From contig NW_002476438.1 in NCBI RefSeq assembly GCF_000189635.1, forward strand, positions 519,022 to 583,021: a DNA stretch of 64,000 nt, read 5' to 3'. The notes beneath the pieces are model-generated. The model was not told the DNA's origin. It saw only the letters and a list, made by a program, of their open reading frames with translations, and ran no database searches. The position numbers were made by a program, and so were the translations under genes. How positions within the stretch are numbered: position 1 is the first letter of the stretch; every line of letters begins with the position of its first letter. The DNA comes from Tetrahymena thermophila SB210. Lineage: Eukaryota; Ciliophora; Oligohymenophorea; Hymenostomatida; Tetrahymenidae. This document shows positions 1-64,000 of this stretch, piece by piece.

Positions 1-1172
1 TACAACTAACTCTTTTAGTGAAACAACTGAAGGTTCATAAATTTAACTGTAATTTTTTAAATAGTTTATTAATTAAATTATTTATTTATTTATTTATTTT
101 TCCAAATTTTGTTCTCATAAATAAAATTTATTTAAATTTTTAAATGCTAAAAATAAAATTTTTAATTTTAATTGATTGCAGTATTTAAAATTTTCTTATT
201 TTAATTGTTATAAAAAATAAATATTTACAAAATAAGACTCATTAATAATAAATTTAATTAGCCTTTTACTTTAATAAAAAGTACTAAAAATATAGTCCAA
301 GGTAGTGGCGATTGTCTAAAATCCAAAAAAGTAAAATAAAATAAATAAAACAAAGAGAGACATAGTGATCATTATCCTGAGCTTATATAAATATTTTAAG
401 GCATAATTGCTTAAATGAAAAAAACAGAAAAACCTGAATAATATTTTTCTAATGAAAGCATTAGCACTGATTTTTAAAATGATATTTAATTTGGTTTTGA
501 TAAAATGAAGTAGTTTATAAAGTATAATCCAAGATTTAATTATTCTAGTGTGATTGGTCGTTTTAATTATCTGCAAGATTAAAGAAGAAAGCTTTTATAT
601 AAAAAAACTAATAAGAATTAAAAGATGAGACAAACAGTTCTATTAAGAAATTCATATTTCAAAAATAATGATTCCTTAAGAAGAAACTCAAAAAATCAAA
701 CCATTTTTGTTAATTAATATGAAAAACCTCCTAATTAAGATGCAGAATCTATTTCTTCTAAATTTGTGAATGCAAATACTAATATAATTCCTATCAGTGA
801 TGTAGATAGCAGTGGCATGAAAAACACAGACTAAGAAATTAAGTAAATAAAAAAATTTTTATCATCAATTATAACATATAAAAATAATTATAAAGATAAA
901 AAGATTTTGCTCAAATAGACTAGATTATCATTAATTTAAATTAGATTTAAGCTATGTCTGAAAATATTTCAGTTATAAATTCCAAATACAATAACAGCTT
1001 AATTAAATTAGATTCTCCTCTACAAGATAGTGTTTATTAAGATTCTGATTTAAATAATGATTGTGATATTTAAAAGTATTATGTCAAAGAAGAAAGTGGA
1101 CTCTCTAGTATACCATACTCATTTAATAGAAGAAGGTCTAACTTTTAAACAGTTTTCAATTAAAATTAATGA
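1..1172 (+). CDS. 3' end of a K+ channel family gene (partial)
   Basis: This is the C-terminal tail of a further member of the channel array; the membrane part lies before the window. In the ciliate code I read exons at about 2-48, 282-842 and 896-1172, with phase-2 introns 49-281 and 843-895, ending at TGA 1170-1172. Around 496-570 it encodes the conserved box (F-D-K-M-K-Q-F, then K-Y-N-P-R-F-N-Y-S-S-V-I) found near the C-terminus of all six complete genes downstream. The rest is polar, rich in Asn, Ser, Lys and Gln, like the other tails. The exon arrangement matches the last three exons of those genes. Exact splice sites are inferred from frame and GT/AG only. Family membership rests on the box and intron positions, since no channel core is visible here. 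Confidence 0.72.
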
Positions 1173-2634
1173 ACTTTGCTTGCTTCTATAAAAATTTAAA
1201 TAAATTAAAATAATTCCAAGTTACAAGAAATTAAGTAATTCAAATCTTAAATTCTAATCTCATCTTTTAAATTTCAAATATTTATTTTTATTTATTGATA
1301 ACTATTAATAATCAATTAATAAATAATTTATAAATGAATTAGATAAATATTTCTTGATAAAAAATCAATTATAAAAATAATTAGCATCTCTTTTATTGAT
1401 TATAACAATCAAATTATGTTTTATTTAAAATTCATAAAAAGTAATTTACTCTTAATTTTAAAATTAGAGTTTCAAATTAAATCAATTATAGTATATAATT
1501 ATAAAATTTAAACTTAAGGATAAACAAACAAGCAAATAAATATTTTTATATTTTAGTTTTATGAATGATAAATTATTTAATTTTATAAGTATTCATAAAA
1601 AATAGCTTTTGGTACAAATTTATTTTATATAATTTATTTATTATTTCTATTATGATTTATAATTTGATATTTAAATAAAATATATGAAACCAATAAAGAT
1701 TCGATGTTTAATACAATAAATATTTTACCTAATAAATAAATAACAAAATTTATTTATAATTAATTTTAAGTATAAATGCTAAAAGAATTAAAAATTTTTA
1801 TAAATATAAAGGGATTTGATGTATTTAATACTTATTTCTAATAAGTTATTTTAATAAAAATTAATTTTTGTATTAAAACAAAATATTTATATGATCTTAA
1901 TTAAAACCTTCTTTCATTTTAAATTATTAAAACTTGATTTTTATGTATTATTTTTTATAATTTATCAAAATTTAATAAACTATTTTGAATCAATAATAAA
2001 ATTAATAAATAAGGATTTTATCAATGCTAATTTATATTAGCATATTATAATTTGCAATTCTCCATTTTTAATTTTTATGATTTGCATTTAGTTAAAAATG
2101 ATACTTTTATTTCAAATAGCTCAGTTTAATTAATATTAAATAATCTTAAAGGAAAAAGAAATAATTAAGAAATATATTTTATAAATAAATACTTTACATA
2201 TTTGATTGAATAAAAATATATTTAAACAAATTTAAATATTATTTTAACGAAAATATATAAATAGACTTCAATAAATCAACAAATAGAGCCTTATATTTAA
2301 TCTATTGAATTACACTATATTGCATTGAGTTATGTAAGAGTGGTTTAAATTAAATATTAAAAGTTAAGGATTTTAAATTGTGTATTTACTTAGTATAAAA
2401 TGTATTTAAATTATAATTCTTTTCTGTTAATTTGATGCCATTTCTTTGTTTGTTTGCTTGTTTGTATTTACTTGAAAAATAATAAATATTAATTCTATAT
2501 AATTATTTATCTAAATTATTGTCTTCTTAATCTATAATATTATTGATTAAAAAAGTAGAAGAAATTAAGTAGAAGGAACTCTTAATTGTAGGTTGGTCTT
2601 TGGAGAATAACAGAATTAGCTTCTTTATTGAATT
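1173..2634. other. Intergenic spacer, AT-rich
   Basis: No coding pattern is visible on either strand. The DNA is almost wholly A+T with short homopolymers. Two TTTG/TTTA-type runs occur, one as its complement near 1524-1545 and one near 2446-2466, similar to runs just upstream of other genes in the window. The right end is the presumed promoter and 5' leader of the channel gene starting at 2635. Confidence 0.6.
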
Positions 2635-5600
2635 ATGAGCAGTGAAAATAGAATTACTAGATAGAGTATTCAGAATTTTAAATAAAGCTTAAGAAATGAT
2701 AGGTCTCCTATGAATTAGATCTCACATTTAAGAGTGAAAGGAGCTGAGACAAGTTAAAAAATTACAGATTAATATATTTTTAATGTGCAAGAGAAAGAAA
2801 AGTTGCAAAATATTTTCAAAAGGATCCAAAGTATGAAAGATCAAAAGAGAATCCATGATTTAGTGATGAATTTACCAACACGAATGTTGAAGAGTTTTAA
2901 TTAAAACAAATTTGATTTATTAGACGATAGAAGTTATTTTTACAATGAAGACACATTTTTAGATTAAATAAATAATGGAGTCAACTACAAACGAAAGAGC
3001 TTAAAAATAAAAAATGTATCACTTTTTTTAGATTAATCAAAGGATGACGATGAAAACAAAGACATGGATAATAACTTAGAAGATGAGTATAATGTTGAGC
3101 CTATTTATGTCTAGACAAAATTTGATAAAATGTTAAAACTTTTATCTAAGATAATTGATAAAATTCCTATCATATAGCCTTCGAGTTCTTTGAAATTAAT
3201 ATGGGATTTAATTAATATGACTGTTATCATTTGCTGCTTGTTTTTTCTTCCTATTGTTATGGTATTTTAATTCTATTTCACTGATTTGATGAACTAAAAT
3301 ATGTTAATATCTATTCCTACTTTGCTCATTATAGATATTATTATCAACTTAAACACTGGATTTTTCTTCAAAGGCTAAGTGATAAAAAGCAGAATTAAAA
3401 ATTTAGAAAAATATTTTAAAAAACACATATTCATTGACGCTATTTGTATATTCCCTTTACTTTTTACACTTTATGGAGAATATTGTAATATCGACCCTGA
3501 TTCAGGAAATATAAACGCAAGCTATACGCCTATTCCTAGAATATTTTTACTCCCTTTTTTTTTTAAGATATTTACTCTCATTTCCAAACTCAAAAAAATT
3601 GAGGAGAGATTTAATATTCCAAGGTTAATTACAAATTTGATTTAGCTTGCTAAGCTGTTATTTACTATTATTCTAATTAATCATTTGTTTGCATGTCTGT
3701 GGGTTTATGTTGCTAAGTATGAAGATGATTAAAAATCATGGATGTAATACAAAAGTATTTCATAAAGTAGTTGGCAAGTCCAGTATTTGGTTGCTTTTTA
3801 CTTTACAACTGTTACAATGATTACTGTAGGATATGGAGATGTGCTACCAAAAACTAATTTAGAATATATCCTTTGTATCATAACTATGATGATTGCTTGT
3901 GGTGTATTCGGTTATTCTCTCAACGAAATAGGGTTAATATTTAGTAATTTTTTTTAAGTCGATAACGAAATAAAGAAAAAGTTGAAATTAATTTAAAGAT
4001 TTATGAGTAAAAAAAATATCGGTTCAAATCTTCAATATTAAGCAAGGGAGTATTTAGAATATTATTGGAGAGAGTCTGCTGAAGCAGATTAAGAATAAGA
4101 ATAAAATATTATATCGTAATTGAGCGAGTCTTTAAGATAAAAATTATTATTTGAAGCAAACAAGATAGTTTTAAGAGATTCCCCTATTTTCAAACATAAT
4201 TTTTCGAAAGGAGTAATTGAACAAACTGTTCCTCTAATTTAAGAAATTAAATACTCTCCAGAAAGTTTAATATGTTAGAAGGGAATTCAAGATGATCAAT
4301 CCATTTATTTCATTGAAAATGGGTCTGTAGAAATAATACTTACTACTAAAGCAAAGTAGCAGAAAGTTTTGCTCAGATTAGAAAAAGGAGAGTCTTTTGG
4401 CGCATATACTTTTTTTACTGGTTTACCAAGAATGAATAATATCAGATCTAAAGAGTTTACTACTATATTAAAAATAAAAAGATAGGATTTCTTAAAGCTT
4501 ATTTCTAACTAAGCCGAAGATTTAGAAACGTTTTGCAATATTAGAGATTCCATTACCTATCTTAACGATTTTAGCAAGATAGGACTAAGATGCAAGGGAT
4601 GTAACTCAAATTATCACATGGTAAATGAATGCTAATTTCTCCACTACAACCCCAAAAAGATGAGAATAATAAAGCAATACAATGATTAAAAAAATAATAA
4701 TCATTACTTTAGAGTGTCTTGCGAAAGAAGAGATGTTAATAAAAATCTCCATTACAAAAATTCTAGATCTATTGCTTAAACTGTTTACTTTCATATATAG
4801 AGGTATTTTTTTTATAAATTTTATAATAATTTCAAATTAAAAATTAATCAACCGAATAATCCTAAAATGTATTCAATTTTTCAACAATCAATTTTAAGGT
4901 ATTTATTTTTTAAATATGAATTTTAATATTCAATATTAAAAATAAGAAATTTTCATCAATGGATTTTATTGATCTGGTAAATTCCTTCTATTGTCCAAAC
5001 TAAAGGAAATATAATGCTTACCTTCAAAGAATGATTAAATTAAAAATAATATTTCTTTCTTTAAAGATTTGTAGCTTATTTTAGTTTTAGAGTCATTTGA
5101 AAATAATAAATTAATGATATTTAATTAATTTATTCATCAATTAAAAATAGATATATTGAAAATAATGGATCGCTTTTAGATTTATCTGATGAAGAAATAG
5201 AATACTCTGATGGACATTACAATTAATCAGATTATGATATTGATGTGGAAAACTATACATAAAAAGATAACAATGTATAAAATAAAAAACTTAAAATCCC
5301 AGGCTAAGAATTGAATAAACAAAAGAGTAACATAGAGCCTGAAGATTTCAATTCAGCATTAAAAGAGTTTTTTAGCTTAATAGGGCAGGAGCAATATGTT
5401 AATGCTCTAAATTTAAAGAAAAATAATACAAAAAATGAACCATAAATTAATGTATATAAAATGAATACCTTTAGTGAAAATGTGAGTGAGCATCCTTCTT
5501 CTATAAATGCAATTTAATCAATAAATAAAATTGTTATGCCAATAAGAGATAGGAGTTAGACATAGGAAAAAAATGAAAAATTTGAGAGACTTGAAAAATC

Positions 5601-6665
5601 AAGATCTTCGATTATCATCAATTAATACCAAAGGCAAACTTCTATCAACCTCAAAAATAACTAAAAGCCATAAAAAGATATATCAAGGTCTTTTAATGAC
5701 AAAAATTTTGATTAATTGTCAGATAATTAAAAGCATGAGAAAAAACCTGCTAAACCTCATAAAAGGAGTAGTTAAACTTAAAATCATAATGACTAAAAGC
5801 TTGATGAAATACTAAGTCATCTTAAACATTTATTTACTCAAAAAGATACTGAATAAATCCAGACTACATATTTTAGAGAAGATAAATTCTCTATCCATGA
5901 AAATATTGAAAATAGTGTGTTTCATAATTTTGATAGAATGAAAATTTTTGTCAAGTACAAACCACGTTTTAATTATACTACAGTGATCAGCAAGCTAAAT
6001 TAACTCTAAGAATAGCTGAGAAAACAAATACTATATCGTAGAAATTACAGAATGTCAAATAGGAAAAAAATTACTTTGTTTTCAAAGATTTAAGGAAATA
6101 AAATGATGGATAATTCTTATGAAGCAAGGTCTTGCTCAGTGAGGTAAGTTACTCAAAAGAATTCTTAATCTCCATATAATTAAGAAAATTCTGATAGCAA
6201 ATACTTAAATGCAATAAAACTTTCTGATTCCACTCTTTGTTTTGAAAAAGAAACAAATAAAAAGTAATTTATATCAAATTTCATTTATTTAATTTATTAC
6301 TTCAACAATTCTACCCTAAATAATTTTACAGATCTTCATGTAAGGTAAGTCATTTTAATGAGTCAAACTAAGTATAAAAAGGAGAATAGGCATTCTAAAT
6401 AGATATAATCAATAACTCTGGTAATGATTTAATACAACAAAATAGTTTAAAAGAAATTAAAAATAATAATAATGATTCAAGTTTACATTTAGATAAAAGA
6501 ACATCTGAATTATTTGATCATAGTTCATGTTAAAAAGCCTTAAAAAATGAAGAGATTGCTTTAGAAGAAGAATTAGAAAATCATGAACAAGCATTAGTAA
6601 CAATACCACGTGTGATGAAAAATTAAACTACAAATATAGCTCATAGGGCATTATTTGATAAATGA
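2635..6665 (+). CDS. CNG/EAG-like K+ channel with zinc knuckle, array copy 1
   Basis: Predicted plasma-membrane or ciliary K+ channel, 1204 aa in three exons (2635-4802, 5151-6263, 6332-6665). Introns 4803-5150 and 6264-6331 both restore frame. In order: a conserved N-terminal box (R-I-H-D-L-V-M-N-L-P), S1 around residue 187, S2 with the N-T-G and K-G-Q-V signature around 240, an S4 poor in basic residues near 300-325, S5 near 340, pore helix and TVGYGD filter at 397-402, and S6 to about 440. A C-linker follows, then a cNMP-binding-like domain around 530-625. A CX2CX4HX4C zinc knuckle lies at C653-C666. The tail is low-complexity with a conserved F-x-R-M box encoded near 5930-6005. The binding cassette has Ala where cNMP binders usually have Glu after F-G. 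It has one intron fewer than its neighbours. The ligand and gating mode are unknown. Confidence 0.88.
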
Positions 6666-7172
6666 ATGAAACATATTTATTAAATTTTTAATATATTTTG
6701 TGTTATGATAAAATAAATTGTCCTTCCTTTTTATTAGAATAAATCAAAGTTATAAAAATTTTAATTTAAACACATTATTAAGTATTCGATTTACTTTAAA
6801 TTTTTAATTTTCTTTCTTGTTTTTATTTGCTCAATTATATTTTTGTAATGAAAGATTCATTTTTCTCAAAATTTATTTATTTTTTTTAATTTTCTTAAGT
6901 TTTTAACAATATTTTATGCCTTGTTTAAATTAATAAAAAAGAAATAGAAAAATTATTTCACCTCTTTATGCTTTTTTCTATCTAAATTTTACAAATAATT
7001 ATCAAAAGCAATTAATTAATTAGGGTAAATTAAAAATTTGTTATTATTTAAATGAAAATTTAAAGAAAAAACTTTTTAATAAGTCTTAGTTATTAATTAA
7101 ACAATAAATTTGTTTATTTATTTACTCATTATCTAGATAGATAAATAGCTGATTAATTAGTTCTACTATTAA
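6666..7172. other. Intergenic spacer between channel copies 1 and 2
   Basis: About 0.5 kb of AT-rich DNA with no coding signal. Its left half is recognisably homologous to the DNA that follows the decayed tail fragment at 11421-12110, so it belongs to the duplicated unit described in the findings. Confidence 0.6.
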
Positions 7173-10100
7173 ATGTAAAATAGTTATTAAGGAGGAGAAA
7201 GAAGCTTTACAATTTTTTCTCCTAAATTACAGAATAACATGAGTATAAATAAATCTCATAACTTATTAAAAAATTCTATTAAAGAGAGAAAAGAGCATGA
7301 TTAGTACAGCGAAGAGTGGAGTCCGAATTCATAAATGAAGCTGTAGCATGTTCTTTAATATATAAAAAGACTAAGAGATTAGAAGCGTGCTTATAATTTA
7401 GTGATGAATTTACCTTCAAGAATGTTGAGAAGTTTTGATAAAAATAAATTTGATCTTTTAAACGATAAAGCTTTTCACTATGATGAAAAGACATACTTAT
7501 AGTTAATAAACTAAAATAATATTAATAATAATAATTTATAAAACAATATAAGCTAAACACAAGAGCCTAAGAATTAAGACAAAACTAGGCAAACTTAAAG
7601 CTTAAATTTATCTAATTCTAGATATAATAACTATTTTGAGTAGGATTCTGTTCTTTGTGACAAAAAAAAATAATAGACAAACAGTATCAGTAAGTAAATA
7701 AGCTAAATTTAAATTAAGAATTTGAAAGATAATTTAATAACAATTAAGTCATCTATTGTTAAAATACTTGAGTAAATTCCAGTAATACTGCCTTCAAGCC
7801 CTTTGAAGTTTATTTGGGATTTGATTTTCATGATTTTATTAATTATTTGCCTATTTTATTTACCAATTACTATTTCATTTGGATTCATATTCCCTGATTT
7901 GATTTCTTAATGCTATTTGATAACTATTCCTACTTTGATATTGTTAAACACATTCTTCTAAATTAATACTGGGTACTATAAAAAAGGATAAGTAATAATT
8001 AGTAGATTTAAAATTATTAAAAAATATGTAAAAAAAACACTCATCCAAGACCTTATTTGTGTTTTCCCACTTACATTCACACTTTATTATTAAACTTATA
8101 AATACTAACAGAAATAGTATTAAGATATTGATGAAAATAATGCTTCCTTTTAACTTCTCCTTTTGCCTTTTATTTTCAAAGTTTTCTCTATAAATGCAAC
8201 TTTAAAAAATTTTGAAGAAAGATTTAACTTACCTAAATTCTTGCTCAATATGATTTAATTGGCCAAGCTTTTATTAACAATAATTTTTATTAATCACTTA
8301 TTTGCTTGCCTCTGGCTTTACATAGCTCGTATAGAGAGAAAGTATGGCGTAGATTAAATTTGGTTGAACTATAACAATATTCAAAATGCTAATTGGTCTC
8401 AACAATATGTAGCTGGTTTCTATTTTATGACTGTAACCATGATAACTGTTGGCTATGGAGATTTCCTACCATTAAATTAACAAGAGTAAATTCTCAGTGT
8501 TATAACTATGATGCTAGCATGTGGTGTTTTTGGTTATACTTTAAATGAAGTAGGATCAATATTCAATAATTTTTTCTAAGTCGATAGAGAGATTAAAAGA
8601 AAATAAATTCTAATTTAGAAATTCATGAGTACAAAAAATATTAATAAAAGATTATAATATCAAATAAGAGAGTATTTAGAATATTGTTGGAGAGAGTAGG
8701 CAGAGACTGATTATGAAGAAAAGTAGATGATAATTGATTAATTAAGTGATTCACTTAGATAAAAACTACTCTTTGAAGCAAACAAAATTGTTCTGAGAGA
8801 TAATCCAATATTTAAGCAGAATTTTTCAAAAAATGTTATTGAAAAAACTGTGCCTTTGATTCTAGAAATGAAATATTCCCCTGAGAGTATAATTTGCTAA
8901 AAAGGAGTATTGGATGATTGCTCTATTTATTTTATAGAAAAAGGATCAATCGAAATTGTACTGAATCCTAAGGGAAACAATCAAGTATAGCTATTAAAGC
9001 TGAACAAAGGTGAATCGTTTGGATCTCATAGCTTTTTTACTGGTCTTCCAAGGATTAATAATATCAGATCGTGTGAATTTACAACTGTTTTAAAGATAAA
9101 AAGACAAGATTTCTTGTAATTGTTATCATGCTATCCTGAAGATTATGAGACTTTTTGTTTCATTCGCGATCAAATAAACTTTTTGAATGACTATTCAAAA
9201 ATAGGATAAGTTTGCAAGAGTTGTAGCTCAAGCTATCACATGATAAATGATTGCTAGTATCTTCATTACATATCAAATAAGGCTAGAATAATTAAAATGT
9301 ATAATGATGAGAATAATATCAATTAAACTGAAAGAACTCCTCATTAACGAAGAAATCCTAATGTTAATTATCACTACAAGAATTCATTAGTCATTTAACA
9401 TGATGTTGTTAAGCAAAATTTAATGTAATCTGAAGATATTTTTTAAATTGATCTTTTAACAACTATCAATAAAATAATTTAAAAATGAATTTTCTGTTTT
9501 TTTATTTTAAATACCTGATTAAATTATTTAAATTTAATTTAATAGCTTCTTGGAATAAAATGAAAGTTTACTAAATTTTAGTGATGAAGATACTGAATTT
9601 TCAGACGGATATTATAACTAAGAGAGTTTAAGAGGATAGTAAAATATTTAAAGATATCCCAATACAGATGGATCAAATTTCAAAAAAAACATCTTTCTTA
9701 TCTCTGAGCAATCTACACTTAAAGAATAAGAAAACGATAGCAATTTTAAGTATCCACTTACTAAAAAGAACACGATATCAAAGTTTGGATAAGATTATAA
9801 TCATACTGTTAGCAGAAGTTTAAATACAATAGATAAAAATTTAGATAGTGCTCTTGAAAATACAACATTTTAGAATGATATTTTATCATTAAATATCCCA
9901 GATATTTCCTAATAATAATAGAACATTTAATTTAATTCACCTTCTCTTGAATATGATGCTACAAGCAAAAAAAATGTAATAACACCTTCTTCGAGAAAAA
10001 ATTATGATATGTAATTCAATACAATCAATAGAATGAGAACAAATACAGCTGATAAAAGTGAGAATAATTACGATTAAAATATTTCATTTAACTAAGCTTA

Positions 10101-11197
10101 TTAGAACTTTTCTTGTGAAGCAAATAACAGGTAAGGTTTATAGACTAAGCTATAAAATTAATAAGCGAACGAAGATTCATTTGCTAAAAAATCCAAATCG
10201 ATTTCTCATTAATAGCAAAAGAGTTTAAAAAACCGCAGTTAAATAAGCTAAGATGAGTTTGAAAAGACCCTTTCATCAGAAAATAAGTAATTAATTTATA
10301 AAAATTAATTATTTTAAAAAAATGAAAATTAGAAATATGTAGGGATCAAATGGGAATGACAGGAAAAAAAATAGATTGCAAAAAAGCCCTACCGAATAAA
10401 TTAGTTTGATTTTAAAGCAAGTAAAAATACTTGTAAATCAAAACTAGCATAACTAAATTAATGAAAAGAAAAAAACATAATAAATGGAAGATGATATTGG
10501 ATAGTTTGATATCTTTTTAAATTTTGAAAAAATGAGATAGTTTATTAAATATAACCCTAGATATAATTTCTCTAGTGTAATTAGTAGATTCAATTAGATT
10601 CAGGATTTGAAAAATAAAAATATTAGAAGCAAAAAATCTTGTAGAATTAAAAAGCTAACTACACAAGTGTTGACAAAGACATAGTTTAACACTTAATTAG
10701 ATTCAAAAAAGCTTTAAAAAAACATATCAAGTAATAAGCAAATCACAAATAATTAATATGAACATACAGAATCAAAACAAGATTCTAAAAAAGTTCATAC
10801 CTATTCTGCTAAGTAAGATTCTGATCTAGATCCTACCTCTTAAGAAACATAAAGCTAAAAGTAATTAATTGACTTTATAAACATTTTAAATTAAAATAAA
10901 TAAAATTAAAATATTTAATTCAGCCCGAAGAATTTTTCGAAAGCAAATAACTTTAATAATGATATCAGCTTTTAAGTTGGAAACATATAATAGACAATAT
11001 CCTAAATTATTGAAGGAATAAATAAAAAATAGTAATTAGAAAATTTTAGCATTAATCCAAATAGGCGTGAATTAGATATAGATTCAAATAATAATAGCGA
11101 TATTATGAGTGAATCCAGTTTTTAAAGCAAATTTGGTATTAATAAATTTTAATAATAATAAGTAGGTGCTTTCGAACGACTAAAGAAAGATTATTGA
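7173..11197 (+). CDS. CNG/EAG-like K+ channel with zinc knuckle, array copy 2
   Basis: Predicted K+ channel, 1264 aa in four exons (7173-9424, 9546-10286, 10333-10860, 10924-11197); all introns are phase 2 or in register and the sum is in frame. The ATG at 7173 was chosen because the next one (7239) corresponds to ATA in the near-identical copy 3, where only the upstream ATG remains. It has S1-S6, a TVGYGD filter at residues 425-430, a cNMP-binding-like domain, a zinc knuckle C681-C694 (pattern CX2CX4HX4C) and the C-terminal box encoded near 10525-10600. The S4 region keeps only a few Lys. The residue after F-G in the binding cassette is Ser. Gln is encoded almost entirely by TAA/TAG. It is the closest paralogue of copy 3. 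Confidence 0.88.
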
Positions 11198-11420
11198 AAC
11201 AAAACTTTATTAAATTAAAAACAAAAATAAAGGAAAATTTCTTTTAATAAAATTTAACTATTTTCAAACTCGTATTTCTTTATAAATTATAGAAAATATT
11301 TGTTTTCTCACATTTTTTTTTGTAAATCATTAAATATTTTTCCCATAAAATTTTTTTCTGAAGCCATAGGACAAAAAATCCTGAATATCCATACTCTTTT
11401 AATAATTATCATTCATTTAA

Positions 11421-12110
11421 AAATTTAATGATATTTAATGCAATTAATTTATTCATCAATTAAAATAGATATATAAAAATCAGTATGTTTCATAATTTTG
11501 ATAGAATGAAAATTTTTATGAAATACAAACCACGTTTTAATTATATCACAGTGATCAACAAACTTAATTAACCCTAAGAATAGCTAAGAAAATAAATTCT
11601 ATTTAATAGAAATAATATAATGTCAAATAGGAAAAAATTTCTTTGTTTTCTAAGATTTAAGGAATTAAAATGATGGATATTTCTTATGAAGCAAGGTCTT
11701 AATCAGTTAGGTAAGTTATTCAATAGCATTCTTAATCTCCATAAAATTAAGAAAACTCTGATAGTAAATACTTAAGCGCAATAAAACTTTCTGATTTCAC
11801 TCTTTGTTTTGAAAAAGGAACAAATAAAAAGTAATTTATATCAAATTTATTTAATTTATTACTACAATAATTCTACCTTTTTAATACAAAAAATAGCTTA
11901 AAAGAAGGTAAAATTAATAAAACTGATTCAAGTTTGCATTTAGATAAAAGAACATTTGAATTATTTGATCACAGCTCATGTAAAAAAGCCATAAAAAATG
12001 AAGAGATTGTTTTACAAGAAGAATTAGAAAATTACGAACAAGCTTTAGTTACAATACCACGCGCGCTTGATGAAAAATTAAACCACAAATAATATAGCTT
12101 GATAAACGAA
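11421..12110 (+). pseudogene. Decayed tail fragment of channel copy 1
   Basis: This stretch matches the end of copy 1's first intron (from about 5107) joined directly to copy 1's C-terminal box and tail (from about 5905 to 6680). Roughly 0.75 kb of the second exon is missing. It has no channel core. A 1-nt deletion relative to copy 1 near 11632 throws the frame and creates a TGA at 11671-11673. A second frameshift lies near 12060, where copy 1 has its last codons. The DNA between it and copy 3 is homologous to the spacer between copies 1 and 2. It is best read as a passenger of the segmental duplication that made copy 3. Confidence 0.85.
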
Positions 12111-15100
12111 ACATATTTATTAAACTATCCTTCCATTTTTTATTAAGATAAATCAAAGCTATAAAAATTATACTTTGAATACATTTTTAAATATTGAATT
12201 TACTTTAAATTATTAATTTTCTTAATTTTTTTAGTTTAATTTATTATTTTTTCACACTTTAAATATTATTTTTTTTTGCAAATTTATTTATTGGTGTTTT
12301 TTTATTTTTTTAAATTTTTAACTATATTTTTATGTATTGCTTAAAGGGAAAAAAAATATGTAATTAAAAAAGTTAATTATACAGCTATAATATTATATCA
12401 TTTTTCATTTTAATTTACCTATTTCTGTCTATATTTTGTTAAGAATTTCAACAAAAAAGGATTGATTAATTAATTTAAGTATAAAGAAATTTTTATAATA
12501 ATAATAATAATTACAACATATAAAACAAATGAGGTAATAAATATATTTATTCAATTAATTAAAATTAAAAGAAAAAAAAAAATTTTTTAATTTTTAGTTA
12601 TCAATTAAATAATTTGATTATTTGCTACTTTCTAGATAATTGATTATTTAATTCTACTATTAAATGTAAAGCAGCCACTGTGGGTATGGAGGAGAAAGAA
12701 GCTTAACAAATGTCTCCCCCAAATTACTGAATAATATAAGCATAAATAAATCTCATAATAAAGAGAGAAAAGAGCATGAAGAGAATAGCGATGAGTGGAG
12801 TCAAAATTCATATATAAAACTACAGCATATTCTTTAATATATAAAAAGGCTAAAAGATTAGAGGCGTGCTCATAATTTAGTTATGAACTTACCTTCAAGA
12901 ATGTTAAGAAGTTTTGATAAAAATAAATTTGATCTGCTAAACGATAAAGCTTTTCACTATGATGAGCAGACATACTTATAACTAATAAACCAACATAATA
13001 TCAATAATAATAATTTATAAAATAATAGTAGCTTAACACAAGAGCCTAAGAATTAAGACAAAAATAGGTAAAGTTAAAGCTTAACTTCATCTATTTTTAG
13101 GTATAATAATAACTATTTTGAGTAGGATTCTGTTGTTGATGACAAAAATAATTAATAGACTAACAGTATCAGGAAGTAGATACACTAAAAATAAGTTTAG
13201 TATTTCAAAAATATTTTTATAACAATCACCTCGTACATCTTTAAAATACTTGAGTAAATTCCAGTAATACTGCCTTCAAGCCCTTTGAAGTTTATTTGGG
13301 ATTTGATTTTCATGATTTTATTAATTATTTGCCTATTTTATTTACCAATTACCATTTCATTTGGATTCATATTCTCTGATTTGATTTCTTAAAGCTATTT
13401 GATAACTATTCCTACTTTGATATTATTAAACACATTCTTCTAAATTAATACTGGATACTATAAAAAAGGATAAGTAATAATTAGTAGATTTAAAATTATT
13501 AAAAAATATGTAAAAAAAACACTCATCCAAGACTTTATTTGTGTTTTCCCACTTACATTCACACTTTATCATTAAGCTAATAAATACTAACAGCAATAGT
13601 AATAAGATATTGATGAAAATAATTCATACTATTAGCTTCTCCTTTTGCCTTTTATTTTCAAAGTTTTTTCTATAAATGCAACTTTAAAAAATTTTGAAGA
13701 AAGATTTAACTTACCTAAATTCTTGCTTAATATGATTTAACTGACCAAACTTTTATTTACAATAATTTTTATTAATCACTTATTTGCTTGCCTCTGGCTT
13801 TATATAGCTCGTATAGAGAGAAAGTATGGCGTAGATTAAGTTTGGGTAAGCTATGACAATGTTTAAAATGCTAATTGGACAAGGCAATATGTAGCTGGTT
13901 TCTATTTTATGACTTTAACTATGATAACCGTTGGTTATGGAGATTTCCTACCAAAGAATTAACAAGAATAAATTCTCAGTGTTATAACTATGATGATATC
14001 ATGTGGTGTTTTTGCCTATACTTTAAATGAAGTAGGATCAATATTCAATAATTTTTTCTAAGTTGATAGAGAAATTAAAAGAAAATAAATTCTAATTTAG
14101 AAATTCATGAGTACAAAAAATATAAACAAAAAATTGTAATATCAAATAAGGGAGTATTTAGAATATTGTTGGAGAGAGTAGGCAGAGACTGATTATGAAG
14201 AAAAGTAGATGATAATTGATTAATTAAGTGATTCACTTAGATAAAAGCTACTCTTTGAAGCAAACAAAATTGTTCTGAGAGATAATCCAACATTTAAGCA
14301 GAATTTTTCAAAAAGTGTTATTGAAAAAACTGTGCCTTTAATTCTAGAAATGAAATATTCCCCTGAGAGTATAATTTTCTAAAAAGGAGAATTGGATGAT
14401 TGCTCCATTTATTTTATAGAAAAAGGATCAATTGAAGTAGTGCTGAATCCTAAGGGAAACAACCAAGCATAGTTATTAAAGCTGAGCAAAGGTGAGTCGT
14501 TTGGATCTCATTGCTTTTTTACTGGTCTTCCAAGGATTAACACTGTTAGATCGTGTGAATTTACAACTGTTTTAAAGATAAGGAGACAAGATTTCTTGTA
14601 ATTGCTATCCTGCTATCCAGAAGACTATGAAACTTTTTGTTTCATCCGTGATCAAATAAATTTTTTGAATGACTATTCAAAAATTGGATATGCTTGCAAG
14701 AGTTGTAGCTCTAGCTATCACTTGGTAAATGATTGTTAGTATCTTCATTATATAGCAAATAAAGCTAAAGTAATTAAAATGTATAACGACGAGAATAATA
14801 TTAAATAAACTGAAAGAGTTCCTTATTAACGAAGAAATCCTAATATAAATTATCACTACAAGAATTCATTAACCATTTAGAATGATGTATTCAAGCAAAA
14901 TTTAATGTAATTTTAACTTTTTATTGTTAAATTATTTTATAATTTATCTCTTATACATCATTAACAAAATAATTAAAAATGAATTTCCAGTTTTTAAATT
15001 TTAAAAATTTGATTAAATTAATTAAACTTAATTTGATTTAATTTAACAGCTTCTTGGAATAAAATGAAAGTTTACTAAATTTTAGTGAGGATGATAATGA

Positions 15101-16682
15101 ATTTTCAGACGGATACTTTAGCTAAGAGAGTTTAAGAGGATAATAAAATATGTAAAGTTATGCTCACACTGATGGAGCTAATTTCAAAAAGAACATCTTT
15201 CTGATCTCTGAACAATCTACACTTAAGGAATAAGAAAACGATAGTAATTTTAAGTATCCACTTACTAAAAAGAACACGATATCAAAGTTTGGATAAGATT
15301 ACAATCATATTGTTAGCAAAAGTTTAAATACAATAGACAAAAACTTAGATAGCGCCCTTGAAAATATAGCTTTATAGAATGATGATTTATCATTAAATAT
15401 TCCAGATATTACCTTATAATAATAGAACATTTAAATGCATACATCTTATCTTGACTAAGATGTTACAAGTAAAAAGAATGTAATAACATCTCCTTCGAAA
15501 AAAAATTTTGATATCTAATTCAATACAATAAATAGAATGAGAACAAACACAGCTGATAGAAGTGAATTTAATTTTGATTAAAATACTTCATTTAATTAAG
15601 CTTATTAAAGCTTTTCTTCTGAAGTAAATAGCAGGTAAGTTTTGTAGACTAAACTATAGGCGAATGAAGATGCGCTTGCTAAAAAATCTAAGTCAATTTC
15701 TTTATAAAAGTAAAAGAGTTAAAAAAATCACAGTTAAATAAGCTTAATTGAGTTTGATAAGGCCCTTTCATTAGAAAATAAGTAATTGATTTATAGGAAT
15801 TATTAAATTTTAAAAAATGAATATTAGAAATATGTAGGGATCAAATGAGAATGACAAGAAAAAAAATAGATTAAAAAAAAACCTTACTGAATAAATTAGT
15901 TCGGTTTTAAAACAAATTCAAATACTTGTAAGTCAAAATTAGCAAAACTAAATTAATGAGAAGAAAAAAGCATAATAGATCGAAAATGATATTGGCTAGT
16001 TTGACATCTTCTTAAATTTTGATAAAATGCGTTAGTTCATTAAATATAACCCTAGATACAATTTTTCTAGTGTAATCAGTAGATTCAACTAGTTTCAGGA
16101 TTTGAAAAATAAAAGAATTAGAACCAAAAAATCTGTTAGAATTAAAAGGTTAACTACATAAGCATTGATAAAGACACAATAAAATACTTAATTAGATTCA
16201 AAAAAGCTTCAAAAAAATGCATCAAGTAATAAGCAATTTACAAATAATTTTTATGAATATTCAGAATCAAAACTAGATTCTAAAAAAGTTCATACACATT
16301 CTGTTAAGTAAGAGTCTAATCTAGATCCTACCTCTTAAGATATAGAAAACTTAAAGTAATTAATTAAGTTTATAAGTAATTTAAATAAAATTAAAATATT
16401 TAATTCAGGTTGAAGAATATTTTGATAGCAAATAACTACTGTAGTGATAGTAAGCTTTAATTAGAAAGCATAGATTAAGCTATATCATAAATTATTGAAG
16501 GGATAAACAAAAAATCTTAATTAAACGCTTTTAGCATATATCCGAGTAAGAATGAATTGAATTTAGATTCAAATAATAACAGCGATATTATGAGTGAATC
16601 TAGCTTTTAAAGTAAATTTGGAATTAAGAAATTTCAATAACAACAAATAGGTCTTTTTGAACGGCTCAAAAAAGATTATTGA
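11427..16682 (+). repeat. Segmental duplicate of about 5107-11197
   Basis: The tail fragment, spacer and channel copy 3 together are colinear with the end of copy 1, the following spacer and copy 2. The second unit is shorter because of a deletion of about 0.75 kb inside the fragment. Homology starts abruptly inside the intron of copy 1. The coding parts are nearly identical across the pore and cNMP-binding-like domain. This is a direct duplication, as expected from unequal crossing-over. Confidence 0.8.
12664..16682 (+). CDS. CNG/EAG-like K+ channel with zinc knuckle, array copy 3
   Basis: Predicted K+ channel, 1258 aa in four exons (12664-14906, 15050-15781, 15828-16355, 16409-16682); the sum is in frame and splice sites match copy 2. 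The start is ATG 12664 followed by TAA read as Gln. The later Met codon of copy 2 is ATA here, so this upstream start is needed. S1-S6 are present, with a TVGYGD filter at residues 422-427, a cNMP-binding-like domain with Ser after F-G, a zinc knuckle at C678-C691, and the C-terminal F-D-K-M box near 16019-16095. Copy 2 and copy 3 differ mostly by single substitutions in the core and by small indels in the tails. The reading frame is intact, so the gene is probably functional. Confidence 0.88.
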
Positions 16683-17283
16683 AAAATAAGTTTATTGAAT
16701 TTAAAACATAGGGAGTATTTATTTTACTAAAATTTAATTATTTTTAAACCACTATTTCTTATTAAATTTGATTCAAATATATTTAATTCATAAATTTTTA
16801 TATTATCTGTACTCTGTAGAGGTATTTCAAAATTAACTAAACATTTATCTTCAAATTGTTAATTAACTAAAATTTATAAAATTATTATTTATTTTTCAAA
16901 TTTTTAGTAATTGATTGGCAAATAGTTTATTTTTACTTTATGTATTTGCTTTTTTAAATTTGTCAAAAATATTTTTTTTATTTACATCACATATAAATTT
17001 TAAAAGACATATTATTAAATGGCAATTAATTCAGACTCATCTACAATTTATTAATACTTTTTGACTAAACATTAATAAGATTGCATTAAGAGATTTTGTT
17101 ACTTGTTTTTTTAGCTATCTTATAAAGTTAATAATAAATTATTTAACAAACAAATTTTTTACTTCTACTAAATAAAACAATTAAAGGAAAAACTACAATT
17201 TAATTATTAATTATTTTTTATACTCTCATTTATCATTTTTAATCAAAAGAAGGATAGAAATTAAAAGCATAAAGAGATAATTG
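16683..17283. other. Intergenic spacer between channel copies 3 and 4
   Basis: About 0.6 kb of AT-rich DNA with no coding pattern or recognisable RNA gene. It presumably holds the 3' end of copy 3 and the promoter of copy 4. Confidence 0.55.
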
Positions 17284-20200
17284 ATGATATAAAGCATCTC
17301 ACCTTCAAAGTTTTAATCATCTATTAAATTTCCATTAAATAGAGAAGAAAAAAATGAATAAGAAAACATTATTGATTTATGGAGTCCAGATTCGAAAAAA
17401 AAATTAAAATAGGTATTGCAGTTTATAAAAAAAACTAAAGATGAGAGAAGAGCCCATTACTTAGCTATGAACTTACCTTCAAGAATGCTAAAAAGTTTCG
17501 ATCAAAACAAATTTGATTTATTAAATGACAAAGCTTTTCATTACAACAAATAAACATATGATGAACTAATTAGTGAAAAGCGAATTTTTAAATCTCATAG
17601 CACAAGTAAATAAAGTGATACAAAATATGGTGAACAATCTAATTCAATAAATTAAAGTGCCTTTCTATCTATAGAAAAGAAGTATGAGAAATAGGATTCT
17701 ATTATACTTGATACAAAAAGTAAACCTGCTTTTAAAAACAATTATATCCATGCAAAATATTCTTTAGTAAAAAACAATTTAAACATAATAAAGCTAAACA
17801 TTCTTAAATTATTAGACTAAATTCCTGTTATCTCACCTTCAAATCACTTTAAATTTATTTGGGATTTGATATATATGATTGTTATTATCATTTGCTTGTT
17901 TTACTTACCAATAACTATTGCTTTTGATTTCTATTTTTCTGATATGTTTAGTTACTCGAGTTTAGTTATAATCCCTACATTAATTGTATTCAATATATTC
18001 TTAAAAATAAATACTGGGTACTTTAAAAAGGGCTAAGTTATTGCTAGTAGATACCAAATCATTAAAAAATACTTCAAATAAACATTTCCAAAAGATATTT
18101 TATGTGTCTTTCCTCTTGTTTTTACAATGTACTATCAAGCAAATAATATTGAATAATAAGAATAATAGTAAATCAATTAAAACAGTACATACATGCATCT
18201 TTTTCTATTGCCATTTATTTTCAAAACTTTCTCTATAAATGCAACTCTTAAAAAATTTGAAGAAAGATTTACTCTACCAAGATATTTACGAAATATAATT
18301 TAACTTATCAAACTTTTATTCACTATACTGTTTATCAACCACTTATTTGCTTGTATTTGGTTATTTGCAGGTCGCATTTAAAGATAATACAATAATGATA
18401 AAATTTGGTTGAGTTATTAGAATTTATAAAATAGCAATTGGACTAGGCAATATGTTGCTGGATTCTATTTTATGACTGTAACGATGATAACTGTTGGTTA
18501 TGGTGACATCTTACCATAAAACTAAAACGAAGAAATACTTTGTGTTATTACTATGATGATAGCATGTGGTGTATTTGGGTATTCCCTAAATGAAGTAGGA
18601 TCGATTTTCAATAATTTTTTCTAAGTTGACAGAGAGATTAACAGAAAATAAATATTAATTTAAAGATTTATGAGCACAAAAAATATTAACACAAAACTAT
18701 AATATCAGATAAGAGAATACTTGGACTACTATTGGAGAGAGTAAGCAGAGACTGACTATGAGGAAAAGCAAATGATAATTGATTAGTTAAGTGATTCTCT
18801 TAGATAAAAATTACTCTTTGAAGCAAACAAAATAGTTTTGAGAGATAATCCAATTTTTAAGCAAAACTTTTCTAAAAATGTAATTGAACAAACAGTTCCA
18901 CTGATTTAAGAGATGAAATATTCTCCAGAAAGCATTATTTGTTAGAAAGGGATTTAAGATGACAATTCAATTTATTTTATAGAAAATGGGTCTGTAGAAA
19001 TTATGTTAAATCCGAAGGGAAATAATTAAAGTGGATTAGTAAAGCTTAAAAAAGGTGAATCTTTTGGAGCCTACAGCTTTTTTACAGGACTTCCAAGAAT
19101 TAATAATATTAGGTCAAATGAATTTACAACTGTTTTGAAAATAAAAAGACAGGATTTCTTACAGTTACTGTCTATGCACTCAGAAGATTATGAAACATTT
19201 TGCTTTATTAGAGACTAAATCAGCTATTTAAATGATTATTCAAGAATAGGATAAGTATGTAAAAGTTGTAATTCAAGCTATCATATGGTTAATGACTGTT
19301 AGTATCTTCATTACATTCCTAATAAAGCAAGAATCATAAAAAGATACAATGATGATGATAATAACTAGCAAACAGAAAGAGTTGCACACTAAAGGAGAAG
19401 TTAAGATTAAAAATATCATTTTAAAAACTCCTTAGCTATCTACAATGACGTAATGAAATAAAATCTGATGTATTTATTTTATTTTATTCATCCATTTTAT
19501 AAAAAAAATAAATAAAATTACAAACTATTTTTTAAATAAAATATTAAGGTTTTTAGAGTTAAATGAAAGCATCTTAAATTAAAGTGGTGAACTTTCATAA
19601 TATTCTTAAGGATATTTTAATATTGAAAGTTAAGATTATGAATAAGTTTACTCAAAGAATCACCAAATCGATGCTAATGAATTTAAAAAAGAATCAAATC
19701 AAATAGCAGATATCGAAGTGATAAAAGAACAAGAATTTGAAGGTTCAACTCAAATAATTAAAAAGAATACTTTATCTAAGTTTGGCTAAGATTACAATCA
19801 TACTAAAACCAAAAGTTTTAACTCATTAGACAAATAACTATAAAGTGGTTTAGAAAATGGTAATGACGTCATATCCTTAAGTATTCCTGATTAAGCTCAA
19901 TAATATGCATATAGCTACACAAACTCTCCTGTAATTGATTACGAAAACTTACCTAAAAGGAATGCGATGACACCTTAATCAAGAGGAAATATAGATAAAC
20001 ATATTAATTCATCTAATAGATTAAGGACAAATACTTATGATAGGCATGAAATTGGAGAAAATTATTAGACTTTCTCTTCATAAGTAAACTTCCATCATAT
20101 TAATGAATCTGCAAATAAGCAGTATTTATCTTAAAGGTTAAAAAGCCATAATGAAGATTTCTAAGAATAAAATGATAAAATAAAAAAGCAAAAATAACTT

Positions 20201-21382
20201 TTAAACTCAAAGAGTCATAAAGAATTTACACTGATTAATTTTGAAGATTTAGAATAGACAACTCCATCTTCTGAATATAGGTAAGTATTATTCTCATTAT
20301 TATCTTTTGATTTATTAAAATATTATTGAATATTTCAGAAATAATTTTTTTAAATAGTTTACAAATAAATTTATTTTGATAAATAAATAAAATATTTATT
20401 TATATTAAACAAAAAAATGTATTTATTAGGAAAAAAAATAGCAGTGATTTAATGAAAAAGAAATTATTTAGTTAATATAAATTCAATTCAAGTAATTCAT
20501 CAGAACAGATATAATTGGATTAAATTCTCAAATAAATTCAGCTTTTGGTAGTTTCTAACTAATAAAAAATGAATAATCAAGAGAAAGAAAGCAATTTGAT
20601 TAAATGCTAAATTGATATTTTTGAAAATTTTGATAAAATGAGATAATTTGTGAAATATAATCCAAGATACAATTATTCAAGTGTGATAAGCAGATTTAAT
20701 CAGATGTAGGATTAACAAAAAAGAGCATCTAAAATAAAAAAAAGTTATAGAGGTAAGAGGAAGACTACATACTAACAGGGTAAAACTCTTTTTAAACAAT
20801 AAGATAATAATACCACCTAACAAGAAAGCAAATATTTTTAGAAAAATAATTATTAAAATGCTAACTATATTTATGAAAATACTGAGTCTAAAATGAATTC
20901 CAAAAAAGCAAATATCGGCTCTCTAAAAAAGTATGATTCTGATTTAGAGCCCTTCGCCTAAGGTGATAGCTTAAGTTAAAAGTAACATTACATAAAAAAT
21001 TTATTTAATTTAAAATTTTAAATAAATATTCATTTTCTATTTAGATAATTAATTTTAAATATTTAAAAATTGATTCATTTTTTTTAACCTAAGGTTTATT
21101 TTATCACCTATCTCTGGTGAGCAGTTAAGCTTTAAAATTGATGGTTAGGTACCTAATTTTATGAATTTTTTGAATTCATTTTCGCAGGATGTTTTGCTAA
21201 AAAAAGACATATCAAACAGATTTAATTATTATCATAGTGAAAAAAATGACATGGATTAGGATTAATTGAATAATTGTGAGATCAATAGCGAAGAAAGTAA
21301 TAAAAACAAATCTCCTAAATTTATTTCTTTTAATAAAAATCAAATAAACGTTTTTAATAGAAACAATAGTATTGATTAGTGA
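17284..21382 (+). CDS. CNG/EAG-like K+ channel with zinc knuckle, array copy 4
   Basis: Predicted K+ channel, 1252 aa in four exons (17284-19469, 19549-20280, 20430-20981, 21094-21382), in frame to TGA 21380-21382. The ATG at 17284 is the first in frame after AT-rich spacer; the nearer ATG at 17354 is out of frame. The N-terminal box, S1-S6, TVGYGD filter (403-408), cNMP-binding-like domain (Ala after F-G), zinc knuckle C659-C672 and C-terminal box (near 20630-20700) are all present. The intracellular N-terminus and the tail after the knuckle are polar and Gln/Asn-rich. Intron positions are the same as in copies 2 and 3, while the protein is clearly more diverged from them than they are from each other. 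Confidence 0.88.
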
Positions 21383-21845
21383 TGTATTCATTTTATATGA
21401 TAAATGTAAGCTTAAAAATGTAATAAATAAGATCTAAAAAAAATTGTATTTAGAATTGTAATTATAAAGAAATAATTCTTTGTTTTTGTATTCTTCAAAA
21501 TTAGCTTCAAATGTTAATTAGTTTTAATGTAAATTAATAAAAATAATTAATAACTAACCAAAAAAGTTAATCATTTATAAATGCATAATTTACTTAGCCT
21601 AATAGATTAAATCGTTTTCTTAGAGTACTCCTTTAACAACCAAACATTAATAAAGCCAACATGAATTATTTAATTAAAATACAGAATAAAGCATTTAAGA
21701 TTTAATTTTGTTATTTGTAAATTATTTAATATAAATTTTAAATACCAATCACTTAAATAAAAAGCACTTCATAGTGAAATATAAAAGTTAAGGAATATCG
21801 GTAACTTCACTCTACTAAAGCCATTATAACATAACTAGCCTAGAT
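21383..21845. other. Intergenic spacer between channel copies 4 and 5
   Basis: About 0.46 kb, AT-rich, no coding pattern seen. Confidence 0.55.
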
Positions 21846-24800
21846 ATGGCATCCTTCAAAAAGTAGAATGAAACAAGTGAAAAGTTAGATTGGCTCTAAA
21901 TAGAGCTAAATAATTAGTATTCTACTAATCAGATTACTAATAGTATAAGCAAAAGAAAGGTGCTAGATTTAAATACTTATAATAATAATGAGAACGAGTT
22001 CAAAGATGAGTGGAACGAAGAGGAAAAAATTAAATTAGAAAAAATACTTTAAAAAATGAAATTAATGAAAAATCAGTAAAGGGCGCATGACATTGTGAAG
22101 AATCTTCCTTCAAGAATGTATAAAAATTTCGACAAGACAAAGTTTGATCTTCTAAATGACAGGTCAAGTTTTTATGAAGAAATTGTAAAAGATTAGAGGA
22201 AACCTTCTCACTATTAATTAGAAACATAAAAAGTGCAACTTCATATGCCTTCCATAGTTTTATAGAAAGCATGCTCCCCTGAATTTAATAAGGGGTAGAG
22301 AAAAAAAATAGAAATATTTTCTAATTTAAATAAGCAGCTCAAAGAAATAATTAAGATATGTTGTCTTTCTATTTCTTCTGCCTTAAAAATAATACCTGTT
22401 ATTTAACCTTCTAGTACGTTTAAACTTGCTTGGGACTCTATTAATATGTTAGTTATTTTACTTTGTATGTTTTATTTGCCAGTAGCTATAGCATTTAATT
22501 TTAATTATGAAGAAATTATGCCGAAAGAGCTATTGTTTGTCATTCCAATATTCCTCATTTTTGACTGCTTGATTCACTTTAATACAGGATATTTCGAAAA
22601 AGGACAAGTCATTACAAGTAGAACTAAAATTTTTAAAAAGTACTTCAAAAATAATATTTTAAATGACTTAATTTCTTTGGTGCCTTTCTTAATTACAATC
22701 TATGGAGAGCTAAGTTAATAGATATATATAAAAATAGATGGCAAAAATTAAATACTAGAAATAGTACTAAAAATTTTGATAATACCATTTTTTTTTAAAG
22801 CCTTTTACATCAAAAATAGAGTTATTAAAAGAATAGAAGAAAGATTTCATCTCTCCTTTCAAGCTACTAATATCATTATGCTTGCAAAGCTTTTATATAC
22901 AATTATATTAATTAATCATTTATTTGCTTGTCTTTGGGTAGGCACTGCTAAAATTGAATTGGGTTTAAAGTACACTGATACTTGGATGAATTACTAGCAA
23001 TTACATCAAAGCTAATGGTCTGTATAATATGCAGCAGCATTTTATTTTACAACAGTAACAATGATTACTGTAGGCTATGGTGATATACTTCCAATTACTA
23101 CTCTTGAAAAAGTAGTATGCATTTTTATTATGATGATTTCTTGTGGTGTATTTGGTTACTCATTAAATGAAATAGGAGCAATATTTAGTAATTTCTATCA
23201 AGTTGACAATCAAATAAATCAAAAAATAGGCATAATCCAACGATTTATGAGTAGAAAAAATATTAATCCTAGCTTAGAATATCAGATTCGTGAATATTTA
23301 GAATATTATTGGAGAGAATAAGCAGAATAAGATTAGGATTAAGAATAAAGTATAATCGATTAATTGAGTGAGTCTTTAAAATCAAAGCTTTTAATTGAAG
23401 CAAATAAAATTGTCTTGAAAGACTCACCAATTTTCAAACTGAACTTTTCAAAATACCTAATTGAGTAAACTGTTCCTTTGATAAAATAAATAAAATATTC
23501 ACCAGAATCTTTAGTTTGCTAAAGAGGTGTCTCGGATGATGCTGCCATTTATTTTATTGAAAATGGTTCTGTTGACATTATAATGAATACAAAGGATAAA
23601 AAGTCAAAACCTTTATTTTCATTGAAGAAAGGAGATAGTTTTGGGACTTTTACATTTTTTACAGGGCTACCAAGATAGAATAATGTTATTGCAAGGGAGT
23701 TTACAACTATTTTGATGATAAGAAGAATAGATTTTCTTTAGCTCTTGCAACATTTTAATGAAGATTTTGAAAAATTTTGCCATATTAGAGATTAAATAAG
23801 TTTTTTAAATGATTATACTTCAGTAGGAATAAAATGCATAAGTTGTAACTCTTCCTATCACCTAGTAAGTGATTGCTAATATCTACATTATATCCCAAAT
23901 AAAGCTAAAATAATAAAATGTCACAATGAAAGTTAGAATGTCAAATAACAATTGAGACAAGAAATTTAAAGAAGAGAAATTAATAAAAGATATCACTTTA
24001 GAAATGCTAAAAGCACTTATCACGAAATCAATAGGCAAGCACATATGTAAATATTTATTAAGGCTAAAATAGATTTATTTATTTAATTAATTAATTTCGA
24101 TTAATCTCTTTTAAATTATAAGTTTGTTTATAAGATTTATATTTGTAAAATTTATTCGTTTTTATTTAAAATTAAAATATAAATCTAAAATTATTGAAAA
24201 AATTTAATAACCCCCTTTTTAAAGATTTTAGGATCACTATAATAGCTGGATAAATATTTCTGATGAAGATCTAACAGATTTTTCTGATGGTTATTATGGT
24301 GAGAGTGAGCTCAATTAGTAGATAAAAAACACAGATGAAGATCAAAACAATAAAAAAATGAAATTTGGATTTGATTAAAATAATTAATTTGGAAGCAAGA
24401 ACTAATTAGAAAATATTAATGGTAATGAAGGTGAAATTAATTATTAATGTTCAAGTTTTAAAATGCTTACATCACAGGGAAATAAGCTGAGCAAGCAGAA
24501 AAGCCAGCCAGATATTGAAAATACTCCTGATAGAAAGAGTATTCCTTCAAAGTTGTCATTTAAATAGAAAAAAACAAAAGAATTTTAGAATTCTGAGATA
24601 AGAACCAGAAGTAAAACAGAAAGAAGCGATCGCTAATATGATGAAAATGATGAAAGAGATTTAATTTCAATAAGGCTTATAGTTGATAGCGAGCAAGCAT
24701 CATTTAAACCATATGTTTAGGAAGACTAAAGAATAGAAAGAGTAAAAAAGATAAAAGAGTATTCAAGTAAGAGTCCTATGTCAAGAATGAATTAACAAAA

Positions 24801-25860
24801 TGATGAAACTGATTTTACTTAGCTTGAAAAAATAAACTCTGTTAATTCTTCAGAGGAAATTTCAGTAGACAAAGGGTAATTAATTAATTAATATTATTTT
24901 TATAAATTTAATTGAAAATAAATTCCATAATTTTAAAGGTAGAAGTAAAAGTTGTGCAAAAAATAATCGAATGATTTACTTAAAATAGTTTCTCAAATAG
25001 GTAGCAAGACAAATATCAAAGAAGAAGGGAATAATTAAGATTAAATACTGAGATAGCTTTAAACTCTTCTAAAAAATCAATAGCTTCTATTCAGTTAAAA
25101 TGATTAAGTTAAAGAAAATTAAAACCTTTAAAAAATAGATGAAATCTTCCTTGGGTTTGACTAGATGAAATAATTTGTTAAATATAACTAGAGATATAAC
25201 TTTCCTAGTGTAATTAGCAGATATAATCAATTTATGGATGCAAAAAAAAAAAAGATAGCTAAAAAGAGAAATGATAGATTGTCTAAATTAAGAAGTACTT
25301 ATACAAAGACATAACTAAAAATATAAGATCAAAATTATTAAAGTTAGAGAAAGATATAGAACTTGAATATTAATTTAGCTTAAAGTGACTTAGATTTAAC
25401 AAGAAAGTATTTATAAGAAGGTCAAAAGCAAGTCAGTGATGTTGAATCTTTTTCATCTAGATTATAAAATAGTAAATATTAAAAAAGGTAACTATTTAAT
25501 TTGAACTATTTTAGAATTTAACTCATATTTTATAATAGTGAAAATATTTTTGATTACAAAAATTACTTTGCATAAGAGTAGCATAATAGCATGAAATATG
25601 GAATGAACTCGAACAGTAATCTAGTGCTAAACAGTCATTCTCTATTTAAAGACTATTAACAAAATGATACTTCAAATATTAAAAAATAAATTATGATAAT
25701 TGGAGATGAATTCTTTAAAATGCAGAATTTCTAAGAACAAGATAAATAAGATTTTACTTGTTTAGACGAGTTAACTCCTACATCAGCGGCTGTCCCAAAT
25801 ACATTTTATAACAAGGACTCCCTATACTAAAGATCTGTTAATGATAGAAATTATTTTTGA
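21846..25860 (+). CDS. CNG/EAG-like K+ channel with zinc knuckle, array copy 5
   Basis: Predicted K+ channel, 1240 aa in four exons (21846-24046, 24225-24875, 24939-25487, 25539-25860), in frame to TGA 25858-25860. In intron 1 the acceptor at 24224 rather than the later TTTTAG gives the residues conserved in the paralogues. The N-terminal box, S1-S6, TVGYGD filter (408-413), C-linker and cNMP-binding-like domain (Thr after F-G) are visible. The zinc knuckle spans C664-C677 and the C-terminal F-D-Q-M box lies near 25158-25233. It resembles copy 1 more than copies 2-4 in S1-S6, for example in the Thr-rich pore helix and the Tyr-Ser after the S6 glycine. Its S4 region holds a short cluster of Arg/Lys but no regular every-third-residue series. 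Confidence 0.88.
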
Positions 25861-26890
25861 AAAAATTAAATTGAATGCCCATATTATAAATAATTATATG
25901 AATACATATTTAAATAATAGTTCAAAATTGTTCTAAACAAATACTTAAAAGAAAGAAAGTGAAAAGTTTTTTGATTTCACCAAAATTTATCATAAATAAA
26001 AATGAATTAAAAAAAAATGGCTTAGAACAAACAATTTCAAATATATTTTTATTTAATTTTAAACTCAGTAATACCCAAACCATTACTAGATTTTAATTAG
26101 GAGTTTGACTATATAAATTAAAAGAAATTAAGTGAATTTATATTCTAAAAATTATTGATATTGAAAACTTATATATTATTTTTACAAAATTTATTTATTT
26201 ATAAAATATCATAGCAATACATAGAAGAAATGTTAAAATTACTTTTTAAAGGATATTTTATCAATAAATTATATTAATAAACTAATTTATGAACTGACTT
26301 AAAAAATAAATTTGAATGGTCTAAAAATTTTAATTATACTTTTTAGGAAATTTATTAATTGTTTTTTTAGGAAATTTATTAATTGTAATAATCTATTTCT
26401 TAATTCAAGGACTTTTTTTGTTTTATTGAATTGTTATTACAAACATAAATTAGAAGTAAAAAATGTAAAGCAAATTTTTATAATTATATTTCTGATTTTG
26501 CGCAGATAATTACAGCCTAATTTTTTAAAAGAGTTATATAAATTCTATTAAAATTAGCGTTATGTTGAGTAAAAATAGTATTGGCTTGTTTATATCACAT
26601 AAAAATTGTAGATTTCAATAGATTACCTTTAACTTAAGTTTACACTTTGCAATAATAAAATGCGAGTGTGGTTTAAATTTCAAATTTATACAAAATATTT
26701 GATATTATTATTATTTTGAGCAAATTATAAACTGGTAGTACTATGATTTGCATAAAAAATAATTATTTACTTTAGTGATTAAGCTTAATTAAAGAGTAAG
26801 AAATATTCAAACTAATAAATTAATAATTAGGTTTCTTAAGTTTTTGTATTTAAATATATATACCATCCAACAAAGTTGGCATTTGATAAA
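25861..26890. other. Intergenic spacer, with a short direct repeat
   Basis: About 1 kb of AT-rich DNA without coding pattern. At 26341-26387 a 24-bp unit containing AGGAAATTTATTAATTG occurs twice in tandem. Nothing else was recognised. Confidence 0.55.
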
Positions 26891-29800
26891 ATGATTCAGT
26901 CACCTATGATTGAGGATTATGATAAGCATCTTTCAAATTCAAATATCATAAAGTTTGATTATCATAAATAGAGCTCTATTTATTAAGGCACGTACAGTGC
27001 TCGCTACAAAAATAAAGTAGAATCTCCAACTGTCTTTGATTAGGAAAGTGAAAATCAGCAAGACTAATGGAGTTCTAGTGAAAAAATAAAATTAGTAGAG
27101 CTAAGGCAAAAGTTAAAAGAGATGAAAGACAGGATTAGGGCATAAAATCTGGTGAAGAGTCTTCCGTCAAGGATGCTAAAAAATTTAGACTAGAATAAAT
27201 TTAATCTGCTAGGCGATAAAACTTATAATGATGAATAGATTCATGTTTAGTAAATAGCGCTTTATGATAAAAGAGTGAAGCTGGAAAAAAAATAATAGAC
27301 AATAAAGCAATTAACTCAAACATAAAATATCTCTTAGAATTCTAACATAATGAATAAATTAAATTTACTTTCTGATGATTCGTAGCTCTTTAACTAGCTG
27401 AAATAGCCAATAAGGCGTGAAAAATAAAAATATGTTAGAGTAGGCTTAAGTAGGAGCTTAAAAAACATTTGTAAATAAATACTACTATTAAGTGAACATA
27501 TATTTAATTCTATTCCAATTATCCAGCCTTCAAGCTTTTTAAAAGTGATATGGGATATTTTGTATGGAATAGTTGTTATTATAAGCATGTTTTTCCTTCC
27601 AATAAGTATCGTTTTTGATTACAACTACTCCTTTATAATACCTGGAGGATTGATTGTAATCATACCGATCATATTAATGCTTGATATTTTAGTCAACATG
27701 AACACGGGGTACTTTGAAAAAGGTTAAGTAGTTAAAAGTAGGGTATCTATTGTGTATTTCTATTTAAAAAATAATTCTGTTACAGACATAATTTCAGTTA
27801 TTCCCTTTATAATTTCCTTCTATTTCGATCCCTTTATTAACTAGAGTTTGAGTGATTAAAAATTAGCCTAAAATAAACCAAATTGGATTTAACACCCAGC
27901 TTATAAAATTTTTTTGATGTTTTTTTTCTTCAAAATTCTCTCACTTAGCTAAATATTTAGAAAAATTGAGGAAAGATTTAACTTAAGCAAAAGAGTTACT
28001 TACATATTACAACTGATTAAATTACTCTTTACCATTATTTTGATTAACCACTTGTTTGCCTGTCTATGGGTATATGTAGCAAAGCAAGAAGGAAGTAGTG
28101 TTAAAACTTGGATGAACTCTCTAGAAATCAACTATGACTAATGGTATTCCTAGTATATAACAGGATATTACTACTAAACAGTAACAATGAGTACAGTTGG
28201 ATATGGAGACATTTCACCAAAAAATTAAAATGAAATGGTTTTATGTGTCTTAACAATATTGATTGCTTGCTGTGTGTTTGGTTACACTTTAAACGAAGTT
28301 GGATAGATTTTTTCTAATTTCTTCCAAGTCTAAAATGAAATTAAGAAGAAAATCGGTTACATATAAAGATTTATGAGCAAAAAAAATATAGACTAAAAAT
28401 TATAATATGAAATAAGAGAATATTTGGAATACTATTGGAGAGAAACTTCTGAAATGAATTAAGAGTAGGAACAACATATCGTAAACCAGCTGAGTGAATC
28501 TCTAAGATCGAAATTAATGTATGAGGCAAATAAAATAGTATTTAAAGACTCGCCTATTTTTAAACGTAATTTTTCAAAAAGCACTATGGAGTAGATAATA
28601 CCTCTAATTTAGGAAATGAAATACACTCCTGAGACATTTATTTGTCAGGAGGGAATATAGGATGATGCGTCGATATATTTTATTGAGAATGGCTCAGTAG
28701 AAGTTTTACTATAGGTAAAAGATAAAAAGCAAAGAAGCTTATTCACTCTTAAAAAGGGTGAGAGTTTCGGAGCTCATACATTCTTTACAGGTCTCTCAAG
28801 AGTAAATAACATCAGATCTAAGGAATTTACAACTGTTCTAAAAATAAGAAGACAAGATTTCTTGCAGTTAATACAGTCAAATAGCGAAGATTACGAAACA
28901 TTTTGTAGTATCAGAGATTCAATAAGCTATTTGAATGACTATTCTAAAATAGGGCTAGGATGTTTTAGTTGTAATTCTCAATAACATCTAGTAAATGAAT
29001 GCTAGTACCTACATTATATACCAAATAAAGCAAAAATTTATAAGCTATTTAATGATCAATTAAATATATCTCATTCTCAGCGTTAACATTAAGAAAGAAG
29101 GAAGATAAATCCAAAATATTACTTCAAAAACTCTCGTGTGATTTTTAAAGAAGTGTTATCCTAAGCAGAAATGTAATTAGTTTTATTAGTTCTCTATCTT
29201 AATATTTCAGTTTGGTTTACACATTTTAACTTTTAAATTAATTAAATTTTTTTTTTCTACCAAATTTATTTTACTGTTCAAAAAATATTGCTTCTTGCTC
29301 TTTTTAAAAAATAAATTAAAGTGGCAACAATAGCTAATAAAATTAAACACTTGGATTCTTTTTCAATTCATCTATTTTTTTTCTAATAAACTTTTGAATA
29401 GCACATTATAGAAAAATTTATTTAGTAACAAATAAATTATTTAGAAAATGAATAAATTTCAACATTAAGTTTTTCAGCCTTACAAATATTTTTATAATTT
29501 TCATTTTGCTACTGGTGAAAATTAATATTTTTTAAAAAAAGATACTAAATAATTAAAGCTATTTACAATTTCTTTTAATGAATTTACTTAAATTAATTAA
29601 TTAGAAAAATAAGATTAAACTTTAGGATACAATATTGTAAACTAAAATTTCATTTTTTTAAATATTTATTTAGATTTCTGGATAACTATTAGAGTTATAT
29701 AAATAACTCAGATGATGATTCTTTCTCTGAAGGATACTTTTAAAGTGATTATAATGAAAATATTCTTTAATTCACAGATGATGAAAAAGATAACAAGTAC

Positions 29801-31613
29801 CACTATGTTGAAAACAAAACTTTAAATGGGAAAGAAAGTGCTATAAATACTAATTAAAATGCCTACGTTAATTAGCCTAGAACATTGAAAAGTAGACAGG
29901 CCTTGGATGCAAATTTTTCTTAATCGATAAATTAATTTGATATTATAGAAGAAGATGAATAAGGTGAAAATGGTAATGAAATCTTAAATTTGTTGAGGTA
30001 AAAAAGTGATAAGCAAAACTAAAATAAAGAAGACAAATAAAAATAGTCCAAAAATTATAATTAATCCCCTCAAATAAGCAGTAATAATGGATTTTAAGCT
30101 ATTATTACAAATAGAACTTCCTCAAAAAGGAATACCGATACTTAATTTACTCTTCCTTCACTCTACAGGAGTAACACTGTTAAAACAGAATAATAAACAA
30201 CCAATTATAATGATAATGGTTCTTCCTATTCCAATCATAGATAATATTAAAACACAGTGCTTTAATAACATTCATCATAACAAAATCTTAATTCTAACAC
30301 TGCTCTAGATGAAGTAGCATTTTAGGAATTACTAAAGCAAGCTCATTAGATTAACTAGATGTCTCCTGGGTCATTTAAGAGAAACACACTAAAGTAAATG
30401 ACTAAAAAAATAATGAATGCATAAAAAATGTTTGATAGTGCCAATAGAAGTGCCGAGAGGAGACTCTCAAAGCAAATTCTTTTAGATGAATTGGGAAGCC
30501 CAACTTAATCAATTAAGTATATTTTATTACTTTTTTGTAATTTAGTTTAATTTTTTTAAATATGTGTAATTGATTAGATAGCAGTTTTAACAGAACAAAA
30601 AAATATCGGCAGAAAAGATAGTGACAAAAATACTTCAACAGAAGACTACAATGAATAATGAATCAAAGGAATTAGAATAAGTTTTGAAATAATTATAATA
30701 ACTTGTTTTAAGTTAATAAAACTACTAATAGCTTCAGTAATAACTGGAAATTAGCAATCAAAACAACAATTTAAATTTAGAGAATATAGAACTTGATTCT
30801 TAATTTGATAGAATGAAGTAATTTGTTAAATATAATCCCAGGTTCAATTTTTCTAGTGTTATTAGTCGATATAACTAACTATTAGAAGCAAAAACAAAAA
30901 AATCTAAAGTTAAAAAGTAAGATAGAGCATCTAAACCAAAAGGATCAATTTATGGTAAGACAAGCAATAAAAACCTTGAGTTCCCAACAGACAATAGAAA
31001 ATTTTCTAAATTTTCACCAGTAGCCCTTAAAAATAATATGATTTCAGCAATATAAGATGGCACTGATTAAAATGCAATGGTTATTTCTAATTCTTAAAGA
31101 AATAATGCCTATTCTGAGTCAGATTGTCAAAGTCCAACATACCATTAAAATATTTAAATTGAAAAAATTTCCAAACAAAAGTGGTAATTTGATTAATTAA
31201 TTTTTATGTAAACTAAATAAATAAATAAATATTTTTACAAAAGTGAAACAAACTAGAACTAAAGCTAAAATTGTGTTGAAAGTATGAATTATTTGAAGGC
31301 TTCCAATGGAAATTCTTCTTAAATTATTGCAAGTAGTCCTATGAACATCCCTTTAAAGGAACCTGTAATTTTGGGTAGTAAATTAATTGAATACAAAAAG
31401 AATAGTTCTTTAAATCTAGAAGATAAATTCAATAAATCTAACTCTTTCAATTTTAACGGATTTGTAAATAAGTACAGTATCCTGAACAAAGAAGAAACTG
31501 TATGTGAAGATGTAAACAGCCCAAGTCTCCATATTCTCCCAAATAATTTCGATATGAAATTCTCTCAATTAAATTAAAGATCCATATTAGACTTCTAAGC
31601 AAAAGAATTATGA
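26891..31613 (+). CDS. CNG/EAG-like K+ channel with zinc knuckle, array copy 6
   Basis: Longest member, 1366 aa in four exons (26891-29172, 29674-30516, 30578-31183, 31244-31613), in frame to TGA 31611-31613. The first intron is 501 nt, far longer than the others. It has the N-terminal box, S1-S6 and TVGYGD filter (435-440), with Ser-Thr before the filter where the others have Ile-Thr. The cNMP-binding-like domain has Ala after F-G. The zinc knuckle C691-C704 has Gln-Gln before its His instead of Ser-Tyr. The C-terminal box lies near 30805-30885. The tail is very Gln/Asn-rich and longer than in the paralogues. It is the most diverged complete copy and sits at the end of the array. Ligand, partner and location are not evident. 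Confidence 0.87.
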
Positions 31614-32286
31614 AATGAAAGTTAAACTTGAAGAAAAAACTTTCTTTTTTCTTTAACCAAGCTAACCAAATTTGCTCTATATTTCAATATGTGTTTATTA
31701 ATTATAAATTTAAAATTGATCAATCTTCTATATAAATGTTTGAATTAAAACTTAAAACATAAAACAAATTATATATTTTAATTTTAAATTAATGAAATAA
31801 TATAATTTCAATAGATTGTATTTATAAAAAGCTAAAAATAAACTAAATAAATATTTCATATCAAACTTAGTTTTAATAAATAAATAATTTTTTAGTAAAT
31901 TATAAAATGTATTAATATATATAGTACCCTAAGGTACTATCTTTTTCAAGGCTACATACATGAATAATAATAAATTTGTGTATATATGAAAATATATGAG
32001 TATTTACAATTTTTTTTTTTTACCTTCTTTGAAAAATTTAAGATAAAAGCTGTATAAATATACCTTTAAATTTATAATAAATAATTAATATTTAATTATT
32101 TAAAATGATTAAATAATTACCTTTATAAATACAAAATTTTTAATTTAATTTATATCTTAAAATCATTGAATTAGTTTAATTTATTTTTTAAAAATAAATT
32201 GAAGATAATTTCAGACATAATTTTTTCGAAAATTTTTAGTAAATGCAGAAAGAACATAAATAAGTAAAAAATAATTATATAATTTT
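31614..32286. other. Convergent intergenic spacer
   Basis: AT-rich DNA between two genes whose 3' ends face each other. Apart from the hairpin at 31921-31940 nothing stands out. Confidence 0.55.
31921..31940. repeat. Inverted repeat (8-bp arms, 4-nt loop)
   Basis: ATAGTACC and GGTACTAT flank CTAA, giving a perfect 8-bp stem, followed by CTTTTTC. It lies between convergent genes in otherwise nearly pure A+T DNA. It could be a transcript-end hairpin or chance; no known element was recognised. Confidence 0.5.
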
Positions 32287-35200
32287 TCAAATATCTTCTC
32301 TAGGCATAGATTACATGTCTATGCTAACTTCTTACTGAGATTATAAGATATAAATGAGTTATTTTCTAATAAACCTGTCAGGTTTATATTTTTGGAATTC
32401 ACTGATAATGTATCCACAGCAAACAACTACTGTAACTATGACAGTCATAGCTATTATGACAGCTACTTAAGTAGTTGATTGATCTTAACATTAATTTGCA
32501 GGGTGATAAATACATGTTGGGTCGTAAATTAAAGAAACATTATTTAAAAATGAGCAAGTAATTGTGTTAGATATTTAATTATAGACTTATCCCACTGCTG
32601 GTATTTAAGCTCCATTTGAATAAGAAACGCAGGCATAGTCTTTGTAATTTTGAGAGTTTGATAGCTAATAAATAGAATTAAGTAATTATTACTATTATTA
32701 GTTTGTTGTATCTAAAACTCTTACTTTTGGTATGCTCAAGATGACACTCAAGTAAGGAAAAGACTAAGTGCATTGACTTTAGCAAAAGATATTTTAACTT
32801 AAGTAGCCAATTGAAACAGTTTAATAATTTACTTACGATGAAGATGCTTGCTATTCAGTTAAGATTATTTATTTGTTTTAATCAAAGTCTGGCATGTAAA
32901 AAATGTTTTTAATTTTTAAACCTTATTGAATATTTTGTGAAATAAATTAAGTATTTCTTGAAAGAAGCCTGATTCCTTAATCTGATTGAAGAGAAATCTT
33001 TTAAGAAAGTTTATGAGAAGTTTCAAGAATAGTGTTGAATACATCAATTGTATTTTAAACATAACTACTTATTTCACCAGGCTAGTTTTCAGATACATTT
33101 ATTGATTGCATACTGCTTTCAAGACCATTCTAAATATCTTCAATTTAGTTTTAATATTTTTTCTTTAAATTATTATCTTCAATCTTACTCAACAAATTGC
33201 TTTAAATAAGTTAATTTAAACTTTAAGCTTTTTCCTTAAGATTTTGTGAAATGGTCTTATCAATACACTCAATTTTTATAGAGGTTAAATTGTTGCCATC
33301 AGTAGTTGTGGTCATTTTCTTCACTTTTGAGTCAGGGCAGTTTGGCGTACATTTATCAGAATTATCTGATATCTCCAATACCTACTCACAAGTCTTTACG
33401 CAAATTCCTTCAGATGAAATCTTTCTGTTAATGCAATCTGAAGGTTTTATACATTAATTTTAGTTCTCAAAATCGAGTAAGTAATTTATATCACCACATT
33501 ATTTAACACATTATTTTTTTTCTAAAATATATTTATAGCCTTCTATACATGATAGGCAAGTAATTCCGTCTGAACAAGTTGCACAGCTTAGGTTATTATT
33601 ACAATTTTTGCAATCTAAGTTATCTCTATATTGATTAATCTAGCATTTTTATAAACATTATTTTTAAACTAATTCATAACCCTCTATGCAAGAAGTGCAT
33701 TCAGTGTTATTTTAGCAATTCTAACAGAATAAGGACTAATTACATTTCTCACATTAAAATTTTTATTAATCTCCATACTTTCCATCTGGACATTAAGCCA
33801 GGCACTGTTTGCCATCTTTATAGAATGAATTCAAGCAAGTTAAGCATTCTGAGTTATTTTAACAAGTTTGGCAATTAAGATCTCTTCTACAGATTAGACA
33901 CGTTTGAGTTGTATTATCAAGGTATTATCCATCAGGACAACTAGATAAAACACATTTATTTTATTACAAAGTGTAATTTGTTTTACATGAATCACAACTA
34001 GAGCTATCTTTGCAAGATTAACAATTCAAATTTTAGTTACATGTTTGGCAAATATTATTTTTATCTGAATATTTTCCTTAACCACAGGGATTAACACAAA
34101 CTTTGCCATCTTGAAAAAAACCATTCAGACAAGATTAGCAGCTTTAGTTATCACTGCAAGCTTTACAGTTGAGAGAGCTATTACAGGGTTTACATATTTT
34201 ATTATCAAGATATTTTCCACTTGGGCACTAATTAACACAAGAATCTCCATCTTTATAAAAACCATCCTGGCAAATATCGCAAGCAGTAGAGCTGATGCAT
34301 GTTTTGCAGTTAAGTTTAGAATCGCAAGGATCACATTTATTGCTATTATTTGTATTTTTGAAAAAACCATCCAAACAGCTTTCACAAGTGGTAGAAGTTA
34401 AACAAGTTTTACAGTTCAAGCCTAATCCGCAATTTTAGCAAATTTTTTTAGAATCTGCATATTTTCCTTCTCCACAGTCACTTACACATTGCTATCCACT
34501 AAGATAAAAACCATCATTACAAGTTTTACATATGGATTAATCACTACATGTTTTGCACTTAGAGTTGCAATTTAAGCATTTTTTACTTATACTATCCAAA
34601 TAATATCCATCTTAGCAACTAGAGCAGCTTTAATTATCTATGCAGGTTTTACAGTTAAAAGAAATACTGCATTGTTGGCATATCTTACTATTATCAGGAT
34701 ATTTTCCAGCTGGACATGTATCAACACAAGAATTACCATCTTTAAAATAACCATTTAAGCAAATATCACATGCTGTTGAGCTGCTACATGTTTTGCAATT
34801 AAGTTTAGAATCACAAGTATCGCATTTATTATTATCTAAATTTTTGAAAGAACCATCAAAGCAGCTTTCACAGCCTGTTGAAGTTTTACAAGTTTTGCAG
34901 TTCAACCCTTATCCACAATCTTAACAAATTTTATTAATATCTGCATATTTCCCATCTCCGCAGCTACTTACACATAATTATCCACTTAAATAAAAATTAT
35001 CAGCACATGTTTTACATGTTAATTAATCATTACATGTTTTACAGTTAAGATTAGAGCCACAAGCCAAGCACTTTTTACTATCGCTATCTAAATAGTAACC
35101 ATCTAAACAACTAGAACAACTTTTATCATCAGTACACGTTTTACAATTTAAGGCTGATACACAGACTTGGCATACGTTTTTTAAATCAGAGTATTTTCCT

Positions 35201-35886
35201 ACACCACAATCACTCACGCAAATACTACCATTCTTTTTATAATTATCAATGCAATCTAAACAAGATTTGTTGTCAATACAAGTTTTACAATTCAAATCTT
35301 TTGCACAATCTTAGCATTTAAATTATTCGCTATCTTTATATCTTCCTTATCCACAGTCATTTACACAACTAGTTCCATTTAAATAAAAACTATCTATACA
35401 TGTAATACATTAATCAGAAGCACTACAAGTTTTACAATTATTTGTACACAAAACACAAGTACTACCATTAAGATAAAATCCATCTTAGCATTTAGAACAA
35501 TTATTTTAATCAGAACAAATTTTACAATTTTGAGATGCTGGGCAAGCAGTACAAGAGGAACCGTTCAAATAGTAACCATCTAAGCACTTTTTACAAGAAG
35601 TATTATCAGTGCACTATTGACAATTTTACAAGCAAGAACTGCATTGCTTTGAACTTGCATCAAAATAATAATTATAATCACAACAAGCTACATCTGAGAG
35701 ATATCCTTTTGAAATATCACAAGTCAAACATTAATTTGCGTTATTGCAAGTTTTGCATTTCAAAGAAGGATTGCAAGGCTAACAAGAGGTTTATTCTGTA
35801 CTATAGTATTAACCATCAGGGCAATCTGTTGCTAAAATATACTATATTAAGCTAAAAAAAAGGAAAAAAGAATATTTTAATATCAT
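32287..35886 (-). CDS. Type I membrane protein with furin-like cysteine repeats
   Basis: A single exon of 1199 codons in the ciliate code, from ATG 35886 to TGA at 32289-32287. The first ~19 residues form a signal peptide: Met-Ile-Leu-Lys, a Phe/Leu-rich core, then Ile-Leu-Ala before the mature start. About 800 residues follow of repeated Cys-rich modules of the type L-N-C-K-T-C, C-x2-C-x-D-G-(Y/F), K-x-C, G-K-Y. This spacing fits growth-factor-receptor/furin-like repeats. A Cys-poor, Gln/Ser-rich stretch (about 33500-32530) precedes a Val/Ile-rich transmembrane segment (about 32460-32400). A ~35-residue cytoplasmic tail ends the protein. It is probably a cell-surface or ciliary protein; the ligand is unknown. 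Ciliates carry large families of such proteins. Part of the repeat array is itself duplicated (see findings). Confidence 0.85.
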
Positions 35887-37387
35887 TTAATAATGAGAGT
35901 TATTGTATTTCTTAATTTTTAATTAATACTATATTATTTCTATCAAAATTATATCAACCACTAAAAACTTTAATTAAAAATATTTGCATTCATCATTTTT
36001 ATTCACATTTGTATATATAATTTTTATTAGATCTTCTTCTTTAACTAATTTTAATTATCACATATTTTATAAAATTTAACTTTTTTTTGAATTATCAAAG
36101 TCAATTAAAAATACAGTAAATAACTCATCCTCTCTTTATTAATTAGAATAACAGTTAGTCTTTGAAAATAGTTTTCACTATAAATTTAATTTATTTGTAA
36201 TTTACCAACAAAATTATATATTTATTGTATAAAATTTTATTAATAAATATGTGGTAAATTGTATCAAAAAAGTCTAATTAGCTAAAACATAAAAAGAAAA
36301 TAATCAATATTTTTAATTATTTTATGTTCAAAGTTTTTAATATTTATTCAAATTAAAATTAAATTTCCTAAAAATCTTTGATAAAAATAACAATAGTTAA
36401 TTTATTAAAGTAAATAAAATTAGGCAAATAAATAAAATAATATTTTTGATATAATTATAACTGACAACTAAAAACTTTAATTATTGGCAATATTTTTGCA
36501 TAAAAAAGTTAAATTGTAAATTTTTTATAAATTAATCTATTAAAAATTTTTAATTTGCTAGTTTTCATAAAGTATCTTAGACGTATTTAAATTTTTTATG
36601 AATAAAATTCTCAATAAATTACCAATTTATAAAAAAATTTAATTATAATAATTTTGTTTTTTAATTCAATTGAAAATTCTGTCATATAATCTAATTAAAC
36701 TTTATAAAAATAATTTCTTTTGATTATAAATTATGTTAATTAAAAACTAAAAAAATGTAGACGATTTTATAAATTAATAAATAGACAAATTAAGTTTATA
36801 CATATATTTCTTGAGATTGAATATTTTTCAAAATATTCTCTTAGTTATTCACAATTGTAGCAGTTTGTGTTAAAGTTATGAATAAAGCTTTTTACCCATT
36901 TAAAAATATGTGAATGAAAACATATTTATGAATTCAAATTTTATAAATTTGTCTATATTTTAACTAATTATAAATGAATTAATAATATTTGTATTGTTAA
37001 TTTTTCTAGATATTTGGTAGCATAAATATTAATCCTACCTTTTTCTATTATATTGTTGAGTTATATATTTAAGCTACTAAATAACATATTGTTTTAAGCA
37101 TTTTTGGATGCTATCTTTGAGCATATAGAAATGATTTAATATTGTATAGAGTCTAGGAAAAACTACTTTAGAGTAAAGCGTCTACAGAATGATGAGTACT
37201 GCAATAACTGATAAATCTGTCTATACATACGTCTAATAATATCTTTTTTTTAATTTATTATTAAATTATAGTGGATATCAGAAACTAATAAAAAAATCTT
37301 TAAATAGAAGTAAAAGGACTAATAAACGTCAAAATATAAAAAATTTATTCAAAAAATTATAATTCACAAAAATATAGCTAATTTAAA
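35887..37387. other. Intergenic spacer, divergent promoters
   Basis: About 1.5 kb of AT-rich DNA between two divergently transcribed genes. The segment 37080-37240 is less AT-rich than its surroundings and ends in a T8 run, but matches no RNA family I recognise. Confidence 0.5.
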
Positions 37388-40294
37388 ATGGAAGAGAAAA
37401 GAATTTATTACAAGATCCCTCTCAAAAGAGTTAAAGCCACTACTACTACTGAAAAGGGAGGTAGTAATCTACATATTGTTGGTATTATAGATGCTTCAGG
37501 CTCTATGAGTTCTTGGTGGAAATGGATTGCTGAATTTTGGAATTCAGAATCAATTCCTAAGGAAAACTTACACACAATTACATTTGATGGTACTGCTCGT
37601 CACTGCTAATCAAATGTTTTGAGTACTAGAATTCATGATCATGGTGGTGGTATGACTGCTATTCCTGAAGCTTTCAAGATGTTTGAAACTGTCTTAGACT
37701 CAATCCCTGTTAATGAGAGTGTTACTGCAATCTTCATTTCTGATGGTCAAGACAATAACCTCAACACTTTAGAAGAGAGAATGAAGAAGCTAAAGGGCAA
37801 TCATGAGAACAGAAAGATTAACTTCATCTGTCTTGGTATTGAAAGTGGATTCCCTACTTTCTTGAGTATGAGATTACGTTAACTCTATCATTAGGGTGAT
37901 GAAAATATTCCAGCTTTATATTTGATTGAATACGTATCTGAAAAGGCCTTTTTCAACAAATTTGAAGGAATGAAAAATTACTTCTACTCTGCTGGTGCTA
38001 TTAATTTAGACCCTCCTGTCATGATCTATCCTTGGGATGAAACTGTCGTTGCTTCAGCCTATGAAGGTAGTTGGGTCATTGTCAAGGGAGATGAACTCAC
38101 TTTAGACGATTCTGAAACTATCAAGGTTGAAAAAACGGAATTAAGTGTAGAAGATGCTGTTGAAATATTTAGAGGTTGGATTCAAAAATTATAAATTTTG
38201 TCCTTAAATGACCCTGCATCTGCTAAATCAAGTGCTGTAATTGCAGTTAGGGAAATGCAAATTGTTATTGACCAACTAAATAAGACTTATGGCTTAGAAG
38301 ATATTAGACAAGTAACTGAAGATTTAATTAATGCTACTCCAAACTTCGGTTTGAGAGCTAAGTATAACTTCATTTGGCGTTACGGATCAAAGATTGGATG
38401 GTTCTTCACTGAAGTTGACAATTTGGCTAAGGGTGTCTCAGCCAAGCAATCTTCCGAATTTGAAGCTGCCAAGCGTATGAACATAGGTACAATTACTGGT
38501 AAGCACTAGTAGAAGGCTTTGGCATTAAAGAATATCACCTAATCAGAATTTAACAAAATAAAGGAAGAATTTATTGCTACTCTTCAAACTTAAAAGAAGC
38601 ATGCTGCAGAGCAATTAAGTTTGTTGGAAAAATTGAAAGAAAAATCATTGAAGCCTTATGAAGAAGGAGCAATTTCAATTGCTAAGATGTTGGCTAATGT
38701 TGATGATTTTATTCAAGGCCTAAACTACTGCAAAAATCAATATGATCTTTGTGAAACTTTACCTCTATTTGGATTGGCTTGTAAGGTAAAGAGAAATGAA
38801 GGATTTGAAAGCAACCCTCGTCTTGTTGATTTCAAGAGTATCTACATCAATAACTAGTTAGATGTTTCTGCCTTAACTAACTAGTTTTGGAATATTCCCA
38901 CAGACATTAATGGAGATAAAGTAGAATTAAATGGAATCTTACCCTTGTTTAGAAGAGAACAAGCTGCTTTCTTACGTCCTCTCTTGAGAACTCGCTTGAT
39001 GAAGTTCATAAATACCTACTTGCTCACATGCAATTTCGATCTTTTGGAAGAAAATGCTTACTTGAATGCCCTTTCTTCTGCCTTAATTGTTGCCTATCAA
39101 CCTCAAAATCTTTCTATTAGATCAGTTGTTACTGATTTAATCTTTGAATCTCTTGAAGTTTATTATGATGAGGATAAGAAATTCCAAAATGTTCAAGATG
39201 AACTAAGTGCTGATCCTAATAAGGTTGTTTTGGATTATAAGGATAATATTGATGAACTATTCTTGTACATCTTCTTCGCCTAAAGAAGCAAGAGAATGGA
39301 CAGTGATCAATTAGAAGATATTATGAATAAGGTTAAGGTTCTTTTCTTCTCATCCGCTGTAGCCAAGCATGGTCTCTACAGTATTATAAAGCCTGACTTC
39401 GAATCTATTGGTATGGATGCTGTTGAAGAGTAATTGAAAAAGTAAGTTAACTCCTTCTTCTCTCTTTCTGATTTCAGAAAGGGATTTAGCACTTGCTTTA
39501 CCGACTTTGCTAAGAAGGCCGCTTCTTAGAAGTTACACATCTCCAAGAAATTGATATATGATGACGAAATTTCTAAAGTACCTCTTCGTTTGATTGAGGC
39601 CCTTTTAGATGACTATCAAAAGAGTAAAATAGAGGTTACATAGATGGAAGTAGAAAAATCTTCAAGTTCTGGAAAGATGATGGAAGAGCCAAAGGATGGT
39701 GAAGAATCAGCTGAAAGAAAGGCTCTCTATGTAGACTACATATACTTAGCCAGCCATGTTCACAAATATCCATTGAATGAAGCTTTCTCTAATCCTGTCG
39801 AGAAGGATCTCGAAAGTATCAAATAGCAAGTTATAGCTTCTGTTGATGAGGCATCTATCAAGAAGATCAAAGGTTTTAACGAACTATTCAATAAGGTAGA
39901 AGAGCATTATGTTAAAGTATTCATAGAATAGCATTGGAATGTTCAACCCATCAATAAAGAATAGCTCATCAAATACTGTGAGGAAAAGGAAGTTGTTTTT
40001 GATACACTCCAATTCGATGAAGCTTCTTTGTTATGCAAGAATGCTTGTATGAGTCCATTATGTCCATTCTTCTTGAAGACATCTGAAAAATTCAATAGAC
40101 ATCTTGGTGGTTGGTAAGGTAAGTTACCTCTTGGTTTCCACAGATTTGTTAAAGCCAGAGCAAATCAAACAGTGGATAAACTCTATCAATAGGCCACAAC
40201 TAAATGGAAAGGTTTCCCTGCTAAGTTTAATGTAACACCTGAATTTGCTAAAGATTATATTTCAAAAACCCTCTCAAGTTACGTTGCTAAGTGA
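37388..40294 (+). CDS. vWA-domain protein, probably highly expressed
   Basis: Single exon, 968 aa, ATG 37388 to TGA 40292-40294. The N-terminal third is a von Willebrand factor A domain. The metal site is visible as D-A-S-G-S at residues 35-39, a G-G-G-M-T loop near 84-88 and an I-S-D-G strand near 117-120, giving all three metal-binding loops. The remaining ~650 residues are mostly helical with no domain I recognise. A small Cys cluster (C-x3-C-x4-C) sits near the C-terminus, encoded near 40036-40063. No signal peptide or membrane segment is seen, so it is likely cytosolic. Codon use differs from neighbours: about half of the Gln codons are CAA, and AAG, GGT, CTC, GTC and TTC are frequent, as in highly expressed Tetrahymena genes. 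The vWA assignment is solid; the cellular role is unknown. Confidence 0.9.
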
Positions 40295-41710
40295 GAATTT
40301 TGTATATATGCAAATTTAAAATACTTATGAAAAATAATTAAATCTGTTGAATAATTAATCAATGTACTACTATAATTAAATTATTGTATTTTAATATTTT
40401 ATATTTTAAATAAATTTATTTTAACTGGCTGGATAATAAAATTAAATAAATAAAACTTCTCATTATTTTTTTTATATAAACCTCAACTAAAAGTATAAAT
40501 CAATGTAAGCTATTTTCTATATAATTCTTATTATTAAGTATTTTTTTAAATCCCATTTAGAAAATTTAGAACTTATGAAGTGAAAATTTATTTTTGTTAA
40601 AAACAAAAGAAATAATTAAAAAATTAATATTAAAGACAGACAAAATAATAATTTTTTGAGATAAATTAAAAAAGTAAAAAAACATATCTAATTAAAAAAA
40701 GAGTTTAAAGTTTAAATAAATAAGAATAGTTATTTAATTATTACAGAAATAAATTTATTTTTTAAATTCATTTAAAATGGTAAAATCATTATTTTTTGTT
40801 AAATTTAAATTATAAAATTTTTAAAAATAAATACTGTAAATGCTCGTTCATTAAGGCATATTTTAATTAAGGCATTTTTTTCTTAAATTTTTTTTTTTCT
40901 ATTATGGTGTGCTTTTTAATCCAAAAAAAAAAAATTTATGCCTTAATTAAAAGTCATAAAAATAACCAAATGTCAAATAAAAAAGAATCTTTAATTTCCT
41001 TTTAAATTCTGAATGAAGAAAAAAAATTATATTTAAATAATAGAAATATTACATACATACAGGATATTTCATTATTAAGGTTATCTTTAATTATTTCAAT
41101 ATAATCATTATAAAATTTAGTTTTTTTGCTTTATATCTTTCTATAGACAAATAAATCAAATAATCTTGAGTATATATATGCCCATAATATTTACTTTCAA
41201 AGAACTTAAATGTTTCTAAAATAAATACAAAAATAATTTAAATAATAAAATCTGTCTTATTAATTTTTAACATGTACTTTAAAGTAATATTAATATCATT
41301 AACTTTAAAGCTAAAATTACTAACCTTATGAGATATAATGATTTTGTCTCTTTAGTTTATTTAAGGATATTGATATTTTAAGCTATTTTTAGGCTCTAAT
41401 ATGATTGTTAATATTGATTTTAATAAATATTAATTATAAATTAAGATAAACAAAATGAATTATGAGTTATGTAAACAAGAATATTAATATAACTGAAAAC
41501 AAACTTAGTAAATATCTATTTTAACATAAAACAATTGCAAATTATTAATATAAGTTAGAATTTTTAAGAGCTTTAATTATTCTTATTAATTCTAATAAAT
41601 TTGTGCTTACTTTTTTTTTTTATACATTTTATAACTAATGCCTTAATTTAATAATTTATTTTAGTAATTATATTATATTAAAAGCATTTTAAATAAAATT
41701 AAATTATTAA
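40295..41710. other. Convergent intergenic spacer with inverted repeat
   Basis: About 1.4 kb of AT-rich DNA, no coding pattern. It holds the inverted repeat at 40861-40952 and a further copy of the word ATGCCTTAATT near 41639. Confidence 0.55.
40861..40952. repeat. Inverted repeat with 15-bp perfect arms
   Basis: TTTTAATTAAGGCAT at 40861-40875 is the exact reverse complement of 40938-40952. T-rich and A-rich tracts inside the arms could extend the stem. A third partial copy (TTAAGGCAT) lies just before the left arm at 40851. It may be a remnant of a small inverted-repeat element or a cruciform/hairpin; there is no target-site duplication I can point to. Confidence 0.6.
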
Positions 41711-43154
41711 TCAATTATAGAATCCAAGAGCTTATATTCTTTCTTCTATCTAAACGTATTCTTTTTTCAAAGGCTCTATGCTCCTAAGTGCATCTTAGTA
41801 GATTTAGAAACATTTGTAACAATACATAGGAGTAGTTTGAGGATATGTTGAATGTTTACCATCTATTCCCCAACCACATTTGGCATTCGAAGCAAGCTCT
41901 TCCCAGTCTCTCCAGTAGTTTGCTGTTCCGTGGTTTCCTTTTCTATTCGCTTCTTCAATAGCAACCCTCTTTATGGTTTCTATCTTCAAAGCTATTTTTT
42001 TCAATTCGCTATTCCACATTTCACGAGTCAACTCCTTATCTTCAACTTGAGCCTTTTCTTCCATGGCACGAGATTTTTCGGCAATTGAACGCATAGTTTC
42101 ATATTAATTATCTATTTTTGTTTTAGCAAATTCAGCCTCCTTTCTGATGCCAGGCTAAGTTAAGACATCTAAATGAATTTTATTGAGTTTATCAAGGGCA
42201 TCTTCAACTGCAAGCATATAAGTATCAGCATTACGCTCTATTTCTTGACGATATTATGTTGAAGCCTTTGAGTTTAGCTTGAGCATTCCCTACTCAATAA
42301 ACACAAAATTTTATAAATTCTTTAAAGAGCTCTAAAGATTGCGCTCATTTTCTTTGTTGAGAATATCATCTACTATTCTTCTAACACCTACTCTTTCTGG
42401 TGCTTAAACTAAACGGCTAGAACGATATTATTCTAAGGAATTTAAAATATTCTTTGCTACGTCAAAACATTAGTTACCCTTAGCCTTAAATTCGTTGGCA
42501 AGCCATTTAAATCTTTTTTCTACCTATTTTTTTATATTAATAATAAATACTTCAATCAATTTAAGGTTATAAATTGCCAAAATAAATACTTGCAATAACT
42601 TTTAATTATATACACTGAATAAATCTAATTAATAAAAGTTATTGCTTTATCTTTATTAAATTGAGTATTTTTCGCACCTCTAATATTGTTTAAACTAATT
42701 AATACTCTCGCTTAAAACCTTGCATTAGGTAAATTTCTTATGAAAAAAAAGAAATAGCCATAGACTTGCTTTTTAAAATAAGAAGTTTTGCCAAAACTGA
42801 ACTTTGAAAATGTTAATTAAAGTAAAATTTTACCTCATCTTCCGAAAGATCATTAATACTCTTATCTGCTGCTTCACTAAGTTAAACTAAATCTCTCAAA
42901 AACTTCTTTAAGTTCTTATGAGCATGATAGGCTCTTCTGTGGAAGTTATTATCAATGCACATAGAACAAAGACTTTCCAATTATTGAGTGTCATCGCAAC
43001 GCTCATCAATACAAACCATGTTCAAATAATCATGGACTTAACCTTTGGAACAAACAGGGTACCTGTATTATTTAATTCTTTCGATATATTCCTGGTAAGT
43101 GGCTGAGTGGTACATAGTGCTACCATTTTTAGCGGGAGATCCTGAGTCTGACAT
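41711..43154 (-). CDS. B-box-like zinc finger and coiled-coil protein
   Basis: Two exons (43154-42834 and 42523-41711) joined over a 310-nt phase-0 intron give 377 aa ending at TGA 41713-41711. Residues 35-79 carry a Cys/His set, C35-x5-H41, C48-x4-C53, C63-x2-C66-x5-H72-x4-H77-x-H79, of the kind that binds two zinc ions in B-box domains. The following ~230 residues are charged, with heptad-like Leu/Ile spacing, as in TRIM-type B-box plus coiled-coil proteins. A second Cys group (C-G-W-G, then C-Y-K-C) lies near the C-terminus. No RING is seen before the B-box. Ciliates have many such proteins. Function is unknown; the zinc pattern is seen, the B-box name is inference. Confidence 0.82.
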
Positions 43155-44495
43155 TTGAAATCTTTTAAGCTATTATGAATTAATAATACTCCTTTTTTAA
43201 GTTTTTTTAGATATGTTTAATAAATCTTTGTTGCTTTCTTGTTATTGTAATAATTATTTTTATAATTTTTGTTTTATCTATATAAAGGACTTACTTACTT
43301 TGCTTTTTTTATTTTTGTTTATTTATTTGTTTGTTTGTTTTGAATATATAGGTCTGTTTTTTATGGATAATAAATATCAATTAGTTAATTAACAATCAAT
43401 TTTTCTTGGCAAACATCTATGCATATTGTTTATTTTATTACAAATTTCTTGATATACTTATTTTATGTCGTCAGTCAATTCATCTTTATAAACGAATGAT
43501 TGAAATTAACTTAATGACAAATAGAAATTATTTATAAGTAAAAGTTTTATTTGGATAGGATATTTTCTTCCAATCCATTAATTTTATTTTTTATTTTTCA
43601 AATATATTTGATTGGCTGCAATTTTTTCTTTAATTATTATTAAATTTCATAAACAGTATTTATAATAAATCCACTTTAAACAAACTATTATTTCCCTAAT
43701 TTAGATTATACTTTTCCATCCATTATCTCTATACAAACAATCAACTCCTGCTCAAATTAATCTTTCAGAATTATCATCGAATCCCTTTTATCCTAATATA
43801 TTTTTAACTTTAATTCAAAGTGTACAACTCAATTTAATATTCAAAGAAAGTTTGAATAGTCAAATAAAAATATAATTTTTCCATAAAATTAAAGCAATAG
43901 GTTTTTAATTTAAATTATTTAATGTGATATTAATTTTAAAATAAATTAATAATTTTTTTAAAAATAAAAAATAAAACTTATTAATTTAAAATTTATAGAT
44001 CAGATTCTTTTCTTTAAGATAATTTCATTTTCATATCTCACACAAAGTTTAATAAATTTTATCTTCTTAAAATATGAAAATTATGTAGATAAAACTCAAT
44101 AATAAGGAATTTGTGTTATAAATATTTGCATTTTATAAGTATTTTCATTAAACATTATTTATATTTTCTAATAAACTTAAATCATACTTAACAATATATA
44201 AATTAAATTATTCATAATAGCGCCGATTATTATTTTTAAAGAATAACAATAACCGTTTACCTTTTTGTTTAAAAATAATATCACTGAATCTAATTCCTTT
44301 TGAATAAATAAAAAATATTTTTTATAGATTTAAATAGCAAAAACATGTTTATTTATTGCATTTTTTATTTTTTACAAAGTACTCTTTTCATAAAGCCTTT
44401 AAATTCAAATTTAATAATAAATGTTTATCAAAATGATGGTAAATGGCCTTGTTTTTATATTTATATATTTATAGCTATTCGAAACATTGAGTTTT
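43155..44495. other. Intergenic spacer before the 5S cluster
   Basis: About 1.3 kb of AT-rich DNA, no coding pattern. A run of TTTG/TTTA units at about 43316-43340 lies upstream of the B-box gene, probably in its 5' leader or promoter. Confidence 0.55.
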
Positions 44496-44615
44496 GTTGT
44501 CGGCCATACTAAGGTGAAAACACCGGATCCCATTCGAACTCCGAAGTTAAGCGCCTTAAGGCTGGGTTAGTACTAAGGTGGGGGACCGCTTGGGAAGTCC
44601 CAGTGTCGACAACCT
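44496..44615 (+). rRNA. 5S ribosomal RNA, cluster copy 1
   Basis: 120-nt 5S rRNA gene for the large ribosomal subunit, transcribed by RNA polymerase III. The two ends pair (GTTGTCG with CGACAAC) and the internal control region around CGAAGTTAAGC is present. It differs from the other three copies at one pair in helix I, where both strands changed together. Confidence 0.97.
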
Positions 44616-44622
44616 TTTTTTT
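44615..44622 (+). terminator. Pol III T-run terminator
   Basis: Eight T residues directly after 5S copy 1. Confidence 0.85.
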
Positions 44623-44814
44623 AATTAATTAATAAATGAAATTATATTTATATTATCTAATTATTAATATAAATAAAAACTGAATAGTGAAATAAAAATG
44701 AAAGAAAAATGATAAAATATTTATTTTTCTTCCATATTTTTTATTTTTTTGTTGAAATCTAAATTTTATTGTTAAAAATCGATCTATACATACAAATCAA
44801 TCTGTATATATTTT

Positions 44815-44934
44815 GCTGTCGGCCATACTAAGGTGAAAACACCGGATCCCATTCGAACTCCGAAGTTAAGCGCCTTAAGGCTGGGTTAGTACTAAGGTGG
44901 GGGACCGCTTGGGAAGTCCCAGTGTCGACAGCCT
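44815..44934 (+). rRNA. 5S ribosomal RNA, cluster copy 2
   Basis: 120 nt, beginning GCTGTCGGCC with the matching CGACAGC at the 3' end. Its start lies 319 bp after that of copy 1. I see no internal difference from copies 3 and 4. Confidence 0.97.
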
Positions 44935-44938
44935 TTTT
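44934..44938 (+). terminator. Pol III T-run terminator
   Basis: Five T residues at the 3' end of 5S copy 2. Confidence 0.8.
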
Positions 44939-45052
44939 ATTTTTTATATTATTTTTTAAATTTATTTTTTAAAAATAGTTGTATAAAATAAAAAAGTATT
45001 AAATCATAAAGGCAGTAAGAAATATAAAAGTGCAAACGAAATCATTAATTTT

Positions 45053-45172
45053 GCTGTCGGCCATACTAAGGTGAAAACACCGGATCCCATTCGAACTCCG
45101 AAGTTAAGCGCCTTAAGGCTGGGTTAGTACTAAGGTGGGGGACCGCTTGGGAAGTCCCAGTGTCGACAGCCC
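45053..45172 (+). rRNA. 5S ribosomal RNA, cluster copy 3
   Basis: 120 nt, the same sequence as copy 2, except that one extra C follows the helix I arm before the T run. Its start lies 238 bp after that of copy 2. The flanking spacer is unrelated AT-rich DNA. Confidence 0.97.
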
Positions 45173-45177
45173 TTTTT
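45173..45177 (+). terminator. Pol III T-run terminator
   Basis: Five T residues directly after 5S copy 3. Confidence 0.8.
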
Positions 45178-45327
45178 ATTTTTTATTCTAAAAATTTACT
45201 TTCAAAGCTAATTATTTAAAAAAGCATCAAATAAATATAAAATGATTTTTTTATTTATTACATTTTTTTTTATGTTTTTGAAAATAATTTGATATATTTA
45301 TTTAAGGGCATTAAATGTATTAATTTT

Positions 45328-45447
45328 GCTGTCGGCCATACTAAGGTGAAAACACCGGATCCCATTCGAACTCCGAAGTTAAGCGCCTTAAGGCTGGGTT
45401 AGTACTAAGGTGGGGGACCGCTTGGGAAGTCCCAGTGTCGACAGCCT
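45328..45447 (+). rRNA. 5S ribosomal RNA, cluster copy 4
   Basis: 120 nt, the same sequence as copy 2. Its start lies 275 bp after that of copy 3. It is the last of the four tandem copies, all on the + strand. Confidence 0.97.
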
Positions 45448-45452
45448 TTTTT
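45447..45452 (+). terminator. Pol III T-run terminator
   Basis: Six T residues at the 3' end of 5S copy 4. Confidence 0.8.
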
Positions 45453-45822
45453 ATCATTTATAATTTTTTTAAAAAATATTGAAAAATAAAGGTAAATTAT
45501 CTATTTATTTGATACTAAAAGTAAGTAATTCTTAACATAAATAATAAAAACACACTATACTTTTTTCTTTAAAATATACATATTAAATTTTACAACTTTT
45601 GATAAATTTATCATATTTAAATAAAAAAAGGAGAGTGAAATAATTAATATAAAAGGCAGGAAGTTATTTATAAGCAAAGCAAAATAATGATAGAAACCAT
45701 ACATACATATATCGATTGATAGATAGATATTTATAAACATAATTCGAACAATTAATATTGGTTGATATTGTTAAATTTAAAGTTTAGCCAATAATTTATA
45801 ATAAATTTTTTTTTTAATTATT
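45453..45822. other. Spacer between 5S cluster and radial spoke gene
   Basis: AT-rich DNA, no coding pattern seen. It holds the 3' flank of the minus-strand gene to its right. Confidence 0.5.
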
Positions 45823-48290
45823 TCAATTTTCTTCCTCTTCTTCTTATTATTGCTATTGGTTTTCTTATCCTTCTTCTGGTTCTTGTTACTTTTCTTCTGG
45901 AGGGACGGGCTATTTTTACATAAGGATTTGAAATATGTTTTTGTAGATTTTAATTTACTTCAACTTAGCAAGGTAATTCAAGTTATTCTTCTTAAATAAA
46001 TTCAGGTTCTTTGGGATAGTAAAATTCTTATGATTATTTGAATCCTTAACCTATATACAAGTTCTACCACTTTTTGTTCTGTTAAGTTTAAATTAGAAAA
46101 CTTGTTAAAAATTTTGTTTTTAATCATATTTAATTTACATGGTAAATAGTGACATGACCAGGCCAGTAGAGATTTTTAATAGAAATATAGCCATAATTTT
46201 ATTAAATCACTTTGTTGGGCTAATCAGCAGGAGGTTTTTAAGCAACTCCATAATCTGTTTGATCACCATGAGTTCTCAAAATCCATGCAGATTTATAACC
46301 TTCAGGAGCTAATATAAAATTACAAATAATCGTTTATTATCTAAAATTTAATTAGTAATTTAGTTGATAAATTACCAGAATCTGTATTAAGAGGCTTCAT
46401 GAGAGGTTCAAAAGGATCTTTAGCAATTGTTCTTTTTTCAACATCTTCTTATTCCTCACCCTCTTAAGCTTCTGGAATAGTGTGTTTTAATTTACCTTCC
46501 TATTTTATTGAATAAAAAATTATCTTCATGTTATTAAATGATTAATTAATTAATTACATTTAAAATATTCTATTTTGAGTGAACCCAACCATTTAAGGTA
46601 GAGAGAGCTTAGAATTCGGGGAAAGTAAAATTCTCATCAGGGTCAATTAAAGTACGGCCAGTTGCTTTTAAAAATGAAATTTAATACAAAATTTATTTAA
46701 GTAAATTTTTAATTACCATCTTCTGGGTCAACGAGCTTTAATCCTCTGGGCTAGACTGAACAGCAGTGGCTAATTCTAACAATCATGCACTTAAGCAATT
46801 CCTTTTCAGTTCCAACACTATATTGAAGATTATTTGCAGGCTTAACATTACTTTCGAAATGAGGATTAGTAATGACTTTTCTATTCAAATCACCTGTAAA
46901 AACGTATTTAATTCTCCTTGAAAGTATTATTTATTGAGGTGTAATAGGAGGAAGTTCAACCCAGTTACCTTGAACCACTGTTTTTTATTTTTTAATTGAA
47001 TTTTAATTATTTGATATTTTCTCCTAAAAAATTACAATCTGTAGTCACATAGTAGTTTAATTGATTTACACTTGGTTCATCTCCACCCAAAGGTTCAACT
47101 TCAGGAGGAAGCTCACCATAATCTTCGAAGTCAGCTTATCCTTCAGCAATATAATAATCTTTATTAGTGCAGTGAATTTTACCCCACAATCTAACATTTT
47201 TCAAACCTTTTTCTTTCTTGGCATTGCTTAAAACCTAATAAAAATATAAAATAAATTGATAAGATAAATTTTAAAAGCTTAATGCTATTTGTTAAACAAT
47301 TAATAAGTAGATATTCTAATTTAACTAATTTCAAAATATTTTTGCTTTTGCTAATAATTAATATATTAAATCTGTCCTTTCTTTAACTTTCAAAATAATT
47401 TTTATTTTTCAATCAAACGATTCATTTGTTTAAAGTGATTTTTTCTAACGAAAATATTATTTATTTATTTATTTATTTATATATTTTTTATTAGCTTTGT
47501 GAATTAAACTATTGCTTGCTTTTTTATGTAAAATATTTATAATCAAATATATTAATTACTGTCAGTGCTCTAAATATTCTATATGATTCTTCTTCTCCAA
47601 AACCTACACCTGCCCATTCAAACCTTAAATTTATTTTAAATTATACGTTAATTATATCATGAGACAGCTATTTTCGCTTTGAAAAATTTAAGCATTATTC
47701 TTTGATTATTTTAAATTGTGAAACTATTTTGATTTTCTAATTTAAAAAGTCTCTTCTTAAATTTTCTTTTTTTATATTTTTATTTTTAATTAATTTACCA
47801 TTTTGCTTCTTCCATAAAGTTTGGTACATATCCAATAGCTCCTACTGGTGCTAAGTTATCTTCTTCTCCTTCCATAAGAGGCTATTTTATGCAAAAATTA
47901 AAAGTGTGAATTCATGACAAATAGTTACAAAAATGAAATCATTCATTGTGTAAACCAAAAAATGAATAATTTAATGATCTTTTTGACAACATAAAACTTG
48001 TGACTCAAAGAAAATATATTTACATCAAGCAATTTTTTGTTGGCTTTAAATGATTCGCTAACAGCTTCGTACTTTTCTCTAAGTCTTTCAGCATTATCTT
48101 AAAATTCATTATGCTTTTTGAAATCATATTTATTTTGCTTGACGTTAAGAGATTCATCTTCGAAGATATAATAAGCATTATGAGGGTCATCTAAGAGAAG
48201 CTTTGTCAAAAGATTGCTAAGATGGTTGGTTAAAGTATTGCCTTCCTTATCTTTTATTTTATCTAATTAAGCCTTTAATTAAGAACTCAT
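45823..48290 (-). CDS. RSP4/6: Radial spoke head protein, RSP4/6 family
   Basis: Component of the radial spoke head in the 9+2 ciliary axoneme, which passes signals between the central pair and dynein arms. I read ten exons: 48290-48024, 47881-47799, 47623-47560, 47234-47036, 46977-46717, 46664-46558, 46499-46376, 46308-46139, 46078-45959 and 45909-45823. They sum to 493 codons plus TGA. Family landmarks appear in order: an N-terminal helix ending N-A-Y-Y-I-F-E-D; F-E-W-A-G-V-G-F; R-I-F-R-A-L; L-W-G-K-I; W-V-E-L-P-P-I-T-P; F-T-G-D-L; G-W-V-H; L-Y-W-P-G; W-Q-N-L-Y-I-G-Q-G; and an acidic Gln/Glu tail. The last intron (45910-45958) is needed to enter the acidic tail. Length is close to that of RSP4/RSP6. 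Which of the two it corresponds to cannot be decided here. Confidence 0.93.
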
Positions 48291-49930
48291 ATTTCTTATT
48301 TATATGTTTGTTTGTTAATCCGTTTCGAAATCTTATATAAAAACTAAGAAAGTTTTTTGCTTTATTTAATTCTTTGTCTTTTGTTTATTTGTTTATTTAT
48401 TTGATAAATAGATAGATAGAGTATTAATTAATTGTTCTCTTCTTTGATTATTTATTTTCACTAATAAATATTTCAAATAATAATTAAATGCTTTATCTTT
48501 ATCATCTTTATATTTCTAAGAATTAATTCATTTTGTATAATAGCAATCATATAAATATTTTGCATTTAGCAATAAAAATTTGCATGTAAAAATGTGATGA
48601 AACTTTAATTTAAAAAGATATAAAAAAAATTAAAATACAATTAATTTATCAAACTCAATTATTATTTATTTTTTTTGGATTTGTTAAATTTTCTTGATGA
48701 ATATTAATTCAATTAAAAGCAGCCAATTATTTTATTCATTTTCTTTGGTTTGTATTTTGTAATTTGAAATTTTAAAGTTTAAACATCCAACATAAATAAA
48801 AAAGTTGTTTTATACAATAAAATTAATCACTTTATCGCTATTAAAATACTATTTGATTGAATAATATCTTTTATAAATATCTTAAAAATAAGTTAAAATC
48901 TATTAATATTGTTTATTTTGAGTTGTATTTTCTCATATTAAAAAAATAGCATTTTTTATTTTTAATATTATTAATTTTCAACATTTTCTAGGTATTTTTG
49001 AATTAAAATTTTTGATAAATAAATAAAAATTAATTTACTACAACATTCAATATCAGAAAATTGTTTTGATTTTAATAGATTTCTAAAAATAGTTTAAGAT
49101 TTATTGATATTTTATAATACGAATTATACAATTTATATTTTTATTAGAACAAACAAATTTAAATAGTTCTCCAAAATATTTTTACAATTGGAAATAAAAA
49201 AACACTAAATAATTTAAGAGTAAAAAATTAGATAATAAATTTAGTTTAGAAAAGCTTTGGGACAGTAAAGATTTTCTTAATTACATTTACACAAGTAAGA
49301 GATATACATGTATATTTGCTATTGATTTAAATAAAAAGTGGATCGATTTCAAAATTTATTTTAGGTGAGGTGATGTGTTATTAATATAATGTGTCACAAA
49401 TCTAATGAAATGAAAATTACTCAATTATTACTGAATAAATTATTAATTGCTCCTAATTTTTATAAAATTATATTTAAGCTTATACTTTTTGGAGTAAGTT
49501 TGTAAAATTTACATTAAAATTTTTTAATATTTAGAATAATTTAAGGTATTTTTTATATTTAACAAAAATAATTATCTTTTGGTAGGCAGATCATTTAATT
49601 ATTTCAACAGATTAAGTATCTTTGTTACTTTAATATATTATTAGGCCTTTATTGTGAAAATAAAAGAGCAGCCTGATTTGACTTTTAAACAAATTTAAAG
49701 AAAAATAGACTTAAAAATTTGAAAGGTGGATATAAATAAAAAATATATAATTGAGCAATTATTATTTAAATATTGACTAAACGAGCTTAACTTTCGCTTG
49801 CATTAAATTATTTCGCAGACAATTAAATTAATTAAATATCTTTTTTGATTCCAAAATTAAATTAATTATCAAATTAGATTTTCAGACAATTTTTTCAACA
49901 TAGTTTAAATTTTTAGGAAATAGTTAGAAA
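48291..49930. other. Intergenic spacer, divergent promoters
   Basis: About 1.6 kb of AT-rich DNA between two divergently transcribed genes. A TTTG/TTTA run followed by GATA units (about 48302-48420) lies just upstream of the radial spoke gene. No RNA gene was recognised. Confidence 0.55.
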
Positions 49931-51355
49931 ATGGAAGATAAAACAGACTTTTTTACCCCTCTCACAGAGGAGGAAAAGCGTCCCATGCATAAGTCAACAT
50001 TTACTGCATACGTTAAACCTACTTTTTTTAAAGAAAAGTCGATGGGTGATTTAGGGGATGATGATGTAGAAAACTCTTCACCTGAAAAAAAAAATGTTTT
50101 GAAAGCTGAAGAAATTCGTAAATAAGAAATTTTAAGAAAAAGGCAAACTGATGGCTACTTTCAAGGATAAAAGGTGAAAAAAGAAAAGAAAAAGAAGCAT
50201 ATTTTCGCTCGTAAAGCTACTTATTTACCTAAAGCTGATAAACTACGTATCTCAACAATGGTGGTAGAAGAGTACAGATAATATCCTACCAATTACAGAG
50301 ATTTAGGATATGGTTGCATTATTAACTTTATCTGCTATATTTGCAACTTGTATATGTAGGGATTTAGTAGATTGATGAAATACTGTGGAGATATTTGTGG
50401 TAAATTAGAAGATAAATACACTTCTGCGAATGTAGGTTATGGAATGATGATTCTATCAAACACTTTATATTTGGTTCCTACATTATTCATTAAATGTAAC
50501 CCCCACATTGATTTCTCCTTGGCTGTTATGTCAAGAGGTATATTATCGATAATCTTTATTTCTTAAATGGCACATGTAAAGAGACAAGAGTTAACTGACT
50601 TCCCCAACTCAGATATCAAATTATTAGTTTATAGAGCATTTTTGACTGCTATTTCTTAGCTCTACTTCTTTTTTGCTTTAGGCAAGTTACCACTTTCTAT
50701 AAATATGGTTATTTCAAATACAGGACCTATATTTGTATTTATCATGTCAGTCTTTTTCTTTAATGGCTAAATGCAAACCAAGGATGTTATTGGTATTATG
50801 ATTGCAATTTGCGGTGTATTTTGTGTTGTAAACCCCAAACTTGTAGAAAGCCTATTAGGTTTTGGCAAATAAACTTAAGTAGAAGATCCTTCATAAGAAG
50901 CAAAAAAGGAATTCCATTACGCTGAAGGAGCAGAAAGACTTCTTTACATTTGTGTTTTCCTTGTTATTTATGTAGGTTGGGCATATGGTATATTAATAGT
51001 TAAGTAATTGAAAAAAGCTAACACATTTGCTATGAACTTCTTTGTATCTATTGCTTTCTTTTTGGTAGGCGCTTTTACAATTTTATTCAGACCTTCTACG
51101 ATATTTAATTTAAGCTTCTGGGATGTAATGGCGTTAATTTTTCTCGTTGGTCTGTTTTCCTTTGGATCTTAATATACATTTATCACTTCTACATTTTTGA
51201 ATCATAATCATGGTCCCTTAACAATGCTAGGTTATTTATCTGTAGTTAAATCATATATTATTTAAGTTATCTTTTTCAATGAAGTTCCTTCAATTACTGA
51301 AATAGCAGGTTCTGTATTAGTGCTCTTAGGTGTAGCTAAAATTGTCATTAATTGA
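49931..51355 (+). CDS. DMT/EamA-type membrane transporter
   Basis: Single exon, 474 aa, ATG 49931 to TGA 51353-51355. The first ~115 residues are hydrophilic and Lys/Glu-rich, with no signal peptide, and probably cytoplasmic. About ten hydrophobic segments follow from residue ~125 to the end, in two halves as in the drug/metabolite transporter superfamily. EamA-like signs are S-R-G-I-L in the early helices, N-M-V-I-S-N-T-G-P-I-F and G-V-F-C-V-V-N-P closing the first half, and G-S-V-L-V-L-L-G-V closing the second. A hydrophilic loop near residues 310-340 separates the halves. The relatives I would expect are SLC35G-like or related solute exchangers; the substrate cannot be inferred. A few codons (TAA/TAG as Gln) break it under the standard code. 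Confidence 0.85.
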
Positions 51356-52406
51356 GGTTTTTTAGCTATATCAAATTAATAAAATTTATTTATAATAATT
51401 TATTTTATATTTTATTTAGGTTTCCGTATTTTCGCTAAATTTATTTTATCTTCATTTTAATTAAATCATACTTTACATTTAAAAACTATATTCAACAAAT
51501 TTAAAACTAGAATTAACTAAAGTTACTGTTAAAAAAATTTATACTTTTTTAATAAACAAATATTTTTATTTTCGTAAATGTGATACAATACAAACTTGTT
51601 TGCTTGTTATATTTTTATAGTTTTTAAGAGGGGTAATAGAGTTTTTTTAGATAAATATGCACACAAAGCAAGAGTAACTAAATTTATGACTTAAATTTAA
51701 TTAAAACTTACTATGAGGCTAGCATTTCTAATCCCTTTTTTTGTGGTTATTTTAAGAACAAATAAATATTTAGGAAATTATAATTTAAGATTTCTGAGCA
51801 GAACTAAAAAAATTACTTAAAGGTTAGAGCTATTTATATCACAGTTATTTAATTACTCTGAGTTAAATGATATATCAATAAGTATTTAAATGGTTAAAAC
51901 TCTAAAGTTATTATTCAGATTATGTATTCATTTGAAAAAATTATTTTAATTTTATTATTTTTTGATTTTTCATATTCTTAATTTTTTGATTAACTTCAAA
52001 ATAATATTTTTCTTCATAAAGTATTGCATGTTTTAAAATAAAATCTGCAAATAAATAATTTCATATAGAATGTTAAATGAAATTAATAGTGTAAGAAGTT
52101 ATTAAAAGAATAAAAAATATGTCCTACCTGTAATCCTCTCTCCCAAAACTAACACCCAATTTATAATTAAAAAAATAATTTTCAATTTTTTTGTGTAAAA
52201 TTTTTGGAATTAAATAGATTTTTGATTGAATGTAAGTAAGTCAATTAAGGATTATAAAATTTTTTATTTTAAAATATAATAACTATAAAAAATATTTAAG
52301 TCAACTTTTTAAAATTTAAAAATAAAAATCAAACATATAAAAATATAGTAGATTACTCAAATAAAATATATCAATTTAAAATAATATTTTGAATAAAGAA
52401 ACAAAC
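51356..52406. other. Convergent intergenic spacer
   Basis: About 1 kb of AT-rich DNA between facing 3' ends. A C-rich patch near 52121-52155 is the only departure from A+T; no gene was recognised. Confidence 0.5.
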
Positions 52407-55400
52407 TCAAGAGTATTTTTCTTTGTAAGCTTAAATTAATTCATTACTGCGACCATCTTCTTTTCCAATATCTTTTAAAATTTATTCAACAAAAGCATTT
52501 GTTAACTCTTTGGAACTTTAAGCTGAATTTATATCAAGAAACTGACTTATACCTTTTGTTAGACTTGCAATCTCTTCATAAGTTTATTTTGCAGATTAAT
52601 TTAGATAAAATGTATTGACTGGAACATTTTTACTTTAAAGTTTATCACATTCTGGAACATAATAAGTTAAACCTTTTAAAGGAGTAGAATCCCAATAAAG
52701 TTATCCATGTTTTTCTCTATGTGACTAAGCTTCATTCTACAGATGTGCAGGCTAATCACCTAAAACAATAACTTAACCTATTGGATTTTCATCACTTTAT
52801 TTGTTAGCCCACCACAAACCTACTTCTACAGACTCTCCAGGATACGTACCACCAGAAGCTGTAATTTTTTATAAGTAAGATCTTAATTTATCAGGGTTAT
52901 TTTCCCAACTTGAAGCTTCTAATATCTCCTCAAATTTACTATTATAACTTCTAAAGCAGCATATCATTATTTAAAAACATTAAGGATCATAACCTTTTTA
53001 TTTTAAGATATCCCTTGCTTATTCAAAGGTTGTTTAGATAGTATTTTTAGTTTAAGTTATGAGATTACTCATTGAGCCTGTTACATCTAATGCAATAAGA
53101 GTTTTTGAATTTCTTTTTNNNNNNNNNNNNNNNNNNNNNNNNNNNNNNNNNNNNNNNNNNNNNNNNNNNNNNNNNNNNNNNNNNNNNNNNNNNNNNNNNN
53201 NNNNNNNNNNNNNNNNNNTATTTTTTCCAACTAAGTTTTTATTTATCTCATCTGTAATAGTATTATAAAACTCTTCTAAAGGAACTGCTTTAATATCTTT
53301 TTGTTCATTAAATGAAAACTTACTTTTTCCATACACTGAAGGGATCAAAGTATATTAATTCATATTATAATTTTATTGAATTAATTCTAATTGTTTTCCA
53401 CTTAAAGTTTCTAATGTTCCAGTTACACCTTTGATTATGAAAAACTTTTTAGGTAACTCTGAATAGCTAAAGCTACCGCAGTTAATTTTAAATACTTTTT
53501 ATTGCTTTAGGCTAAAATTTGAAATTCTTGATTTCTAATTTTCAAGATAGTAGGTGTATAAAGTTCTATATCCATATGATATATTATCTAAATACTAATC
53601 TTAGTTTTTATAGTTTATTTTGTCATTTTGAATTTTATAATTTTCAACAATTATGTTGTTGAAATTTTTAAAATCATGAATAACTATTTTTGTTTATTCT
53701 TATATTAATTCAGCCTATTATTCGAATTTTTCTATGCACTATTTATACTCCTCAGATTGAGAAATATTTTCAAAGCTAAAATTCAAATCAGATTTATCGC
53801 TCCAAATTTTATCTAGCAGGTTTTCAACTGTTACATCTTAGATTGGTGCTACAATTTCATAGTTGTTTCCAAAAAAATCTTTACTAAAGAAAACATCAAC
53901 TTCATCTATTAAAAGAACTTATTTCTTTGGTTTCTAAGTTTTGATGTTTTTTATTTCACCTGTTTAAATGTAGTTAGAAACTTATTCTCTGATATTTGCT
54001 CTTTCATTTAGTATTTCTTCACATACTCTGTTGAATGTATTATATAAAATATAATCCTTTATTTTTAATTTTTCGAATAAAGGTAAGAACTCTTCATAAT
54101 CTCTATTACTAAGTTAATTACTATAGCAAGCACACATCACTTAAAATCCACAAAGACTATAAAAGCAAGCTAGAGCAGCTAAAATAACTGACTTACCTTC
54201 TCCTGTCAAAACTTAGGCTAAGCTGTTTTTCTAGATTTTTGAATAATCTATGGAATAACCTATTGATAAAAGTCTAAAAATTGCAATTACTTATGCTGCA
54301 TGAGGTTTTAGTAAAAAGCTTTATTATTTTTCATAGGATTATTAAATGGATTCAAAATAATACTTTGAATTAATACAAGTCCAACAGCAGAATATCCCAG
54401 CTAAAAGATCAGAAACAATACCCAAACATTTTTATTGTATTTATCCAGTTTCCTAAAAGTATTTCACATTTATTTAACCAACTGAGGTTTAAATATCTCT
54501 CAGTAAATTAATAAAGTCTATTTTATCAAATTTGGTTAAGTATTTCTCTTAATAGCTATTGTACTTTATCAAAAATCTTTAGTAATAGTCATTTAACTAA
54601 GTTTTATTTAAATCATTTGTTTTACTTTTACCAGAGTAGCCTTTTATTTATTCAATGACCTCATCAATACCAAATCTTTATATCCTTAAATTTGTATTGC
54701 TAATCTAAAATCCTTTGAAAAAAGGGTTGGATTACATTATTTGATCACCATACTTAGTTTTACTTAATAAGATTTATAGCTTTTCTAAAGAACCATTAGA
54801 ATTTTTATAATTTAATAAGACTTTATTTATATTTTTATCACATTCCTTTTTAACTTATTGCATATAGATGTAAGTTTAAGATATCCTATTCATATTAGAT
54901 AAATACTCTGTAATTAAGTTAATGTCTTGATTTTCAACTCTTAAGGGCTCTTAAAACTATTCTTTAATTTATTTTATAAACTGTAATTCTACATATTTCT
55001 TGTCAATGTGATTTTTACCTTAATTCCATTAAGACAAATATTCATCAATATATTTTGAGTTCAAATATACATTGTTAATTCTTTTAACAACATCTTCTTC
55101 CAAAAAATCACATTAAAAGCATTATTTCATCTCTTAATCTATTAATGAATTAATTTAATTTAACTTCTTCATTAGCTATTCAATTAGTGTTTTGTTAAAA
55201 CAATTTAAATTACACTTTTCTTCTAAAGTTAATATTCCTTAAGCATTACTTAAACTATTTTAGAAAGACTCATAGTACTTTTCATATTCATTCTCAATTT
55301 TAAATGCAGTAATATCCTATTTGATTATTGATTCAATATATTACTTCAGTTTTTCTTGCTTAGAATTCAAAGCTATCAACAATTCACGATACTATTCTAG

Positions 55401-58400
55401 ATCAAAGCTTTAAAGGTAATATACAATACAAAATTGATCTATGCAATTTGAAAAATCTTGCTTAGATAATTAAATTTTGTTGACTTTTTATTTAATTTCA
55501 TTTATGACATCTGATTTCAATTTCTAAACAGAATTAAAGATATAGAAACTTTCAATTCCATTAAAAAATTTTTACTCACATTCTTGCAATTTGTCATTAT
55601 AAACTTTTATTAAAGAATTACTTAATTCACAATAATTAGAAAAAAAGTCTAAACAATCTTTTTCATAGCTAAAACTATTTTTCAATATTTATTAATATAA
55701 ACAATCAGCCATTTTAAATAAATCATTAAATATCTATTCTAAAACGCTATTTAACTTATCTATAGAAATGAATTAGAAATCTTAGGGAATACTTAAGCCA
55801 AACTTTATCAAATTTAAAAGGCTTTTCTCAAAGTTAATGTAATTTTTATTCTGACTATATTAATTAATTTGTTTGAATAAATTCTCGTTTTCTTTTGTTA
55901 TAAAATCTTCAAGATCGATGTTAAATTATTTATAAAAACTTGAATCTGCCAAACTTGCTTTAAGTTTCTTTAATCCTTCAATATTTTTTTGTCTAATGCA
56001 AGTATCTATTTCTTACTTTATTTTATCAGTATTTTTTATGGCATCTATTTATTACTTGAGACTATTTTCCATCTCTTAGGGGATATATTCAAAAAACTAC
56101 TGAACCTCACTAATAATTTTTTCTTGCTAATTAAGAGGCTTCTCTTTAGTTTTTCCCAGCATATCTTCCAGTTTTTTTTAATAAATGCCTTTAAGAGTCT
56201 TAGAAAAGGCTTAAATATTATCATCTTCTACCTATTCTAACTTGCTACATACAGATTTTAAATTAAATATCTCTCGATTTGTACATTCCAACTTTAAATT
56301 CTCAACTAGTAATTTCAATTCTTCTTAACAATTTCCTTATATTTAACTTAACTAACAGATTTATTCGTTCATTGTGAATGATTATTAAAGGATTACAAAA
56401 ATATTTTGCATAAAATTAATTTAATCATAAAATTCTTTGAAGTTATAGATTTTAAAAGCTTATTTTATTTTGTTTAGTCCCTAATTTGCAATTTATTAAA
56501 TGCTACTTTTGACTTAATCTTTTAAACATTTAAAGTTTTCTATGTCTAAGTAATCCTTAAAATTTAATTCAAAATCATTGAATTTATTATATAGAATAAT
56601 AATTTAGTTGGTATTATCTATCAACTCTTTGGTTTAGCTCTTTATCGATGAGCATGTTAAATTTTATCTAAGTTGATCAATAGTTTGTTAAGCTTTTTAA
56701 ATTATTTATCTCATTTTATTTTCTAACTATAACTTTAAATCATCAAAAATTGACTAATGATCTTTATTTTCTTTGTTTTGGCTAGCAGATTTTAAAGTTT
56801 CAAGGATTTTAAGAAGATTACCATTATCTAATTATTTATCTATTTCACCCTTTAAATTTTATGTATTCGTTTTATTCTTTTTGTAGCAATCAGAGAGTAA
56901 GTTACCGAAACTAAATTAGCTTTTAGAGGGATAACATAATTCATCAAACATGTTTAGCTATTGTAAAACGAAGATCCACTTTTGCTGAATGTATTCACTT
57001 TCATCAAAGGTATCCTTTATTTTTATCCAAAGTATCTTAAGGGAAGTCTATAGCTATCCAAGCGAAAAGGAACTTTTACTTTATTCCAAGATACTCTTTA
57101 AGCAATCAAAATATTGAATCTTTTACATTTCTTCAAACTTTTAATAAATGTTTTTTGTGCATTATTGAATTTATTGTTTTTCTTACTCTGTCAAAGAAAT
57201 ATTTTCTAATAGAATTTTTAGTTAATTAAGAGAGTCTTAAAGAGATTTTTCTTTTTCCAAATAGCTGCTTAAAATTTTTTTTTTTAAATTTTCTAAGAGT
57301 TTTTGAGTTTCTTACTTAAATATTTTATTTTAATTGCACTTTAATAAGAAATGATAACAGTTTTCGAGTTTCCAATAAGTAAAATCTTATGAATCCATAA
57401 TTATCTAAATCTCATCAAAATAAATCTTAAATTTTTCTCTAACCTTATCATCATATTCCTTTACAATATTTTATAGTTCCTTATCTTCATTTTAAAAACT
57501 ATTTAATATCTTCATCTTTTAGTTGTAGTTTGCTATTTTGCTTAAATCTTCAGTTTATACAGTTTATTCTAATGTGATATCTATTTAATCAACTTTTCCT
57601 AAAATATTATTTGCAAATTTTCTTAATTAATTCAATATCTTTTAAGAAGATTACTCAAATTCTTAATCAAGCTCTTTAATCCATTAACATTTTTAAATTA
57701 ATTAAAATGTCTCCATTAAATTTTCTAATTCCATTTCGAAATCGGTGTTATTGTTGAAAGATAATATTTATTTTGTCATTTAAATTACTTGCTAAGATGT
57801 TTTTGTTACTCTATCATTTAAGAGGTTTTTCAAATTATTAAATTTTTACTCTAAATTATGAAATATCTTAGATAAAAGTTATAGTTAAAATACTTTTGAT
57901 TTCAGATCTGAAAAATCATCCGATTCTTAATTGATAACGGCAATGACTTTTTACTCAATAATATTGTATTCGTTCTCTACTTATTCTTCTAATGATTTCC
58001 AAAAATTATTCATTTTTTCTTTAAATTCTTTAACATTTAATTTAGATTTCTTAAAATCCTAAAGAATATTTTTTGTTTTTTATTGAGCTATAATTATTTC
58101 ATTCTTATTTTCTTCATTTGTTCCAAGTAGTTTTATTTTTTCTAAGATTATCAGCCTTTAACTTTTCATGATACTTATGATTGAATCAAAAGTCTATTAA
58201 ATTTGAATGTTTGCATTTTGTACAGTTAAAAAGGAGCAGCTCTCAATATAGTTGATGATTAGTTGCATCTCATCAAAAAAATCAAGAAAACAGTCTTACT
58301 GCAAGTAACTTTTAGCCTTTTCCACTTATTTTTATATGTATCCCTTTACATAAGTTATGAATTATTAAATATGTTTCTCTTCTTTAATAGTATCAGATAA

Positions 58401-60062
58401 AGATTTTAACTTCAAGTAATATTCATTTACATTAATTTATTAACATGAATTAATTTCTAGTTTCGCATTTTCGAGTATCGCTGTAATGGCACTTTACAAA
58501 GCAGAATCTAATTTTATCACTAAATTCTCGGCTTGAGGTAATAATTATTATAAAATACTTACTTTAGATAATTATTCTTTATTAATTAAAAAACTTTTAA
58601 TTTATTATTCATCTATCTTCTTGATATTTATTATCTATGAAATAAAATCTTCAACTTTTTAAATTTCACTATTTATGTACTCATCAATTAAAGTAACATT
58701 TTGCTCATATTAATTATTTATAGAAGATAAATCTGAAATATTTTATTTTAACAAATTCAACAAACCTAGTTTTTTAAAAACTAGCAAATAATTTCTTTTT
58801 TTCAAAGCGTTTTCTATTCTACCTTAATCTTATTTTAACTATTCTGATATGGATATTTCTGCTTCAGATGTAAAAAAACAAGTAAAAAAATCTTTTGGCA
58901 TTTAAATTGCTTCCATTTCTGTAATGTACCTCTTTATAAATTAAGATCCTTTCATGCTAAAATCGAAGAAAGCTATGTCTTAATAAATTTTTGTTTATTT
59001 TATCATAGTTTTAAGAACATAAACAAACTCTTTATCTTTTTTTTCTTCTGTATTCAAATGTTCTTTTATATTTTTAAGTTTTTTGTGAAATTATTTCTTA
59101 TCCTCATCTTTTTCGAACTTAGAAAAAACAAATAAAAAATTCTTAATAATTTTATGAGAATCTTTAGAAGGTTTCAACATTTTTTTAATTACATTTGCAA
59201 TCTCTTTAATTCCTTATCCTCTATCAGAAATTTACTTTTCACTAATTATAACTACAGGTTTTATGCTCTAGCAAACAGAAATACATTTTGTAATTCCAGT
59301 TAAATTAGCTATCTCTGATTCTTTTCCTTCAGAATCTTTAAAACCAGGAGTATCACATATTGTAACTTCCTCATTACCTTCATCTTCATCTTCATCATCA
59401 CTACTGCTATCACTTTGCTCTTAGTCCTAAACCTTAATTTGTATAGGTATTACAAACTTTGTTTCTGATTTTGCGTTAGAATTTGAAATAACTCGGTCTA
59501 AAGATTAGTAAAGAGGTTTAGAAATTTCCCAGTGATATAGCCCATTTTAGCCAATAACTTTTTATATTTTTGATCCAGCAACATAATGAATGAATGTACT
59601 CTTTCCTGCACCTGAATTCCCTAAAACCATCACAATATCTTTATCCTTGATATCTTTGCTAGAATCATCAGATTAACTTATCTAATCAGATATCTTTTGA
59701 AAATCTAAAGTATTTATTATTTTAAACAGGTCATATAATCTTATTTCTGCCTTATTACCATTGCCATTTTTAAACTCTTAAAGGCTTGATTATAATAATG
59801 GTTATATTTATTTAATAATAGCTTCACTTTCTAGCATCATTTACTCGTTTAAGAGATTAAAAAGGATCAAGCATTACTCTTATGGAACATTTTGATTCAC
59901 ATATTTTAATAGTAATAATATATTTTCATCAAAGCAAAAGTTTGCGAGCCTTTCTTACTATTCAAAGTCAATATTTTCGATATTTTATATTTCTTACTAA
60001 ATTGAATCTTGCGATTAAATATCTTCCGAATTACTTGAAATTCCACTAAAATCCAAATCCAT
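52407..60062 (-). CDS. Giant GTPase-like / SecA-like motor / vWA fusion protein
   Basis: An open minus-strand frame of 2551 codons (gap counted as 100 nt) from ATG 60062 to TGA 52409-52407; I saw no intron. N-terminal P-loop G domain: G-N-S-G-A-G-K-S-T at 148-156 and D-T-P-G near 237. The usual N-K-x-D is not clear (F-S-K-F-E instead). A long Lys/Glu/Gln/Ile-rich, probably coiled-coil region follows, about residues 350-1900. Next comes a SecA-like DEAD motor: K-P-H-A-A-Q, then T-G-E-G-K-S (Walker A, ~1951), L-I-D-E-V-D (Walker B, ~2047) and V-T-G-T (~2210). The C-terminus is a vWA domain whose metal site reads D-V-T-G-S-M-S, directly right of the gap. No signal or membrane segment. SecA motors move protein chains in bacteria and plastids; this protein's substrate and location are unknown. 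The neighbouring copy shows motor motifs V-VI that the gap hides. Confidence 0.85.
53119..53218. other. Assembly gap (100 N) inside the SecA-like gene
   Basis: Exactly 100 N, the usual placeholder for a gap of unknown size. It falls between the V-T-G-T region of the motor and the vWA domain. Colinear comparison with the neighbouring copy (63120-63729) suggests about 0.6 kb is missing. Confidence 0.98.
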
Positions 60063-60128
60063 TTTTTATTTTTAATTAAATTGTTTAATTATTTTGAAAT
60101 TTATAAAAACTTTTATGAAATTGTATGC

Positions 60129-60703
60129 AATTAAATAAACCTAAATTATAGTAAGGATTTTAGAATATTTAATGAGTTTGAAATCAAATATTCAAATAAT
60201 TTTTTTTGGTTGATAAGAGTATTCTTAACAGTAAATAAGGGTTTAATTAAATTACGCAATCTTTAAGAAATAGTCTGTAATTAAATAAATGAAATTATAG
60301 TTAAGATTTTAGAATATTGAACGAGTTTGAAATCAAATATTCTAATATTTTTGGTTGATAAGAGTATTCTTAACAGTAAATAAATGTTTAATTATATTAT
60401 GCAATCTTTAAGAAATAGTCTGTAATTAAATAAATGAAATTATAGTTAGGATTTTAGAATATTGAACGAGTTTGAAATCAAATATTCTAATATTTTTGGT
60501 TGATAAGAGTATTCTTAACAGTAAATAAGGGTTTAATTAAATTACGCAATCTTTAAGAAATTGTCTGTAATTAAATAAATGAAATTATAGTTAGGATTTT
60601 AGAATATTGAACTAGTTTGAAATCAAATGTTCTAATATTTTTTTTTTGGTTGATTAGAGTATTCTTAACAGTAAATAAGGGTTTAATTAAATTACGCAAT
60701 CTA
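60129..60703. repeat. Four tandem copies of a ~145-bp repeat
   Basis: The unit begins AATTAAATAAATGAAATTAT, continues through TTTAGAATATT...GAGTTTGAAATCAAAT and TTGATAAGAGTATTCTTAACAG, and ends near ATTACGCAATCTTTAAGAAA. Copies start at about 60129, 60279, 60423 and 60569, so periods are 150, 144 and 146. The inner copies are nearly identical and the first and last more diverged. The array lies about 70 bp upstream of the start codon of the SecA-like gene, so it probably overlaps its promoter. Confidence 0.92.
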
Positions 60704-62407
60704 GATTTATCAATATTATGTAATTTTTCTAATTTAAGAGACTCGAAAATGGAATGGTAAAATAAGCATATATTTTATTTTAATATTTTATTATAATTTT
60801 AATAGAATGCATAAAAGTGGGTATCAAATAAAAAATTTATGGTATTTATCTATAATAAAACAATTTCAACTAATATTATTTATCACTGATTGATAAATAA
60901 GAAAGAATAAAGAATATTCATAAAGATCCAAATAATGTTTAAAGATAATGATTTTAACAATAAATAAATTTTTTATATAATTTAATCTTAAAAAATAAAT
61001 ATATAAATTCAAAATATAAAGCTATTATATAATTAAAAATGTATTAAATCTATTATATTGCATATTTATATTATTTAATTCAATATCATTAAGGTGCACT
61101 GTTAACATTTTTTAAATAATTTATTAAAATAAAATTATAAACAATCAAGTAGATTAATATTTTATCTCAATATTTAAAATTTTTAACTATTTTTGGAAAA
61201 GCAATTAGATATTTTGAAAACTCCCTAACCATAACTATAATTATATACATTTATTAAGGCAATAACTTATTATTCTTATTTTTTTATCTGAACAATTTAG
61301 AATATTTAACAATATTAGCTTGTTATTTTTATAGACAATTAAGAATGTTTAACAAATTATTAGAAAAGTAAATTAGATCATTTGAAAGGTTTTTAGAAGA
61401 AAGCTTTCTAATTAGTAAATAACTTATAAAAATTGATTTACTTTTTCTCTCAAGCATTTAGAATATTTAGCTATTATTTATAAAAGCATTTCAATAATTT
61501 GAAAACTGTACTCCCTTAACAAGTGTATATTAGCTATTTATTAGAGGATTGGATTATTATTTCATTTTTATACATTCGACTAAAATCAAGTGACTTATTT
61601 TTGTATCTGAAGCATTTAGATTATTTAAAAATATTTACATTGATTTTTTAAAGATACATTCTAAAAAAGTTTTTTTGAAAGATAAATTAGATTATTTTAA
61701 AGGTTTTTGTATGAAATTTTTCTAGCTAATAATATATTTATAGCCTCATATTAGCAAAAAGATTAATTTTTCCTCTTAAATATTAAGAATATTTATCAAT
61801 AGAAAATTTAATCATTTTTACAAAACTATTAAATAATTTGTAAACTACATAACTGTGTTTAATAAGTGAATAACTCATATTGTATATCGTTAAAGTTTTG
61901 ATTTATTATTTCATTTTAAGACATTTAACTAAAACCAAGTGGCTTCATTTTTTATCTGAAGCATTTAGAATATATAAAATTATTAACTAGTTATTTTTTA
62001 GATATACATTTAGAATATTTAACAATCTTTTTTGAAAAATTAATTAGATTATTTTAAAGGTATTTATTTATATGAAGGTTTTCTGGGTAATAATATATTT
62101 AGAATCTCATATTAGCATATAGATTAACTTTTCTTCTCAACACTTAAGAATATTTAGTGATAGAGTATTTAACCATTTTTCAAAGCTATTAAATAATTTT
62201 TAAGCTACATACATAAAGTTAAATACCTTTTAATTTTGGATATGCTATACTCATAAATATATAATTAAAAGAAGTTTAGAAAAATGAACTTTTTAGTAAT
62301 TTAATTTTAGTTTAATGAGTTTAAAAAGAATAAAAAATATGAATTTACAATATATACTTCATACAAAACTAATAATTAAACACAAATTATTTTACTTTAT
62401 AACAAAA
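60704..62407. other. Intergenic spacer with degenerate repeats
   Basis: AT-rich DNA between the two SecA-like copies, with no coding pattern. About half is taken up by the diverged repeats at 61190-62230; the rest shows nothing recognisable. Confidence 0.55.
61190..62230. repeat. Degenerate direct repeats, about 320-360 bp
   Basis: Three diverged copies share TTTAGAATATTTAACAA, AATTAGATTATTTTAAAGG (near 61363, 61681 and 62037), a block around TCATATTAGCA, and TATTAAATAATTT. Spacings are about 318 and 357 bp. Similarity is clear between the second and third copies and weak in the first. No coding capacity. Confidence 0.7.
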
Positions 62408-64000
62408 TCAAGAAAACTTGGCTTTGTATGCTGCAATTAATTCGTTGCTACGACCATCTTGCTTTCCAATATCTTTTAAAAGTGATTCGACAAACAGATT
62501 TGTTAATTTTTTGGAGCTTTAGGCTGAATTTATATCTAGATATTCACTAATTCCGCTAGTTAATTTTGCAATATCTTCGTATGTACTTTTTGCTCCTGGA
62601 TGGAGATAAAATGTATTCGCAGGAATCTTTTTACTGCTAAGTTTTTAACACTCTGGAACATAATAAGTTAATCCTTTTAGTGGAGTACTATCCCAATAAG
62701 TTTATCCAAATGAATTTCTATGAGCTTAAGCTTCATTCTATAGATGTGCAGGTTAATCCCCTAAAACTATTACTTGGCTTATTGGGTCTTCATCATTTTA
62801 TTTGTTAGCCCACCATAATCCTACTTCTACAGATTCTCCTGGTCCTGTACCGCCAGAGGCTGTTATTGTTTATAGGAAAGACCTTAATTTGTCTGGATTA
62901 TTTTCCCAAGTTGAAGTTTAGAATATCTATTACCATCTGCTAGTATAACTTCTAAAACAGCTTATCATGATTAAAAAACATTATGGATCATATCCTTTTT
63001 CCTTTAAGATCTCCCTAGTTTATTCAAAAGTTGTCTAAATAGTATTTTTAGTTTAAGTGATGAGACTACCCATTGATCCAGTAATATCCATAGCAATTAG
63101 AGTTTTAAAAGTTTTTTCTTTTGGTCCTTAATTCAATTACAATAAGTATTTTTTAACTTCTTATAGATTACGATCTTTTAAAAAGTTTAAGAAGTTTTCT
63201 GATTATTTATGACTAGTAATAGAGGTCTTTTGATTATATTCTATATTACTTTTAAAGTCATTTTCGAAATTAACCTGACGATTTCTATCAAGGACTTCAT
63301 ATATTTCATCAAGTTTCTCAGTTTTCTTTTAGTCTTCTTCTGTTTTAAGGAAAGCCTAAAGAGTGTCTTGTTGAAGAACCATGCTGTAAGACCCTTCTTC
63401 ACCTTATCTTGCTGTCCTTCCTTTTGTCTAGGTCTCTTCAGACTTATCCTCAGAAAAGAAAGTCTGAATAACATGAATTCCATAATTTTAAAATATAATT
63501 GTATCATTAACTTAGAAATCTATGCCCCTACCAAATATTTTAGTAAGTAAAGTAATTGCACCAGAGTATGTTGCGTCTTTTATAATTTTCTTTCTTTCTT
63601 CAATTGAGTTTTCTTCTGTCATAATTTAAGTCTAGGAATTTTATTTTAATGTTTTGAACTGTTAACTATTGTAGTAGTCAAGCAAGATGTCTTTGGTATT
63701 AAAGAAAACTAGTACTGCTCTTTTTTAATCAGTTTTTCCAACTATATTCCTATTTATTTCATTTGTTATAGTATTGTAATACTCTTATTACAAAACTACT
63801 TTCACATCTTTTTGGGGGTTAAATTAAAACTTACTCTTTCCATATACTGATGGTATGAAAGTGTATTATTTCATATTATATGTGTTTTATATTAATTCGA
63901 GCTGGCTTTAACTTAAAGTTTCTAAAGTTCCAGTGACACCATTAATTATAAAAAAACTTTTTAGGTAGCTCTGAATAGCTAAAACTTCCACTGTTAATTT
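62408..64000 (-). CDS. Second SecA-like / vWA fusion gene (3' part only)
   Basis: C-terminal part of a close tandem paralogue of the gene at 52407-60062, in the same orientation and running off the right edge; TGA at 62410-62408. The visible part covers motor domain 2 and the vWA domain. SecA-type motif V (G-R-G-I-D-F, near 63525) and motif VI (K-G-R-T-A-R-Q-G-E-E-G-S, near 63390-63430) are clear. The vWA metal site reads D-I-T-G-S-M-G near 63070-63095, followed by T-A-S-G-G-T and V-I-V-L-G-D-Q loops. The frame is intact throughout. Its upstream part, with any G domain, lies outside the window. It supplies the sequence equivalent to the gap in the first copy. Confidence 0.87.

Follow-up and report, generated by a model that had tools for sequence, protein, structure and literature searches.

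SecA is the engine of protein export in bacteria and plastids, and the ciliate host considered here has no plastid. Midasin (Rea1/MDN1) is a giant ATPase in which an AAA+ ring is combined with a long linker and, at the C-terminus, a MIDAS that grips its substrate. Long eukaryotic proteins with a secA domain are described in two Wolbachia papers from insects, Daphnia, Tetrahymena and Polysphondylium, with relatives in Wolbachia and Amoebophilus; they form a eukaryotic clade, and their transfer between eukaryotes and intracellular bacteria was inferred (PMC3639933, PMC5062602). The 64,000-nucleotide stretch analysed here (the window) carries a gene belonging to a family of giant proteins (approximately 2,700 to 3,460 residues) composed of a G domain, a long helical arm, a SecA-type two-lobed ATPase and a vWA/MIDAS domain.

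Reading frame, assembly gap and domain order

The gene was read as a single open reading frame (ORF) on the complementary (-) strand (52407-60062), on which all its features lie. It spanned 2551 codons from an ATG start and was open under table 6 with 209 TAA/TAG codons. The preliminary description had listed six motifs in a fixed order (G1, G3, TGEGKS, DEVD, VTGT and DxTGSM), and all six were recovered in that order, each once, at residues 148 (GNSGAGKST), 237 (DTPG), 1953 (TGEGKS), 2053 (DEVD), 2213 (VTGT) and 2326 (DVTGSM). With loosened patterns, the ordered set appeared in none of 2000 shuffled versions of the protein sequence. Based on Pfam, the window copy alone scored weakly, with SecA_DEAD at 23.4 bits (cut-off 24.6), VWA_2 at 19.4 (27) and MMR_HSR1 at 18.1 (21.9); the SecA_DEAD score rose to 25.2 when the copy was scored with its neighbours in frame.

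The use of TAA and TAG as glutamine codons was examined in the last 900 residues of the paralogue L014 against four bacterial homologues. A glutamine stood opposite its TAA/TAG codons in 38 of 179 residues (21%) and opposite its CAA/CAG codons in 6 of 36 (17%), with a background of 4.7%.

An assembly gap of 100 N (53119-53218) separates the SecA motor from the vWA domain, so that residues 2282-2315 of the ORF are X. In L011, a paralogue with no gap, the corresponding stretch is 210 residues long, against 39 in the window ORF, of which 34 are X. Roughly 205 residues are therefore missing, motor 2 among them, and the real protein is expected to have about 2,720 residues. The unbroken frame across exactly 100 N is due to chance. 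A second tandem copy, truncated by the contig end (62408-63958, -), was identified by ORF reading and paralogue comparison, and contains the end of domain 1, motor 2 and the vWA domain with no gap. The motor 2 motifs lie at 63401-63532 on the same strand (GRGIDF, 63515-63532; GRTARQG, 63401-63421). The frame of this copy shifts within some 100 bases of the contig end.

As the gap falls exactly between the motor and the vWA domain, the two might be separate genes joined artificially during assembly or reading. This is scarcely credible, since both are joined in the gap-free ORFs of L011, L012, L014 and L016, in the C-terminal ORF of L013 and in the second window copy, as well as in L034, L035, L036 and L039. 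The fusion of SecA motor, G domain and vWA domain put forward in the preliminary description thus stands on the gap-free paralogues, which read through all domains, while the window copy itself is interrupted by a gap that had gone unnoticed. For the family as a whole, an assembly chimera was ruled out by the gap-free paralogues and the second window copy.

Motor, G domain, helical arm and vWA domain

The SecA-type nucleotide-binding domain 1 was delimited up to the gap (residues 1905-2281; 53220-54350) by motifs, profile search and hhalign, and possessed the Walker A motif TGEGKS (54189-54206), the Walker B motif DEVD (53895-53906) and the TGT motif within GVTGTL (53412-53429). Two RecA-like lobes with the SecA motifs in order were found, motor 2 being read in the paralogues and the second copy. 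The catalytic motifs were kept in most members: TGEGKS and DEVD were intact in each of the five vWA-type proteins compared from ciliate and bacteria, and motor 2 motifs were altered in some (SRGRDF and GVSGT in L036; ARGRDF and GRGARAG in L039).

A profile of the whole motor (A1) returned 26 matches in the PDB, the first 24 all SecA (7.1e-16 to 1.3e-5) and the remaining two MSS116 (0.003). Alignment to SecA with hhalign (9.8e-22) was single and colinear; it started ahead of Walker A, ended beyond GRxxRQG and crossed the preprotein cross-linking position at low confidence. The fold comparison was made on the homologue L034 rather than on the gapped window copy, with AF2 predictions resting on alignments of 5 and 8 rows. 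Among the best 50 Foldseek matches of the L034 model, ranks 1-36 were all SecA (2.9e-17 to 4.2e-10), isolated SecA DEAD motors reached a TMt of 0.68-0.70, and the next match after SecA was DinG (1.9e-7). The predicted fold of L034 thus resembled SecA far more than other superfamily 2 enzymes. These profile, hhalign and Foldseek matches bear out the SecA-type motor first proposed from its motifs, and neither outcome named in advance as contrary to it (no significant SecA match, or an unrelated fold such as a generic superfamily 2 helicase) occurred.

The C-terminal profile (A2; motor 2 and vWA) gave 31 PDB matches, with SecA best at 2.1e-8 and MSS116 at 2.5e-4; no vWA chain was among them. In the second window copy, P-loop_SecA exceeded its cut-off (28.8 vs 27 bits) and was outscored by Helicase_C (34.5 bits). 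As Helicase_C also passes its cut-off and ranks above P-loop_SecA in L011, and MSS116 occurs among the weak profile matches, the protein might be read as a superfamily 2 helicase or translocase that acts on nucleic acids and has a superficial likeness to SecA. We consider this quite improbable, as SecA outranks other helicases by some 12 orders of magnitude in the whole-motor profile search, by some 4 in the C-terminal search and by some 10 in the fold comparison, and as the insertion between DEVD and TGT has nearly the same length in the family (149 profile positions) as in SecA 1m6n (152 residues). A generic helicase was ruled out by the whole-motor profile and the Foldseek search with L034.

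The motor is SecA-type but not a canonical SecA, no Pfam match to a scaffold/wing domain being detected in the vWA-type proteins scanned. For the preprotein cross-linking domain (SecA_PP_bind, PF01043; between DEVD and TGT) the picture was mixed: Pfam detected none in these proteins, the insertion at this place has about the SecA length and the profile alignment crosses it at low confidence, and the relative L028 passed PF01043 (24.5 vs 23.5). In the L034 model, the stretch at the PPXD position was mostly helical, and motor 2 was followed by one long helix (685-727), a short helix and then the vWA domain, whereas SecA has a scaffold/wing with a two-helix finger.

The N-terminal G domain (residues 125-385, limits approximate; 58908-59690) was supported by AF2, Foldseek, profile search and homology to the G domain of L034. 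It possessed the G1 P-loop GNSGAGKST (59595-59621) and the G3 motif DTPGF (59340-59354) expected of TRAFAC GTPases, and the G4 position (consensus N/TKxD) read SKFE in the window copy and NKYD in L034. The AF2 model of residues 60-480 had a pLDDT of 77.6 and a pTM of 0.74. In the G-domain profile search, septin-9 matched at 9.5e-6 and the best match was an unrelated P-loop protein (3.9e-7). The domain resembles GIMAP/Toc/septin-type GTPases in G1, DTPG and fold (Foldseek matches included MnmE, GIMAP2, Toc33 and septins); however, only part of it aligns to them and no Foldseek match reached E <= 0.001.

The vWA domain (52410-53117) was assigned from paralogues and bacterial homologues, Pfam VWA_2 remaining below its cut-off as given above. 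Its MIDAS consists of the DxSxS-like motif DVTGSM (53070-53087) and a later Thr and Asp, for which SGGT (52845-52856) and the GD of VLGDQPAH (52743-52766) are the likely positions judging from the sequence. All four bacterial vWA copies had DATGSM and kept GD, with no evident Thr; the vWA of L014 read AGGGD and ADAP, and that of L016 DGTSSM. Integrin beta chains appeared among the Foldseek matches of L034 from rank 47 (4.3e-6). Both accessory domains of the preliminary description were therefore retained, the P-loop G domain on its motifs, AF2 fold and homology to L034, and the MIDAS-type vWA domain on its motifs, the paralogue and bacterial alignment and the integrin beta fold matches.

The long arm between G domain and motor, helical judging from its sequence (residues 400-1790, approximately; 54693-58865), evolves faster than the motor and G domain, which are constrained. 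Between the window copy and L011, omega was 0.28 overall over 2498 codons (0.11-0.47 by segment), with 0.15-0.19 in motor segments, 0.24-0.27 in G-domain segments and 0.26-0.47 in the arm. Between L011 and L012 it was 0.18 in the motor, 0.65 in the arm and 0.38 in the vWA domain, and no 150-codon arm segment exceeded 1. Homology between ciliate and bacterial arms was weak (best 6.5e-7, L016), and the window-copy arm showed none (0.51).

Relatives in the ciliate genome and in bacteria

SecA_DEAD had 16 matches at 15 places in the ciliate genome, 14 of them over the cut-off, and the genome carries tandem arrays of the family. The whole architecture, in 3,010-3,464 residues under the standard code, is also encoded by four contigs of bacteria from groups in which intracellular life is common (Legionellales, two other Gammaproteobacteria and Chlamydiae). 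These full-length homologues with the same domain order overturn the earlier view of a ciliate-specific machine, which was rejected, and the giant machine seems to have been passed between very distantly related organisms. Among viral contigs, 82 pattern matches yielded no relatives, and tblastn against phages gave no match.

The first tree had 35 rows, and 39 with plasmid rows included. Left out were the partial L054, the SecA of L041, which is almost a duplicate of that of L040, L062 and L063 (same genes as L064 and L065), and a further ORF from L040 and another from L041, both caught by the motif filter. The filter missed L015, L032 and L066, and L042, L047-L051 and L057 were not passed through it. 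In the 35-row tree, an 18-row family was separated from the rest at 100/100 and did not group with housekeeping SecA: four of the five rows labelled SecA/SecA2 grouped apart from the giants, and the fifth (L070) fell on their side. Support for the clade of ciliate and bacterial vWA proteins was 92/95 with 35 rows and 89/82 once plasmid rows were added, short of the strict threshold. Four tests of clades were run on groups named after the tree was seen. The ten vWA rows already lay on one side of a branch; a single clade of ciliate G-motor proteins was not rejected (p-AU 0.068), nor was one of the four bacterial vWA proteins (0.356), and a single clade of the eight bacterial ones was rejected (0.014).

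In a sister SecA branch, a ciliate gene was 84% identical over 3,300 residues to a Megaera plasmid gene, a pair that by its sequence is probably a recent transfer. Together with the patchy bacterial occurrence, such transfers would fit a window gene that does nothing for the host, being either a remnant of horizontal transfer or a selfish gene of symbiont origin. We regard this as very unlikely, as its TAA/TAG share (209 of 2551; 8.2%) is like that of the five resident paralogue ORFs counted (6.7-9.5%) and its overall omega against L011 is low. Both indicate that the gene is old in the ciliate and selected.

Possible activity and comparison with known systems

We favour, at a probability of roughly 45%, a machine that uses ATP to pull polypeptides and its MIDAS to grip, whose GTPase would set assembly or location and which may have a host-symbiont role. 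The SecA-type motor would alternate between open and closed lobes and thereby move a protein segment; movement of a polypeptide, switched by the G domain, had been suggested in the preliminary description. In midasin and integrins, MIDAS domains bind their partners by way of a metal ion together with an acidic residue, and the vWA domain may hold a partner in the same way. The faster-evolving arm could provide partner recognition or spacing. Given the patchy sharing with Legionellales, other Gammaproteobacteria and Chlamydiae, the job may lie in the dealings of protists with intracellular bacteria, candidates being the control, import or disposal of foreign proteins. More speculatively, and on balance doubtful, the family would be a mobile class of giant pullers combining GTPase, SecA motor and MIDAS, passing whole between ciliates and intracellular bacteria and acting in their conflict or cooperation, with a SecA-type motor put to use by a plastid-less eukaryote.

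Alternatively, the SecA-like part may move nothing and serve as a conformational switch, driven by nucleotide, within a large sensor comparable to STAND proteins or the very large interferon-inducible GTPases, with the arm as a recognition surface in defence or self-recognition. The tandem arrays, the faster arm between conserved engines and weak matches of the G-domain region to novel STAND NTPase families and immunity-related GTPase structures are consistent with such a sensor. We nevertheless find it unlikely, as both SecA lobes are under strong constraint, TGEGKS and DEVD are intact in the proteins compared, omega never exceeds 1 in the arm segments, and PADLOC found nothing for the window protein and one match (0.0057) for L034.

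A plastid-less ciliate with many SecA_DEAD loci, some giant and common to bacteria, raises the question of what use a eukaryote has for such an engine. Walker A, MIDAS and G1 offer testable handles on the architecture, and ciliate-symbiont gene traffic becomes a datable system, in which the share of TAA/TAG (Gln) codons roughly reflects the time a gene has spent in the ciliate nucleus.

Among open-licence PubMed Central papers on SecA with ciliates, vWA, Chlamydiae, Wolbachia or Megaera, to the extent of their accessible text, none beyond the two Wolbachia papers was recognised as describing the architecture. The main text of PMC3639933 contains no occurrence of vWA, Willebrand or GTPase, and the available parts of PMC3639933 and PMC5062602 do not name Legionellales or Chlamydiae. 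Candidatus Megaera polyxenophila and Candidatus Bandiella woodruffii, both endosymbionts of ciliates, likewise carry plasmid genes for a giant protein with a SecA-type motor, but with no G domain or vWA domain by blastp at E 0.01, and these genes group with the L028-L031 branch rather than with the window family. Bacterial SecA/SecA2 share with the family the two-lobed motor, TGEGKS/T, DEVD, TGT, GRGxD and GRxxRQG in most members, and a similar DEVD-TGT insertion length; the family differs in having no detected scaffold/wing and no cysteine-rich C-tail in its sequence, in its fusion to a G domain, arm and vWA domain, and in its position apart from housekeeping SecA. Midasin is likewise a giant ATPase and has both a long linker and a MIDAS at its C-terminus; it differs in that its engine is an AAA+ ring and not SecA.

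Continuity of the fusion in the ciliate genome

The ORF at 52407-60062 (-) was open under the ciliate code and contained all the motifs of the preliminary description, which had read it as a SecA-like motor fused to a P-loop G domain and a vWA domain, in the claimed order. As a run of 100 N (53119-53218) separated VTGT, the last motor motif listed there, from the vWA site, the SecA-then-vWA order spanned a scaffold gap in this main copy. Relative to L011, a paralogue without the gap, about 205 residues were absent at this position, where motor 2, the second SecA lobe, would be expected. The presence of SecA and vWA in one protein, joined only across the gap in the main copy, was nevertheless upheld by the paralogues and by a second tandem copy. 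L011 (2712 aa), L012, L014 and L016, which lie elsewhere in this genome on separate contigs from the window, encoded the P-loop, the arm (the long helical stretch between G domain and motor), both motor lobes and the vWA continuously, without N or stop; the L014 and L016 ORFs extended past the 5' end of the stretch examined, and the vWA motif of L016 was DGTSSM. The second copy (62408-63958, -) joined motor 2 (GRGIDF, GRTARQG) to the vWA and ended at the contig end, shortly before which its frame shifted. L013 (C127:3300-13200), the third tandem copy on contig C127, was split into two overlapping frames, possibly reflecting a pseudogene, an unrecognised intron or an assembly error.

Elsewhere in the window, six consecutive same-strand ORFs (2635-29518, +) encoded ion-channel and cyclic-nucleotide-binding domains, and a 1239-aa protein (32287-36006, -) matched Giardia VSP and furin-like cysteine-rich repeats.

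Motor, G domain and proposed mechanism

The proposed SecA-type motor was supported by three comparisons. A profile of seven ciliate motors matched 26 PDB sequences, the first 24 being SecA or SecA2 (7.1e-16 to 1.3e-5) and the two lowest-ranked being from a mitochondrial DEAD-box helicase (0.003). Against bacterial SecA/SecA2 (five rows, so labelled by ourselves), profile-profile comparison gave a single colinear alignment (9.8e-22). L034, a bacterial homologue, was modelled with AlphaFold2 (1002 residues, pre-motor through vWA; 8 rows, pLDDT 75.1, pTM 0.59). Among the best 50 of 1242 Foldseek matches to this model, SecA occupied ranks 1-36, followed by helicases, DinG and UvrB among them; from rank 47, integrin beta chains matched the vWA part. 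Other results weighed against a SecA assignment. The C-terminal profile matched SecA in the PDB (2.1e-8), with MSS116 just four orders behind, and no vWA chain. Pfam scores for the window copy were under cut-off, and in both L011 and the second tandem copy Helicase_C scored above P-loop_SecA.

The NCBIfam full-length SecA models also scored far under their cut-offs, as would be expected of a motor lacking the remaining SecA domains. Pfam gave no match to a scaffold/wing domain; in the L034 model, motor 2 was followed by a 43-residue helix and a shorter helix, then the vWA. In SecA, the preprotein cross-linking domain sits between DEVD and TGT, where the giant family has a stretch of about equal length (149 profile positions vs 152 residues), mostly helical in the L034 model and aligned to SecA with low confidence; L028, a relative from the sister branch, passed the Pfam cross-linking model. 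The motor is thus of SecA type, and the whole protein is not a SecA.

Residues 60-480 of the window copy itself, modelled with AlphaFold2 (5 rows, pLDDT 77.6, pTM 0.74), resembled MnmE, GIMAP2, dynamin-like proteins, septins and Toc33 in Foldseek, none at E <= 0.001. The G domain profile matched septin-9 (9.5e-6), its top match being an unrelated P-loop protein (3.9e-7), with ABC transporters among the best 60 of 245 matches. G1 and G3 were clear, and G4 was NKYD in L034 and SKFE in the window copy.

Selection was estimated by simple pairwise Nei-Gojobori counts (own script). For the window copy against L011, omega was 0.28 overall, 0.15-0.19 in motor segments, 0.24-0.27 in G-domain segments and 0.26-0.47 along the arm; for the pair L011 and L012 it reached 0.77 in the arm, every 150-codon segment remaining at or below 1. 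By these counts, the motors and the putative G-domain switch are conserved, and the arm diversifies or is lax. The parts and their constraints are observed, and movement, grip and switch are inferred from known families: the best reading, with a probability of about 0.45, is a polypeptide puller in which the SecA-type motor would be driven by ATP, the MIDAS would grip a substrate or partner, and GTP would control assembly. Its strongest rival, a sensor working by the switch only, is rather unlikely.

Bacterial relatives and the motor tree

A pattern-based scan of genome contigs (84,980 species by database description) yielded 173 matches to the pattern. A relative was present at 24 loci, six of which (L034-L039) were close motor relatives (31-40% identity in the best segment). 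The fusion had been called ciliate-specific, a claim that fell with L034 (Legionellales MAG), L035 and L039 (Gammaproteobacteria MAGs) and L036 (Chlamydiae MAG), whose ORFs (3,010-3,464 codons, standard code) encoded the P-loop, SecA motor and DATGSM vWA in the same order. These were the only loci with a vWA among the 14 of 24 searched by tblastn. Motor 2 letters deviated in L036 (SRGRDF) and L039 (ARGRDF, GRGARAG); the L037 contig ended before any vWA could appear, and none was found in L038. L034 and ciliate L014 shared 41% identity over motor and vWA (7.2e-188) and 40% in the G domain, with weak similarity in the arm. The L034 contig is bacterial, as indicated by dnaE upstream and ankyrin-PARP and HI0933-like genes downstream; L035 neighboured GGDEF-EAL and aconitase genes, and L039 a Na+/H+ antiporter. 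The ankyrin-repeat and PARP protein (14787-17192, -) was the second large ORF downstream of the giant gene.

The family was patchy at E <= 1e-18, occurring in 1/36 genomes of L034's order and 4/232 of L036's phylum, L036 alone of these four having a vWA match (L037 being cut by the contig end, and L064 and L065 giving no tblastn match). Chlamydial L064 (G138:C1:857500-872500, 1927-11895; 3,323 codons) encoded a G domain and SecA motor, and its residues 264-371 weakly matched SidM_N (19.9 bits, cut-off 27).

In a 35-row motor tree, the 18 ciliate and bacterial G-motor rows lay on one side of a branch (100/100). The ciliate vWA proteins formed one clade (99/95), joined by the four bacterial vWA proteins (92/95), with L034 nearest to the ciliates (84/66). 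A single clade of all eight bacterial members was rejected (p-AU 0.014); neither a ciliate clade (0.068) nor a clade of the four bacterial vWA proteins (0.356) was. Given the tree and clade tests, transfer between domains of life, in either direction, is likely for the vWA/G-motor branch.

Sister branch and known systems

SecA-like genes of 2,966, 5,225 and 1,589 aa were carried on plasmids of Bandiella woodruffii and Megaera polyxenophila, both endosymbionts from cultures of Euplotes woodruffi. One giant gene (NZ_CP110822.1, 1-8901) took 8.9 kb of a 22.9-kb Bandiella plasmid. The Megaera 5,225-aa gene (CP113870.1, 41399-57076) shared 84% identity over 3,300 aa with L028 (C391:18000-27900), a ciliate-code gene of the window's genome that fills the whole stretch examined; with L029 (C129:234500-244400), also a ciliate-code gene of that genome, it shared 77% over 2,428 columns and 59% over 702. 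TAA/TAG codons made up 1.9% of L028 and 2.4% of L029, compared with 6.7-9.5% in the five resident paralogue ORFs for which they were counted. GC at the two loci was 0.30 and 0.28, compared with 0.22-0.25 in the window and most paralogue loci, a weak sign of transfer by itself since locus L023 reaches 0.275. L028 has at least 60 TAA/TAG codons, of which 30 stood opposite CAA or CAG of the plasmid gene, and L029 has at least 47, of which 19 did; the others were mostly opposite codons one base away, a pattern also expected of a decaying copy. Against the plasmid gene, dS, dN and omega were 0.30, 0.08 and 0.27 for L028 and 0.41, 0.12 and 0.29 for L029. The simplest reading of these sequences is that both genes probably moved recently from bacterium to ciliate and adapted to the ciliate code.

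Short SecA-like plasmid genes lay by a PqqD-family gene (NZ_CP140822.1, 4697-5413) or by PqqD-family and HlyD-type genes (NZ_CP049043.1, 12031-14037), and may represent compact SecA-driven peptide export systems.

Long secA-domain genes of eukaryotes, with matches that include Tetrahymena, are described in PMC3639933 as having been exchanged with Wolbachia and Amoebophilus; its main text mentions neither vWA nor GTPase. Passages of PMC5062602 include SecA among the eukaryotic-like domains of phage WO. Long SecA-domain genes and their exchange are already described. No published description was found in the open-licence literature for the four-domain machine or for its presence in Legionellales and Chlamydiae, and both are apparently new.
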